Part shown: piece by piece, positions 1 to 64,000 of the stretch
Numbering within the stretch: the stretch's first letter is position 1
Layout of the letters: each line of letters begins with the position of its first letter
Assembly: GCA_964036295.1 (NCBI GenBank)
Contig: OZ038462.1
Coordinates: forward strand, 27,269,759 to 27,333,758
Direction: 5' to 3'
DNA length: 64,000 nucleotides
DNA from: Plumapathes pennacea
Taxonomy: Eukaryota; Cnidaria; Anthozoa; Antipatharia; Myriopathidae
Translations under genes and position numbers: made by a program
The notes under the pieces: model-generated
Seen by the model: the letters and a program-made list of their open reading frames with translations, nothing else
Databases searched by the model: none
What the model was told of the DNA's origin: nothing

Positions 1-514
1 TGGGTTTGGCTTGTCAGTTGTCAAGTGGATCCTAATACTTAAGGTAAGATGCTAACACTCCCATTAATAGGGGCAGTCAGCTAGAGCAGGCCTGAGTCCC
101 CTGAGACAGTCATTTGAACCATGATCTGCCTGGTCTAGTGATAACTCCTGGGAGTCATATAATAAGTCATTGAACTTCAAAAGCCCTTGAAATTGTTTTT
201 TTCAAGTCTGTATAATTATATGAACCATGTAGTGGTCATAGATATGGAACAGTGATGGTTATGCCCTTCCCTTGCAACTTAAACATTTGAAATACAGTAT
301 TCATTCAAGAAGTCCAGCAGACACTTGAACCTGATCAGCATATTGTACACACAGAATAAACATTGTGGAGAAGTTGTTTAATAAAACACCCCTGCATAAA
401 CAGTTGTGGTTGGTTACCAAAATAATCATTGGTACGGTAAAGACTTGTGATGTGTGTTGTGTAGATTATGTACATGTACATGTGTGCTTGAACTTGCTTG
501 TTGGCTTTTTACAG

Positions 515-578
515 AGGGCTGCATCAGAAGACATGTTGTTTACTCAGTCATGGTTTTGGTGGTTGTTGGTAGCCCTTG
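515..578 (+). CDS. possible internal exon of an upstream gene
   Basis: A 64-base open segment is bounded by a T-rich tract ending in AG and by a good donor (G|GTGAGT). In the open frame it encodes a hydrophobic, Trp-rich stretch (MLFTQSWFWWLLVALG) that could be a membrane segment. No family is recognised. It could be a late exon of a gene lying mainly left of the window, or chance. Confidence 0.2.
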
Positions 579-608
579 GTGAGTAGTGACTAACTGTACA
601 CAATTTAG

Positions 609-671
<63 letters not shown>
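609..671 (+). repeat. (TTG)n microsatellite
   Basis: About 20 uninterrupted TTG/GTT units are followed by a degenerate T/G/C-rich tail. The poly-Cys and poly-Leu reading frames here only translate the repeat. Confidence 0.95.
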
Positions 672-1097
672 TTGCTGTTGCTGCTGCAGTTGGCGTTGCT
701 GTCACTGCTATTGCTGTTTTGTTATTGTTTTAGGGGAGTTAGTGGGGGTGGGGGTGGGGGAGGGAATTGGAGGTTTAACCCTGCAGTAAGCAAACTAGGA
801 CGGCAACGGCAATGTGAGGAACCAGGAAAAGAGTGTCTCTGTAATCCTTATGTTCCTGCTTTTATCGTCTCCTACTAAGAAGAACGATTGTTGTAATTTC
901 TCAAAATGCCCTCCACGTCCTGACAACAGCATAAAAAAAGAAGAATTTGGAGTCGCACACGAGAGCACGACAACCTGAGATCATGTCAATTTCACATATT
1001 CATGTGCACCTTTTGTCTTCTGCAATAAGTTTTATTGTTTCACTCGCATTATCGTCCTGGTGCTCAAGCTCTCTAGTACAGTAAACTGAAGTACTGA

Positions 1098-1298
1098 CAC
1101 TTGACAAAAGAGATTGATGACCATGATCCAACACTAAATGTGAAACCATTCCACCCTCTCACCAGGTTGGCTGATTTTCATCCGTGCAATCTTAGTTTAT
1201 GTCCATATCAAGATGTGTGTAAAGAAGGGTCGCCGATACTTTCCTCGGTTCTGGGGTCTCCCAGAGTAAACCACTCTCAAGTCTACTCTCTGATGTGA
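1098..1298 (+). CDS. possible terminal exon of an upstream gene, unknown product
   Basis: An open frame of about 66 codons ends in TGA. Its composition looks protein-like, with Pro, His and spaced Cys residues (for example FHPCNLSLCPYQDVCKEG), unlike the low-complexity frames around it. It opens just after an in-frame stop at 1,095, so it would have to be spliced in, and the only nearby AG has a poor pyrimidine tract. No family is recognised. It may form the end of a gene together with the candidate exon at 515-578; this is a guess from position and strand. Confidence 0.25.
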   Translation, partial: HLTKEIDDHDPTLNVKPFHPLTRLADFHPCNLSLCPYQDVCKEGSPILSSVLGSPRVNHSQVYSLM

Positions 1299-1299
1299 A

Positions 1300-2955
1300 A
1301 CAGCAACCATCCAATAGTTAGTAGTGATAAATGTTTTAGTTAGGAAGCCAGTGCATTTATTCTATCGTTTAACTATTGTGTAAACTATATCACTTTGGGA
1401 TAATGTTGATTATTTAAACCCTTTGAGTTAAATGTTTGCAAAATGTAAAAGTAAAGGAATTACAAAACAGGCACTGCCATAAAAATTTACCCATCAACAG
1501 TTTTCATTTGAATGGTCACACTTTGTGTTCAGATTCAGTTGACAGCTTGTGACATATTGGAATTTTGTAAGGCACTCTCAGGACTCAAAGGGTTATAAAA
1601 AAATGTGAAATTTTGTAAAGATGTGGGTAATTTTTGTGTGTATTATTTAGAGCTGTCTTTAGGTAGTGGGTAGGTGTCTTGAAGGGTTAGTCAGCCAGGT
1701 GGTAACCATTGTGATTCCAGCAGAGTCCACCACCAGGCACACATATTGATAGTCAGTGGAAATCTGAAATTATCAAAATCATGATGAAACTGTCTTTGCA
1801 TAAATCTACTGTATACCCTGAGAGTGAACAAGTGTAGCTTTACCAGAGAAGTATCATACAGTATGGAGAATTTACCAACTGTCACTGGTGAAAGTTGATT
1901 GAACCATTCAATTTTCACTGCATTACTCGTACATTTTCCTCTCCTCAGCTGGGAGAATTTGTATTGTGAGCACAAGGGTGTATAAAGTATACTGTATATG
2001 CATTTGCCATAATAAGAATGATTGTATCTAGAACATTCTGTATCATTAGAAGTAATAAATTAGTTTATACTGTATTCTTACCATGTACTGTAAATCAAAT
2101 AGAAAGTAAATATAAAGTTTCAACATCTAGAAGATACCAGCAGATATTTTTCTTGGAGTGGTCAGAGGCAAAATTCTCCTTTCAGTACACAGTTTACTGT
2201 ATGTAGTTCAGTATGGAGAGAATGCCAGCTGATCATCAGGCTGTCAATTATTCTTCTAACCTTACTCATACATTTTATTTAGGAAGGTGGGAGAATAAGG
2301 GCCTAGATCTTGTTAACCTAAAATATTTAATCGTCTGCACTGAAGTAGTCAGAAGTACGCTCGCGCTAATCCCGGAATAAAGGCTAAATTTTTGTCTGTA
2401 ACTAAAATATTTCTCTCGAATGCTTTTGACCAAAACTTTGCATTTGATTTAAACCAAAAGGGTGAGAGAAGGAAACAGGTTAATCCAGGATTATAATGGA
2501 ATACTAGGCCCTGTGAGAGCTGGTTTTAATCAGCGACGACGTTTAAAAACTGACCTTTCCAGAATTAGCTCTGGACTTCAGTGGAGAACGTAAACACTTA
2601 CTTCGACAAATGACTTTGCGCTCGAAACGTCAGTTTAAACCTTTTGCGGTCAGTTTTAAGCTTATTCACATCATTCAACCTTAGCTTGATATATATGTTT
2701 AATTCTGGGTCAGTTTATCGAGTTTGGAACAACTGAACCTTGTTTTCTGTAAAGTAGAATGTCTCCAAAAATAAAGCGCACACGGGAAAGTGCCCAGAAA
2801 AATAATGCTCTAGTTTCTTTGAAAGAATACGTAGTTTTGTCAAGTGTACAGTAATAGGGTGAGTGTCTAATTCCATATGGCTTTAATGATAGTTGATTTC
2901 TGCTACGAGAATGCCTTCATTCAGTAGTAAAAACTGCTTTTTCCATCACCGGCTA
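1300..2955. other. non-coding A+T-rich stretch
   Basis: No supported gene is seen. The stretch contains degenerate copies of a dispersed repeat recognisable by motifs such as CCCTTTGAGT near 1,420, CTCAAAGGG near 1,587 and a GTATGGAGAATTT-type segment near 1,860, similar to repeats near 27.2 kb and 59.6 kb. Confidence 0.5.
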
Positions 2956-3332
2956 TACCTTGGTTCCAGAGGTCCTTATATTACTCCTTCAAGAGTTTCC
3001 GGCAAGAACGGCGGCGATGAAGGGAGCGGAAAGGACCTCTGGGCGCGCGAGGTAGCAACCTCACTTCCATGAGTTCAGAATCTGAACTTTGTCGCTGATT
3101 GGTTAATCGCCTCGTGACCATGGTAACTAAAAGCTACTAAGTTTTGATTGGTTCTTTCAAACCGGTTTTACCAGTTCTGTTTGACAAACACAACGGCGAT
3201 CGCGAGCAAGAAGAACTGGCATGGAAGTGAGATTGCAACTTTGTGCGCCCAGAGGCTCCATCGCCACCGTTAGCCTTTGCCGGGCCTTCGCCGCTCTTCA
3301 TTGGCAAGCGAGGAACCTCTGGAACCAGGGTA
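2956..3332. mobile_element. fold-back MITE-like element
   Basis: The ends are inverted copies: TACCTTGGTTCCAGAGG on the left and the complement of its variant TACCCTGGTTCCAGAGG on the right. The imperfect match continues for about 100 bases per arm (GACCTCTGGGCGCG against GCGCCCAGAGG; CACTTCCATG against CATGGAAGTG). No transposase is encoded. The short minus-strand frame across it is a by-product. Confidence 0.75.
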
Positions 3333-4369
3333 CACCAGCTACTGCAGGTAAACATTTTCTTGTAGATTCTAGTTTTCAGTGTAGTGGAGCGCAAGATTGA
3401 CGTTGAGTCGAGGGTAAGGTAGTTATGTGATTGAAGGTTTGTAGTTTGGAACAGTGTATTTGGGTGTTCCTGCTGAATGCGGCCTGCCACACGAAGATTC
3501 TAGAACGTTTGTAATAAAAGTAGGAGAATAACGCGCGTGAGTCGTTTCGTGAAAAATGGCGCTGCGAGTGCATTGTTTGTTTGTTTATTTTTGTTTATTG
3601 TTGTGTGGAATGTTATTTTACAACATAAAGTAATCTACATCTGAGATGATTTATGACGAAATAAAGGAACTAGCGGGACCCTCATAAAATAGGATGATCG
3701 GATTTCTTTATATATTTTTAAGGTCAACGTCCCATTGAAAGTGGGAAGCACGACCTTATTGCTAGCAAGACTGTGTCAACAATTGACTTCCAAATTTGGG
3801 CATCAACTGGAACTATGAAGAAATTTCAAAATTTAGAAAGACGTTTTCTGGAATTATTTTGATTGTTATCATTGTACTCATGAATTGTCATTTGATGTGT
3901 TGCATTTCAGAACCATTATCACCGAAGTTTTGGTAAATCCTCGGTTGTTTGACAAGCGTAGGTCAAAGTTTAAAAACCCGTGACAGCCCTTTTTTAATAG
4001 CGACTTCAGCTTTTCGAAATATTTCTATCATTTGATTATGTTTGCTTCGCTTCGTTTAATTTTCACCAGCAATAAAAAAAAAAAAAAAAAAGAAAAAAAG
4101 GAAAAAAGAAAAGAGTGTCACAACTGGAAGAAGAATGCGAAAGTGAATACATTTGACCCAAACCGCACTTAGTCAACAAACTTCTCATCCTACATTCATT
4201 CAACTTGAAACTCAGCCAAAAGAAGAACGGCATAGTTTTCTTTACGTACGATTTAGTTTGGGTGCAGCCCAGGGTGAAGTATCATGGCCTCTGATAAATA
4301 TGTAGGTGTCAAAGATAAAATAATGATAATCTCTATATAATGATACGCTTAACAGCCGCTGGCTCGGCT
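3333..4369. other. non-coding stretch with A-rich run
   Basis: No gene is supported. A run of A with occasional G lies at about 4,073-4,115 and could be a retroposon tail. Confidence 0.5.
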
Positions 4370-5760
4370 CATGTGGCATTATTATGTTTACTGAGTGAAG
4401 ACTTGGAGTGAGGGCACCGTGGTTGGTGCTACTGTTGAATATGCAACACACGCCAGTATACTAAAACGTAACTGAAAAGATATTTTCTGTGATGTAAGTT
4501 TTTGGTAGTACAAAACAAGTAAGGAAGGTTAAGGTCGTGACATGATCAGGTCTTATCTAATTAAATTGATAAATTTGAATTAAATTAAATTAAATTAATT
4601 AAATTAATAAGTGTTATCTGCTAGATTAGCTTCTGCTATTCAGATAGCCTGTACCCTACTTTTTGTTACCATGTCTGTATGCTAATTATTATTCATTACT
4701 ATTGGTGTTGTTGTTGTTGTCGTAGGCGCGAGTAACTCGCTGACCTGTGTATTGCGGGCCTCCCAATCAGGTCAAAAATTAATCTTTGAAAAGCAAAAAT
4801 GGTGCTCTGAAAAACTGGAATTGAACAGCAGCAGTTACGTGAACGTACACTGCTAACTTCACCCGGTACACCTTTGGCTTTCAGTTCCTTCACTAAATCC
4901 GCGCGTGATACGGCGGCCGGCTAGTGATGCAGAACTTCGTTATGAATATTAACAATGAATACAACAGGCTGCTCCGGTCACGGATCAGGTCACCGCCTTG
5001 CCGTTGGAATAATCTTTGTAGGAGAGAAATGGATGGGCATACTTCTTGTCTCCCTGATACTCTTCACAACAAATTTGAACGGTTTTCTAATATGCGGAAG
5101 AACTAAAAACTACAATGAATGAAGACGACTGAACTTAACTTGACTTAACTTAGATGCGAGAAATACTGAACTGACCAGTTTACATGAATAAGTTACATAT
5201 AAACTAGAGTACACGCGGGAAGGCAACAATAAAGGTGTAAATGGGGTAAATGAAGCCTACTTGAAAGGCATTGTTCATAGTTCGGCAAAAAGGGTATTAT
5301 TCACACAGTTCGGCAAAGGGTATTGTTCTTGTTCGGAAAAAGCCGCAACAATGTTTGAGCTATATTATGATTGTTCCATATCACTAATCGAGCCAGTTCC
5401 GACTGTCGGTTGCAGAAGCCGCCAGGGTCTACGGGCTCAAGCATCAACGCACATCGACGGTGAAGAGGGAAACCAAACAGAAACAGGACGTACGAAAGGT
5501 AGAATTTGAATGTTATTTTCCTGTGCAATACTTCATGAACAAAGCTAAAGTGACACTAAGAAATCGGTAAAATGCGACTGATGTGTCTCGGGTAGTGTCA
5601 GCTAAAGCTTATGTAATGTCTGCTTTAAGTAATCTCATAACACATTTTTTAAATAGTCCAGCTGCAACAATTTCATTTTGTACCCTGTGCTTTACCTACT
5701 TGCTAATTTTCCTCTTGTTGGAGGGAAAATTCTAAAGTGGCGCCAAAAGCGACTAACCGA
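4370..5760. repeat. duplicated upstream block, copy 1
   Basis: This block recurs at about 15,880-16,955 and 43,290-44,345, and its second half again at 6,110-6,600. Shared landmarks are GGTTGGTGCTACTGTTGAAT, GTGAACGTACACTGCTAACT, ACATCGACGG and ACAGGACGTACGAAAGGTAG. It lies upstream of gene A, as another copy lies upstream of gene C. A local array of a roughly 26-base unit containing TTCGGCAAA sits at about 5,265-5,345. No conserved reading frame was found. Confidence 0.8.
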
Positions 5761-5824
5761 TAATTTATGCTTGAGCTAGGGGTGAAAAAGCTTTAATTTA
5801 AAATGACATTAAAATGACGTCACA

Positions 5825-5895
5825 GTCACGTGAGGAGCTTTGACTCGTGGTCATTAGTTGTCACTCATGGTCATTCGTGGTCACTCGTGTGTTGT
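5825..5895. repeat. short tandem repeat around a TCGTGGTCA motif
   Basis: Imperfect units of TCGTGGTCATT and TCATGGTCATT are repeated four to five times. Confidence 0.6.
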
Positions 5896-6109
5896 TTTAG
5901 TCACTGTCGCTTTCCTCGGCTTGCTGTAGTTCGTCGGGAAAGTTGTCTTAGCGAATTTCGGAGCTTAGCGCCGTCCACGAAAACTTGAAAACGCATCACT
6001 CTGCACTACACTTAGTCTGAACTATACCAGACTCCGAGCAACAAGTTTTTTTTTTTTTTTTTTTTTCTTTAGCGGCCGGCCGACTGGTGACGTTGCGGTT
6101 TGTAAACGA

Positions 6110-6600
6110 TTGATAATCACCAAACGGAAAGTAGAAGAAGAATCCTGCATCCCAAAAACACGCTGTCCTGGTAACGGATCAAGTCACCGCCTTGAATTGG
6201 AATAATTTATGAGCTATATTATAATCGTTCCATGATCGAGCCAGTTCTCGCTGTCGCTTGCAGAAGCCGCCAGGGAATTAGTAACGGGCTTAAAAGATCA
6301 ACACACATCGACGGCGAAGAGGGAAACCAAACAGAAACAGGACGTACGAAAGGTAGAACTGATTTCAGTTACTTGCTAATTTTCGTGTTGTTGGAGGGAA
6401 ATTCTAAATCAGTGGCGCCAAAAGCAACTAACCGATAATTTATGCTACTAGCCTGGCTAGCCTGAAGCTTTCATTGCCCTGTTCCAGTTTTCTCAGCATT
6501 AGATGCCGGGTTACTTTCTAAAGATAATTTCTTTGACTTCAACAACCAGCAAACTTTAAAAGTTGTGCTGGATGACCAACTCTTAGCGAGTTACCATGCA
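6110..6600. repeat. duplicated upstream block, partial copy
   Basis: It matches the second half of the 4.4-5.8 kb block (GAGCCAGTT, ACATCGACGG, ACAGGACGTACGAAAGGTAG, then the GGCGCCAAAAGC segment). It is a tandem partial duplicate upstream of gene A. Confidence 0.75.
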
Positions 6601-7639
6601 ATCAACTATGAGCTGGGCATTTTATTAAATTAAGGTATTTATTAAAGTATTTTTAAAAAGACATTGCCCCAGATTGTATACGACCGTTTTAAGTACATTT
6701 TGATGTCCTAATTTCATTTTGTATCCTGTGTTTTAGATTTCCTAATTTTCGGTTTACGGGATATATATATATTTAAAATGGCGCCAAAAGCTGGCAAATT
6801 CTTATTTGATTTCGTTTATAATAACGTTCGGTTTACTATAATGCCGATACCAAGTTTTCTCCGCATTAGTACGTGTTTGATACTTTGTGAAGCTACTGTT
6901 ATATCTTTGACTACAAACTGTAGTTGCATACCAAATGAATGCTGACCAGTGGAGACAAAAGGCGCGCGAACACTCTTAATGGTAGAACTGAGCAGAACCT
7001 GTCATGATGGGCTGTACAAAGAAAAAATAGAAAAGGCGCTAAATTTGACGTCAAAGGCGCACGTGACGTTCCGTATAGTAGAACAGAGCCCGTAATAATG
7101 GAACTGTAGCTATACAAATTATTAGTACAGACTGTTAATGGCGCCAAGAAAAGCTAGCCTAGCCTCCTGAATGCTGACCAGTGGAAGTGGTCAAGTAGCC
7201 TGTGGACAGGGTCTTGGTATACTCTCTTGAGGACAGCAACTTATAGTTTGTGAGTAATTCCGAGCAATTACAAAATGCAAATCATTTCACGGTTCACTCA
7301 GTGTAAAGAATCATAGATTCAATTTGGGCTTAACCGAACAAATAAACTGACGAGGAGTTCAACTAGATTTGATTTTTGATCATAGTGGATTGCTGCTCAG
7401 AGTTTTTTTATGCCATCCGATATAGTATTACTACTGTATTGTACGTTCTTTTTTTTGATAATCCAAGAGCATCTTGTCCGTAGTGCACAGTCAAGTGTGT
7501 CAACTACATAAAGGTTGTGCGGATTAAAATTGTGTCATCCTGTCACTGTTCACACGATTGCACAACTCGGCGATGAACCCGCGACATCAAAATCTCGTGT
7601 TTTTCTTACATCCGGCTTCAGTAAACTGACAGCGGCAAT

Positions 7640-7912
7640 GCATGCTGCACGGTATCCAAAACCTATCCCCTATGTCAGGCCAAAATATACAATTTTTAAC
7701 CTCCAGTTTCAGACCTGTAGTTTCAAAATTTCACCCTGGGGGTGTTCAGACTTGTATCCCCAGCCAAACAGTTGCCGCCAGATATTTCAAACCAAATACC
7801 AAAATACTCCGAAATCTACTGCCCTTCCAGACCAAAACGGCAATCTATATACTCTTCGGAGTAAAACGCTTGACAACGATATCTGTGGAGTACACCCCCC
7901 CCCCCCCCCGAA
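7640..7912. repeat. ACCCTATTTCAGACC-type repeat, degenerate copy, with C-run
   Basis: Imperfect units around CAGACC/CAGGCCAAAA recur and end in a run of C at about 7,896-7,910. The same family is cleaner at 19,455-19,850 and 45,385-45,610. The open frames across it are products of the repeat. Confidence 0.65.
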
Positions 7913-8063
7913 TTTTATTTGCTAGCATCTTTAGGAACGCATGTCGTGCTATACGACGCTGAGCTCAGAGTATAGTCGTAGCTTATGCTGAGAAAGAGCC
8001 AGCACATCGGCAGCACCTCACTTATAACAATCGTGATACCTAGTATTGCCGCAAACTAAGCTA

Positions 8064-8306
8064 CAATCCGTGGTCAAAATTGTTGGGACGATTTCAAGTT
8101 TACCCCCTCCCCCCCAGCCATTCAATATTGGGTAGTTGAGCATGGTTCGGCTCCTAGCTGCACCACGGGCCAACATTGAATGGAGGGGAGGGGAAGGGGG
8201 AGGGACTTGAAAACAAGAAATATAAGACCCCCATAGGTTGTACGGATTTACATAATGCTCCGGATGTGCGTAAGAGGAGCGTCCCAACGACTTTTGACCA
8301 TGATTG
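8064..8306. mobile_element. Tc1/mariner-type MITE with TA target duplication
   Basis: The element is 243 bases long. Its terminal inverted repeats start CAATCCGTGGTCAAAA on the left and, as complement, CAATCATGGTCAAAA on the right, both continuing with a GTTGGGACG motif. TA flanks both ends. The paralogous site upstream of gene C (about 45,785-45,805) is empty and has a single TA, which shows the insertion cleanly. There is no coding capacity. Confidence 0.9.
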
Positions 8307-8647
8307 TAGGTGGTCTTAATCCAAGTCGGTATAATTTAATTAGCTTACTTCCGGCTCGTAAAACTTTGCCTGTGCGGCATTACCTTTAAATAAGCAAGGC
8401 TGCTGAAAAATAAAGCAATATATCGAACTAATATAATGGTTTCCTCAACTAGTCGCGATCTCCCGCTATCTCGTAAAGAATTTGAGTTTCTTTTGGAAAT
8501 AAATTGGTAGCAAATTTCCCCTTTGTAAAACCCCAATCTCGAGTTCTCAGGGGAAGCTACTCGAGAAATAGGTCGAGATAGTGGGGAATCGAGATAGCAA
8601 GCATAGAGATACTGTGTTCTCGTGTGTTCTTCCAGGTTCATTATAAG

Positions 8648-11600
8648 ATGGCTGGATACGAGAAATGTAACGGTGCAAATTCTGCAAAAAACCCCAAGGG
8701 ATCTGCTAGCATCTTCTCCATCCTCTCGTTCTCCTGGATGAGCAGTATATTGGCCACTGGTAGCACACGACCACTGGAAAACAGCGACTTGTTTCCACTG
8801 CTGGACGAAGACAAGACCCAGGGTCTTACCGAGAGATTGGAGCAGACTTGGAACGAAGAATGTCAGCGACATTCAGATTTTGGCGGGAAAAAAAGGCGCC
8901 GTCTGTTATGGGCCTTGATGTGCATGTTTCACTGGAGTGAATTCTTCTTTGTGCTGAGTACATCCATGATTGGAAGCCTGTGTAACGTGTTGCAGCCTTT
9001 ACTCCTCAGCAAGCTGTTGTTGGTTTTAATGAGGCAGTCAACAGAAGACATGTGGTTGGCATACGTTTATGGTGCAGGGATTTGCATCAGCAGCTTTACT
9101 AGAGTTTTAACTTCGCATCAGTTTGAATTCTATTCCATGTTGATGGCCATGAGATGGAAAGCGGCAATTATTGGACTTATTTTCAGGAAGGCGAGTTAAA
9201 TCTAGTCCCGGGGGTGGGGGGTGTGAGACTCCGCCCCAGAGGGTCCTTTATCAAGCCTCAGGTATAAGGAACGGTATAAAAAACAAGGCTTTTGGTATTA
9301 TTACGAGTCAATATAAGAATGATAAATATGAAAACCCTCTATAGACAAATACAGCCTTTTTTCTTTTCCTTTTTCTTTAACCTCGACGCTTCCTCTTCAC
9401 AGGTTTTGCGTCTCAACCAAACCAGCCTATCAACACTAACAAGTGGCTACGTCATGGACTTGGTCGCTGGTGATGCACAACGCTTTGATTTTTCAGTTAA
9501 ATACCTCATTTTTGCTACCCGAGCTTCGTTCGAAATTGGTGCCGTCGCTGTGTTGACCTGGCGCATGCTGGGATACCAAGCCTTGGGGGGCACCTTTTTT
9601 ATGGTCTCTCTTGCAGTTTACTATTGCATCATGGGAACAGTGTGTACTGGACTTCGCACCAGAATTGCAAAAGTGACCGACAAACGTTTGAATTCCATGA
9701 ACGCCATTGTATCTGGAATACGCGTAGTCAAGATGCACGCCTGGGAATGGCCTTTCATGGAAATGGTGAAGCGATTGAGAAGGTCGGTATATTATATTCA
9801 TGCTTTGCATGAATGGGAAGAGCCATTCCTACAGCAGTTTTTGGAAGCTATAATAACTTCTACAGAAAAGATTTTCCGTTTATGCATACTTGAACGGTTT
9901 CTGCTTTAAGTCCAATTTGTGAGAGGGAGGTCAAAATCTTTATTTATCCCCCGCGTTTAATGCCGTAACATTCATCTGCTGGTTTACTTTCAGACAAGAG
10001 GTGTGGTTGATTCGAGTGAAGAGTGTCATCTTATCTACGTTTGCTGCTTTGCTTTATTCCTGCCAACCTATCGCGAGTTGTATCGGCATCGCAGTTCTGT
10101 CAGCATCTGGATTAGGTTTATCTACCTACAACATGATGATGACCTTGTCACTGATCAGCACTGTGAGAGTAACCGTATCACAATGCATAGGGTTGCCCAT
10201 GAACTTCTTGGCTGACTTTTTTGCTGGACTCGACCGAATCCAGAAGCTGCTTGAAGTGCAAGACTTGCGACAAGTCACTACTCATGACGATCTGCGGAGA
10301 GCATTTATGCTAGATGACAAGTTTCATGATGAAACTAGAGGGAAACCAACGTCATCACGAGCGACAACCACCTGTATAAACAGACAGAATCAACTGGAAA
10401 ATGTCCCCCGTTATCGAAAAATGATGCGTGAAGGAAACGGCCCACAAGGCATCATTTTTCTTGACAATGTCACTTGCTGTTGGGAGGAAGAAAAGATACT
10501 TAAATATGTTTCCCTGTCGGTTTCTGAGGGTGAACTTGTCCTAGTCATCGGTCCTGTTGGTTGCGGGAAATCCTCCCTCTTGATGGCCATTCTACAGGAA
10601 CTGCCTCTTTCCCATGGCACCATATTGTGCTCTGGTCAGATAGCGCATGTGCCACAGCTGGCATGGATATTCTCTGGAACCGTTCGAGAAAATATTCTTT
10701 TCGGTAAACACATGGAGCCAAAACGATACAAGCAAATCCTTGAAGCTTGTGCTCTGACTAGAGATATTGGAGACTTCCCTGATGGCGATATGACAATGAT
10801 CGGTGAGCGTGGAGTACTCTTAAGTGGTGGTCAGCGTGCACGTGTCGCCCTCGCACGCGCAGTGTATGCAGATGCCGACGTGTATTTGCTGGACGACCCT
10901 CTGAGTGCTGTGGACGCTAAAGTTGCCGAGCACATCTTTGAGAAATGCATCTGTGGAATACTGGCACAGAAGACGAGGATTGTGGTTACCCACTGTCAGC
11001 AGTTTCTGACGAACGCAGAACATCTTGTTATCATGAAAGAAGGATCGATCATTAAAGAAGGAAGTTATACAGACTTTCGTCAAACTGAAATTGAATTCCA
11101 GGAAATGAGTGGCGACGCGCAATCGGCAAAAACTCACGTTTGTCAAGCCGATTCTTCAAGGAAAGAAAAAGTCAAGACAGAAGACGTGATTGGGTTAGAG
11201 CTCGAAGAGGAAGATCGATTGACGGGATCAGTGACTTGCTCTCTTTACTGGAAATATTTCCGTTCAGGACTTTCATCCTTCATGCTGATCAGTTTCATGT
11301 TGTTCATCGTTGCAGCTCAAGGTATGTGAATTCACAGACGTCGAAGAAGCTTATTTCAATATTAAATTTACTATTGCGTTAGCTAGTCCCTATTAAAGTA
11401 TTTGGCAAGACTATTTTAGAACCAGCTCAAATATATCTTATTAATAAAGTTTTGATTTCTTATTCCAGTGGCTCTTGTCCTTCCTGATTGGTGGGTTTTG
11501 CACATGAGTAATCTGCCTCGTTTCCGGAGGAAACAAAGTCAAAACCTATACATCTACGCTGGATTAACGAGTGTCGCTTTCCTCTTGTCACTCGTAAGAG

Positions 11601-14499
11601 CTCTGCTGTTCTTCAACACGGCGCTAAATTCTTCTCAAGCCCTCCATCACGGAATGCTAACCGCTGTGCTCAAGGCTTCTGTGTTGTTCTTTGACACAAA
11701 TCCTGTTGGACGAGTTTTAAATCGGTTTTCCACGGACTTGGCGTTCATAGACGAGATGTTGCCGGAAACGTTTCTGGACGCCGTTCAACTTGTGCTTTTC
11801 TGCATCAGTGCTATTGTCCTTCCTTCCTTGCTGAACCCGTGGGTCATATTTGTGCTGGTTCCATTGATTGCTGTTTTCTTAACAATTGGTAAGTATTACG
11901 TGAAAACGTCACGTGAGCTGAGACGTTTGGAGGCGCTGAACAGAAGTCCAGTGTTTTCACATTTGGCCGACTCTCTGGAGGGCTTGGTGACTATTCGGAC
12001 GTACAACAGAGAGCGGATGTTCCTGAATGAATTTTACAGGTGAGAGACCAAAGGGATGGCGGCCGCCTATTTGTCAAGGAACAATCATTCTATTTTGTGT
12101 TCTGATCTATTTTTTATGCAGGTATCAAGATGCACACAACAAAACTGCGTTTCTAAGGATAGGAAGCGAGCGATGGCTGGCATTTCGCGTAGACGTAATT
12201 TGCGTTTGTTTTGTTACCGCGGTTCTCCTCTTCTCGATTGTTACGCAGTCTGGTGCAGGTCAGTTTATATAGAATATGCATGAACAAACGTGGAAACGAG
12301 ATAAAGCAGTCGGTCCACTCTTACCATTAATGCATAAGTGAATTTGGGGTGGCCGCACACATCTTACAATCTGCAATTCGGCCTGACATGTGGGATAAGC
12401 TGACAAGTCATAGGACAGTGGTTAAACACTTACTAGAAATACGATAATCGCAGATACCCCCTCGCTCTGCCATTGATGGGACTTTTACTTTAATTGGTAC
12501 TCCCAACAAGAGTATTCTTTGTTTTACCGAAATGTTGACTCAATCTTTTCTTTGAAGTAAAGCGCTACACGCAAAGGAAGGAGAAAAAGAATGGTGTGTG
12601 TTATACTTTTGTGTTGAAAAGGTTTAACACAAAACGGTGTCTGAAACTCCCGATTTGCTTTCAAGCGCTGTTTCCTTTGCGGAGTCGTTTCTTCGGCACG
12701 CTTCCGTTCATGATGCTGTCGGTTATAACATGTCTGTCGTCTTTTCTCTAGACTTATTTGGCGCTGTTCGATCGTTTCACGATTTCGCCTTGCCCGTGCC
12801 TGTTCCCTTTTCTTTTGAAGACGAGCTTCGCGAGACTGTTGTGTTTCAAGTTTTCCAGTTTTCCATTTTAGTAAACACAGCTACGATATACTGTATCTAT
12901 TTCTCTTATTGCGAGTAAAACTACAGGGCCACACGTGATCGATCCGGCCTTTGTTATTGGTTAAGCAGCAATAGGAACTGGGGACGAGGTCGTACGACAG
13001 ACTGACAGACGAACACTAAATTTCGAGATGGCGACACGCTTGGAGTCTCCGAATGATGCGATACTACTGCATTAGCGTTGTGATTATTTACACTAAAGAC
13101 TCAGAAGTAATTAGTTTAGTTTTGGGAGAACTCAACTGCAAATGAGATTTGATTGATCTATGTACTCATCGATTTATACATTTTGAATTTAGGTGGCGGC
13201 ACACAATCATCTTACAATTAAATATACGATTCAACCTGACATGCGGGATAACCCGACAAGTCGTAGAACAGTGGTTGTATACGTACATTACTGAAGACCC
13301 AGTTAATAGTAATTTAGCTTCATAAAATAATATGTAGTCATGTGACTTCTGGGAGAACTTGGCTGCAGATGAAGCCTTTGATCAAACCATGCACTTATCA
13401 ATTCATACATTTTGTTCTTGAATGGGTGTGGGAATCTGCATTATAAACGTGGCAGTAAAAGGTTTAAGGAAGTACATTAACACTTCAGGTATCCCACGGA
13501 AACTATATCCGTCTCTTTTAGCAGTAGAACCTAAATCAAAATATTTGGCGGATGTCTTATTAACTGCACATCTTTGTCACGTCTTTAGGTGTCACCGCCC
13601 TGTCTTTGGTCTACACTTTACAACTCGCTCTAGACACCTCCCAATATGGAGTGCGGCAATGTGCAGACGTAGAGAACTACATGACGTCAGTTGAACGCGT
13701 CATGACCTACACAGAAATCGAACCAGAGCCTGGGTACGAGGTGTCAACCCAGCCCCCAGAAAAATGGCCTCAGCACGGCAGTGTACAAATGGAGAATATG
13801 TCTCTAGTTTACTACCCAGGAGGTCCACAAGTGCTGCAAGATGTTTCGTTCACCATCGAGCCACATCAAAGGATTGGAATAGCAGGACGCACGGGAGCGG
13901 GAAAGTCTTCACTCGTCGCCGCACTTTTCCGCGTGCCAGAACCCGCGGGTCGAATCGTTATTGACGGCATTGACATTCAAAGTCTGAACATACAAAGCTC
14001 TCGTCGTGCACTCTCAGTCATCACTCAAGATCCAATTCTGTTCACTGGCACACTCCGCATGAACTTGGATCCGTTTGGGAGAAGTCAGGATAGTGAGATT
14101 TGGGAAGCCCTGGATGAAGCAGGTATGAAAGGCAAAGTGACAAAGCTGCCGAAACAACTGTATGAAGGAATTCTAGAATGTGGAGCGAATTTCAGTGTTG
14201 GTGAACGGCAGCTGCTGTGTCTGGCTCGCGCTTTGCTGCAGAAGAGCAAAATCATGGTTCTAGACGAAGCCACAGCAAATGTGGATTACGAGACGGACCG
14301 TCTCATCCAGGAGACCATCCGCGAGAAATTCCAGGAGTGCACCGTGATGACGATAGCGCATCGATTGAACACCATCATGGACTACGACAAAGTTGTGGTA
14401 ATGGATAGAGGGCGGGTGGTAGAGTTTGATGAACCTCAATCTTTGTTGAGGAAAGAGGGAGGGATGTTCTCTGAGTTGTACAAGAGCCACCACTTTTAG
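8648..14499 (+). CDS. ABCC4-like: ABCC4/MRP4-like ABC transporter, gene A
   Basis: Coding exons: 8648-9190, 9403-9782, 9994-11321, 11469-12039, 12122-12258, 13589-14499 (3,870 bases, 1,289 residues, close to vertebrate MRP4). Order: N-terminal segment, first membrane domain (exons 1-3), first nucleotide-binding domain, second membrane domain (exons 3-6), second nucleotide-binding domain. In domain 1, Walker A is GPVGCGKSS near residue 494, the signature is LSGGQ, and Walker B is LLDD with Asp at the catalytic Glu position, as usual in ABCC proteins. In domain 2, Walker A is GRTGAGKSS near 1087, the signature is VGERQ, Walker B is VLDEA near 1208, and the switch His is IAHRLN. The family exports organic anions, cyclic nucleotides and conjugates; the substrate here is unknown. 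Intron 1 starts with GC. Exon 6 resembles gene C while exon 5 and the 3' flank resemble gene B. An ATG 24 bases upstream lies before a likely acceptor, so 8,648 was preferred. Confidence 0.93.
12431..13090. mobile_element. repeat insertion in intron 5 of gene A
   Basis: This segment is missing from intron 5 of genes B and C. Its left edge, ACTAGAAATACGATAATCGC, recurs at about 18,114 and, degenerate, at 19,252. Its right edge is the complement of a segment near 17,990-18,050 (GTGTCGCCATCTCGAAATTT). It behaves like a dispersed element and carries the minus-strand Arg/Gln-rich fragment. The termini were not resolved to the base. Confidence 0.6.
12524..12880 (-). pseudogene. Arg/Gln-rich STPR-like coding fragment
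   Basis: On the minus strand an open frame of 118 codons, without a usable ATG, encodes a strongly basic helical segment (for example SREARLQKKREQARARR and LEKRRQ), followed by an unrelated tail to a stop at 12,524. The periodic REARL and R-x-RR pattern resembles STPR (one-score-and-three peptide repeat) DNA-binding proteins such as fibroin-modulator-binding protein; this is pattern resemblance only. The coding sequence split by the LTR element at 21.5 and 26.7 kb looks like a relative. It lies inside an intron, lacks a start and is probably a dead fragment carried by a repeat. Confidence 0.45.
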
Positions 14500-14724
14500 A
14501 TTGTGGCAATCAAACTCTTTTATTTAAATTTTTCTCGCAGTTTAATTTCTTATCAATTTTTGTAAACGTTTCCCGCAGAATTCCAGTTTAGTCGGAGGAC
14601 TCTATATTGTAGAGTTTTACGTAAAATCACCATTAATAATTAGCACAAAACAGTTGCGTGAATATATTAGGAATGCAGAATTTCAAACATGTGCCAGTGA
14701 TCGAGGTGCGTGTGTACTTACCAG
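14500..14724 (+). other. 3' flank of gene A, B-type
   Basis: The sequence after the stop (TTGTGGCAATCAAAC, then ACCATTAATAATTAGC) closely matches the flank of gene B at 39,603-39,833 and not that of gene C. It probably contains the 3' UTR. No canonical AATAAA was seen. Confidence 0.6.
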
Positions 14725-15560
14725 TGAGCTTGTTGGGTGGGGTCGAGACAAGAAGAAACTAACATGAAAAGTAGAGACAAGAGCGAGACTCCCAAAAGAG
14801 AGACTTTCAGTTTCTCACCAGAAAAATATTATACGGTATAGAGAACTTGACTTTGACACCTTGCTCAAATGAAACCTATTACTTTAAATTATCATTACAA
14901 CACTCAAGACATACACTTTGCTTCTTAAAGGCTGAATGACTCTGCATTTTGAGCTTTTGAGTGAAAAAGTTAGCCCGCAAGAAAAGAGTAATGCGTGACT
15001 TATCTTTTCATGCTCAGTCGATTTTGACAGTTTGACCTTGAACACTTATTTTTAATCAGAGGCCACGATAGTCTAGCCTTGGCTTTAATGCTTATGTATA
15101 TATTTTTACTGAATGCGTTTCTTCTTGAAGCTTTCGAGTATTCCCGCTCCGTAACAAATATAAAATTGACAGCGAGGAAAGTAACACGATACTTGTTTAC
15201 AATAGTATTGCGGTTTTGTTCAGAGTGTTCAGTCATTTGTGACCAACAATCTCAATGCTCAGAATTATTTCGATGTATTTTTCATTTTTAGTATACATAT
15301 AACATATACGTATACAATGGAAGAAATATTTCAACAGGCGCTGTACATTAAGCCGAAGCATTTTGACAACTGTCACGCTCGCGCTCAGCATGAATATGCA
15401 ATACGTTCACAAAGCAAGCGTTGCGCAGAGTCTTAAACCGTAAGAATTGATATTTTTTATCACGAAAACGAATATACTTTCGACGAAAAAACTTTACAAA
15501 ACAGCTACAGTATGTACGAGGCAACAGATGGACATGTACAGTGTAAAGCATATTAAAGTC
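14725..15560. repeat. dispersed repeat, copy 1 (related to 27.1-27.7 kb)
   Basis: It matches 27,130-27,670: CCTTGCTCAAATGAAACC, AATTATCATTACAACACTCA, TGACAGTTTGACC, CAGAGGCCACGAT, TATTGCGGTTTTGTTCA. Its right part is also one arm of the 15.2-19.3 kb inverted repeat. The short open frames inside are not supported. Confidence 0.75.
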
Positions 15561-15879
15561 ATCGTTGTTTACGGCTAAAGTTCGTCATGGCTTTGGTGTC
15601 CGTTTTCGGCCTGGTTTCTTCCCAGAGGTATTTCGTGTCGCCACAGGAAGTTCGTCGGGACTAAAGAATTAGCGGTGACAGAATTATTTGCAATTCCGTA
15701 GCGGCATCCATTAAATAAAATCGAATCCATCAAACATTTGTTTAGGGCTATGACGGTGAACTTAGAACGCAAGCCAAAATCGTTCCCTTAAAACCCAGCT
15801 TATCCGTGCATGTTCTACAGAGCCAAACGGTGTTGAGTTTGGATGGAATACAGCTAATTTTACACACAATTGTACCAAC

Positions 15880-16955
15880 CTAAAGTAGTCAACCTAAACC
15901 AACTGCCAACGCAAACCAATTTGTCAGGGAGTTTGCGCAGTTTTCTTGTGAAGTTTGGCTAGTGTAGTTAAGCTAATTTTCGGCTCTTGTAACTAGCCTT
16001 ATTTGCATTATTATTTGTACTGAGTGTAGACTTGGAGTGGGGGCACTGTGGTTGGTGCTACTGTTGAATATGCAACACGCGTTTTACACTTAAAACGTTG
16101 TAACCGAGAAGATATTTTCTGTGATGTAAGTTTTTTGTAGTACGAAAGAAAGTAAGGAAGGTTAAGGTCGTAGGCGCGAGTAACTCGCTGACCTGTGTAT
16201 TGCGGGCGTCCCATGCAATTAAGTCAAAACAGTAATCGTTGAAATGCAAAAATGGTGCTCTGATGAAAAATTGAACAGTAGCATGCAGCCCTGCTACGTG
16301 AACGTACACTGCTAACTTCACCCGGTACACCTTTAGGTTTCATTTCCTTCACTAAATCCGCGCGCGGCGTCCGGCTAGTGATGCAGAACTTCTTTATCAT
16401 GACTACAACAGGCTGTCAGGCTGTCCCAGTGACGGATCAAGTCAACTCCTTGAATTGGAATAATTTATGAGCTGTATTATGATCGTTCCATTTATCACTG
16501 ATCGAGCCAGTTCCGGCTGTCGCTTGCAAACGCCGCCAGGGTCTACGGGCTCAAAGATCAACGCACATCGACGGCGAAGAGGGAAACCAAACAGAAACAG
16601 GACGTACGAAAGGTAGAAATGTTATTTTCCTGTGTATACTTCATGGACCCTGCTAAAGGGTCAACATTTCCAGTGTAACGTATCGCGCAACATTGGTTGC
16701 GTTGCAAGTTGCACTGTAATATCGCGCGTATTACCCCCACGTTGCAAGCAACGTGTTGCAAGAAGTAGAAGTGAGTCAAACAGCCCAAGTGCAATAATTT
16801 CATTTACTTATTAATTTTCGTGTTGTCGGAGGGAAAATTCTAAACTGGCGCGCCAAAAGCAACTAACCTTGCGATAATTTATGCTACTAGCCTGAAGTTT
16901 TCATTGCCCTGTTCCAGTTTTCTCAGCGTTAGATGCCGGATTACTTTCTGAAGCA
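15880..16955. repeat. duplicated upstream block, copy without an adjacent gene
   Basis: It matches 43,290-44,345 from GTAGTCAACCTAAACCAACT onward and 4,370-5,760. It lies downstream of gene A, and the next ABCC gene on the right starts 14.5 kb away. It therefore marks either a lost gene copy or the original upstream region of B, pushed away by insertions. Confidence 0.75.
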
Positions 16956-17800
16956 TCGCCAGAAATTTCAGACATCCGGTCGCTCCATCTCGGAAGAGGC
17001 ATCAGGTTTCACGCTGAGAGCCGCTCAAGAAATAACAAAGAAATGTATGGGATCTGATAATAAATTGCGCTTTCGCTTAAACAACTGAAGGCGAGAAACC
17101 TTAGGCACCTCTCCTTTTATACCGCGTCTTCGTGTTTAACTGTAGCACGTTCGTAAAAATGTTTGGGCAGCATTCGGAAGAGGAAAGCTTCCTAACTCAA
17201 CAGTACAAAAATATTTATCTCCGGTAAAATTCGATGTGTACTTTTTTGAATTTAAAATTTTGGCCGACGTAAGAAGGGATTGATAGCAGAATACGCTCAA
17301 AACCGGCTACTGTCACTTTTTAAGCTGCATTTAATAAAAGAACCTTGGGTACAACGCAAAATGTTTACCCCGTACCTGATTGTCAAAGGATTGAACATCT
17401 CCTGTGAAGCCTCAGTCAGTCCCCTGGAGCAAATCGATGTGTACTTTTTGTGTTTGAATTTGCAGTTCACAGCCAGCCATGGCGAATACCTCCCGTGACA
17501 TACGCTGACTTCGGATGTTGATATTTTGGGCTGGGAAGCTCAAATCGCATGAAAATTGCATCAAACGAAAGCTAATTTCAACTAGGTCGTTCAGCGGCAC
17601 GTCTCCGTAGCAGTCTCTTTTTGAACCGGAGAAACCCATCCCTCCCCCACCCCACTGAGGCAAAGTACGTAACAATGTTGAATGTGTAAATGGCGCATGC
17701 TCATACCGCACGCCGCTGGGAAAGACCGGAAGCAATCGTGGACGCAAAATGTCCGGAATTTCTGGCGGTGCGCTTTTCCTGGCTTGAGGGTCTCGGGAGT
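16955..17800. repeat. block shared with intron 1 of gene B
   Basis: The segment aligns with 32,745-33,510: TTTCACGCTGAGAGCCGCTC, AAAGAAATGTATGGGATCTG, CAAAATGTTTACCCCGTACC, CGGAAGCAATCGTGG. No conserved frame was recognised. Confidence 0.75.
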
Positions 17801-18308
17801 ATTCTGTAGTTGCGTGTAAAAGTTGTCTCGGCGAATTTTGGCGTTCAGCTAGTGTCCACGAAAACTTGCAGACTGAGCACGTTGTCTAAACTAAACCAGA
17901 CTTCCGTTGCGACAAATATTTTTTTAGCAGCCGACTGGTGACGTCTCCACCGTGGTTGGTAAAAAATATTATTCCCCGAGCGAAGCGAGGGTAATAATCA
18001 CGACGCTAATGCAGCAAAATCGAAGCGTGTCGCCATCTCGAAATTTAATGTTCGTGTTTGTGTGTGTGTGTGTGGTACGACTTTTTAGGCCAGGTGCCTA
18101 AGGCAATGACGTAACTAGAAATACGATAATCGCAGATATCCCTTCGCTCTGTAGTGGGTTTTCGGAAAGCGGGGTTCTTGTTGTTCGCGGGTGCGCAGCT
18201 GCGGCGAGCTTAAAAATGGAGTTTTTTTTGTTTTCCTTTTTCTGGGTCGAGAATCAGCACACGGTGATTGGTTCATATTATCACGTGATATGCGATGACG
18301 CAAACCGC

Positions 18309-18669
18309 CGTCCGGTTGGCTCAGTTGGTTGAGTGCCGGTCTTTCGTGCGGGAGGTCGCGGGTTCGAACCCCGGCCGGACCAGCACTCGGGGTCTTACAA
18401 TAACTATGGAGAATATGCTGTCTTTGTTTCTATCAGCAAATGGTAAGATCTTCACATGGCTTGGATGACTACGTAAAATGGCGGTCCCGTCTCCCTATAC
18501 TTCTTTACTTGATTACAGGGGGGACGTAAAAGAACCACTGAGGACGTAAACAAATCTCTGGCAGTCACCACTCTCAGTGCCTGTACTCCACAGTAATATG
18601 GCGAAGACAAATTGTTGCTGAAAAACCCCTTGAGGGGAGCATCAATAAAAATATGTATGTATGTATGTA
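18309..18669 (+). mobile_element. tRNA-derived SINE
   Basis: The 5' part is tRNA-like, with an A box (TTGGCTCAGTTGG, 18,316-18,328) and a perfect B box (GGTTCGAACCC, 18,361-18,371) at normal spacing, so RNA polymerase III could start here. The cloverleaf is imperfect: the anticodon stem has a mismatch and the T stem does not register with the acceptor stem. A roughly 290-base non-tRNA body follows and ends in an (ATGT)n tail at 18,652-18,668. A truncated relative lies inverted near 27,671-27,708. Confidence 0.85.
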
Positions 18670-19454
18670 ATTGACTTCGCTAAACAACTCGAGATGTGGC
18701 CAGTGAATATAATGCTCGTTACTTGTGTGTAAAAGTTAACTGCATCCCATCCAAACTCAACACCATTGGGCTCTGTGGAACATGTACGGATAAACTGGAT
18801 TTTAGGGAACGATTTTGGCTTGTGTTCTTAAGTTCACCGCAGAAGCTTTGAGAATAGCCGTAAACAAATGTTTGATGGATACCGCTGCGGGATTGCAAAT
18901 ATCTCTGCCGCCGCTAAATATTTAGCCCTGACGAAACTTTCTGTGGCGGCACGAAATACTTCTGGGAAGATAACAGGCCGAAAACGGAAACCAAAGCTAC
19001 GATGAGTTTTAGCCACAAAACAATGGCGATTTATGCTTTACTCTGTGCATGACATCTGTTGCCTCATAACATTCTTCTGCTTATCGTACATTGCCTGTTG
19101 AAATGTTTCTTTCATTCGATCATGTAGCCTTTGTTTCGCAATGGTCATTGTATACCAGATATGAAAAATACACCGAAATAGTCCTGAGCATTGAGTTTGC
19201 AGCCACAAATGACTGAACACACTGTGAACAAAACCGCAATAATATTGTACTAGAAATACGATATTCGCAGAGGTCCCACGCCCAAGTAATCGATTATGTA
19301 TGACATTGCTAAGAGCTCTCATGTACTGTATGCTTTCACCACACTTCTCAATATAATATAATGTAATTAAAGGCAGATGACACTATATTAGCATTTACAT
19401 GATATTGGCATGTTTCCCATTCCAGAGAGTACTCATCATAATTTTGGTTGGGGG

Positions 19455-19850
19455 TGTGCCGCCTGGACCTGAAAACCCCTTACCATATTTCAGACCAAAA
19501 TATCTGATTTACTATACCCTATTTCAGACCTGATTCCAAAATGTATACCCTATTTCAGACCTGACTCCAAAATGCATACCCTATTTCAGACCTATTTTAG
19601 AGATTTATTTCTTTTGCAACAATTTCCGCCGTGTTTTCTTCCATTTGCCATGCATTGTCCACTGCGACACATTTCTATTAAAATCATACCCTATCCCAGG
19701 CCAAAAACACAAAATTGATACCCTATTTCAGACCAAAAAGGCAAAATCTATACCCTTTTTCAGACTAAAAATGTTTGAAAATGACACTCTTTGGGGTGGC
19801 ACATACCTATATGGCATAGTACTCCCCCCCCCCTCTGGGTCCCATTGCTG
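19455..19850. repeat. tandem array of an ATACCCTATTTCAGACC unit
   Basis: At least seven imperfect units contain TACCCTATTTCAGACC plus a variable spacer, and the array ends near a C-run at about 19,826. The same family occurs inside the duplicated upstream regions of genes A and C. It is not coding. Confidence 0.85.
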
Positions 19851-19869
19851 TTTGAAGAGTACAGTAATT

Positions 19870-21450
19870 TTATTATATAATATGTAGGGTGGTCTTATAA
19901 GGAAGTTCTGACAATATTATTCATCATGCCATGTCCATTTCACAGTAATTTATTTTGTCTCATAAGAAAGTATACAAAGTCAATCTCTGCACTACATTCA
20001 TTGGTAAAATACTGAGTACCTGTAGATTACATTGTACTTCTCAGAAGTTCTCAATTGTTGTATGTGTTGCCTAGTACATGTACAAACACACAAATTCCCA
20101 TGCCAGACAAAAATATAGCCCTAACCCTATACTCTCCTGTGAGTGAAAATGAAAAAGTGCACTATAAATATTCAATAATTTTACAGAATATTAGACAAAT
20201 GAGGGTCAGGTTTGCACATTATCCAGCACTGTAAGTGCTGTGAAACATGAAAAGAGCATCAGTTTAGTACTGTAAGACATTCTTATCTTAAAAAAGTCTC
20301 ATTTCCCATGTCATGTGGGTATAAACTAACTCTTCCTAATCACAGAAAGATACTTTTTCCAGTTGGGCTTAGTGAACTTCATGTTTGTCTTGATATTTAG
20401 GGACCTATGAAAAACAAAACAAGCATCAAAGTCTATAATTTAAAAAGTGTGTTCTGCTGGAGATAGATGGGTGGGGGAAGCAGATTGTGTTGGGGTAACA
20501 GTTTAGACAGAAATATTAATGTCATGCAGCTGCATGGAAAAAAACTTGTTCAAAAGAAAACATAATAAAATATCATAAAAGGAAGAAAGTAATTCTCTAG
20601 TAAAGAGCTAACCTAAGTAAAATGAAACTAACTGTGGTAAATGCAAATTGACTTGTTTGGCTGTTATAATTATGTATCATGAACATTACTTTATACACAG
20701 TAATGTATAAAGTACAGCTAAACTGCTAATTCAAAAATGCAAAAGGAAATGCAGCAATAAATTACATTCTTTTCCTGGTGCCAAATTGACAAAATAATCA
20801 TTCATAACAATTTCTAGTTTACTAAACATCATTTCTGTTTATTTATGTATACATTTTATATTAGTATATGTACTATGATTTATAGCAAAAGGAAGGGGGT
20901 CTTAGTAAGACAAAGAAGTAAATACAAACAAAGACTGTATTGTTATGGAAAGTAGTGGCCGGGTTTTGGAAAGTTTAGCCCAACATAAAAAATACAGTTC
21001 AAATAACATTTGACTTATAGTACTTATACAGTGTTATACAGTACATGATAAAAACAGCTGAGCAGTTAAAAAAAAACTGCCTACTTAAACCAGAACTCAC
21101 AAGTTTTTGCACTGTATAATTTCACAGAGGACAAATATTTTGATCTGTTTTTTGATAAACTGAAATGGTTTCTAGTGCTGCAATTTTAATAAACACAGTT
21201 CTCTCTAATCAAATGCACAGAAACGCCAACTTCTCCTGTGTGAGTGATATATATGTTGTGATTTTGTCTATAAAGCAAGTTGTTAAGTGGCAAATTAACC
21301 TCTGCACTGTATGACACTGGAAGTTGATTTAACTGTCAAGACTCAAACGGTCAAAACAGTTTTCTGTCGTGAAAATTTATAGCATCACATCAACAAAGTT
21401 TTATCGCGGCCACAAAATGTCCGATAAGCTCGAAGCAATGCATAACGGAC
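19870..21450. other. A+T-rich intergenic stretch, no features
   Basis: No gene, inverted repeat or repeat shared with the rest of the window was seen. Confidence 0.6.
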
Positions 21451-21529
21451 GAGTTGAGTGAAGAAAGTAAATAGACGTGTATTACCTGCCCCTTGGAGCT
21501 ATCGGCTGGCCTTCAAGCACTATTTTAGC

Positions 21530-21774
21530 TTATTTTCTGTCCTCCTGCTGTTCGTGCAGAGCCGGGTTGTCAGGATTAGCCCATCCACGGCTATGCAGAT
21601 ATTGTTGCCTCTGGAAGCGCCGTTCTTCGACAAGAGACGAACGTTGCTCACGGCGTCGATTGTTGGCCTCATTTTGAGCCTGAAGCCTGCGGGCCTCTTG
21701 TGCAGTCGTTTAACATTGTGCCGTCGGGAAGCAGCTCGTTGTCGAGCGGCTTTCACGCGCTGTTCTTTTGCCTG
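21530..21774 (-). pseudogene. Arg/Gln-rich coding sequence, 3' part (split by LTR element)
   Basis: The minus strand continues the coding pattern of 26,452-26,740 across the LTR insertion: a basic helical stretch (KEQRVKAARQRAASRRHN), then after one apparent frame change a Gln/Arg-rich stretch (NNRRREQRSSLVEERRFQRQ) and a Pro-containing tail to a stop at 21,530-21,532. It probably formed one coding sequence of about 180 codons before the insertion. Frame changes on both sides suggest it was already decaying. Confidence 0.45.
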
Positions 21775-22012
21775 TGTGACAGTTTGACATTTAGCAGTTC
21801 AATTACACAAATAGCCATTTAGTATCGTATCGTATTCGTAACATAATCCTATCGTGATATTTAGAATGATTAGCATGCCATTAACAGACTACAATAACCA
21901 ATACATGAGTCAACTGTACGCACTCGGCAGATCAACATTAAAGACAGTTCTTGTTCAATATACGTTGTTGTGTGTGCCTCTACAAAGCCCAAGCAACACA
22001 GATAACGTAACA
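21775..22012 (+). repeat. 5' long terminal repeat
   Basis: This 238-base LTR starts TGTGACAGTTTGAC and ends GATAACGTAACA (TG...CA). It differs from the 3' LTR at one base by eye (TTAACAGAC here, TTAGCAGAC there). Confidence 0.95.
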
Positions 22013-22030
22013 TGGTGTCAGCATTGTAAG
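22013..22030 (+). promoter_or_regulatory. primer-binding site
   Basis: The bases directly after the 5' LTR, TGGTGTCAGC, are complementary to a tRNA 3' end finishing in TGACACCA, as in leucine tRNAs. The match beyond ten bases could not be checked. Confidence 0.6.
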
Positions 22031-22077
22031 TACGCATCTACGCCACCGAAACAGATTTGAAGGAACAGAGAATAGAG

Positions 22078-25000
22078 ATGAGTAAGGAACAAGCCGAAAC
22101 GTCAAAGATGGCAGAAACCGAAGCGCCAACAGCAGCCTCACCCATTTACATGGCCCCCGCGAATTTGCCACCACCAAAGCCACTGACAATGGACGAAAAC
22201 CTGGCGTCCAACTGGAAATTGTGGAAGAAGGCATGGTCTCGCTACGAGATAGCGACCGCAATATTCAAGCAAGAAGGATTGGTAAGAGTTTCCACACTTC
22301 TGTCCGTAATCGGAGAAGACGCCACGAAAGCCTTTGATACATTTCAGTGGGAAGAAGGTGAGAGCCAAGAAGACCCGAAAAAGGTTCTTGAAAAATTTGA
22401 CGCATACTGTGAGCCCAGAACTCAAGTAATATACGAACGCTATCGATTTAATAACCGAAAGCAAGAACCAGGCGAAAACATCGCTGCCTATCTTACAGAG
22501 CTAAGAACAATAGCAAAGAACTGCAAACACGAGGAGATCACGCCAGAAGAGATATTGCGTGATCGCATTGTCCTGGGAATTCGGAACGACAAAGTCCGAG
22601 AAAGACTTCTCAGATACAACGATTTAACCCTTCAGAACGCAGTTGACCAGATAAAAGTCGCAGAGCAGACCGAGCAGCAAGTAAAGCTGATGAAAGGAGA
22701 CGAATCCAGCGTTGTAAACGCACTCCGGAAACAGCACGTGAACAAGCGCACAGCCGACAAGAAAAGATCACGAAAGTGGTCACCGCAGGAGGCGCAACAA
22801 TCAAGGCACGGCTCACGCACAGACTGTGGCGCCTGTGGAAGACAGCACAACAAACGAGAGTGCCCAGCATTTGGCCAGAAGTGCAGGAAATGTGGCAAGA
22901 TGAACCACTTCCAGGCCCAGTGTCGCAGCAAGAAGGAAAAGATTGCGGCCCTACAAGAAGCATCAGACGATGAAGAATACCAGATCGGTTCGATCGATGA
23001 CAACACAAGCCCTCGAGCTAACAAAGCCCTAGTTACATTGTATGTCAACAAGCGGAAACGACAGAATCAAATTCGTTTTCAAGTGGATACCGGATCAGAA
23101 TGTGACATTCTGCCGATGAAGACATACAAGCATGTGACCGGAGACACAGACCTACAGAAGCTTCGTCAGTGCCAGAAATCTATTGTGTCATACACAGGCG
23201 AGCGCAGAAAGATCGCAGGCAAGGCGAGCCTAGCGGTGTGGCACGGAAATCAGAAGAAAATTCTGAACTTTAACGTCATCGACGGAGATTACCGGCCCAT
23301 AATCTCGCTTGACACAAACGTCAGGCTTAAACTAATCAGCCTGCATGACTGTGACATCCTAGCACTGACAGCAACGTCACGAACGGACCTCCTGGAAGAA
23401 TACAAAGACATCTTTGGAGGACTGGGTGAACTACCAGGTGAATACAGAATCGTCACGGACGACAGCATTCAGCCCAAGATACACCCGCCGAGACGTGTAC
23501 CGGTTGCGTTGCGTCCAAAAATCAAGGTCAAGCTTGATGAATTGGTCGAACGCCAGGTCATAGCACCAGTGACCGAACCAACAGAGTGGGTGTCCAGTAT
23601 GCTGGTAGTTGTGAAACCACACAAGATACGAATATGTCTTGACCCAAAAGATCTTAACCAGGCTATAAAGCGCGAACACTATCAAATGCCGACCATAGAA
23701 GAGATCGCCACCCGTCTCAACAAAGCCAAGAAATTTACAGTCGTTGATGCCAAAGATGGTTTCTGGCAGAAGAAGCTAGACCGTGAGTCCAGCTACTTAA
23801 CCACATTCAACACACCTTTTGGGAGGTACCGATGGCTCCGCATGCCCTTCGGCATCAGTTCTGCCCCTGAGGTATGGCAGCGCACCATGCACGAGTTCAT
23901 CGAGGGCCTCCATGGTGTTGAAGTAATCGCAGATGATTTCGTCATAGCTGGTTACGGAGAAACAGAAGAAGAAGCCAACAAGAGCTTAGAAGAGAACGAA
24001 CGCTCATTCTTCGCGAAATGCCGCGCCTGGAACCTGAGGCTCAACAAAGACAAAGTCAGACGAGCTCAAACGACAGTGCCCTTCATGGGACATCTGCTGA
24101 CTCCAGAGGGACTCAAAGCAGACCCCGCAAAGATAGAGGCACTGTTAGCCATGCCAGAGCCAGAAGACGTACAAGCCCTAAAACGTTTCCTTGGCATGGT
24201 CAACTATCTGTCAAAGTTTATGCCGCACCTGAGCGACATGACCGAGCCACTTCGCAGACTAGACGACAAAGATGTGGAGTGGCAATGGCTCAAGCAGCAC
24301 AGCGTCGCCTTTAAAACCGTACAGAAGTACCTCACAGAATCTCCTGTGCTGAAGTACTATGATGTCAAAGAAGAAGTCACAATCCAGTGCGACGCCTCAG
24401 AGACTGGACTGGGAGCTGTCCTTATGCAAAATGGCCAGCCCGTCACTTATGCTTCAAGAGCCCTGACAGACACAGAGCGACGCTACGCTCAGATAGAGAA
24501 AGAGCTACTGGCGATTGTCTGGTCGTGCAAGAAATTTGATCAATACATTTACGGCCGGAATGTCGTACATGTCGAGTCTGACCATGAACCGCTTCAAGCA
24601 GTGTTTAAGAAGTCGGTCCATCAGTCGCCAAAGAGACTCCAGAGAATGAGAATGGCTCTGCAAAACTACTCTCTGGACATAAAGTACAAGAAAGGCCACT
24701 TGATGTACATCGCCGACACATTGAGCCGAGCCTACAGAAGGACAACAGAGGCTGCCGAACATGATAGCAGCGAGGTTCGGGCCCTGGAAGAAGTACGTCA
24801 CAAGGACGACCTCTCGGTAGCGCCGAGACGCCTGACGGAATTCAAGGAAGTCACAACAGCGGACGCCGAGATGCAGGAACTCATCCTCACTATCAAGAAA
24901 GGCTGGCCAGCGAGTAAAAAGGCCTGCCCACAAGCATTAACCCCGTACTACGACAGCCGAAGTGAGCTAATTGAAGAAGACGGATTGCTATACAGAGGTG

Positions 25001-26187
25001 AACGACTCGTCGTTCCGGCAGCCCTACGCAGGGATATGCTGAAGGAGATCCATCGGTCCCACATTGGAATGGGAGGATGCCTGAGAAGAGCAAGAGAACT
25101 TCTCTACTGGCCACGAATGAATGCTGATGTGACGGACTACGTGTCCAAGTGCAGCATTTGTCAAACGTACCGACCAGAGCAGTGCAGAGAAGAGTTGCAA
25201 CCACACGAGTTGCCGAGCCGACCTTGGTCGAAAGTAGGAGCCGATCTATTTGAGCTCGGGCACCAGCAATTCCTCATCATGATCGACTACTGGTCAAGTT
25301 ACTTCGAAGTACAGGAACTGAAACGGCCCACTTCAGCTAATGTGATCAACGCATTCAAGGTGCAATTTTCCCGTCATGGCATCCCCGAGGTCTTGGTCAC
25401 TGATAACGGAACTCAGTTCACTTCAGGAGACTTCAATAAGTTTGCGGAATCTTGGGGATTCAAGCACAAAACATCAAGCCCTCATTACCCGCAGTCCAAC
25501 GGAAAAGCAGAAAATGCAGTCAAGGTGTGCAAAGCACTCATGAAGAAGGCTAAAGCAGACAAGAAAGAACCGCTACTGGCTCTACTGGACTGGCGAAATA
25601 CACCAAGCGAAGGTCTTGGAACTTCACCAGTGCAGCGCCTCATGGGACGTAGAACAAGGACGATGTTACCGACGCACACCAAACTACTCAAGCCAGAGGT
25701 AGACTACCAGACATCGCAGAAGTTGGCACATCGAAAGCACCTGCAGAAAGAGCGATACGATAAGAAAAGCCAACCACTGCCTGCAATAAAACAAAGCCAG
25801 GCAGTACGCATGAAGCTTCCAGGAGAGACAAAATGGTCACTCGGAAGCTGCGTCAAAGTACTTCCAAACCGCTCCTACGAAGTGGAAGTTGCAGGTCGTC
25901 GCTACCGTCGCAACCGGCGTCAACTACGGACGACACCTGAAAGCCCACCACCCACGGCCCTGGAAACCGAACTTCCAGCACACGCGAACACAGCCATTGA
26001 ACCATCCGCCCCCAGCCAGGACTCACTTGTACCGGGCCATCAGGACGAGGCCGAATCTGTCCAAGCCAGTCTGCCTCCCGTTATCGAGAGCACCGCGGAA
26101 GCGACGCCAACAGCACCACGGCGCTCGTCGCGTGTTCGCAGGCCACCAGTCTGGCATCAAGATTACGATGTCGTTACTTCAGTTTAG
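22078..26187 (+). CDS. Gag-Pol polyprotein of the LTR retrotransposon
   Basis: A single 1,369-residue frame is read from the ATG at 22,078; the frame is open 21 bases further upstream but without an ATG. In order: a Gag-like region; two zinc knuckles near residues 249-282, the second a perfect CX2CX4HX4C; an aspartic protease with DTG near 336; reverse transcriptase with ADDF near 618 as the YXDD equivalent; RNase H near 769; an integrase with an HH-CC zinc domain near 990; a catalytic triad Asp1056, Asp1109, Glu1145 (35 residues between the last two); and a basic C-terminal tail. Gag and Pol are fused without a frameshift. All visible catalytic residues are kept, so it may be active. A cytoplasmic and nuclear replication cycle is known for the family. 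Confidence 0.95.
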   Translation: MSKEQAETSKMAETEAPTAASPIYMAPANLPPPKPLTMDENLASNWKLWKKAWSRYEIATAIFKQEGLVRVSTLLSVIGEDATKAFDTFQWEEGESQEDPKKVLEKFDAYCEPRTQVIYERYRFNNRKQEPGENIAAYLTELRTIAKNCKHEEITPEEILRDRIVLGIRNDKVRERLLRYNDLTLQNAVDQIKVAEQTEQQVKLMKGDESSVVNALRKQHVNKRTADKKRSRKWSPQEAQQSRHGSRTDCGACGRQHNKRECPAFGQKCRKCGKMNHFQAQCRSKKEKIAALQEASDDEEYQIGSIDDNTSPRANKALVTLYVNKRKRQNQIRFQVDTGSECDILPMKTYKHVTGDTDLQKLRQCQKSIVSYTGERRKIAGKASLAVWHGNQKKILNFNVIDGDYRPIISLDTNVRLKLISLHDCDILALTATSRTDLLEEYKDIFGGLGELPGEYRIVTDDSIQPKIHPPRRVPVALRPKIKVKLDELVERQVIAPVTEPTEWVSSMLVVVKPHKIRICLDPKDLNQAIKREHYQMPTIEEIATRLNKAKKFTVVDAKDGFWQKKLDRESSYLTTFNTPFGRYRWLRMPFGISSAPEVWQRTMHEFIEGLHGVEVIADDFVIAGYGETEEEANKSLEENERSFFAKCRAWNLRLNKDKVRRAQTTVPFMGHLLTPEGLKADPAKIEALLAMPEPEDVQALKRFLGMVNYLSKFMPHLSDMTEPLRRLDDKDVEWQWLKQHSVAFKTVQKYLTESPVLKYYDVKEEVTIQCDASETGLGAVLMQNGQPVTYASRALTDTERRYAQIEKELLAIVWSCKKFDQYIYGRNVVHVESDHEPLQAVFKKSVHQSPKRLQRMRMALQNYSLDIKYKKGHLMYIADTLSRAYRRTTEAAEHDSSEVRALEEVRHKDDLSVAPRRLTEFKEVTTADAEMQELILTIKKGWPASKKACPQALTPYYDSRSELIEEDGLLYRGERLVVPAALRRDMLKEIHRSHIGMGGCLRRARELLYWPRMNADVTDYVSKCSICQTYRPEQCREELQPHELPSRPWSKVGADLFELGHQQFLIMIDYWSSYFEVQELKRPTSANVINAFKVQFSRHGIPEVLVTDNGTQFTSGDFNKFAESWGFKHKTSSPHYPQSNGKAENAVKVCKALMKKAKADKKEPLLALLDWRNTPSEGLGTSPVQRLMGRRTRTMLPTHTKLLKPEVDYQTSQKLAHRKHLQKERYDKKSQPLPAIKQSQAVRMKLPGETKWSLGSCVKVLPNRSYEVEVAGRRYRRNRRQLRTTPESPPPTALETELPAHANTAIEPSAPSQDSLVPGHQDEAESVQASLPPVIESTAEATPTAPRRSSRVRRPPVWHQDYDVVTSV

Positions 26188-26200
26188 TTTCTTTATTTTT

Positions 26201-26213
26201 AAACGAAAGGAGA
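26201..26213 (+). promoter_or_regulatory. polypurine tract
   Basis: A purine-rich stretch ending GAAAGGAGA lies directly before the 3' LTR, the usual plus-strand primer position. Confidence 0.75.
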
Positions 26214-26451
26214 TGTGACAGTTTGACATTTAGCAGTTCAATTACACAAATAGCCATTTAGTATCGTATCGTATTCGTAACATAATCCTATCGTGATATT
26301 TAGAATGATTAGCATGCCATTAGCAGACTACAATAACCAATACATGAGTCAACTGTACGCACTCGGCAGATCAACATTAAAGACAGTTCTTGTTCAATAT
26401 ACGTTGTTGTGTGTGCCTCTACAAAGCCCAAGCAACACAGATAACGTAACA
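26214..26451 (+). repeat. 3' long terminal repeat
   Basis: This is the 238-base partner of the 5' LTR, with one visible substitution. Confidence 0.95.
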
Positions 26452-26740
26452 ACCTGAGTTGTTTCTTGGGCCAGCTTCTGCCTATGATGCTCCCGATCAG
26501 CTGCTCTCTTTCCTGGATTGTCTCCTGAGCTCGTTTCTGCTGATAATACTCTCGGTCATACCGTTGCTTCGCTTTTTTGGCAGCGACAGCACTGTCTGTT
26601 TGCCGTCTGCGCTCGACACGGATACACCGCTCCTGCCTTGTCTTACGAATTCGTCTTAGTTTCGCTTGTTCCCTTCGTTTTTGAAGACAAACTTGTTTCT
26701 TCTCTTGAGAGTGTTCGGTTTGATTCTTTGCTTGATTCAT
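26452..26740 (-). pseudogene. Arg/Gln-rich STPR-like coding sequence, 5' part (split by LTR element)
   Basis: On the minus strand an ATG at 26,740 begins a basic, Gln/Arg/Lys-rich sequence (for example LQKRREQAKLRRIRK, VERRRQTDS, KKAKQRYDREYYQQKR). The pattern suggests a long helix with 20-odd residue periodicity, as in STPR DNA-binding repeats; this is a resemblance, not a proven homology. One frame change near 26,505 is needed to keep the pattern to the insertion point, where the sequence resumes at 21,774. The fragment in gene A intron 5 is similar. Confidence 0.45.
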
Positions 26741-26775
26741 ACTTGCCTCCGATAGTGTCCGTTGCTTCGCAACGG

Positions 26776-27045
26776 ACCAGCAGAACATTACGTGATCAAC
26801 CCAGCAAACACCGCGGTGCGGGAAGGTCGCCCGTGAACGAAAAACATTTAAACACGAGATTCGAGGTCGCGAGAGGAAAGAGCCTGGGAACAAAGTCAGA
26901 GTGTTCTACCCAGCAAACCCCGCGCGTGATTCTGTTCCGAGTTTCTACCCAGCAGACACCGCTGCGCGGGGAAGTGATTCTCTTCCGATGTTTTTCCCAG
27001 CAAACCCCGCTGCGCGGGGAGGTCGCCCGTGAACGAAAAACATTA
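26776..27045. repeat. degenerate GC-rich minisatellite
   Basis: Units containing CCCAGCAAACCCCGC and CGCTGCGCGGGGA recur at irregular spacing (starts near 26,776, 26,803, 26,912, 26,951 and 26,999). A longer unit with GGTCGCCCGTGAACGAAAAA appears twice. Base composition is far more GC-rich than the surroundings. Confidence 0.8.
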
Positions 27046-27880
27046 AAAAACGACATGGTGTTCAGATTAGTACCCACGCAGGGCGTGGGAATAAAACTAG
27101 ACTGGCGTCGCCAGTGAGCTCGCGGCGTGAGTTGCGTCGAGACCAGAATATACTAAAATGGAAAGTAGGGACAAGAGTGGAACTCCCAAGAGAGACTTCC
27201 AGTTTCTCACCAGAAAAATTTCACACAGTATAGAGAACTTGGCTGTTGACACCTTGCTCAAATGAAACCTGATTAAACTATAAATTATCATTACAACACT
27301 CATACACTTGCTTCTTAAAGGAGAGCGACCCTGAATTTTGAGAATGCGTTACATATCTTTTTATGCACAATCGATTTTTGACAGTTTGACCTCGACTCTT
27401 ATTTCTAACCAGAGGCCACGATTAATCCAGCCTTCGCTTCAATACTTTTGTGTTTTCTTTTATTAACTGAATACGTTTCTTCTATCAGGCTTTCGATTAT
27501 TCGTGTTCTGTAACAAATATAAAATTGAAAGCGAGGAATGTAACACGACAATTGTTTTACATTATTATTGCGGTTTTGTTCACAGTCATTTGTGACTGCA
27601 AGCTCAATGCTCAGGACTATTTCGGTGTATTTTTCATATCTGGTATACAATGACCATTGCGAAACAAACACTCAACCAGCTGAGCCAACCGGGCGGCGAT
27701 TTACGTCATCGCATATCACGTGATAATATGAACCAATCACCGTGTGCTGATTGTCGACCCAGAAAAAGGAAAACAAAAAAATCTCCATTTTTAAGCTCGC
27801 CGCAGCTGCGCTGCCCGCGAGCAACAAGTGTCGTGTTACATTCCTCGCTTTCAATTTCATATTTGTTACAGAACACGAAT

Positions 27881-28272
27881 AGAGTGGTAAAGTGTGACGT
27901 CATCATTTTGCAAACTTTTCCATTCAAACCTCAAAACCACATCATGCGATATACACAGTTGCTGAAAGAACGTGTGCAAAATTTCAAATCGCTAGCCCTA
28001 CTGAAAGCGAAGATAGAGAAGTTTAAAGTTCGAGATAGTCGTAACGAAACCCTCTTATTTAGCGTTGGTTCCAAATCAAAGGAACCAACACCAAATAAGA
28101 GGGTTTAGTATGAAGCAATTTGAACTTCAAAAGCCTATATCTCAGCTGTTTAATGCACTAAAGAGCCAATTTTTTCTGTGTGAACTTTTTTTAGATAGGC
28201 CATTCCGAAGAATTGCGCAAAGTCCATTATTTCCGAAAAAATATTTTTATGACGTCATCACTTTACCACTCT
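27881..28272. mobile_element. fold-back element with CRE-like TIRs
   Basis: The element is 392 bases, bounded by AGAGTGGTAAAG and CTTTACCACTCT. Both ends contain the palindrome TGACGTCA about 15 bases inside. The uninserted arrangement can be read from the left arm of the outer element (27,480-27,510), where the same flanking bases are nearly contiguous. A hairpin sits in the middle at 28,047-28,106. Confidence 0.8.
28047..28106. repeat. central hairpin of the fold-back element
   Basis: AAACCCTCTTATTT with GTTGGTTCC is answered by GGAACCAAC with AAATAAGAGGGTTT around an 8-base loop. The pairing is near-perfect over about 25 bases. Confidence 0.85.
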
Positions 28273-28344
28273 TAAGCCTGATAGAAGAAACGCAATCAGT
28301 TAATAAAAGAAAACACAAAAGTATTGAAGTGAAGGCTGGATTAA

Positions 28345-29575
28345 GGTCCGTGGGTCTTCCGTCCATTCAATTTTCGTTTAAATTACAAAATCAAAAATTG
28401 AATATTGAAGTTTCCAATTTTCATATTTTATCATTTATGCGGCAATGAAAATTAGAAATTCCTCTTGGACTTTGCATCGTTGTATATTTTCAACAATCCA
28501 AAATTGAATTTGGTTTTCCGATTTCTCCTTTCCGATGTGTTCGAAAATCATAAATCTAACCACCAGTTTCCCTTTTCCATCCGCTGAAAAGCGACAAAAA
28601 CGGACGCATACTTCGTATGATTCGAACGGGAGATCAATTTTCAATGTTCGTACATGCGAAAATTGAAACATCGAATTTTGACAAAATTTCCCGAGGGGGA
28701 GGGTATGGCTAGTCTGTTTCGGCTGCTAGTTTCCCGAGTGTGTGGTACTTGGCTCTTCGTTTGTCAAGGGGAGGGGACACGGGATTTTCTGGACCACTCT
28801 TAGCCCGAAAATGGCGGCGCGCAAGAGGTTTATTTTGTAAAGATGACGAATTGATGTGCGATTGCCTGAGTCTACAAAGTGTGGTAATGTGCTAAGTATG
28901 GCCGCCGAACGTCGTAAAAAGAAAAACCCAATAGCTAATAAGGTGAAATAAACTGCACGAGTTCGGTCTCTTACCTGTCATTACGACGTTCGGTGGCCAT
29001 ACTTAGCCCACATCGGCGCCTAATCTTCGGCGTTTCCATTCCACAGTCATTACCACACTTTGTAGACTCAGGCAATCGCACATCAATTCGTCGTCTTTAC
29101 AAAAGAAACCTCTTGCGCGCCGCCATTTTCGGGCTAAGAGTGGTCCAGAAAATCCTGAGTCCCCTACCCTACCCTCACACACTCGGGAAACTAGCAGCCG
29201 AAACAGACTAGCCACACCCTCTCTCTCGGGAAATTTTGTCAAAATTCGATGTTTCAATTTTCGCATGTACGAACATTGAAAATTGATCTCCCGTTCGAAT
29301 CATACGAAGTATGCGTCCGTTTTTGTCGCTTTTCAGCGGATGGAAAAGGGAAACTGGTGGTTAGATTTCTGTTTTTTGAACAAATCGGAAAGGAGAAATC
29401 GGAAAACCAAATTCAATTTTGGATTGTTGAAAATATACATCGATGCAAAGTCCAAGAGAAATTTCTAATTTTCATTGCCGCATAAACGATAAAATATGAA
29501 AATTGGAAACTTCAATATTCAATTTTTGATTTTTTAATTTATACAAAAATTGAATGGATGGAAGACTCACGGACC
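28345..29575. mobile_element. 1.23 kb fold-back element with about 570-base arms
   Basis: The arms begin GGTCCGTGGGTCTTCC at 28,345 and end with the complement of GGTCCGTGAGTCTTCC at 29,575. They pair almost continuously to the centre (GGCCGCCGAACGTCG against CGACGTTCGGTGGCC), leaving a loop of about 60 bases near 28,917-28,983. The paired open frames on opposite strands (28,435-28,671 and 29,249-29,485) are mirror copies in the two arms. No transposase is seen. Confidence 0.9.
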
Positions 29576-29702
29576 CTCGGGAGTTCCGCTCTTGTCCCTG
29601 CTTTCTATTTTTAGTTTATTCTGCTCTCGACCCAACTAACGCCGCGAGCTCACTGGCAATGCCAGTCCAGTTGTTTCAGTGATTCATTTATTTTCGTATC
29701 AT

Positions 29703-29732
29703 TTTCGTTTCGTTTCGTTTCGTTTCGTTTCG
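29703..29732. repeat. (TTTCG)n microsatellite
   Basis: Six pentanucleotide units TTTCG are in tandem. Confidence 0.9.
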
Positions 29733-29739
29733 CAAAATA

Positions 29740-31440
29740 AAATAAGCCCGCGCACACCTATTTGAACAGAAGGTCAAAATGTTCTTATTGCCAGAAGGTA
29801 CAATTGTATAAATCTTTGTGATGATGCATTCCGGGTATGGTAATTATGGGAGTTAGAGCCGTCATTGTGTTTTATTCCCACGAATGACGAAGATAGTGCC
29901 TTGTTTTTCTTTTCTCTGTTCATTCAAACCGACCACAAGGCGTTCAATCAGGAGAACTTAAAATTTGATCCGTTGTGGTGGTCCGTTGTCGAGTTTGTTC
30001 GCCGGGCAATCACTAAAAGAAATTGATCCTCAAATAATGTGGCGTGATGGAATCCCAATCTCTCTCAATATTGGCACACTCGTGTTTTGTTAATGATCAG
30101 CCACAAGGACTTACGTCCAGTTACTATGCGCATTCTAATGTACAAAGTTTTGTTTTCTTCGATGTCTTTTAGACACTTTTCCTCTCGTTTTCAACCGACC
30201 CTCAACTGCATTTGAATGGGTATATTCTGTCTTATATTGGATCTCTGTTCAGAAATTAAACAATGGCTGTACCGCTTCACTGGATCAGTTAATAAATAAA
30301 CAATAAATTACTTTTGGCGAGGAACGGATAATTGTCCTTGGACATTATCTGTTCCTCGAAGCTCACAGTTGTCGAGTTTGTTCGAAGCCAAAAGTAGTTT
30401 ATTGTCTTTATTATCCTTCAAACATTTCCTCTCGAAGCGAAAATAATGACGCGGAGACTCTGAAGCTTTTGTTACTTTCTAAAACGGCTTTTTCGACCAC
30501 TGAATTGATGTCCTCCTCGGTAGTCATCTCGTAAGGTCTTTTGTGATTAAATATATAAAACTGTGTTCGAATATTGTCAATAAAGAGCAATAGTTCGCCA
30601 GGCGGGGGTTTAATTATTCGCTGGTAACGTCCGGACGTTTTTCGGTCACGTGTCACAATTCCCCCAATCACGCACGGGAGGAAATATTTGATGGGTCATA
30701 ACTGATTATATCGATGTGCATTTTCGCGGGGTACAAATGCTTCGACTGAGACAAAATCAGTGACTGCTTCTTGGCAAAAATCCATCTGTTGAAAGTCAAA
30801 CAATGGAATATATTTCAGCTCGTGAGAGCTGATCATCGATTCAAACAAACAACATATAACCTACAGGTTACAGCTGGTGAACAGCATCATCAACGGGTGT
30901 AAAGGCCATTAGGTGAGACATCATGAGAGATTTAAACCCACTGCCAAGTTCATTCCCAAGTCCTTTGAATAAAGCAAGGAGAACAGAAACTGTATGCTTA
31001 GGGCGCGCCTTCAGCTTGCTTGTTCAGGTCACTGCCCTGCTGATTCACATGACTGATTTAGTGTCCGTGTCTCGGAAATCTGACAGAATTATGGAACATT
31101 AGCATTTGGTCGCAAACGCCCCTTACAGAGCAGTTAATATTCTGTGAAGAAGTTCTGTGCTAGACTGAATGGAAACATTGCATATATATAATTTGAGGAA
31201 CACGTTGGTACAGCACATTACTTTAAATAATCAGTCCACGTCATGTTATTACTGCATGAGTGATACATTCCGGTGACGCCGGTTTTACGGCTTTGCTGCC
31301 AACCCACCCCAAAACTAGCTTTTACAAAGACAAGTGTTACTTTACTATTGTCAATTTAGTCAGCCCTTTAGACTTACTGTCAATCTTTGGCCACTTCACA
31401 ATTGTATCTATCCGTATAGCAGCAACTACTAGTTTAAAGA
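29740..31440. other. intergenic stretch upstream of gene B
   Basis: A fold-back segment lies at about 30,290-30,415: AAATTACTTTTGGC answers GCCAAAAGTAGTTT, and inside it GAGGAACGGATAA answers TTATCTGTTCCTC. An 86-codon minus-strand frame at 30,411-30,671 has no ATG and no recognised family. This region does not match the upstream regions of genes A and C. Confidence 0.5.
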
Positions 31441-31470
31441 TTTGACCGGCTCTTATTGTCTCTTTACCAG

Positions 31471-34400
31471 ATGGTTGTATACGAAAAAGTTAGCGGTGGA
31501 GCAAATCCTAGGAAAAATCCCAAGGAGTCTGCTAGCATCTTCTCCATCCTCTCTTTCTCCTGGATGAGCAGTACATTGGCCACTGGTAGCACACGACCGC
31601 TCGAAAACAGCGACCTGTTTCCACTGCTGGACGAAGACAAGACCCAGGGCCTGACCGAGAGATTGGAGCAGACTTGGAACGAAGAATGTCGGCGACATCC
31701 AGATTTTGGCGGGAAAAAGAGGCGTCGTCTGTTTTGGGCCTTGATGTGCATGTTTCACTGGAGTGAACTCGTCTTTGTATTGAGTACTTCCATGATTGGA
31801 GGCTTGTGTAATGTGTTGCAGCCTCTTTTCCTCAGCATGTTGTTGTTGATTTTAATGAAGCAATCAACAGAAGACATGTGGTTGGCGTACGTTTACGGTG
31901 CAGGGATTTGCATTAGCGCTTTGATCAGGGTCGTGGTAATGCATCAGTTCGTTTTCAATTCCTTGATGATGGCAGTGAGATGGAAAGCGGCACTTACTGG
32001 ATTTATTTTCAGAAAGGTGAGCTATATGCCAGTACAGCACCCGCACACGCTATAGGCAAAGAGTCGGTTCAACAAAACTAAACTGACTGCAAAACGACAT
32101 TATCTCAACAAGTCAACGTATAACTATGCAGAATGTCTATCTACGCGGTTACAAGGCACATAGTCTGTTTGCCGTATCTACAGCAAAATGTTTTAGTATG
32201 CCGTGGTCACACTTGCGCTAGCATTGCGCTTACCTTCGCATAGTTAGGGCGCGTTCTTTTGGGTCTGTTATTCCTACTCCGGAATTTGAATAACAGAATA
32301 GACAGAATACCAGTTCTCAAAAGAACAAACTTTGCGCTACTCTGAAAGCATCAACGCTGACGTCATAGAATACGCCAAAAAAAAAAAAAAAAAAGGAATC
32401 AAAGCAGTGTTGCCACTGTAAGGTCGGCTCTCTTTTTAATTGACAGTTTGTCAATTTTGAGACAGAACAGAAACAGAACTTTTTAATTTACAGAAAACAC
32501 ATCTATCCGTAGGCCTCCACCTTGGCCGAGCCGTGCATTCGAAAGTCTTAGTTTTCAAAACCCTCCATTCCAAGGCAGTAGAGGGTGAAAATTATAAAAC
32601 TTTAGTGTGGAGCTTGAACTGGGAGCCTTCGAAATTTATATCACCAAAACACTGCAACAATCATTAGAATTCTTCACTGTCGAATCCCTGAACCGGAACG
32701 AGACCATCCCAAGCCGGCAAGGAAATCAAAGCAGCAAGGCAGCTGCATCGCCAGAGATTTCAGACATCCGCTTGCGCCATCTTGGAAAAGGCATCAGGTT
32801 TCACGCTGAGAGCCGCTCAAGACTAACAAAGAAATGTATGGGATCTGATAATAAATTTCGCTTTTCGCTTAACTGAAGCACGTTCATAAAAATGTTTGGG
32901 CAGCATTCGGAAGAGGAAAGCTTCCTAAACACAACAGTGCAAAAAATATTTATCTCCGGTTTTCGATGTGTACTTTTTTGGATTTAAAATTTCGGCCTAC
33001 GTAAGAAGGGATTGATAGCAGAATACGCTCAAAACCTGCTACTGTCACTTTTTAAGCTGCACTTAATACAAGAACCTTGGATACAACGCAAAATGTTTAC
33101 CCCGTACCTGATTGTCGAAGGATTGAACATCTCCTATGAAGTCTCAGTCAGTTCCCTGGAGCAAATTCGATGCGTACTTTTTGCGTTTGAATTTGCAGTT
33201 CACAGCCAGCCGTGGCGAATGCCTCCCGTGAAGTACGCTGACTTCGGATGTTGATATTTTGGGCTAGGAAGCTCCAAATCGCATGAAAAGTGCATCAAAC
33301 GAAAGCTAACTTCAACGGGTCGGTCAGCGGCACATCTCCTAAACGTAGCAGTCTCTTTTTGAACCGGAGAAACCCATCCCTCCCCCACCCCACTGAGGCA
33401 AAATACATAACAATGTTGAATGTATGAATGGCGCATGCTCATACCATACGCCGCTGGGAAAGACCGGAAGCAATCGTGGACGCAAAATGTCCGGAATTTC
33501 TGGCGATGTGTAAGCTCGCGAATTCGTAAATATACTTTTGCGGGAGTAGGTATTAATAGAACTGGCTCAAGACCACACTGTAGAATTTGCTCAATTTTAG
33601 GTATGTGGAAGTTTGCATCCGTTTCTGCGGACCTCCACTTTCGCTGTACCGCGTATTCAAATTAGTTTCAGGTTTTAAAACCCACATTTACAAGGCGGCA
33701 GAGGGTGAACATTATAAAACTTAGTGTGGCGCTCGAAATGGGAGAATTTAGAATTCTTCACTGCCGAATCTCTGAACCGGAATGAGACCGTCCGGAGCCG
33801 CAAAGCAAATGTCTATCCGTGACTTACTCATATCATGCACACTCCCCAGCTTATCTTGGCGACACCTACATATATACGTGCGTAAAGAAAACACGCCTTT
33901 CTTCTTTTGGCTGAGTTTCAAGTTGAAGAAATTTAAGTGAAATGTGATACACTTGTTGACATGTACTTACCATTTAATAAGACACAGATGCCACAATGGA
34001 CGCATCCTTTACAGTCAACACTGACCTTAGAACTAGGACGGCAGAGGACAGGACGGTAGCTCCTGCGAAACAATAAAGCAATATAATTGATAATCCTTCA
34101 GCTGGGAGTGTCAAGCATTTATTTTACGCATACTGAGCTCTTCATAAGTTTGATTGTAATATATAATTTGTGCATTGTTTTCTTTACTTCGGCGCTTCCC
34201 CTTCACAGGTTTTGCGCCTTAACCAAACCAGCCTATCAACACTAACAAGTGGTTACGTCATGGACTTGGTCGCTGGTGATGTCCAGCGCTTTGATTTTTC
34301 AGTTAAATACCTCGCCTGCGTTATCCAAGCTTTGTTCGAAATTGGCGCCGTCACTGTGATAACCTGGAGCCTGCTGGGATACCAAGCCTTGGGTGGCATC

Positions 34401-37400
34401 TTTTTTATGGTCTCTCTTGCACTTTACTATTGCATCATGGGAGTAGTGTGCACTGGACTTCGCACCAGAATTGCCCACGTGACCGACAAACGTTTGAATT
34501 CCATGAACGCAATTGTATCTGGAATACGCACTGTCAAGATGCACGCCTGGGAATGGCCATTCATGGAAATGGTGAAGCGATTGAGAAGGTCAGTATAGTT
34601 ATTATTGTATTGGATGTTTTACATGAATATGAAGAGCGCATTCCTACAGCAATCTTGCACACTATACTAAACTTTCCGAAATCTTGCAAATTTTCGTTTA
34701 TGCAGGTGATTAAACGGTGGTTAATTTGGTAGAGGAAAATCTGAGATCGGATTTTAATCTCAGATCACACGGATTTTCCGCGACGAAAGAAACAAACAAA
34801 TCCGAAAATGGATTATTTGCATCGTTCTCGGGCTGAAAATATAATCGATGAATGCATGTTAGTTTTCTGGTTATATCTACAAACGCGAAACAATAACACT
34901 ACTCACATTACCTTCGTCGCCAAAATCTCTGCCGTTTGCCATTGTCACAACAAAAGTATGTGTACTTTTTGCGAATCCTTCCCATGCTCCAGATCATGAA
35001 TCCCAAGATTTAGATAGTATTCGACGAATCTGTTCTGACTATGGATTCAGAGGATTTAAAATTCCTTTTCGGATTTTAGTAAAGAAACGCAAAAAAGGTT
35101 TTGGATTCAAAAATCCGGTTTTGGATTTTCCCAAAGAAACGCACCCTCAGTGCGCGATCTAAAGCTTTTTTTTTTTTTTTTTTTCTTTCACCAAATTTTT
35201 CCTGGAAGTGTCCGCTGTATTTCTTTTACGCGCGGTCAAGGTGCATGCCTGGGAATGGCTTTTCATGGAAATGGTGAAGCAACTGAGGAGGTCATCAACA
35301 TACACTATAGAAAATACGACATTCGCAGATGCTCTGACGCTGTATTACTTTTACTAATAACATCTTTCGAATGTCGCTCAGCGTTTCGCGTGCGACGTTA
35401 AGCTACGCAGCTTTGGCTACTTGAATCGGCACAAAGGCGAAAAAACTTTCGCCTGAGAAATACTGCTTAAGGTTTTCCAGTTTGATTCATTTCGATCATT
35501 GATCGCTGTAGTTTCAAGACATTTATTATGTCTAAGTCGTAGGCCTTAACTTGCAACATGTCCTTTTCGTGCTACGCAACGGACCTTCAGACAGTCTTCA
35601 GATTTTGCTCTGAAATAAAAGTATGCATTGGGACATACTACGATCGTGCCACCTTACTTTTAATGCCATTGAATGTGGCACGGCATCACAATCAGTAAAT
35701 AATTTTTTTCGATAATTAAAAAGTGAATTTTGCAGTAGCTGTGCGGCACCTCTTTAGGAAACTTTTAGCACATATTTGATTAACAGCGGCCGAATGGACC
35801 TGAATGTTTTTGAAAAATGGAAGGCTATTTTTGAAATTTTTGTAAACTTCAACTTCAAAATATATCAATCCGACGAAAATTCTGTAGAAGGGGGTTCCAT
35901 CCACCTTCGCTGGGGTTTCGGTTTGCTTGTACGTCCGAGGGTTAAGCTAAACACCTTCTCCTGTTTTGCTTTCAGACGAGAGATGTGGTTGATTCGATTG
36001 AAGAGTGTTATCTTATCTACGTTTGCTGCTTTGCTTTATTCCTGCCAACCTATCGCGAGTTGTATCGGCATCGCAGTTCTGTCAGCATCTGGGTTAGGAC
36101 TAACAACCTACAACATGATGATGTTTTTTTCGTTAATTTCCACTGTAAGGTTAAGCGTATCACAGTACATTGGTATGCCCATGAATCTCTTGCCCGACTT
36201 TTTTGCTGGACTCGATCGAATCCAGGAGTTGCTTGTAATGCACGACTTGCGCCAAGTCACTGATAATGACAATCTGCTAAAAGCATTTATACAGGATGAC
36301 AAATTCCATGGTGATAGAGGAAAAGTAACGCCATCAGTGCCGACATCCACTGGTCCAAGCAGACAGAATCAAATAAAAAGTGACCCTCGTTATGAAAAAA
36401 TTATGTGTGAAGGAAACGGCCCACCAGGCATCGTTTTTCTTGACAATGTCACGTGCTGTTGGGAGGAAGAAAATATATTGAAATCTGTTTCCCTGTCGGT
36501 TTCTGAGGGTGAACTGGTATCAGTCACCGGTCCTGTTGGTTGCGGCAAATCCTCCCTCTTGATGGCCATTCTACAGGAACTGCCTCTTTCCCAGGGCACC
36601 ATGTCGTGCTCTGGTCGTATAGCACATGTGCCACAACTAGCCTGGATATTCTCTGGAACCGTTCAAGAAAATATTCTTTTCGGTAAACACATAGAGCCAG
36701 AACGATACAAGCAAATCCTTGAAGCTTGTGCTCTGACAAGAGATATTGAAGATCTCCCTGATGGCGACATGACCATGATTGGTGAGCGTGGAGTACTCTT
36801 GAGTGGTGGTCAGCGTGCACGTGTCGCCCTCGCACGCGCAGTGTATGCAGATGCCGACGTGTATTTGTTAGACGACCCTCTCAGTGCTGTGGACTCTAAA
36901 GTTGCCGAGCATATCTTTGAGAAATGCATCTGTGGAATACTGGCACAGAAGACGAGGATTGTTGTCACCCACTGTCAGCAGTTTCTGACGAACGCAGAAC
37001 ATCTTGTCATCATGAAAGAAGGATTGATCATCAACGAAGGAAGTTATACGGACTTGCGTACAACTGGAATTGAATTCCAGGAAATCCGTGGCGACGTGAA
37101 ATCAGGAAATTCTCACTTTACTCAAGATTCTTCAAGGAAAGAAAAAGTCACGACAGAAGACGTAATTGGGTTAGAGCTCAAAGAGGAAGATCGATTGATG
37201 GGATCAGTGACTTGCTCTCTTTACTGGAAATATTTCCGTTCAGGACTTTCTTCCTTCGTGCTGATCAGTTTCATCTTGTTCATCGTTGTAGCTCAAGGTA
37301 TGTGAACTTACAGACGTCGACGAAGCTTGCTTCAATATTAAATTTACTAGTGCAGTAGCAAAGCCCCTACTAAAGTATTTGGCAAGATCATTTTGGAACC

Positions 37401-39602
37401 AGCTCAAATATATCTCAGTAAAGTTTGATTTCTTATTCCAGTGGTTCTTGTCCTTCCTGATTGGTGGGTTTTGCACATGAGTAATCTGCCTCGTTTCCGG
37501 AGGGAACAAAGTCAAAACCTATACATCTACGCTGGATTAGCGAGTGTGGCTTTCCTCTTGTCACTCGTAAGAGCTCTGCTGTTCTTTAACGCGGCACTGA
37601 ATTCTTCTCAAACCCTCCATCACGGAATGCTAACCGCTGTGCTCAAGGCTCCTGTGTTGTTCTTTGACACAAATCCTATTGGACGAGTTTTAAACCGGTT
37701 TTCGACGGACTTGGCATTCATGGACGAGATGTTGCCGGAAACGTTTCTGGACGCCGTTCAACTTGTGCTTTTCTGCATCAGTGCTATTGTCCTTCCTTCC
37801 TTGCTGAACCCGTGGATTATAATGGTGCTGATTCCTTTGCTTGCCGTTTTCTTAATCATTGGTAAGTATTACGTGAAGACGTCGCGTGAGCTGAGACGTT
37901 TGGAGGCGCTGAACAGAAGTCCAGTGTTTTCACATTTGGCCGACTCTCTGGAGGGCTTGGTGACTATTCGGACGTACAACAGAGAGCGGATGTTCCTGAA
38001 TGAATTTTACAGGTGAGAAACCGAAGGGATTGTGGCCGGCTATTTGTCAAGGAGCAATCACGATATTTTGTGTTCTGATATATATTTTAACAGGTATCAA
38101 GACATGCACAACAAAACTGCGTTTCTAAGGATAGGAAGCGAGCGATGGTTGGCAATTCGCGTGGACGTAATTTGCGTTTGTTTTGTTACCGCGGTTCTCC
38201 TCTTCTCGATTGTTACGCAGTCTGGTGCAGGTCAGTTCATATAGAATATGCATGAACAAACGTGGACACAAGATAATGCAGTCGGTTCACTCTTACCATT
38301 AATGCATAAGTGAATTTAGGGTGGCCGCACACATCTTACAATCTGTGAATCGACCTGACATGGGGGATAAGCTGACAAGTCGTAGGACAGTGTTTGAATT
38401 CTTATAGCTAAAGACTCAGTTAGAAGTAATTTGTTTCATAAAAAATAAGCATGCAATCATGTGACTTCTGGGAGAACTTGTCTGCAGATGAGATTTGATT
38501 TAACTAGTATGCACTAATTGGGATTCATACATTTTGTTCTTGAAAGGTTGGGGGAATCTGCATTAAATTGTTAGGAAATACATTAACACTTCAGGTGTTC
38601 CACGGTAACATCCGTCATTTTTAGCAGTAGAACCTAAATCAAAATATTTGGCGGATGTCTTCTTAACTCCCCATCTTTGCCACGCCTTTAGGTGTCACCG
38701 CATTCTCTTTGGTCTACACTTTACAACTCGCTGTAGACACCTCCCACTATGGAGTACGACAATGTGCAGACGTAGAGAACTACATGACGTCGGTTGAACG
38801 CGTCATGACCTACACAGAAATTGAACCAGAGCCTGGGTACGAGGTGTCAACCCAGCCCCCAGGAGAATGGCCTCAACGCGGCAGTGTACAAATGGAGAAT
38901 ATGTCTCTAGTTTACTACCCAGGAGGTCCACAGGTGTTGCAAGATGTTTCATTCACCATCGAGCCACATCAAAGGATTGGAATAGCAGGACGCACGGGAG
39001 CGGGAAAGTCTTCACTCGTCGCCGCACTTTTCCGCATGCCAGAACCCGCGGGTCGAATCATTGTTGATGGCATTGACATTCAAAGTCTGAACATACAAAG
39101 CTCTCGTCGTGCACTCTCAGTCATCACTCAAGATCCAATCCTGTTCACTGGCACACTCCGCATGAACTTGGATCCGTTTGAGAGAAGTCAGGATAGCGAG
39201 ATTTGGGAAGCCCTGGATGAAGCTGGTATGAAAGCCAAAGTGACGAAGCTGCCCAAACAACTGTATGAAGGAATTCTAGAATGTGGAGCAAATTTCAGTG
39301 TTGGTGAACGGCAGCTGCTGTGTCTGGCTCGCGCTTTGCTGCAGAAAAGCAAAATCATGGTTCTAGACGAAGCCACAGCAAATGTGGATTACGAGACAGA
39401 CCATCTCATCCAGGTGACCATCCGCGAGAAATTCCAGGAGTGCACCGTGATCACGGTAGCGCATCGATTGAACACCATCATGGACTACGAGAAAGTTGTG
39501 GTAATGGATAGAGGGCGGGTGGTAGAGTTTGATGAACCTCAATCTTTGTTGAGGAAAGAGGGAGGGATGTTCTCTGAGTTGTACAAGAGCCACCACTTTT
39601 AG
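31471..39602 (+). CDS. ABCC4-like: ABCC4/MRP4-like ABC transporter, gene B
   Basis: Coding exons: 31471-32016, 34209-34588, 35976-37297, 37442-38012, 38094-38230, 38692-39602 (3,867 bases, 1,288 residues). The architecture and splice phases equal those of gene A. Both nucleotide-binding domains keep their motifs (GPVGCGKSS, LSGGQ, LLDDPLSAVD; GRTGAGKSS, VGERQ, VLDEATANVD, VAHRLN). B is the most divergent copy at the N-terminus (MVVYEKVSGG), in exon 2 membrane segments, in the helix before domain 1 (FFSLISTVRLSVSQ) and in the linker. Intron 1 has a normal GT donor and is 2.2 kb long, filled with repeats; intron 2 is 1.4 kb and holds an orphan exon fragment. The ATG directly follows a likely acceptor (TCTTTACCAG), so a non-coding first exon is probable. 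Confidence 0.93.
32377..32395. repeat. poly-A run in intron 1 of gene B
   Basis: A run of about 18 A lies in the intron and could be the tail of a retroposon. Confidence 0.7.
32745..33510. repeat. intronic copy of the 17 kb block
   Basis: It matches 16,955-17,760 with few differences (TTTCACGCTGAGAGCCGCTC, CAAAATGTTTACCCCGTACC, GCCGCTGGGAAAGACCGGAA). It sits inside intron 1 of gene B in the same orientation and accounts for part of the unusual length of this intron. Confidence 0.8.
34740..35147. repeat. degenerate repeat in intron 2 of gene B
   Basis: GGATTTT/AAATCC motifs recur, and the segment ends TTTCCCAAAGAAACGCACCC, which looks like the terminus of a hAT-type MITE. The boundaries and the left terminus are unclear. 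Confidence 0.4.
35228..35294 (+). pseudogene. orphan fragment of ABCC exon 2
   Basis: About 65 bases match the last part of exon 2 of the three ABCC genes and would encode VKVHAWEWLFMEMVKQLRR. The fragment ends at the normal exon end, but the splice site is altered (AGGAGGTCATCA). The rest of the exon is absent. It lies 640 bases downstream of the intact exon 2 of gene B. Confidence 0.85.
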
Positions 39603-39834
39603 CCATTGTGGCAATCAAACCCTTTTATTTAAATTTTTCTGGCAGTTAAATTTCTTATCAATTTTAGTAAAAGTTTCGACAGAATTCCAGTTTTGTCGGA
39701 TGACTCTCTAGAGTAGACTTTTACGCAAAATCACCATTAATAATTAGCACAAAACGGTTGCGTGAATATATTAGGAATGCAGAATTTTAAACATTTGATA
39801 GTGATCGATGTGCATGTATACTTATCCATTGAGT
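39603..39834 (+). other. 3' flank of gene B
   Basis: It aligns with the 3' flank of gene A up to the insertion point of the inverted-repeat element at 39,835. It probably includes the 3' UTR. Confidence 0.6.
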
Positions 39835-40298
39835 ATAATAATAGTGGAGCGGATATGTGCATGGATTGTTCACTTTCGGTTAAAAGCATCAAATTTGGCA
39901 GAAAGACAGGTTTTAGTGGATATAGTGCCACCGCAAAAAATAATGGGTTTCCTAGTTAAGGCGTATTTTCAAAATGGCCGCCATCTGTTGCCATAAAAGT
40001 ACATAGACCGAACATACATTTGAACTATCTTTTTTATTCTTCGAATCCCTTTCAATCAAAGATAGGAACAATAAAAACGTGCAAGTATCATGTTTCGAAG
40101 AAAAACTTTGGGTTGGCAATAAAAAAATGCTTTTAAAATGGAAATCTATACAAACCGGAAGTGAAACTTATTTTTAACGGAAGTGATCAAAGTAAATGCT
40201 TTTCTTTGTGAGCTTACCGTGTTTGTCTGTTTTATTATCACAGACATGATAGAATATTTACCAATACATATTCTAGTTACAATATTGGCTCATCATCT

Positions 40299-40560
40299 TA
40301 ACCCTTTCACTCCCAAGTTCAATTGCAGATTCTCCCAACTTTTAAAATGTATGAGTCATGTAGTGAGAACTGATAGTTCAATCAGCTATCACCTGGGCAA
40401 GGCATCAAAAGTCAAGTTCTCCTTTCTATAGTATTCGGCTTTCAATAACCGTAGAATGTTTCGTTTCGTCTTTAACAAGTATGCAATACAGTTTGAAGAT
40501 TGCGTTAACCCTTTCACTCCCGAAAGTGAGATTAACTTCGATTTTCTACTTCAGTTTCTT
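40299..40560. repeat. AACCCTTTCACTCCC-type repeats
   Basis: Two starts of this family occur (TTAACCCTTTCACTCCCAAG at about 40,299 and TTAACCCTTTCACTCCCGAA at about 40,506). A complete copy with both ends is at 62,805-63,026. Confidence 0.6.
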
Positions 40561-41268
40561 ACGAGAAATATGGTAAAGGCATAATATTCCACGGATTCGA
40601 CTATACAAGAGACGAGGTAGTTCTCAGGCTGAAAATGCGTCGAAGTAAATCATCTTAACGTCCAGCTGTCATACATTTCTGTTGCCGCACTCATCAGTGC
40701 AGGTCCACGGAGCAGTGCAGTGTAAGTGAACCTTCCCGTATAGGAACAGCTTGCTCGACATCCTTTCTTACAGCCGCATCAAACGATTTTGCGGAGTTTT
40801 GCATCACTGGCCTTACCCTCAGAACGTTGAACTTCCTCATCCTCGTCTATGACTGTCCTTGCCTTCTTTTACAACAAGGCTAGACAAGTGGCGCAGTATC
40901 CTCCGCTAATGAACTAATCAGTTCGAAACTCCAACAACGTTACGGTCAAATTCCTTATTCTCGGACTAAAAGGAATAAAATGCTCCGCCTTCAAGGCTGA
41001 ATTCAGTGGTCAAACGCCCCACCCCAGGGGCAAAACATCGCGGAGAAAGGGATAATAAAATAGTCTGAAAGTTCAGTGACTTTTAAGTCAAATAAATTTT
41101 GTGAAACGCGCGTACGAGATATTGTTTCTTTGAGCTAGTTATCCGATGGTTTGAAATATTCCTTTGAAGTATTAAATATACGAGTGATTTGCGAAGATCT
41201 ATAAAATATAAACGTACTTGGCAAAGAGGAATAAACTCTCGACAAGGAAATATTTTCTAATCGATTCA

Positions 41269-41661
41269 TCACGGTATGTCGGTAATAAACGTCGAAGTTA
41301 AAGTCGCCAGGGCAATGTGTATTTGTTTATTTATCCAGTTATAAAACCAGTACCTTGATCGAGGTAACGCATTCAAAATCTTTACGCACTCAAAATCTTT
41401 TCTGTTTTTATCGAACGGTGCAACACCTGGAGATCGATCTTCCATGTACAGTTGCGACGAATAATTAAACTTGTGCTTGCAGATTTCTTTCAACACACAC
41501 ACTAAGCGCACAGCTAACTGGTTTTGCGTAAAGTGGAGTGAAATTAAGGGAACCAGTCTAAACCCGCCACTGAATTCAAATTTCCCACCCTCTGTCGAAG
41601 TGGTGAAATCGACTCCACCCCATGGACAGAGCAGTCTGTCAAAGTCCCGCCTCCCAGACAA
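41269..41661 (-). CDS. unrecognised small ORF inside the 2.9 kb element
   Basis: On the minus strand a 130-codon frame has a mixed, protein-like composition (for example FDRLLCPWGGVDF and HKFNYSSQLYMEDRSPGVAP). No family is recognised. It lies inside a terminal-inverted-repeat element, so it is either carried element sequence or chance. No splice context was worked out. Confidence 0.25.
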   Translation of the reverse strand: MSGRRDFDRLLCPWGGVDFTTSTEGGKFEFSGGFRLVPLISLHFTQNQLAVRLVCVLKEICKHKFNYSSQLYMEDRSPGVAPFDKNRKDFECVKILNALPRSRYWFYNWINKQIHIALATLTSTFITDIP

Positions 41662-43203
41662 ACGAGAGCGTCAAATACCCCTTTCGAAGAGTCAAATTGA
41701 CCGGCGCAAAAGCTTAGCTAAAAACCTATTATCCTGTAATGCAAATACGCCGTATATTTCGGGTACAAAATTAATCACATACAAAGCATGCAGCGGCACT
41801 TTCTGCGATGCGGTAAAGAATTCGATCGCATGTTGTACTCTTCTTCAACTACCTGCTCGGGTTCCAGTGCACTGCGTCTTTTTTTCTGTTTGGTTGAGGC
41901 CTAGTATAATTAAATATACAATAGAAACTTCTGTGCCAGCTAGATTTGCACCGTGAAAAATGTATCTTCTCTCTCACCACTTTGCCCGTTCTTGAAAGAC
42001 TTTGACTCCTTTGGCATGCAAATAACTACTATTAAACTTTTACTATATTCCCAGCCAAAGTCTTGTGGCCTGCTCCTATATTCGACTGGCGCTCAGATTT
42101 AGCGGAGTACTGTGAAGGCTGTTTGTGTTTTCTTGCCACGCATTTAGACCACTCAGAAAGTTTTAAGATTCTATTTTCGGCTCCGCAAACTAAGGACTTC
42201 TAGGTACTAACAACTTTTATATTCTGCGTATGTCCTTTACTTTTCGACAAAATAAAAAATAATTTTCCAAATGTCAGGAATTTGATACATTTAAAGCAAA
42301 CTTAAAAATAGTTGAATAGGAGACATGATTTCAAACTCTTTACCGCATTATTTTCCGATCGAAGCAACATTCACTTCCGGTTTAACGTAGATGACACAAA
42401 ACCAACCAAAATATGCACTGTCTAGGGCTATTCGATATATATATTTTTAACTTTCAGGCTCGTTATATATAATAAGAAGTAAGCCTGAACATGTAAATTA
42501 CAAGTCTAAATTTCATCAATGTTGAATTCGACTTCCGGTCAAGATGGCGGCCATTTTGGAAACCTCCTTAACTGGATTTAACAGAAAGTAGTCGTGATGG
42601 CACTATTATTATCAGATATTTATTAGTATGAAAAAATGTATATTTCCTGCAAGTTTGGTGCTTTTAACCGAAAGTGAACAATTTGGCCCAAATTCTGCAT
42701 ATATCCGCTCCATTATAACAAGAAATAACTTTAGTTTAATAATTAACTTACAACACGGGTATAAAATCACCGTAAAACCGCCAGTATAAAATACAATTGA
42801 CTTTACTCGGTAATTTTTACTTCTACCGCCTCCCCGAGGTGAAGGAGTCGTAAGATGGAAGCCGCCTTTTTAATTTGTTTCGTGTCGAGAACAATGATAT
42901 GTTAAAAACGCGTCTCCGTGGCAAGTTACCATCTTTCAAATGCATGATCATGAGCAATTGGGGTTAATATGATGGCGTCGTATTTGTGCCGCTTAAAATG
43001 GTATATATTTCAACGGTGGCTTTACGTAACCTTTGGCGGTTATTCTTTTTGTGATGTAGTATGTATGTTCTGGTTACCAGAGGTGCGGGCGTGTCAACAA
43101 GACACGTTGTAGCGTGTGCTATTTAGTAAACGAAATCTTTGAAACCAACTCAAGGTAGTTTTATGCAAGACTATCCATTTTGTTAGCTTAGCGCTTTTAG
43201 TTC

Positions 43204-43265
43204 GAGAGTCAAGTTGACTGAGTCGAGTCAAGTTGAATCGAGTCTAGTTGAACCGGGTTGAAAGA
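43204..43265. repeat. short tandem repeat, GAGTCAAGTTGA unit
   Basis: About five imperfect units of GAGTC(A/T)AGTTGAA are in tandem, just upstream of the duplicated block. Confidence 0.75.
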
Positions 43266-43289
43266 GTCAGGAGCTGCAGGGTATCAAAC

Positions 43290-44345
43290 TCAAAGTAGTC
43301 AACCTAAACCAACTGTCAACGCAAACCAATTTGTCAGGGCAGTTTTCTTGTGAAGTTTGGTTAGTGTGGTTAAGTTAATTTTCGGCTCTGGCTAGCCTTA
43401 TTTGCATTATTATTTGTACAGTGTGTACTTGGAGTGGGGCACTGTGGTTGGTGCTACTGTTGAATATTATGCAACACGCGTTTTGCACTTAAAACGTTGT
43501 AACCGAGAAGATATTTTCTGTGCTGTAAGCTTTTGGTAGTACGACACAAAGTAAGGAAGATTAAGGTCGTAGGCGCGAGTCTCGCTGACCGGTTTATTGC
43601 GGGCGTCTCAATCAAGTCGAAATAATCGTTGAAATGCAAAAATGGTCTTCTGATGGAAATTGAACAGTAGCAACTAGGTGAACGTACACTGCTAACTTCA
43701 CCCGGTACACCTTTAAGTTTCAGTTCCTTCGCTAAATCCGCGCGTGATACGGCGTCTGGCTAGTGATTCAGAACTTCGTTATGAATATTAGCAATGAATA
43801 CAACAAGCTGTCCCGGTCACGGATCAGGTAACCGCCTTGCCATTGAAATAATCTTTGAGCTGTATCATGATTGTTCCATATCACTGATCGAGCCAGTTCC
43901 GGCTGTCGCTTGCACACGCCGCCAGGGTCTACGGGCTCAAAGATCAACGCACATCGACGGCGAAGAGGAAAACCAAACAAACACAGGACGTACGAAAGGT
44001 AGAAATGATATTTTCCTGTGTATACTTCATGGACCAGGCTAAATGTGAAGTAATACGAGCAACATGCATTTCCAGTGTAATTTATCGCGCAACATCGGTT
44101 GCGTTGCAAATTGCACTGTAATATCGCGCGTATTACCTGCAAGAAGTTGCAAGAAGTAGAAGTGAGTTTTTAAACAGTCCAGGTGCAATAATTTTATTTA
44201 CTTGCTAATTTTTGTGTTGTCGGAGGGAAAATTCTAAACTGGCGCGCCAAAAGCGACTACCTTGCGATAATTTATGCTACTAGCCTGAAGCTTTCATTGC
44301 CCTGTTCCAGTTTTCTCAGCGTTAGATGCCGGATTACTTTCTGAA
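43290..44345. repeat. duplicated upstream block, copy upstream of gene C
   Basis: It matches 15,880-16,955 and 4,370-5,760. It contains the same ACAGGACGTACGAAAGGTAG segment, which has donor-like sequence (AAAG|GTAG) and might be a non-coding first exon of the transporter genes. Confidence 0.8.
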
Positions 44346-44596
44346 GTTAATTTTTTTGACTACAACAAACTGCTTCACGTTCGCCAGCGAACTTTAAAAA
44401 TTGTGCTGGACGACCAACTCTTAGCGAGTTACTGATCAGTTATGAGGCAATTATTTAATTATTCCTAATGGTACAGTTGAACAAAACCTGTCATGATGGA
44501 GCTGTGCAAAGAGAACAATTGAAATGGCGCAAAATTGGCTGTACAAATTATTAGTACAGACTGAATGGCGCCAAGAAAAGCGCGCCTAGTCTCCTA

Positions 44597-44660
44597 ACAG
44601 CAGACCCACCAGCAGCTCCCGTTTTACATTGCAAAACGGGAGCTGTCGTGGGTCTGCTGT
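44597..44660. repeat. hairpin-forming palindrome
   Basis: ACAGCAGACCCACCAGCAG with CTCCCGTTTT is answered by AAAACGGGAG with CTGTCGTGGGTCTGCTGT around a short loop. The arms are about 27 bases with minimal mismatch. Confidence 0.9.
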
Positions 44661-44815
44661 CAGGCGGCAAGGGTAAACCTGTACGCCATGCAATATTTTA
44701 GGCAGAACAACAGCTTGAGCGTGGCGGCCAATTTTTAAATCGTGCGCCATTCTCTCCAGTCACCTTGGTTTTTGACCGACCGAAGGATAACATTTCTTGT
44801 TTCGTGTGGCACTGT

Positions 44816-44993
44816 AGTAGCCTTTTAACAGGCATTTCTTGATATACTCTTTTGAGGACAGCAACTTATAGTTTGTGAGTAATTCCGAACAAAATATATT
44901 TGTAATTATAATTATTTTGTTCGGAATTACTCACAAACTATAAGTTGTTGTCCTCAAAAGAGTATATCAAGAAATGCCTGTTGAAAGGCTACT
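44816..44993. repeat. long near-perfect palindrome
   Basis: The arms are about 80 bases each: GGCATTTCTTGATATACTC through GTGAGTAATTCCGAAC, then an A/T loop of about 15 bases, then the inverted copy. The paralogous region upstream of gene A (about 7,210-7,275) has a single copy of this arm, so the inverted duplication arose after the A/C duplication. Confidence 0.92.
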
Positions 44994-46184
44994 ATTTTCA
45001 CGGTTCAGTCAGTCTAAATAATTTAATAATTCAATTTGGGGTCAACCGAACAAATAAATTGGCGAGGAGTTCAACTAGATTTGATTTCTGATCATAGTTT
45101 GCTGCTCACAGATTTTTTTGAGCCATCCGATGTATAGTCTTACTGTCAGTGTACGGTTGTTGTTGTTGTTGTTTTTTTTTTTGATAATCCAAGAGTATCT
45201 TGGCTGTAGTGTACAGTCAAGTGTGCCAGCGACATAGAAGTTGTGATTAAAATTGTGTCATCCTTTCTCCACACGATTGCACAACTCGGCGATGAATCCG
45301 CGACATCAAAATCTCGTGTTTTTCTTACATCCGGCTTCAGTAATCATCCCAGTAACTGACAGCGGCAATGCATGCCGCACGGTATCCAAAATTTGTACCC
45401 TATTTCAGACCAAAAAATATATACAGTTTCTATACCAGCTTCAGACCTGCATTTTCAAAATTTCACCCTATTTCAGTTCAGACTTGTACACCCAGCCAAA
45501 CACTAGTTGCCGCCAGGTATTTCAAACCAAGTACCAAAACACTCCGAAATCTACTGCCCTATTCCAGACCTAAACGGCAATCTATATACTATTCGGAGTA
45601 AAACGTTACAGCATATTAGTGGAGTACACCCGCCGAATTTTATTTGCTACTAGCGTCTTTAGGAATGCATGTCTTGCTTTCCGACGCTAAGCTCAGAGTG
45701 TACTCGTAGCTTATGCTGCCGGAGAAAGAGCCAGTGAATGCGGCAGCACTTCACTTACAAATGTGATTCCTAGTTTTGCCGTAAACTAAGCTAGGTGGTC
45801 TGAATCCAAGTCGGTATAAAGGCCATATAATATAATTTACTTAGTTTACTTTCGGCTCGTAAAATTTTGCCTGTGTAGTGACTTCAAATAAGGCAGGCTG
45901 CTGAAAAATGAAGCAATATATCGAACTCAGCGAGGAGATCACGATAACTGAGTTCTCAAATAGCGGAGCCGTTTGTATTACCGTTAGCTGGGCAAACCAT
46001 TACTATCTCGAATTCTAAAGGGGTGTTTCTTGCGAAATAGTTCGAGATAGAGGTGAAATTTCTATCAAGTTCATTTCCAGGGAAAATCAACTTCTGTTTA
46101 AGACAGGGTGACAGGTGATTAGCCGAGTTCGCAATCGCGTTCGATATACTGTATTCTCGTGTGTTCTTCTAGGTTCTTTATGAT

Positions 46185-49100
46185 ATGGCTGAATACGAGA
46201 AATGTAACGGTCCAAATTCTGCAAAAAACCCGAAGGGATCTGCTAGCATCTTCTCCATCCTCTCCTTCTCCTGGATGAACAGTACATTGGCCACTGGTAG
46301 CACACGACCGCTGGAAAACAGCGACCTGTTTCCACTGCTGGACGAAGACAAGACCCAGGGCCTGACCGAGAAATTGGAGGAGACTTGGAACGAAGAATGC
46401 CGCCGACATCCAGATTTTGGCGGGAAAAAGAGGCGTCATCTGTTATGGGCCTTGATGTGCATGTTTCACTGGAGTGAACTCGTCTTTGTGCTGAGTACAG
46501 CTATGATTGCAGGCTTGTGTAACGTGTTACAGCCTCTATTCCTCAGCATGTTGTTGTTGGTTTTAATGAAGCATTCAACAAAAGACATGTGGTTGGCTTA
46601 CGTTTATAGTGCAGGGATTTGTATCAGCAGCTTCACAAGAGTCGTAATAGATCGTCAGTTCGTTTACAATTCCTTGATGATGGCCATGAGATGGAAAGCG
46701 GCAACCATTGGATTTATTTTCAAGAAGGCGAGTTAAATGTAGTCTCAGGGAGAGACGGGCACTCCGTGGATTGACTATACGGAGTGGCTCCGCCTAAAAG
46801 GGTCCTTTTTCGAGCCTCAGGTGAAGGGGTTAAGAAAAGCAAAGCTTTTTGGTTTTATAAAGGTTCAATAAGAATGGCTCGACAAAGGATAATCGTATTG
46901 GCATATCACAAAGGTTCTAAAACTCGTCCCTCGATGGTAAAAGTTCGGTCAAAAGTCGCGTTCCCGAGCGAGTTGTGTGCGGTTTTGCTAGATGTTTTTT
47001 TTGTTCAAAGGCCCATAAATTTTTACTAGAGGTATAAAAAAGAGCCACCATTTCGACCCCAGAATAGTGTTTGAAAGGGTAAGGGGTTGAAATCCCGGGC
47101 GGAGCCTCCTCGTTTAAAATTATTCTTAAAGTACCCCACATTTTATATTCGTTTGAAAGGCTGTTCCACAGCTTAGGAAAGGGTGAGGTTGAAATAATTT
47201 CCATCACACAGCCTGGGCTTTTGATAAGTTTGATTGTCTTCTATGATTTTGATGACTTCTTCTTTACCTCGCCGCTTGCTCTGGACAGGTTTTGCGTCTC
47301 AGCCAAACCAGCCTATCAACACTAACAAGTGGTTACGTCATGGACTTGGTCGCTGGTGATGCACAACGCTTTGATCGATCTGTTTTGTACCTCGTTCTTG
47401 TTATCCAAGCTTTGTTCGAAATTGGTGCCGTCGCTGTGTTGACCTGGCGCATGCTGGGATACCAAGCCTTGGGTGGTATCTTTTTTATGGTCTTTCTTGC
47501 AGTTTACTATTGCATCATGGGAACAGTGTGCACTGGACTTCGCACCAGAATTGCCCACGTGACCGACAAACGTCTGAATTTCATGAACGCCATTGTACCT
47601 GGAATACGCGCAGTCAAGATGCACGCCTGGGAATGGCCTTTCATGGAAATGGTAAAGCGACTGAGAAGGTCAGTATATGGAATATGCCGGATGTTTTACG
47701 TGAATAGGAAGAGCGCATTCCTACAGCAGTTTTGCAAATATAGTTTCAGTTCTACAGCAAAGAATTTCCTTTGAAGCATAATTGAACGGTGGTTACTACT
47801 GCAAGTCCAATTTGTGAGAGGGAGGTCCCTTGCGAGATTAAAAAAAAGAAAACGGCTCACAAAATATGTTACCCAAATAATCTATTACAGAGTTGCACTC
47901 AAACTTCGTATTTCAGTTAAAGAAGGCAACATTAAAATAGAGAAGGCCGTAACATTCTTCTCCTCACTGGTTTGCTTTCAGACAAGAGATGTGGTTGATT
48001 CGAGTAAAGAGTGTCATCTTATCTACGTTTGCTGCTTTGCTTTATTCCTGCCAACCTATCGCGAGTTGTATCGGCATCGCAGTTCTGTCAGCATCTGGAT
48101 TAGGTTTATCTACCTACAATATGATGATGACCTTGTCACTGATCACCACTGTGAGAGTAACCGTATCACAATGCATAGGGATGCCCATGAACTTCTTGGC
48201 TGACTTTTTTGCTGGACTTGATCGAATCCAGAAGCTGTTTGAAGTGCAAGACTTGCGACAAGTCACTGCCAGTGACGATCTGCGGAGAGCATTTATGCTA
48301 GATGACAAGTTTTATGATGAAACTAGGGGGAAACCAGCGTCATCACGAGCGACAACCACCTGTAAAAACAGACAGAATCAAATAGAAAATGACCCTCGTT
48401 ATCGAAAAATGATGCGTGAAGGAAACGGCCCACAAGGCATCATTTTTCTTGACAATGTCACTTGCTGTTGGGAGGAAGAAAAGATACTTAAATATGTTTC
48501 CCTGTCGGTTTCTGAGGGTAAACTTGTCCTAATCACCGGTCCTGTTGGTTGCGGCAAATCATCCCTCTTGATGGCCATTCTACAGGAACTGCCTCTTTCC
48601 CATGGCACAATATCGTGCTCTGGTCAAATAGCGCATGTGCCACAGCTGGCTTGGATATTCTCTGGAACCGTTCAAGAAAATATTCTTTTCGGTAAACACA
48701 TGGAGCCAATACGATACAGGCAAATCCTTGAAGCTTGTGCTCTGGCAAGAGATATTGAAGACTTCCCTGATGGCGATATGACCATGATCGGTGAGCGTGG
48801 AGTACTCTTGAGTGGTGGTCAGCGTGCACGTGTCGCCCTCGCACGCGCAGTATATGCAGATGCCGACGTGTATTTGTTGGACGACCCTCTGAGTGCTGTG
48901 GACGCTAAAGTTGCCGAGCACATCTTTGAAAAATGTATCTGTGGAATACTGGCGCAGAAGACAAGAATTGTGGTTACCCACTGTCAGCAGTTTCTGACGA
49001 ACGCAGAACATCTTGTTATCATGAAAGAAGGATCGATCATCAACGAAGGAAGTTATACGGACTTGCGTCAAACTGAAATTGAATTCCAGGAAATGAGTGG

Positions 49101-51944
49101 CGACGTGCAATCGGGAAACTCTCTGGTTAGTCAAGATTCTGCAGGGAAAGAAAAAGTTAAGACAGAAGAAGTGATTGGGTTAGAGCTCGAAGAGGAAGAT
49201 CGCTTGACGGGATCGGTGCCTCGCTCTCTTTACTGGAAATATTTCCGTGCAGGACTTTCATCCTTCATGTTGATCAGTTTCATCTTGTTCATCGTTGTAG
49301 CTCAAGGTATGTGAACTTACAGGCTTCGAAGTTTTCTTTGAATATTAAATTTTACAATTGTGGAAGGTAAGCTCCTGTTAAAATATTAGGCAAGATAATT
49401 TTGGTGTGAATTTAAGCGAATAGAAGTTACATTAGCCAATGAAACAAGCAGCAGACCCCCCGGGGACTCCCATAAAAAAAGGGGCGGTGATGCTCGTCGG
49501 GCTCTTAGGTGTCAAAATCATGGGTTTTGGTACCGCTTAGGGTGCTCAATATGAAACACTGACATTTTTATGTTTTCGTGGTACCGTTTAGGGGTCAGGT
49601 GTCAGTCGACGAATGAACTTTTTTTCTTTGAAAGCAGCCATCTTAGTTCCTCCTCCCCCCTCGTCATCAAACCCTGAAGCTCAATATTTCTTTAAAAAGT
49701 TTGATTTCTTATTCCAGTGGCTCTTGTCCTTCCTGATTGGTGGGTTTTGCACGTGAGTAATTTGCCACGTTTCCGGAGGGAACAAAGTCAAAACCTATAC
49801 ATCTACGCTGGATTAGCGAGTATTGCTTTCCTCTTGTCACTCGTAAGAGCCCTGTTGTTCTTCAACACGACGCTGAATTCTTCTCAAGCTCTCCATCACG
49901 GAATGCTAGCCACTGTACTCAAGGCTCCTGTGTTGTTCTTTGACACAAATCCTGTTGGACGAGTTTTAAACCGGTTTTCGACGGACTTGGCGTTTATGGA
50001 CGAGATGTTGCCGGAAACGTTCCTGGATGCCGTTCAACTTGTGCTTTTCTGCATCAGTGCTATTGTCCTTCCTTCCTTGCTGAATCCGTGGGTCATATTG
50101 GTGCTAATTCCTTTGCTTGCCGTTTTCTTGATCGTTGGTAAGTATTACGTGAACACGTCTCGAGAACTGAGGCGTTTGGAGGCGCTGAACAGAAGTCCAG
50201 TGTTTTCACATTTGGCCGACTCTCTGGAGGGCTTGGTGACTATTCGGACGTACAACAGAGAGCGGATGTTCCTGAATGAATTTTACAGGTGAGAGCTAAC
50301 CAAAGGGATTGTGCCGTCAATATGTCAAGGAGAAATCACGTTATTTTGTGTTCCGACAGGTTTTAAAAATTGAATTTTCTTTTTGTGTAATTATTTTTAT
50401 GCAGGTATCAAGACGCGCACAACAAAACTGCGTTTCTAAGGATTGGAAGCGAACATTGGTTAGGATTTCGCCTGGATGTAATTTGCGTTTGTTTTGCTAC
50501 CGCGGTTCTCCTCTTCTCCATTGTTACGCAGTCTGGCGCAGGTCAGTTCATAAGAAAATGAACAAACGTGGACACGAGATAATGTAGTCGGTCCAGTTAG
50601 ACGTTAATGTCTATTAGGTGAATTTAGGTGGCGGCACACAATCAACTTACAATTAAATATGCGATTCAACCTGACATGCGGGATAACCCGACAAGTCGTA
50701 GAACAGTGGTTGTATACGTACATTACTGAAGACCCAGTTAATATTAATTTAGCTTCATAAAATAATATGTAGTCATGTGACTTCTGGGATAACTTGGCTG
50801 CAGATGAGGCCTTTGATCAAACCATGCACTTATCAATTCATACATTTTGTTCTTGAATGGTTGCGGGAATCTGCATTATAAACGTGGCAGTAAAAGGTTT
50901 AAGGAAGTACATTAACACTTCAGGTGTCCCACGAAAACTATATCTGTCTATTTAGCAGAGTAAACCTAAATCAAAATATTGGCGGATGTCGGAAGGCTGT
51001 CCTCTTAACTCCACATTTTTGTCACGTTTTTAGGTGTCACCGCCCTGTCTTTGGTCTACACTTTACAACTCGCTCTAGACACCTCCCAATATGGAGTGCG
51101 ACAATGTGCAGACGTAGAGAACTACATGACGTCAGTTGAACGCGTCATGACCTACACAGAAATCGTATCAGAGCCTGGGTACGAGGTGTCAACCCAGCCC
51201 CCAGAAAAATGGCCTCAGCACGGCAGTGTACAAATGGAGAATATGTCTCTAGTTTACTACCCAGGAGGTCCACAAGTGCTGCAAGATGTTTCATTCACCA
51301 TCGAGCCACATCAAAGGATTGGAATAGCAGGACGCACGGGGGCGGGAAAGTCTTCACTCGTCGCCGCACTTTTCCGCATGCCAGAACCCGCGGGTCGAAT
51401 CGTTATTGACGGCATTGACATTCAAAGTCTGAACATACAAAGCTCTCGTCGTGCACTCTCAGTCATCACTCAAGATCCAATTCTGTTCACTGGCACACTC
51501 CGCATGAACTTGGATCCGTTTGAGAGAAGTCAGGATAGCGAGATTTGGGAAGCCCTGGATGAAGCAGGTATGAAAACCAAAGTGACGAAGCTGCCCAAAC
51601 AACTGTATGAAGGAGTTCTAGAATGTGGAGCGAATTTCAGTGTTGGTGAACGACAGCTGCTGTGTCTGGCTCGCGCTTTGCTGCAGAAGAGCAAAATCAT
51701 GGTTCTAGACGAAGCCACAGCAAATGTGGATTACGAGACGGACCGTCTCATCCAGGAGACCATCCGCAAGAAATTCCAGGAGTGCACCGTGATGACGATA
51801 GCGCATCGATTGAACACCATCATGGACTACGAGAAAGTTGTGGTAATGGATAGAGGGCGGGTGGTAGAGTTTGATGAACCTCAATCTTTGTTGAGGAAAG
51901 AGGAAGGGATGTTCTCTGAGTTGTACAAGAGCCATCACTTTTAG
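46185..51944 (+). CDS. ABCC4-like: ABCC4/MRP4-like ABC transporter, gene C
   Basis: Coding exons: 46185-46727, 47289-47668, 47982-49306, 49718-50288, 50405-50541, 51034-51944 (3,867 bases, 1,288 residues). Domain order and motifs are as in gene A: GPVGCGKSS, LSGGQRARVA, LLDDPLSAVD in domain 1; GRTGAGKSS, VGERQ, VLDEATANVD, IAHRLN in domain 2. Intron 1 begins with GC, shared with gene A. Its N-terminus (MAEYEKCNG) and upstream region are also A-like. Exon 2 differs most from its paralogs in a membrane segment (RSVLYLVLVIQALFEIG). A likely acceptor lies shortly before the ATG. Intron 3 is longer than in A and B because of an insertion. Confidence 0.93.
49400..49690. repeat. repeat insertion in intron 3 of gene C
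   Basis: This segment is absent from intron 3 of genes A and B. It contains CCCCGGGGACTCCCATAAA, GGGGCGGTGATGCTCGTCGG and repeated GGTACCG(C/T)TTAGGG motifs. Related degenerate sequence occurs in intron 1 of A (about 9,205-9,250) and of C (about 46,740-47,110). Confidence 0.65.
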
Positions 51945-53096
51945 TCTGTCAATCAGTAATCAAAATGTTTACTTGAAACCTTCAGTGAGACTCTCTGGCA
52001 GCTTTCTTGTGTGTGTGTGTTTTTTAATTTAAATTTTTATTGATATTTTCTAAGGCTGGCTATTTGTGTGTTAACATCGGGTTTTAGCGCAACTATTGGC
52101 GATTTACACTCTTTGTTTTTTTTTGGCTTGTTACAGCGATTGGCATTTCTGCAATCTGATTGGCTGAGAGCAGGCAAGTTAACCGTTAATTTGCTCTGAG
52201 TGAAATTTAAAACGTTATTAGCGCTCAATGCAATTAATGTTACAATAGCAGCCAACCTTTCTTTCTGTAGTTTTTCCACGACCTTATCCGACAAAAGTCA
52301 GATTGAACGGTCCGAAAACAAGTTGTCAACCATGATATTAACTCGCGTCCAATGAGAATATTTTGTTTGAATTATGAGTCCCATTGAATGTTTTTTATAG
52401 TCGTACGGTGAACAAGTAATCAAATGAGTTGCCCGTACAATTAATGATTTACACCACTCGTGATGTTTGAGAATTGTGCCAAATTGCACTCGCCATGTAC
52501 GATTTTCAAACATAACTTGTTGTGTAAATCATTTATTGTACTACACACTCATATGATTAGCTACACTGATTCAGGCATATGTCACGTCAAAATCCAAAAG
52601 TACAACATATTGAAAGTGAGAAACGACAGCTAAAGTACAATTAAAGTACAGTTATCGTTCTTTGTACGAAGCTTGTGAAAAATCAAAATTTGGCCAAGAA
52701 ACTGACTCGTATACTTAATATACACTGCTCTAATATAAGCGGCGAGTTCAATATTCTCTTCAAGGTGAAATGTGTATTAAAAATATGTAATCACAGTAAA
52801 TGCGTGGTGTTGCATAATAGTGCAACATAGCCCTTTTTACTGCGGGAAATTTTGCTTAAAGCACCGGCTGTACGGGCGAAATCTGCTACTGCGAGAAACA
52901 AAACTACACATGCAGATGAGGCAGTACATGCCACATCAAATCTCGAATCGTTCCGTGACAATTGTGATTTTGCGATCAAACAAGATTGACCAATATTCCC
53001 CATGATTTTCTCTTACGCCAATAAGCGCAGGCGCCATTGAAGGGGCACTTTCGCCGTTAATGCATTGCGCTCCCAGCAACAGTCAGCGGCCATACG
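51945..53096. other. intergenic region between gene C and PCF11
   Basis: The 3' flank of gene C differs from that of A and B. Two minus-strand frames (52,037-52,294 and 52,298-52,513) look protein-like in part but match nothing recognised. No inverted repeat was resolved. Confidence 0.4.
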
Positions 53097-53107
53097 AAAA
53101 TGGCGGC
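53097..53107 (+). promoter_or_regulatory. YY1-like motif in the PCF11 promoter region
   Basis: AAAATGGCGGC matches the YY1 consensus around ATGGCGGC and lies about 240 bases upstream of the PCF11 start codon. Such motifs are common in promoters of housekeeping genes. Confidence 0.45.
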
Positions 53108-53255
53108 TATCGATTATTTTTGTTTCTAGTTCTTTTTCGTAAGCACAAATTGGTTTGATCTTAATTTATTACTCCAATCTCTTCCACTTGTATGTCCGAA
53201 GGGTATTCTGGGTAGAACTTCGCATGTGCGCGCATGACATCGAGGCTCGGCTAGT

Positions 53256-53266
53256 CGGCCATCTTG
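53256..53266 (-). promoter_or_regulatory. YY1-like motif, inverted, near the PCF11 start
   Basis: CGGCCATCTTG is the inverted CAAGATGGCCG form, about 70 bases before the start codon, within the likely 5' UTR or core promoter. Confidence 0.45.
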
Positions 53267-53334
53267 TGCAACTGTCGTCTGGCATTTTGCTTGATCAGTT
53301 TTACCGCATTTAGTCTTTTTCCTTGCCGTCTTCA

Positions 53335-56300
53335 ATGGGCTCGGAAGAAGATGACGTGTGTGAAGAATATGCCTCGTCACTGGAGGACCTGACTTTCAAC
53401 TCAAAGCCGCTCATAAATGTGTTGACGATGTTAGCGGAAGAGAACAGCAAGTTTGCTTCCAAGATTGTAAAGCTGATCGACAAGCGAATCCTCGAGGTTT
53501 GTGACTTACCTGTCATGATTTTATCCTTATATCCTTATACACAGCACGTGTTGGTGCAGTGGCTTACCATTCTCATAGCGACAAATTAGTATTATTTATA
53601 TATATTCTGGAAGTTAACATGGATGGAGTCTACCATGCACTTTTAGTTTCCCGGTGTTCTACAGTTGCTCCTATATTCTGATATACAGTATAACGCTTGT
53701 AAAACAAAGCAAAGCCGACGCTGATCCTTTAACACTGGTAATGTGTTGGTAAAGCTTGATTTACAAGTTGTGACTTTCGCTTGCAATACAAATCAAAAAT
53801 AACTCCGCATTTTGGTTTTCTATCACATACGACACGAAAAAAGTCATAATTTTGTAAGGTTTAAATCGTGCAATGCGAGTGTGACTGCACGAATATTCAA
53901 TCAAATGTTAAACCACTGGCTGTTTGATCGGCTCAGTTTATCTCGATGTGTACACTTTTTATTGATCACGATGACACTACTTTTAATAAAGGATTGGTTG
54001 AAATCTGTTCGCATGCAAATCTTAAAACATTGATCTGTAGTCTTGCTCATCGACTGAAAATCAAGACTTGAGTTCAAATTTGCATAACTATGTTTGTGCA
54101 TGTGGCAGACGTCAAATACTTTCAGCCGAAAATCTCCTCAGAAGAGAACAAAATGTGGCTGGAACATCAAAGATGTCCTATGGGCTTGATATTTGTTTGG
54201 TATAAACAAAAGCAATGTGAATAAAGACATGTCACAAACATTACTATTAAAAAATAAATATTAATTAGTTGGAACCCCCAAAATCCCACTTGGATCCCTA
54301 ATTTTTGAAAGAGGGGGCAGTTTTGAAATCCTGGATACACACTGTAATGTTTGCAAGAAGTACTGTAATATTAAACCACAAATTTTGTGGTTTTCCATTG
54401 ATCATGCTATCTTTTTTTTCTTGTAGGTCAATCAGTCTCTAAAGCTTCCATCTCTATATCTCCTGGACTCCATTATAAAAAATGTGGGTGGTGACTATCT
54501 TCACCTGGTGGCACAAATCCTGGAGAGGGTCTTTTTGTGTGCATTTGAAGGGGTGAGCTGAAATAGCAACTGCTTTTATCATTCTCCCACCACACTGGAA
54601 CCATTATCAGTCTGACATTTACTACACTAACAGAATGAACAATAGGCAAAACGCAAACACAGTCAAAGATCTTGTGGTGACCACTTCAGAAATTCAAAAA
54701 AGTGGTGGCAACTAGAGCTGGTCGCTTATCAGAATGGGCTCTCGTAAGCGACCACACACTCAAGCAATGTTATTTAAATGGGTTTCACAGTGGTGGTCAT
54801 AAGGAGAGCTTTGACTGTACTTAGAACATGCTCAGCCAGACACTAACTTACCGTACATGTACATGGCAAATAAGTTTAATACCGGTAACATAGTCATAGT
54901 TGAACATTTCTCTCTTGTTACTGCAGGGCAATGAGAAGGTTCGCAAGGACATGTACAAGCTGAGGAACACATGGTCACAGTATTTTTCTGCCAAGAACTT
55001 ACATGACCTGGATGTGATGGTCAACAAGGTTGACCCAGGGTGGCCCATTTCACCAGCTCCACCACCGAGCCCATCTATTCATGTAAATCCCAAGTTCTTG
55101 AAAAAGGTACAGCTATGGAACCGGTCTATTATTTTAGTACTCTCTACAGTGTGCATGTTGACTGGTGTGACAGCTCTCAGTCAGTGTTATTGTTAACATG
55201 AAAACATGTATGTAAGATATGGAAAGGTTGGCATTGAGTCCCAACACAAAAAAAAGGAAATAAATCAATGATATTACCAAATGGTCCAAATCCTCTTGAC
55301 ATTAAGGTTTTACATTGGTCATCCTTTGGAATTTACAGTTGATTGACTTCAAACAATTGGATGTTTGAACATCATTTCTGGTTTCCCAGCCCTGAATTTA
55401 CCTGCTAAACCAATGTTTTTGGTTGCCTCAGGCATAGCATTAAATCGTTAGTGTCAAGCGCTACAAATAATTGCTTTGTTGTTTTTTGTTTGTTTTTGTA
55501 TTTTTGTATTTTTGTTTTTGTTTTTGTTTTTTGTTTGTTTTGTTTGGTGGGGGGCTGGTGTGCAAAGATGATAGAGATTGCTCCTTTAATTTTGTTGTTG
55601 ACTCTACAGGTTGAGGACACCAGTACTGCTGCAGTATCAGTGCCACCTAGTGCTGACCAGGGCCTTGTGGTACCAGATCAGGTTTTGGTCGAAAGCAACC
55701 AGAAACTGTTGGAGCTGCAGAGGCTACAAGAGGAACAGCTCAAGCTTACAGAACAGGAAATTCAGGAACACCAGTTAAAAAGGGATCTCTTGTTGAAGAA
55801 ACAGCAGTCAGAAAGACAGTTACTGCTTCAGCAACAGCAGCAGCAGATCATTAATTTACGTTTAAAAGTACAGGAGAAGGGAGAGAAATCAACGCTTATG
55901 AGTGATGATAATGTAAGTACTTCCAAAACCACTGACTCTTTGGGCACATACTTTGGGTACTTTTGTGTATTGTGTTCCACAAGACTTGAACCATACAAGA
56001 TAGAGTTTTACATTGACAAAAACTGATTGATTGCAGTCTGGATCTTTTGTGGAACCTGTGGCTACTCAAGCAGAAACCACTCCTTCTGGACAAGACACTT
56101 CAGCCAGTCGAGATCCACGGCTAAGGCATTTCCAGCACCGCCCCTCTGAACCTGTGCAAGATCAGAGAGTGGTCGTCCTAGTTGACAGAGATACAGAGGG
56201 TAGAGTTAACGGTCTGGAGCGGCCAAGTGGAAACCCTCCTACTATTGCAGACAGACACAAGCACTTGGCTCCTGCAGGAAATGGGAGGCAGCGAGGAAGA

Positions 56301-59300
56301 AGCCCATTACTCGAAGATTCTGTCAAAGATCGAGTTCACAGAGAAGAGAAACAACAGGGAAATAGTCCTGTTTATGAGGACCCCAAGAGACAGCAGAGGG
56401 GTGAACGAAATACCAGAGGAGCACAAAGGGGGAAAGGGCCGGAGTTTGACAGACGGCAACGAGATCTTGGCAGAGATGATAGGAAGTTTCGGAAGTCAGT
56501 TGAAAATGAAAAACTGGACCAACGGGAAGAGTCACGGAAGAGGAACTTTCGCGGAAGAGACAGAAACCGGGGTACTGGTGGAAGAAGGGGGAAGGAACAT
56601 GATAGGTATGGTAATGAAGGTGGCAGGCCAGGGAAACCCAGATTCAGCAATGAGGAACCAAGAGAAAGACGAGCAGGGTTTGAGCCCAGATTTGCTGGAC
56701 CTCAAGCCCATGTTGATAGAGTCGCTCAAGGTCTGCCACATCTGGTCGAACCACTCCCAAGACGTGTCCCCGATGAACCACTGCGAAAGAAGCCCAAACC
56801 TTTGTTTCCTGAACATGAACTTATTACTCTTAGACAAAGGCATGGCAGATCCCCTCCCAGAGGCAGAGCTACACCCCCCATTCAAAATCACCCCATTGAC
56901 CATGGACACCCTTCCTCTACACATGAAGGATTCGATTTTGATGATTTTGACTCTCACCCACCCTTCCACCCTGATCATTTTCATCAGTCTACAAGACCAC
57001 AGGAGGACCACCCCCCTCTTCGCCATCTTCATGAGGATCCTGGGAGGTTCCCCCCTCCCCTCATGAGGGAGGAAATGGGTCCAGCATTTGAGATACCTAA
57101 AGAGCTGATGTTGGATCAACAGGCAGAAATAATGAGACAGGCAAGTACACAGGGTTTCATCTAAAGTACAGCAGGGTGTTATACTGTAATAAGCACTGGT
57201 TCTGATGCAACCATGACATTCAAAAAAACTTACAATGTTACAGTGAAAGATGACTCAGGCTACATTTACAATTTACCGGGTAGCTTTTATAGTGTTGTAC
57301 CAGAGAGACCTGATACATCTGATACACTGTTTTCAGTGTGAATTTTGAAATGAGTACTGTTGCTTTGCTCCACTTTAGAAAGTGATGTGTCCCATATCAG
57401 ATAGGTTTTTAGAGTGCTCCAACTGCAGTGTAAACATACAGTTATAATTGACGAAATGAGTGCCTGTGCCAAAACGAGGCTTGCCATTGTTCAAGATGGA
57501 GGTACACATATACATTTACAGTATGTTGCACTCATGTTAACAGCTGTGGCAGCAATAGGTTTGGGCTATGCACCAGCTTACTGTATTGTGTGTTCACTGT
57601 ACCAGATAGGCTTTTGTAATGGCCCCAAATCCTCTCTGGTATAGTGTAAACTTAACCTCAGGTGTTGAGAAATGTCCACTTAAAATCCATGATTATGATA
57701 AGTAAATTATAGAGTCGTTTTTGGATGACTGTTGAAAACCAAAACCAAAGTAATCACACAGGCCAATCACAGAGACTGAGAGAAAACAGTTCAGCCAATT
57801 GGAAGCCAAAGTAATTTGTGTTTGGTCTTGCATTTGGTTTTACTTTCCAATCAGCAGTGTGAGTACATGCCATCGCTTGCGTGAGAAGTGTTTGGTTTTG
57901 GTTTTGGTTGTGTTCCTGATTGGCTGAGCATGCTGACCAATCCGAAAGCGAAGCAAACGCAAAACCAAAGCAATCACACAATTACATTTGACAGTTGTGT
58001 GAAAACCACTATGGTACACAGATTGTTTCATATTATTACAATCATTACTTAAGTTACCTCATTAGTTGTGTCATTACAGTAGTGTGTACAGTAGATCATG
58101 GTTCACAGGTTGCTTCATATACATGAGTTCTGTGCCTTATGTTATGGTTTCTGTAGGCTGAGAACCGTTTGACATCCGGTGACATGACCAAGGAACAGCA
58201 CCATGAGCTTGTTGAGCGACTACAACAGCTATATGAACTTCAGCGGCAAAAGGAGCGCCTGAGGCAGCAACAGCTACAACAGGACAAGGTGCCGTCACAT
58301 GGGGGACTTCATCATCCCCTGGAGGGGCCACCCCACTCTGTTCATCCAGATCAGCACCTGGACCATCCACCATTCCAAGCAGGACCCAGGGAACCGTTTA
58401 TATCAGGTATAGTTTGGTGAGCTTGCTCGTTAGGGGGACCTTACATCTGGGCGACACTGTACAGACCTTGATCCAGGGAAAAACTTGTAAAGCAAAGGTG
58501 TTTTTCCCACTGTTATAATCTGATTGATTTATTGGCTCTTTTAGATGGGCCTCCAAGAGGACCCTGGCCAGACGAACCTGTCAGACCCCAAAGAATGGGT
58601 CCTCAGGGGCACCCAGCTATGGCACCAGAACGACCTGGATTTGGTCCTCCAAGGCCTCTCATGGATATGCATAATGAGGAGTTCCTGGGCCCACCAATGG
58701 AGCATGAGGGGCTAATGGACCACAGTGCCCCAATGGAAGGGGCTATGAGAAGCTCGGGAAGGTTGTTTGAGGGTGGGCCAAGGTTAGGAGTCGGTCTGGA
58801 AGGTCCTCCTGTTAGAGCACCTTATGAACATGGACACATGTTAAAGGGACATATGGGGCCTAGGCATGATGTCCCTGTAGAGATGGAGGTACATGAACCC
58901 CTGAGTTCTGCAATGCAGGAAGGACCCTCTGGCTCAGGTAGTAACTTAATCACGTGAACTTTGCGTCATTAATATCACATGATCCCATCATAAATGACAA
59001 TGACAATCCTTCGGTCAGTCATCCGTGAACTTTATAAACTGAGTTTTAAAAATTATTCCCAGTCTCTAGACTGAGAGAAAGCCGGCTTTGACCAGGTTTA
59101 CCCGGGACAACATTTTTCCATATAAACTGTTCGGTAAAATTGTCTCGGGTATCTGGAACAACTTTTCTTCATATAAACGGGGCCTTAGGTGTGGGTGTTA
59201 CTGCAATGAAGCTTTACTCTCTGCACACCTCCTTTATCCAGGCGCTCCTCCTCAGATGGAAAAAAAGAATGTGGACGATCTTTTCCGGCGCCTGGTCCAG

Positions 59301-62300
59301 GTGGGCGTGATTAAAGTAATGCCAGAACCTCGAGCCGTGTCTCCGGTGCCCATCAGAACGCCACCCCTCCAAGCCCAGCCACAACCTGAACCACAGCCAC
59401 AAGCAAAGCCGGGCTCACCAAAGAAGGAGACCTCCGACATACCAGAGTTGAAGCTGGTGCCATTTGAACTAAAGAAGTGAGTGTTTACTTTTGTGAGCTT
59501 CTTTTGATTTTGTCGTTCAGTCTCTCGTCACAGATTTATTATAAAGTATATGGAACTTGCAACTTGATAGCTTGCTCAGATGAAAGCTGATTGAACTATC
59601 GGTTCTCTCTGCAGCACTCGCACGTTTTGTTCTTTATTAGTTAGGAGAATCTGCATTATGACCTCAGGAGTGAAAGGTTAAAATTAATATCCTGTTGGTC
59701 AAGCAATTAACTCTTTCACTTTTAAAAGCACTTGCTCTCGAGTTGGAGTGCATGCACTGTAAGGCGCTGCCATAATTGATTTGATAAAAAGAAGTTATTT
59801 GAAAACCCACTAACAGCTGGTGAACCTCCTCTATTTCAGACGTTATGAAGGTGTAATTAAGAAGATATACGATGGCACACAGTGTTCATCATGTGGCCTG
59901 AGGTTTGCTGGTAAAGCAGCCGCTATTTACCCGGAGCACCTGGACTGGCATTTCAGGAAGAATCGACGTGAAAGGGATGGACGTCACATAGCGTATCGAC
60001 AGTGGTTCATCGGTGTCAAGGTACAGATGTTTCAATGTTTCAAGTAGACATCTTTGGTTTCTTAGAGCCGTTTTCGGCCCTGGACTGTCGAAAACCAAAA
60101 CCAAAGCAAGTACACTGCCCTGTGTGGACCAATCGGAAATCGCTGCAAACGGAAAACCAAAACAATCACACGATTACTTTCGAGTTATCCGAAAACGGCT
60201 CAACCTGTGACTCCTGTTATACTGTAGCTCAGATTTATCCCAACTACTCACACTGCAAACACATCACACTCAGACGTCGCATTTTACGCACGATTCTGTG
60301 CGGCGTTTTTAGAGCTGCCTGCGTATTTTATGTAAGCGTCTGCGTACGTCTTTATGTGAAACGTCCAACATCCGCGTCCACGACTTGCAGAAATTTAGCA
60401 TTGATGAATTTCGAACCACTTTCCTTTGCTTTCACAAGTTCAAGCATTACACTATATTCTAGTTCAAGATATTCACCGTACGCATTTCTTATTCTCTTTC
60501 CGCATTTTTTTGGGAATGCTGCGCGTGAGCCTACGCAAGCCCGCGGTAATTGCACAAAAGTGTGGATGCAAGTGTATATACTGTAGCTTAGTGTTACGCT
60601 CGTAAAACCTCAAGAAGCTACTTAGGTCAATGCATTTTCTGGATGTGGAATTTTACCTCGAGTTAGATCGACTTACATAGTAATAGCGAACGTTGAACAA
60701 CTCGGTGTGGTACATGTGTGATATGACTCGGACTTCCTTTCAGGACTGGGTAGCGTATGAAGAGATTACGGACCCAGAAGAAAAAGGTGTGTAGCTGGAC
60801 TCAGCATTGTGTATATTGTAGGTTTTATATCAAATCTGACTGACGACGGACCGACTAAGTAACTTCTGATTACTCGCTGACTGATAAACTTGCACTGTAG
60901 TTTGTAGTATCTTGCTCTGACCATTTCTTGTTGTCCGTGCAGCGCACAGCTCTTTCTTCGACCAAACAATGACTGTGGCCTCCCCGGACAAGTCTACACA
61001 AGAGGGGGAACACAGCTGTCCAGTATTGGACGGAGAGTCAGATATGGTAAGTTATGAGCCCTGCATGTGTTGAGCTATTTTATAAGGTCTAGATAAATAC
61101 TGATGTACCGAGTCTGTTCTCGCCAGGCTTGTGATATTTGCTGCGAGAAGTTTGAACAGTTCTGGGAAGAAACCAACGAGGAATGGCACTACAAAGGGGC
61201 CGTGAGGGAGCACGGGAAGGCAAGTTCTTTGTTGATTCACTGTTACTGGAATTTGGTTCTCAATAACAAGAAGAAGGCCTTGCTCACTTCTCCACTCTCA
61301 CTGACGAGTTTTAGTCCACCTGCAACACTGTTAAACGTCCTTGCTTGGTACCGTTAGCACAACACCACAAGCATTCATTTTGTGGGCTGGTCCAAGGGCA
61401 AGCTGTAGCCATTACGCACTTGGCCAGATAGTTTAAACGAAACAAGTTATCGAGAAAATCACCTAGCCAGACGAGGAAGCCTGGTCGTTCCGGGATAGCG
61501 GACATGACTTCCTTCACGCCCTGAATATTCACTTTATACGGAAATCTTCACCAGCGCTTGTTTGTTTTTATTGCAGACCTACCACGTGTTGTGTCTGCAG
61601 GACGCTAAAGAGGTGGGTCTTGCTATAATGCTGACCTATACTCCCCACCGTCGTTCTCACTTGTTTTCTGTTATTGATTGTCGTTGTTAGGGCCGTTTTC
61701 GAATGAATGTCGAAAACCAAAACCAAAGCAAGTACACCGCCAATCACAGAGGCCATAAGAAACATTTTTAACCAATCAGAAGCCACTGTAATCCGCGTTT
61801 GGTTTTACACTCTGAAGAAGAAACCAATCAGAAGTGCGAGGAAACGCCATCGCCATTTGCTTGTTTGCGTGAGAATATCGCTGTCAGATTTTGCTTTTGC
61901 TCTTGATTGGCGAAGAAGGCTGCGAACATGTTTGGACCAATCCAGAGTGGAACCAAACGCAAAACCAAAGCAATTACCCGATTACTTCCTATAGTCATCT
62001 GAAAACGGCTCTAATACAATAGATGTCTTTTTCTGTTACCCCTTTGTCATCTCACGTGTTCTCTGTCCAAACCAATGCGCTGCTTCTGTGGGCTTAACAA
62101 ATTCTAATCAGAATGCTTGTTTTTACTCTTTTTCCTGGTACATTTGTGGCTGTCTTTGCCGTGTTTCTCTTGCTCTGCATTGTACCATACAGAATCAAGG
62201 AACGCAGGTAGAGGTGGAAGAAGACGACGACAGCAAGTTCCAACACGCTGAAGACGATGAACAAACGGAAGAAGCACAGAAGGATGAAGTGGGAGAAGAT

Positions 62301-62462
62301 AAACCAAATGTAAAGGAATCTGATAAAGAGGTATCGACCGATAACGGTATCTCTGTAATAAAGGTAACTCCAGAGCTGGTAACCGAGAGCAAATCCGACG
62401 TCAGTGATGCTAAATCCAGTACGGAAAATAAAGACCGTCAAACGCAGGCTGATGGCATTTAG
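53335..62462 (+). CDS. PCF11: PCF11, pre-mRNA cleavage complex II factor
   Basis: Coding exons: 53335-53496, 54427-54552, 54927-55106, 55610-55912, 56037-57140, 58157-58406, 58545-58937, 59242-59476, 59840-60020, 60744-60786, 60943-61046, 61127-61219, 61577-61612, 62193-62462 (3,480 bases, 1,159 residues). The N-terminal CTD-interacting domain (about 1-150) has SSLEDLTFNSKP and the LLDSIIKNVG helix. A Gln-rich coiled coil spans about 180-250, and a basic Arg-rich region about 258-600. A conserved helix spans about 610-660 (AENRLTSGDM), and a Gly/Pro-rich part with FEG-like repeats about 710-840. Zinc fingers follow near 930 (CSSCGLRF...HLDWH) and near 1029-1065 (CDIC...YHVLC), then an acidic C-terminus. 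It links the polymerase II CTD to cleavage, polyadenylation and termination. Introns 5 and 12 start with GC. It is shorter than the human protein, mainly in the middle region. Confidence 0.95.
54660..54817. mobile_element. MITE in PCF11 intron 2
   Basis: The 158-base element has inverted ends CAGTCAAAGATCTT and, as complement on the right, CAGTCAAAGCTCTCC, followed on both sides by a GTGACCAC/ATGACCACC motif. It is non-coding. Confidence 0.75.
55477..55551. repeat. T/G-rich simple repeat in PCF11 intron 3
   Basis: Irregular TTTTTG and TTTTTGTA units run up to 60 bases before the exon 4 acceptor. The long frame that runs through it into exon 4 is not coding in this part. Confidence 0.85.
57711..58013. 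mobile_element. AGAGCCGTTTTCG-family MITE, diverged copy (PCF11 intron 5)
   Basis: The left end is AGAGTCGTTTTTGGATGACTG with GAAAACCAAAACCAAAGTAA; the right end is a diverged inverted counterpart (GTTGTGTGAAAACCACTAT). About 300 bases, with several internal (A/T)-GGTTTTGGTTTTGG motifs on both strands. Confidence 0.75.
60062..60203. mobile_element. AGAGCCGTTTTCG-family MITE, short copy (PCF11 intron 9)
   Basis: The ends are TTAGAGCCGTTTTCGG and CCGAAAACGGCTCAA. At about 140 bases it is half the length of its relatives, so it has an internal deletion. It keeps CGAAAACCAAAACCAAAGCA next to the left end. Confidence 0.88.
61687..62014. mobile_element. AGAGCCGTTTTCG-family MITE, full copy (PCF11 intron 13)
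   Basis: The ends are TTAGGGCCGTTTTCG and GAAAACGGCTCTAA, with the same CGAAAACCAAAACCAAAGCA start as the other copies. The TTA/TAA at the ends may include a three-base target duplication, as in PIF/Harbinger-type elements. Confidence 0.88.
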
Positions 62463-62804
62463 TCCTTCAACCTCTGCCCTCTCACTGTCGAACCAACTTC
62501 AGTTCCGCTGCGACCTTTTGTCGCTGTTCAAACTGCCTCAGAGTTAGTCCACTTTTAATATTCTGACGTCATCTTCGGAGAGAGCTGGCTGCCATTCCAA
62601 ACTTCGTCAGTCGACGAGCAAGATGCACGGTGGGATGTTTTTTCCATGCTGGTTTTCGCCAGTGCGTTTCAAAGACGGAAAACGTACTTTCGTAAGTCAA
62701 GTCGTCGGTAAAACCTGAAGTCAGATTCGATCGGGAGTTGAAGACAGGTTAAAGATTCGAGGTCTGCGGGAAATATAACGGCGTGCAATTATCCTGTGTT
62801 TTGT

Positions 62805-63026
62805 TTAACCCTTTCACTCCCAAGCTCAAACTACAAATTCTCCCACCCTTAAAGAACAAAACGAATGAGCGTTAGCAGTAAGAATTGATTGTTCAACCAG
62901 CTTTCGTATCAGCAAAATATCAGGTAGCAAAAATTCTCCATACTGTATAATGTATATAAATTATCTGGTGATAGACTAAAGGAGAAAACCAGACTAGTTG
63001 ATTACTCTTGGGAGTGAAAGGCTTAA
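62805..63026. mobile_element. TTAACCCTTTCACTCCC-family MITE
   Basis: The left end is TTAACCCTTTCACTCCCAAG and the right end CTTGGGAGTGAAAGGCTTAA, about 222 bases. It lies in the probable 3' UTR or 3' flank of PCF11. The partial copies at 40.3-40.5 kb belong to the same family. Confidence 0.85.
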
Positions 63027-63363
63027 TTGAGCAGTTTTTAGCCAGACTAAGCAGCCAAGACAGTTTTTTTCTTGACGAATGTTGCTTTTCAAAGTTCGAC
63101 AACCCTTCGTATACAACTTCTTTCGCACAATCCAAAACTTTCGCGTCTTCACCAGGTGATTTGTACATCGAGGCAGTTTGAACAATCCAGGGATGTCAGT
63201 TGCTATTCCCGTCCCTTCTTCGTGATCTGAGACCCACGAGTGATATTCCTATTTCGCTGTTTTTGGAGAGTTTATTTGCAATAATATAAGTGAGACCTCC
63301 GCTCGCTTCTTCTCCAACGCAACTTTCACTGCTGGCGGTGTTTTGCTACAACCTGGACAAACT

Positions 63364-63390
63364 GTAAAAAAAAAAAAAAAAAAAAAAAAT
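63364..63390. repeat. poly-A run
   Basis: A run of about 26 A lies in the PCF11 3' region. Confidence 0.9.
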
Positions 63391-63640
63391 CAACGTCATT
63401 TATAATAAAGAGTATTTTCTTTACTTTGTACTTGTCATTTAGCTCATAGTTATGTGGTTGCCAAATACGATTGTACTGATAGTTAAATGTATTTAAAGGG
63501 CCTCTGTAGCTGTTCACATACCACTGCATGCTTATTTTACTGTAACCGAAGGACTTGTAGAAACTTCCAGTGTTGCTCATGAATTCCAAAGAGTCACAGT
63601 CTGGCCGAGCTTACTTCTGTACTGGTGTTTGCTGTCAAAT

Positions 63641-63671
63641 AATAAACCCATTTGATTTGGTATTGTGTGTA
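63641..63671 (+). terminator. likely PCF11 polyadenylation signal
   Basis: AATAAA at 63,641-63,646 is followed within 10-25 bases by a GT-rich stretch (TTTGGTATTGTGTGTATTG), the usual downstream element. This would give a 3' UTR of about 1.2 kb. A second candidate, AATAAAG near 63,399, has no comparable GT-rich stretch. Confidence 0.6.
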
Positions 63672-63956
63672 TTGATTCCTTGATGATATCTAGATGTCTG
63701 CACCCGAACACCACTGCTACCCGCGCTCCCGAACCCGCATCGGAAACCGCACATGTTTTTTCCTCTCATACTTTAGTCATATATTCTTGTCCCATACTCG
63801 AGTCTTGTTCTCCTTCAATACTAGATTCGGATGAAGCATTGAGGGCGTGTCATGCAACATTGCCCAACATGGTGTACAAAGTAACGCAACATGTTGTGCT
63901 CAACACTGTTAGGCGATGTTGTGCCAACACGTTGCGTTCATTTAGTGCACAAGACT

Positions 63957-64000
63957 TTAGAGCCGTTTTCGGATGACTGTCGAAAACCAAAACCAAAGTA
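63957..64000. mobile_element. AGAGCCGTTTTCG-family MITE, cut by the window end
   Basis: TTAGAGCCGTTTTCGGATGA and CGAAAACCAAAACCAAAGTA match the left end of the copies in PCF11 introns. The rest lies beyond the window. Confidence 0.85.

Follow-up and report, generated by a model that had tools for sequence, protein, structure and literature searches.

A C-type tract and a doubled intron segment point to a probable gene conversion in an ABCC4-like gene of Plumapathes pennacea

ABCC4-like transporters have asymmetric nucleotide-binding domains (NBDs), with an Asp after Walker B in NBD1, a Glu in NBD2 and a degenerate NBD2 signature, and sequence exchange between ABCC paralogues is known from human ABCC6 and its pseudogenes. 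Conversion from one paralogous locus to another (ectopic or interlocus gene conversion) is the subject of reviews or surveys (PMC3924832, PMC3790853), and a study in human cells describes a hybrid repair in which SDSA is begun, end joining completes the event and the template is partly copied (PMC5386867). Titles and abstract openings among the matches listed from the literature on conversion in ABCC genes and NBDs gave no account of the array described below, which does not establish its absence from print.

The window, meaning the whole 64,000-nucleotide stretch analysed, is 27269759–27333758 of contig C1 of Plumapathes pennacea. The evidence is the assembled sequence of one individual, and genome searches covered the 290-Mb assembly in 24 contigs. 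Three tandem genes of six exons each, A, B and C, lie in the window, with frames open after exon joining (1289, 1288 and 1288 residues respectively). In window coordinates these genes and the parts of A are as follows:

8648–14499, plus strand: gene A, an intact six-exon ABCC4/MRP4-like gene
8648–9190, plus strand: gene A exon 1, followed by a GC splice donor; the joined exons are open
9403–9782, plus strand: gene A exon 2
9994–11321, plus strand: gene A exon 3, with NBD1; C-type to ~11125–11156, then B-type
11469–12039, plus strand: gene A exon 4, B-type
12122–12258, plus strand: gene A exon 5, B-type
12259–13588, plus strand: gene A intron 5
13589–14499, plus strand: gene A exon 6, with NBD2
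31471–39602, plus strand: gene B, closest to A from exon 4 as far as unit 1 (below) and again in the 3′ flank
46185–51944, plus strand: gene C, nearest relative of the putatively donated tract

A Pfam search of the exon 3 and exon 6 translations identified ABC_tran (PF00005) in both (73.5 and 97.6 bits), and gene A accordingly has the two such domains of a full transporter. Its subfamily was assigned from a ranking of PDB sequence matches, in which the top eight were ABCC4/MRP4 (among the best 60 of 566 matches), with 937 bits against 8bjf (ABCC4) and ~730 bits against MRP1 and ABCC3; by these best matches A appears closest to ABCC4 among the ABCC subfamilies. NBD1 contains LSGGQ, the motifs LLDDPLSAVD in NBD1 and LDEATANVD and FSVGERQ in NBD2 occur at matching positions in A, B and C, and the asymmetric-NBD feature of ABCC4-like transporters is present in all three. 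A protein search with exons 1–2 returned 27 proteins, and the nearest of them had 71% identity across 59% of the query. Intron 1 starts with GC in A (9191) and C (46728), as AAG|GCGAGT, and with GT in B. Elsewhere in the window there is an LTR retrotransposon-like stretch (21775–26451) with 238-base direct ends that are 99.6% identical and a single long open frame inside, an inverted repeat (28345–29575) with arms of ~530–545 bases that are 93% alike, and a frame at 53–59 kb that by eye we take to be Pcf11-like; Rfam at gathering threshold over the whole window matched solely a tRNA at 18310–18381.

The kinship of gene A changes along its length, as judged from informative sites at which A agrees only with B (AB) or only with C (AC). 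Exons 1 (34 AC vs 21 AB) and 2 (22 AC vs 16 AB) lean to C, and exon 3 (111 AC vs 34 AB) is clearly C-type up to ~11125–11156 in its tail, where kinship switches to B-type; introns 1 and 2 were too poorly aligned to be weighed. Exons 4 (21 AB vs 10 AC) and 5 (11 AB vs 3 AC) are B-type, exon 6 is C-type (26 AC vs 9 AB), and the 3′ flank is B-type again in its first 230 bases (96 AB vs 6 AC), A and C agreeing in the flank at just 45.6% of aligned columns. Breakpoints were checked by max chi2 permutation tests with 10,000 shuffles. From exon 1 to 12432 the maximum was 96.7, A being B-type from ~11125–11156 to 13185; from exon 4 to 14353 it was 49.9 and over exon 6 plus the 3′ flank 76.3, values reached by none of the 10,000 shuffles. 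The best point of the second scan fell at 12414–12421 rather than at 13185 because the site list omitted 12433–13183, the insert and right part of unit 1 described below. The third placed the return to B-type between 14353 and 14459, and within exon 6 alone the same test gave no inner breakpoint (p 0.23).

Topology tests likewise assign differing kinship to the parts of gene A. Among 20 family members, exon 4 grouped A with B (95/90) and the AU test rejected A+C (p 0.020), and exon 6 grouped A with C (99/96) and A+B was rejected (p 0.012), a contrast set for A beforehand. With genes A–E (D and E are introduced below) the test is significant for exons 3 and 6 but not for exons 4 and 5 together: for exon 3 (9994–11125) and for exon 6 (to 14353) the preferred tree is A+C, and its two alternatives are rejected (p-AU ~0.002 and 0.003), whereas A+B is preferred without significance over exons 4 and 5 (p-AU 0.22 for A+C, 0.27 for B+C) and from the exon 3 tail to exon 5 (0.18 and 0.06 respectively). 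An earlier note on this DNA, made from the window's letters, had called A a mosaic with exon 5 and the 3′ flank of B-type and exon 6 of C-type; its motifs and switches were found where it had placed them, with exon 4 uniting A and B, exon 6 uniting A and C and the reverse groupings rejected. The switch at ~11125–11156, the end of intron 5 at 13588 and the wider family are additions to that account.

The features in and around intron 5 are:

12339–13185, plus strand: B-type first unit (unit 1) of the intron segment, interrupted by an insert
12433–13089, no strand assigned: insert in unit 1, 657 bases, a shortened copy of a dispersed element, its ends tentatively Helitron-like
13184–13414, plus strand: unit 2 of the intron segment, C-type
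13184–13185: TG, the two bases that the parents share where they meet at the non-homologous junction
13186–14353, plus strand: C-type tract at its minimum extent; could reach 14489 and contains B-like 13519–13557
14490–14728, plus strand: return to B-type, comprising the exon 6 end and 3′ flank

The junction, which the earlier note had put at about 13,185, lies at 13185^13186. After 13185 B continues TTCTTG, and A restarts with AATTTAGGTGGCGG, the start of the segment in C, having gone ~230 bases back in C-type sequence; microhomology at the join is just the two bases TG. Over the first 174 intron bases (12259–12432) A differs from B at 16/174 positions and from C at 42/169, and over 13184–13484 it differs from C at 7/301 and from B at 48/272 (B and C also differ at 48/272), so that A–B divergence is 9.2% left of the join and A–C divergence 2.3% at 13184–13484; uniform A–B and A–C similarity, which would have spoken against a mosaic, is contradicted by these counts. 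In the 96 bases between insert and join (94 compared), gapped pairwise alignment scored 85.5 to B and 60.0 to C; the idea that this right part of unit 1 is an unrelated stretch, raised by a four-row alignment (72% B, 68% C), was dropped on that result. At the ninth base past the join, where B carries an additional G, the sequence is already C-type, as a single event producing both join and switch would lead one to expect. Collinearity between B and C holds throughout intron 5, and in A it is broken. Structure, both edges and the differing kinship of the parts are thus directly seen, and by its sequence the doubled segment is two paralogous versions in tandem, B-type then C-type, as had been proposed.

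The earlier description of the intron as first following B is right as far as 13185 but passed over the 657-base insert that interrupts unit 1 and is missing from B and C. This insert matches at least 39 places outside the window (among the best 40 of 4358 first-look candidates scored), and matches to both its ends lie ~1.3 kb apart in five of seven relatives viewed, which marks the gene A copy as shortened. Helitrons have TC...CTRR ends, insert between A and T and encode Rep/helicase. An A stands before the CTAG end of the insert both in gene A and in all four relatives with the left end in view (of seven), and at the other end all seven relatives extend ~19 bases to GGGGA, the next base being T in five and C or A in two; the gene A copy is without the GGGGA end, and Pfam gave no match for the insert's 118-residue frame. 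The element may, tentatively, be Helitron-like. As a cause of the junction the insert was set aside, since 96 bases separate its end at 13089 from the join. Intron 5 of A, B and C contains an old interspersed repeat (13343–13467 in the window), ~140 bases long and with its end near GGTTAAA; it occurs in nine further loci that were aligned, and there are at least 37 other genome matches (among the best 40 of 90 candidates scored). The join falls within this repeat, where, as a guess, a break may have been favoured.

Past the join, the claim that the intron follows C into exon 6 holds over 13184–13484 but not at ~13519–13557, which is B-like with C-type sites flanking it on both sides; over the last 104 intron bases A differs from C at 22/104 positions and from B at 10/101. 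Local changes that C alone acquired would explain this stretch, though it may instead be a small patch left by a second conversion. Searches of the genome found no outgroup intron alignable to intron 5, and the intron therefore could not be polarised. In exon 6 up to 14353, 7 of 33 informative sites are AB-type and scattered (to 14323), and we read these seven as probable later changes in C. AC sites extend no further than 14353, 14459 is ambiguous (A = B = D, with another base in C and E) and at 14490 A = B against C, D and E; on these sites the C-type tract ends between 14353 and 14490, short of the stop codon. A swap of the second NBD as a unit, as first proposed, is therefore borne out for the domain itself but not for the last 2 to 48 codons of the gene, which lie beyond the tract. 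Exon 6 of A has four private residues, and 12 of its 302 residues are C-type against B, with none within the listed NBD motifs; the effect of the swap on the protein is probably small.

One edge of the tract is thus homologous (exon 6) and the other non-homologous (intron 5), and B-type flanks of the recipient are kept on both sides, before 13185 and from 14490 on. We consider the likely explanation to be an ectopic gene conversion of ~1.2–1.3 kb from the C lineage into A, homologous at the exon 6 edge and end-joined in the intron, in which A would have received the rest of intron 5 and most of the NBD2 exon. A break would have arisen in gene A. Near-identity of the genes in exon 6 makes homologous pairing possible there, and it is there that the right-hand end would have found C. 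Synthesis would then have copied C leftwards, first exon 6 and after it part of intron 5, with the growing strand overshooting the matching position by ~230 bases before detaching and being joined to the left-hand end of A at the two-base microhomology; such an overshoot would leave the tandem B-type/C-type double segment. Break, direction of copying and end joining are what we infer from this arrangement, and the direction of transfer, from C to A, we infer from the break of collinearity in A alone. Against this reading, the five-gene preference for A+B over exons 4 and 5 is not significant, seven exon 6 sites are AB-type, and the B-like 13519–13557 and last 104 intron bases call for changes in C alone or for another small patch. 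An identical structure would result from template switching during replication.

Next in standing, though rather unlikely, are two steps, a tandem duplication of the intron segment within A and, after it, an ordinary homologous conversion in which C supplied unit 2 and exon 6. This yields the identical order of parts, and tandem duplications at two-base microhomologies such as that of the join in A are known; however, C-type sequence by the ninth base past the join would then be a coincidence, which we estimate roughly, without a formal test, at about 9 in 230. The earlier note had left the choice between crossover and conversion open, and the 3′ side of the tract favours the latter. One unequal crossover that fused a B-like gene with a C-like one would account for B-type sequence left and C-type sequence right of 13185, but everything beyond the breakpoint should then come from the second parent, including the 3′ flank of C, whereas A is B-type again by 14490 and in its flank (96 vs 6 informative sites); the join also lies at non-homologous positions, and only a second event or a later replacement of the flank of C could save this reading, which we rejected as very unlikely. 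That the join at 13185 is an assembly chimera deserves mention given that similar tandem genes are hard to assemble and the evidence is assembled sequence, but we hold it to be highly improbable: with A–B divergence of 9.2% on the left and A–C divergence of 2.3% on the right, reads from B and C would not suffice to build A, which has its own insert and private exon 6 residues, B-type sequence returns past the tract, the window contains no N, and genome searches (best candidates scored) revealed no copy closer to A. The reverse transfer, in which C took the tract from A, has next to no probability, for although A–C similarity alone is directionless, it is A whose collinearity is broken while B and C are collinear, and an earlier double unit in A, its units as divergent as B and C, would be required.

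Conversion from the C lineage into A also agrees with synonymous divergence, which between A and C is 0.040 for exon 6, as compared with 0.25 for exon 1, 0.075 for early exon 3, 0.19 for exon 4 and 0.41 for exon 5 (the A–B values are 0.10 for exon 4 and, as far as 14353, 0.11 for exon 6); since A–C dS is so uneven and lowest in exon 6, the exon 6 transfer looks like the youngest contact between the two genes.

A, B and C belong to a larger family, with 25 near-full copies of exon 6 at ≥85% identity and 26 of exon 4 at ≥78% (A, B and C included in each, among the matches listed), located in groups on contigs C1, C2, C3 and C6. Gene D lies ~130 kb upstream on the other strand and gene E on another contig. 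In the exon 6 tree D joins A, B and C (100/99), its placement with the C3 and C6 contig copies being rejected (p 0.0003), and in the exon 4 tree it lies outside A, B and C, although D + ABC is not rejected there (p-AU 0.289). Its dS to A, B and C is 0.13–0.16 in exon 6 and 0.19–0.22 in the NBD1 core, as against 0.33–0.38 in exon 4, 0.38–0.56 in exon 5 and ~1.0 in early exon 3; for E the values are 0.31–0.34 in the NBD1 core and ~0.8 in the exon 3 tail, D–E dS in exon 5 is 0.145, and single exons vary without pattern. Intron 4 of D (L041) contains a long tetranucleotide tract with the translation LTYLLTYL. In the array on contig C6, exon 4 unites copies 15705 and 15778, a pairing rejected by exon 6 (p 0.0002), and the exon 6 group of 15705, 15741 and 15664 is rejected by exon 4 (p 0.00007). 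These conflicts between exons 4 and 6 for D and the C6 copies, whose tests were picked after viewing the trees, suggest that exon 6 exchange probably recurs in the family.

It is a tentative and somewhat doubtful extension of this that recurrent conversion passes NBD exons around the dispersed copies as modules held in common, with membrane-domain exons diverging separately and A keeping one transfer together with its repair scar. The low synonymous divergence of the NBD exons could instead be selection on synonymous sites, in line with exon 4 leaving D + ABC unrejected and with the low NBD1-core dS of gene E also; rate differences alone, however, fit D poorly because its exon 6/exon 4 divergence ratio to A, B and C is 0.47, compared with 0.56–0.84 for 14 other group pairs. 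Were circulation of NBD exons true, new transporters would be built from a common engine and private substrate parts, and if the pattern holds family-wide, ATP-binding parts would be kept uniform while substrate parts diversify. Trees from whole coding sequences of such transporter families mix histories. Gene A itself offers an unusually legible single interlocus conversion, with the donor lineage adjacent, one homologous edge, the other apparently end-joined, and a recipient frame that is still open after the transfer.

Gene A resembles ABCC4/MRP4 in its two NBDs, ABCC4-type structure matches and asymmetric NBD motifs, but the family here comprises some 25 close copies, which are spread over four contigs. 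With human ABCC6 it shares exchange among ABCC paralogues, although there a gene and pseudogenes are involved and here A, B and C all have open frames. The event is of a known kind, interlocus conversion with one edge end-joined: a short tract, patchy kinship and retained recipient flanks are as in ectopic gene conversion, from which gene A differs in its one non-homologous edge and doubled intron segment. Finally, whereas the hybrid of SDSA and end joining was followed with a reporter in cultured human cells and ours is reconstructed from a genome sequence, the two are alike in a homologous start of copying, an end-joined finish and a partially copied template (PMC5386867).
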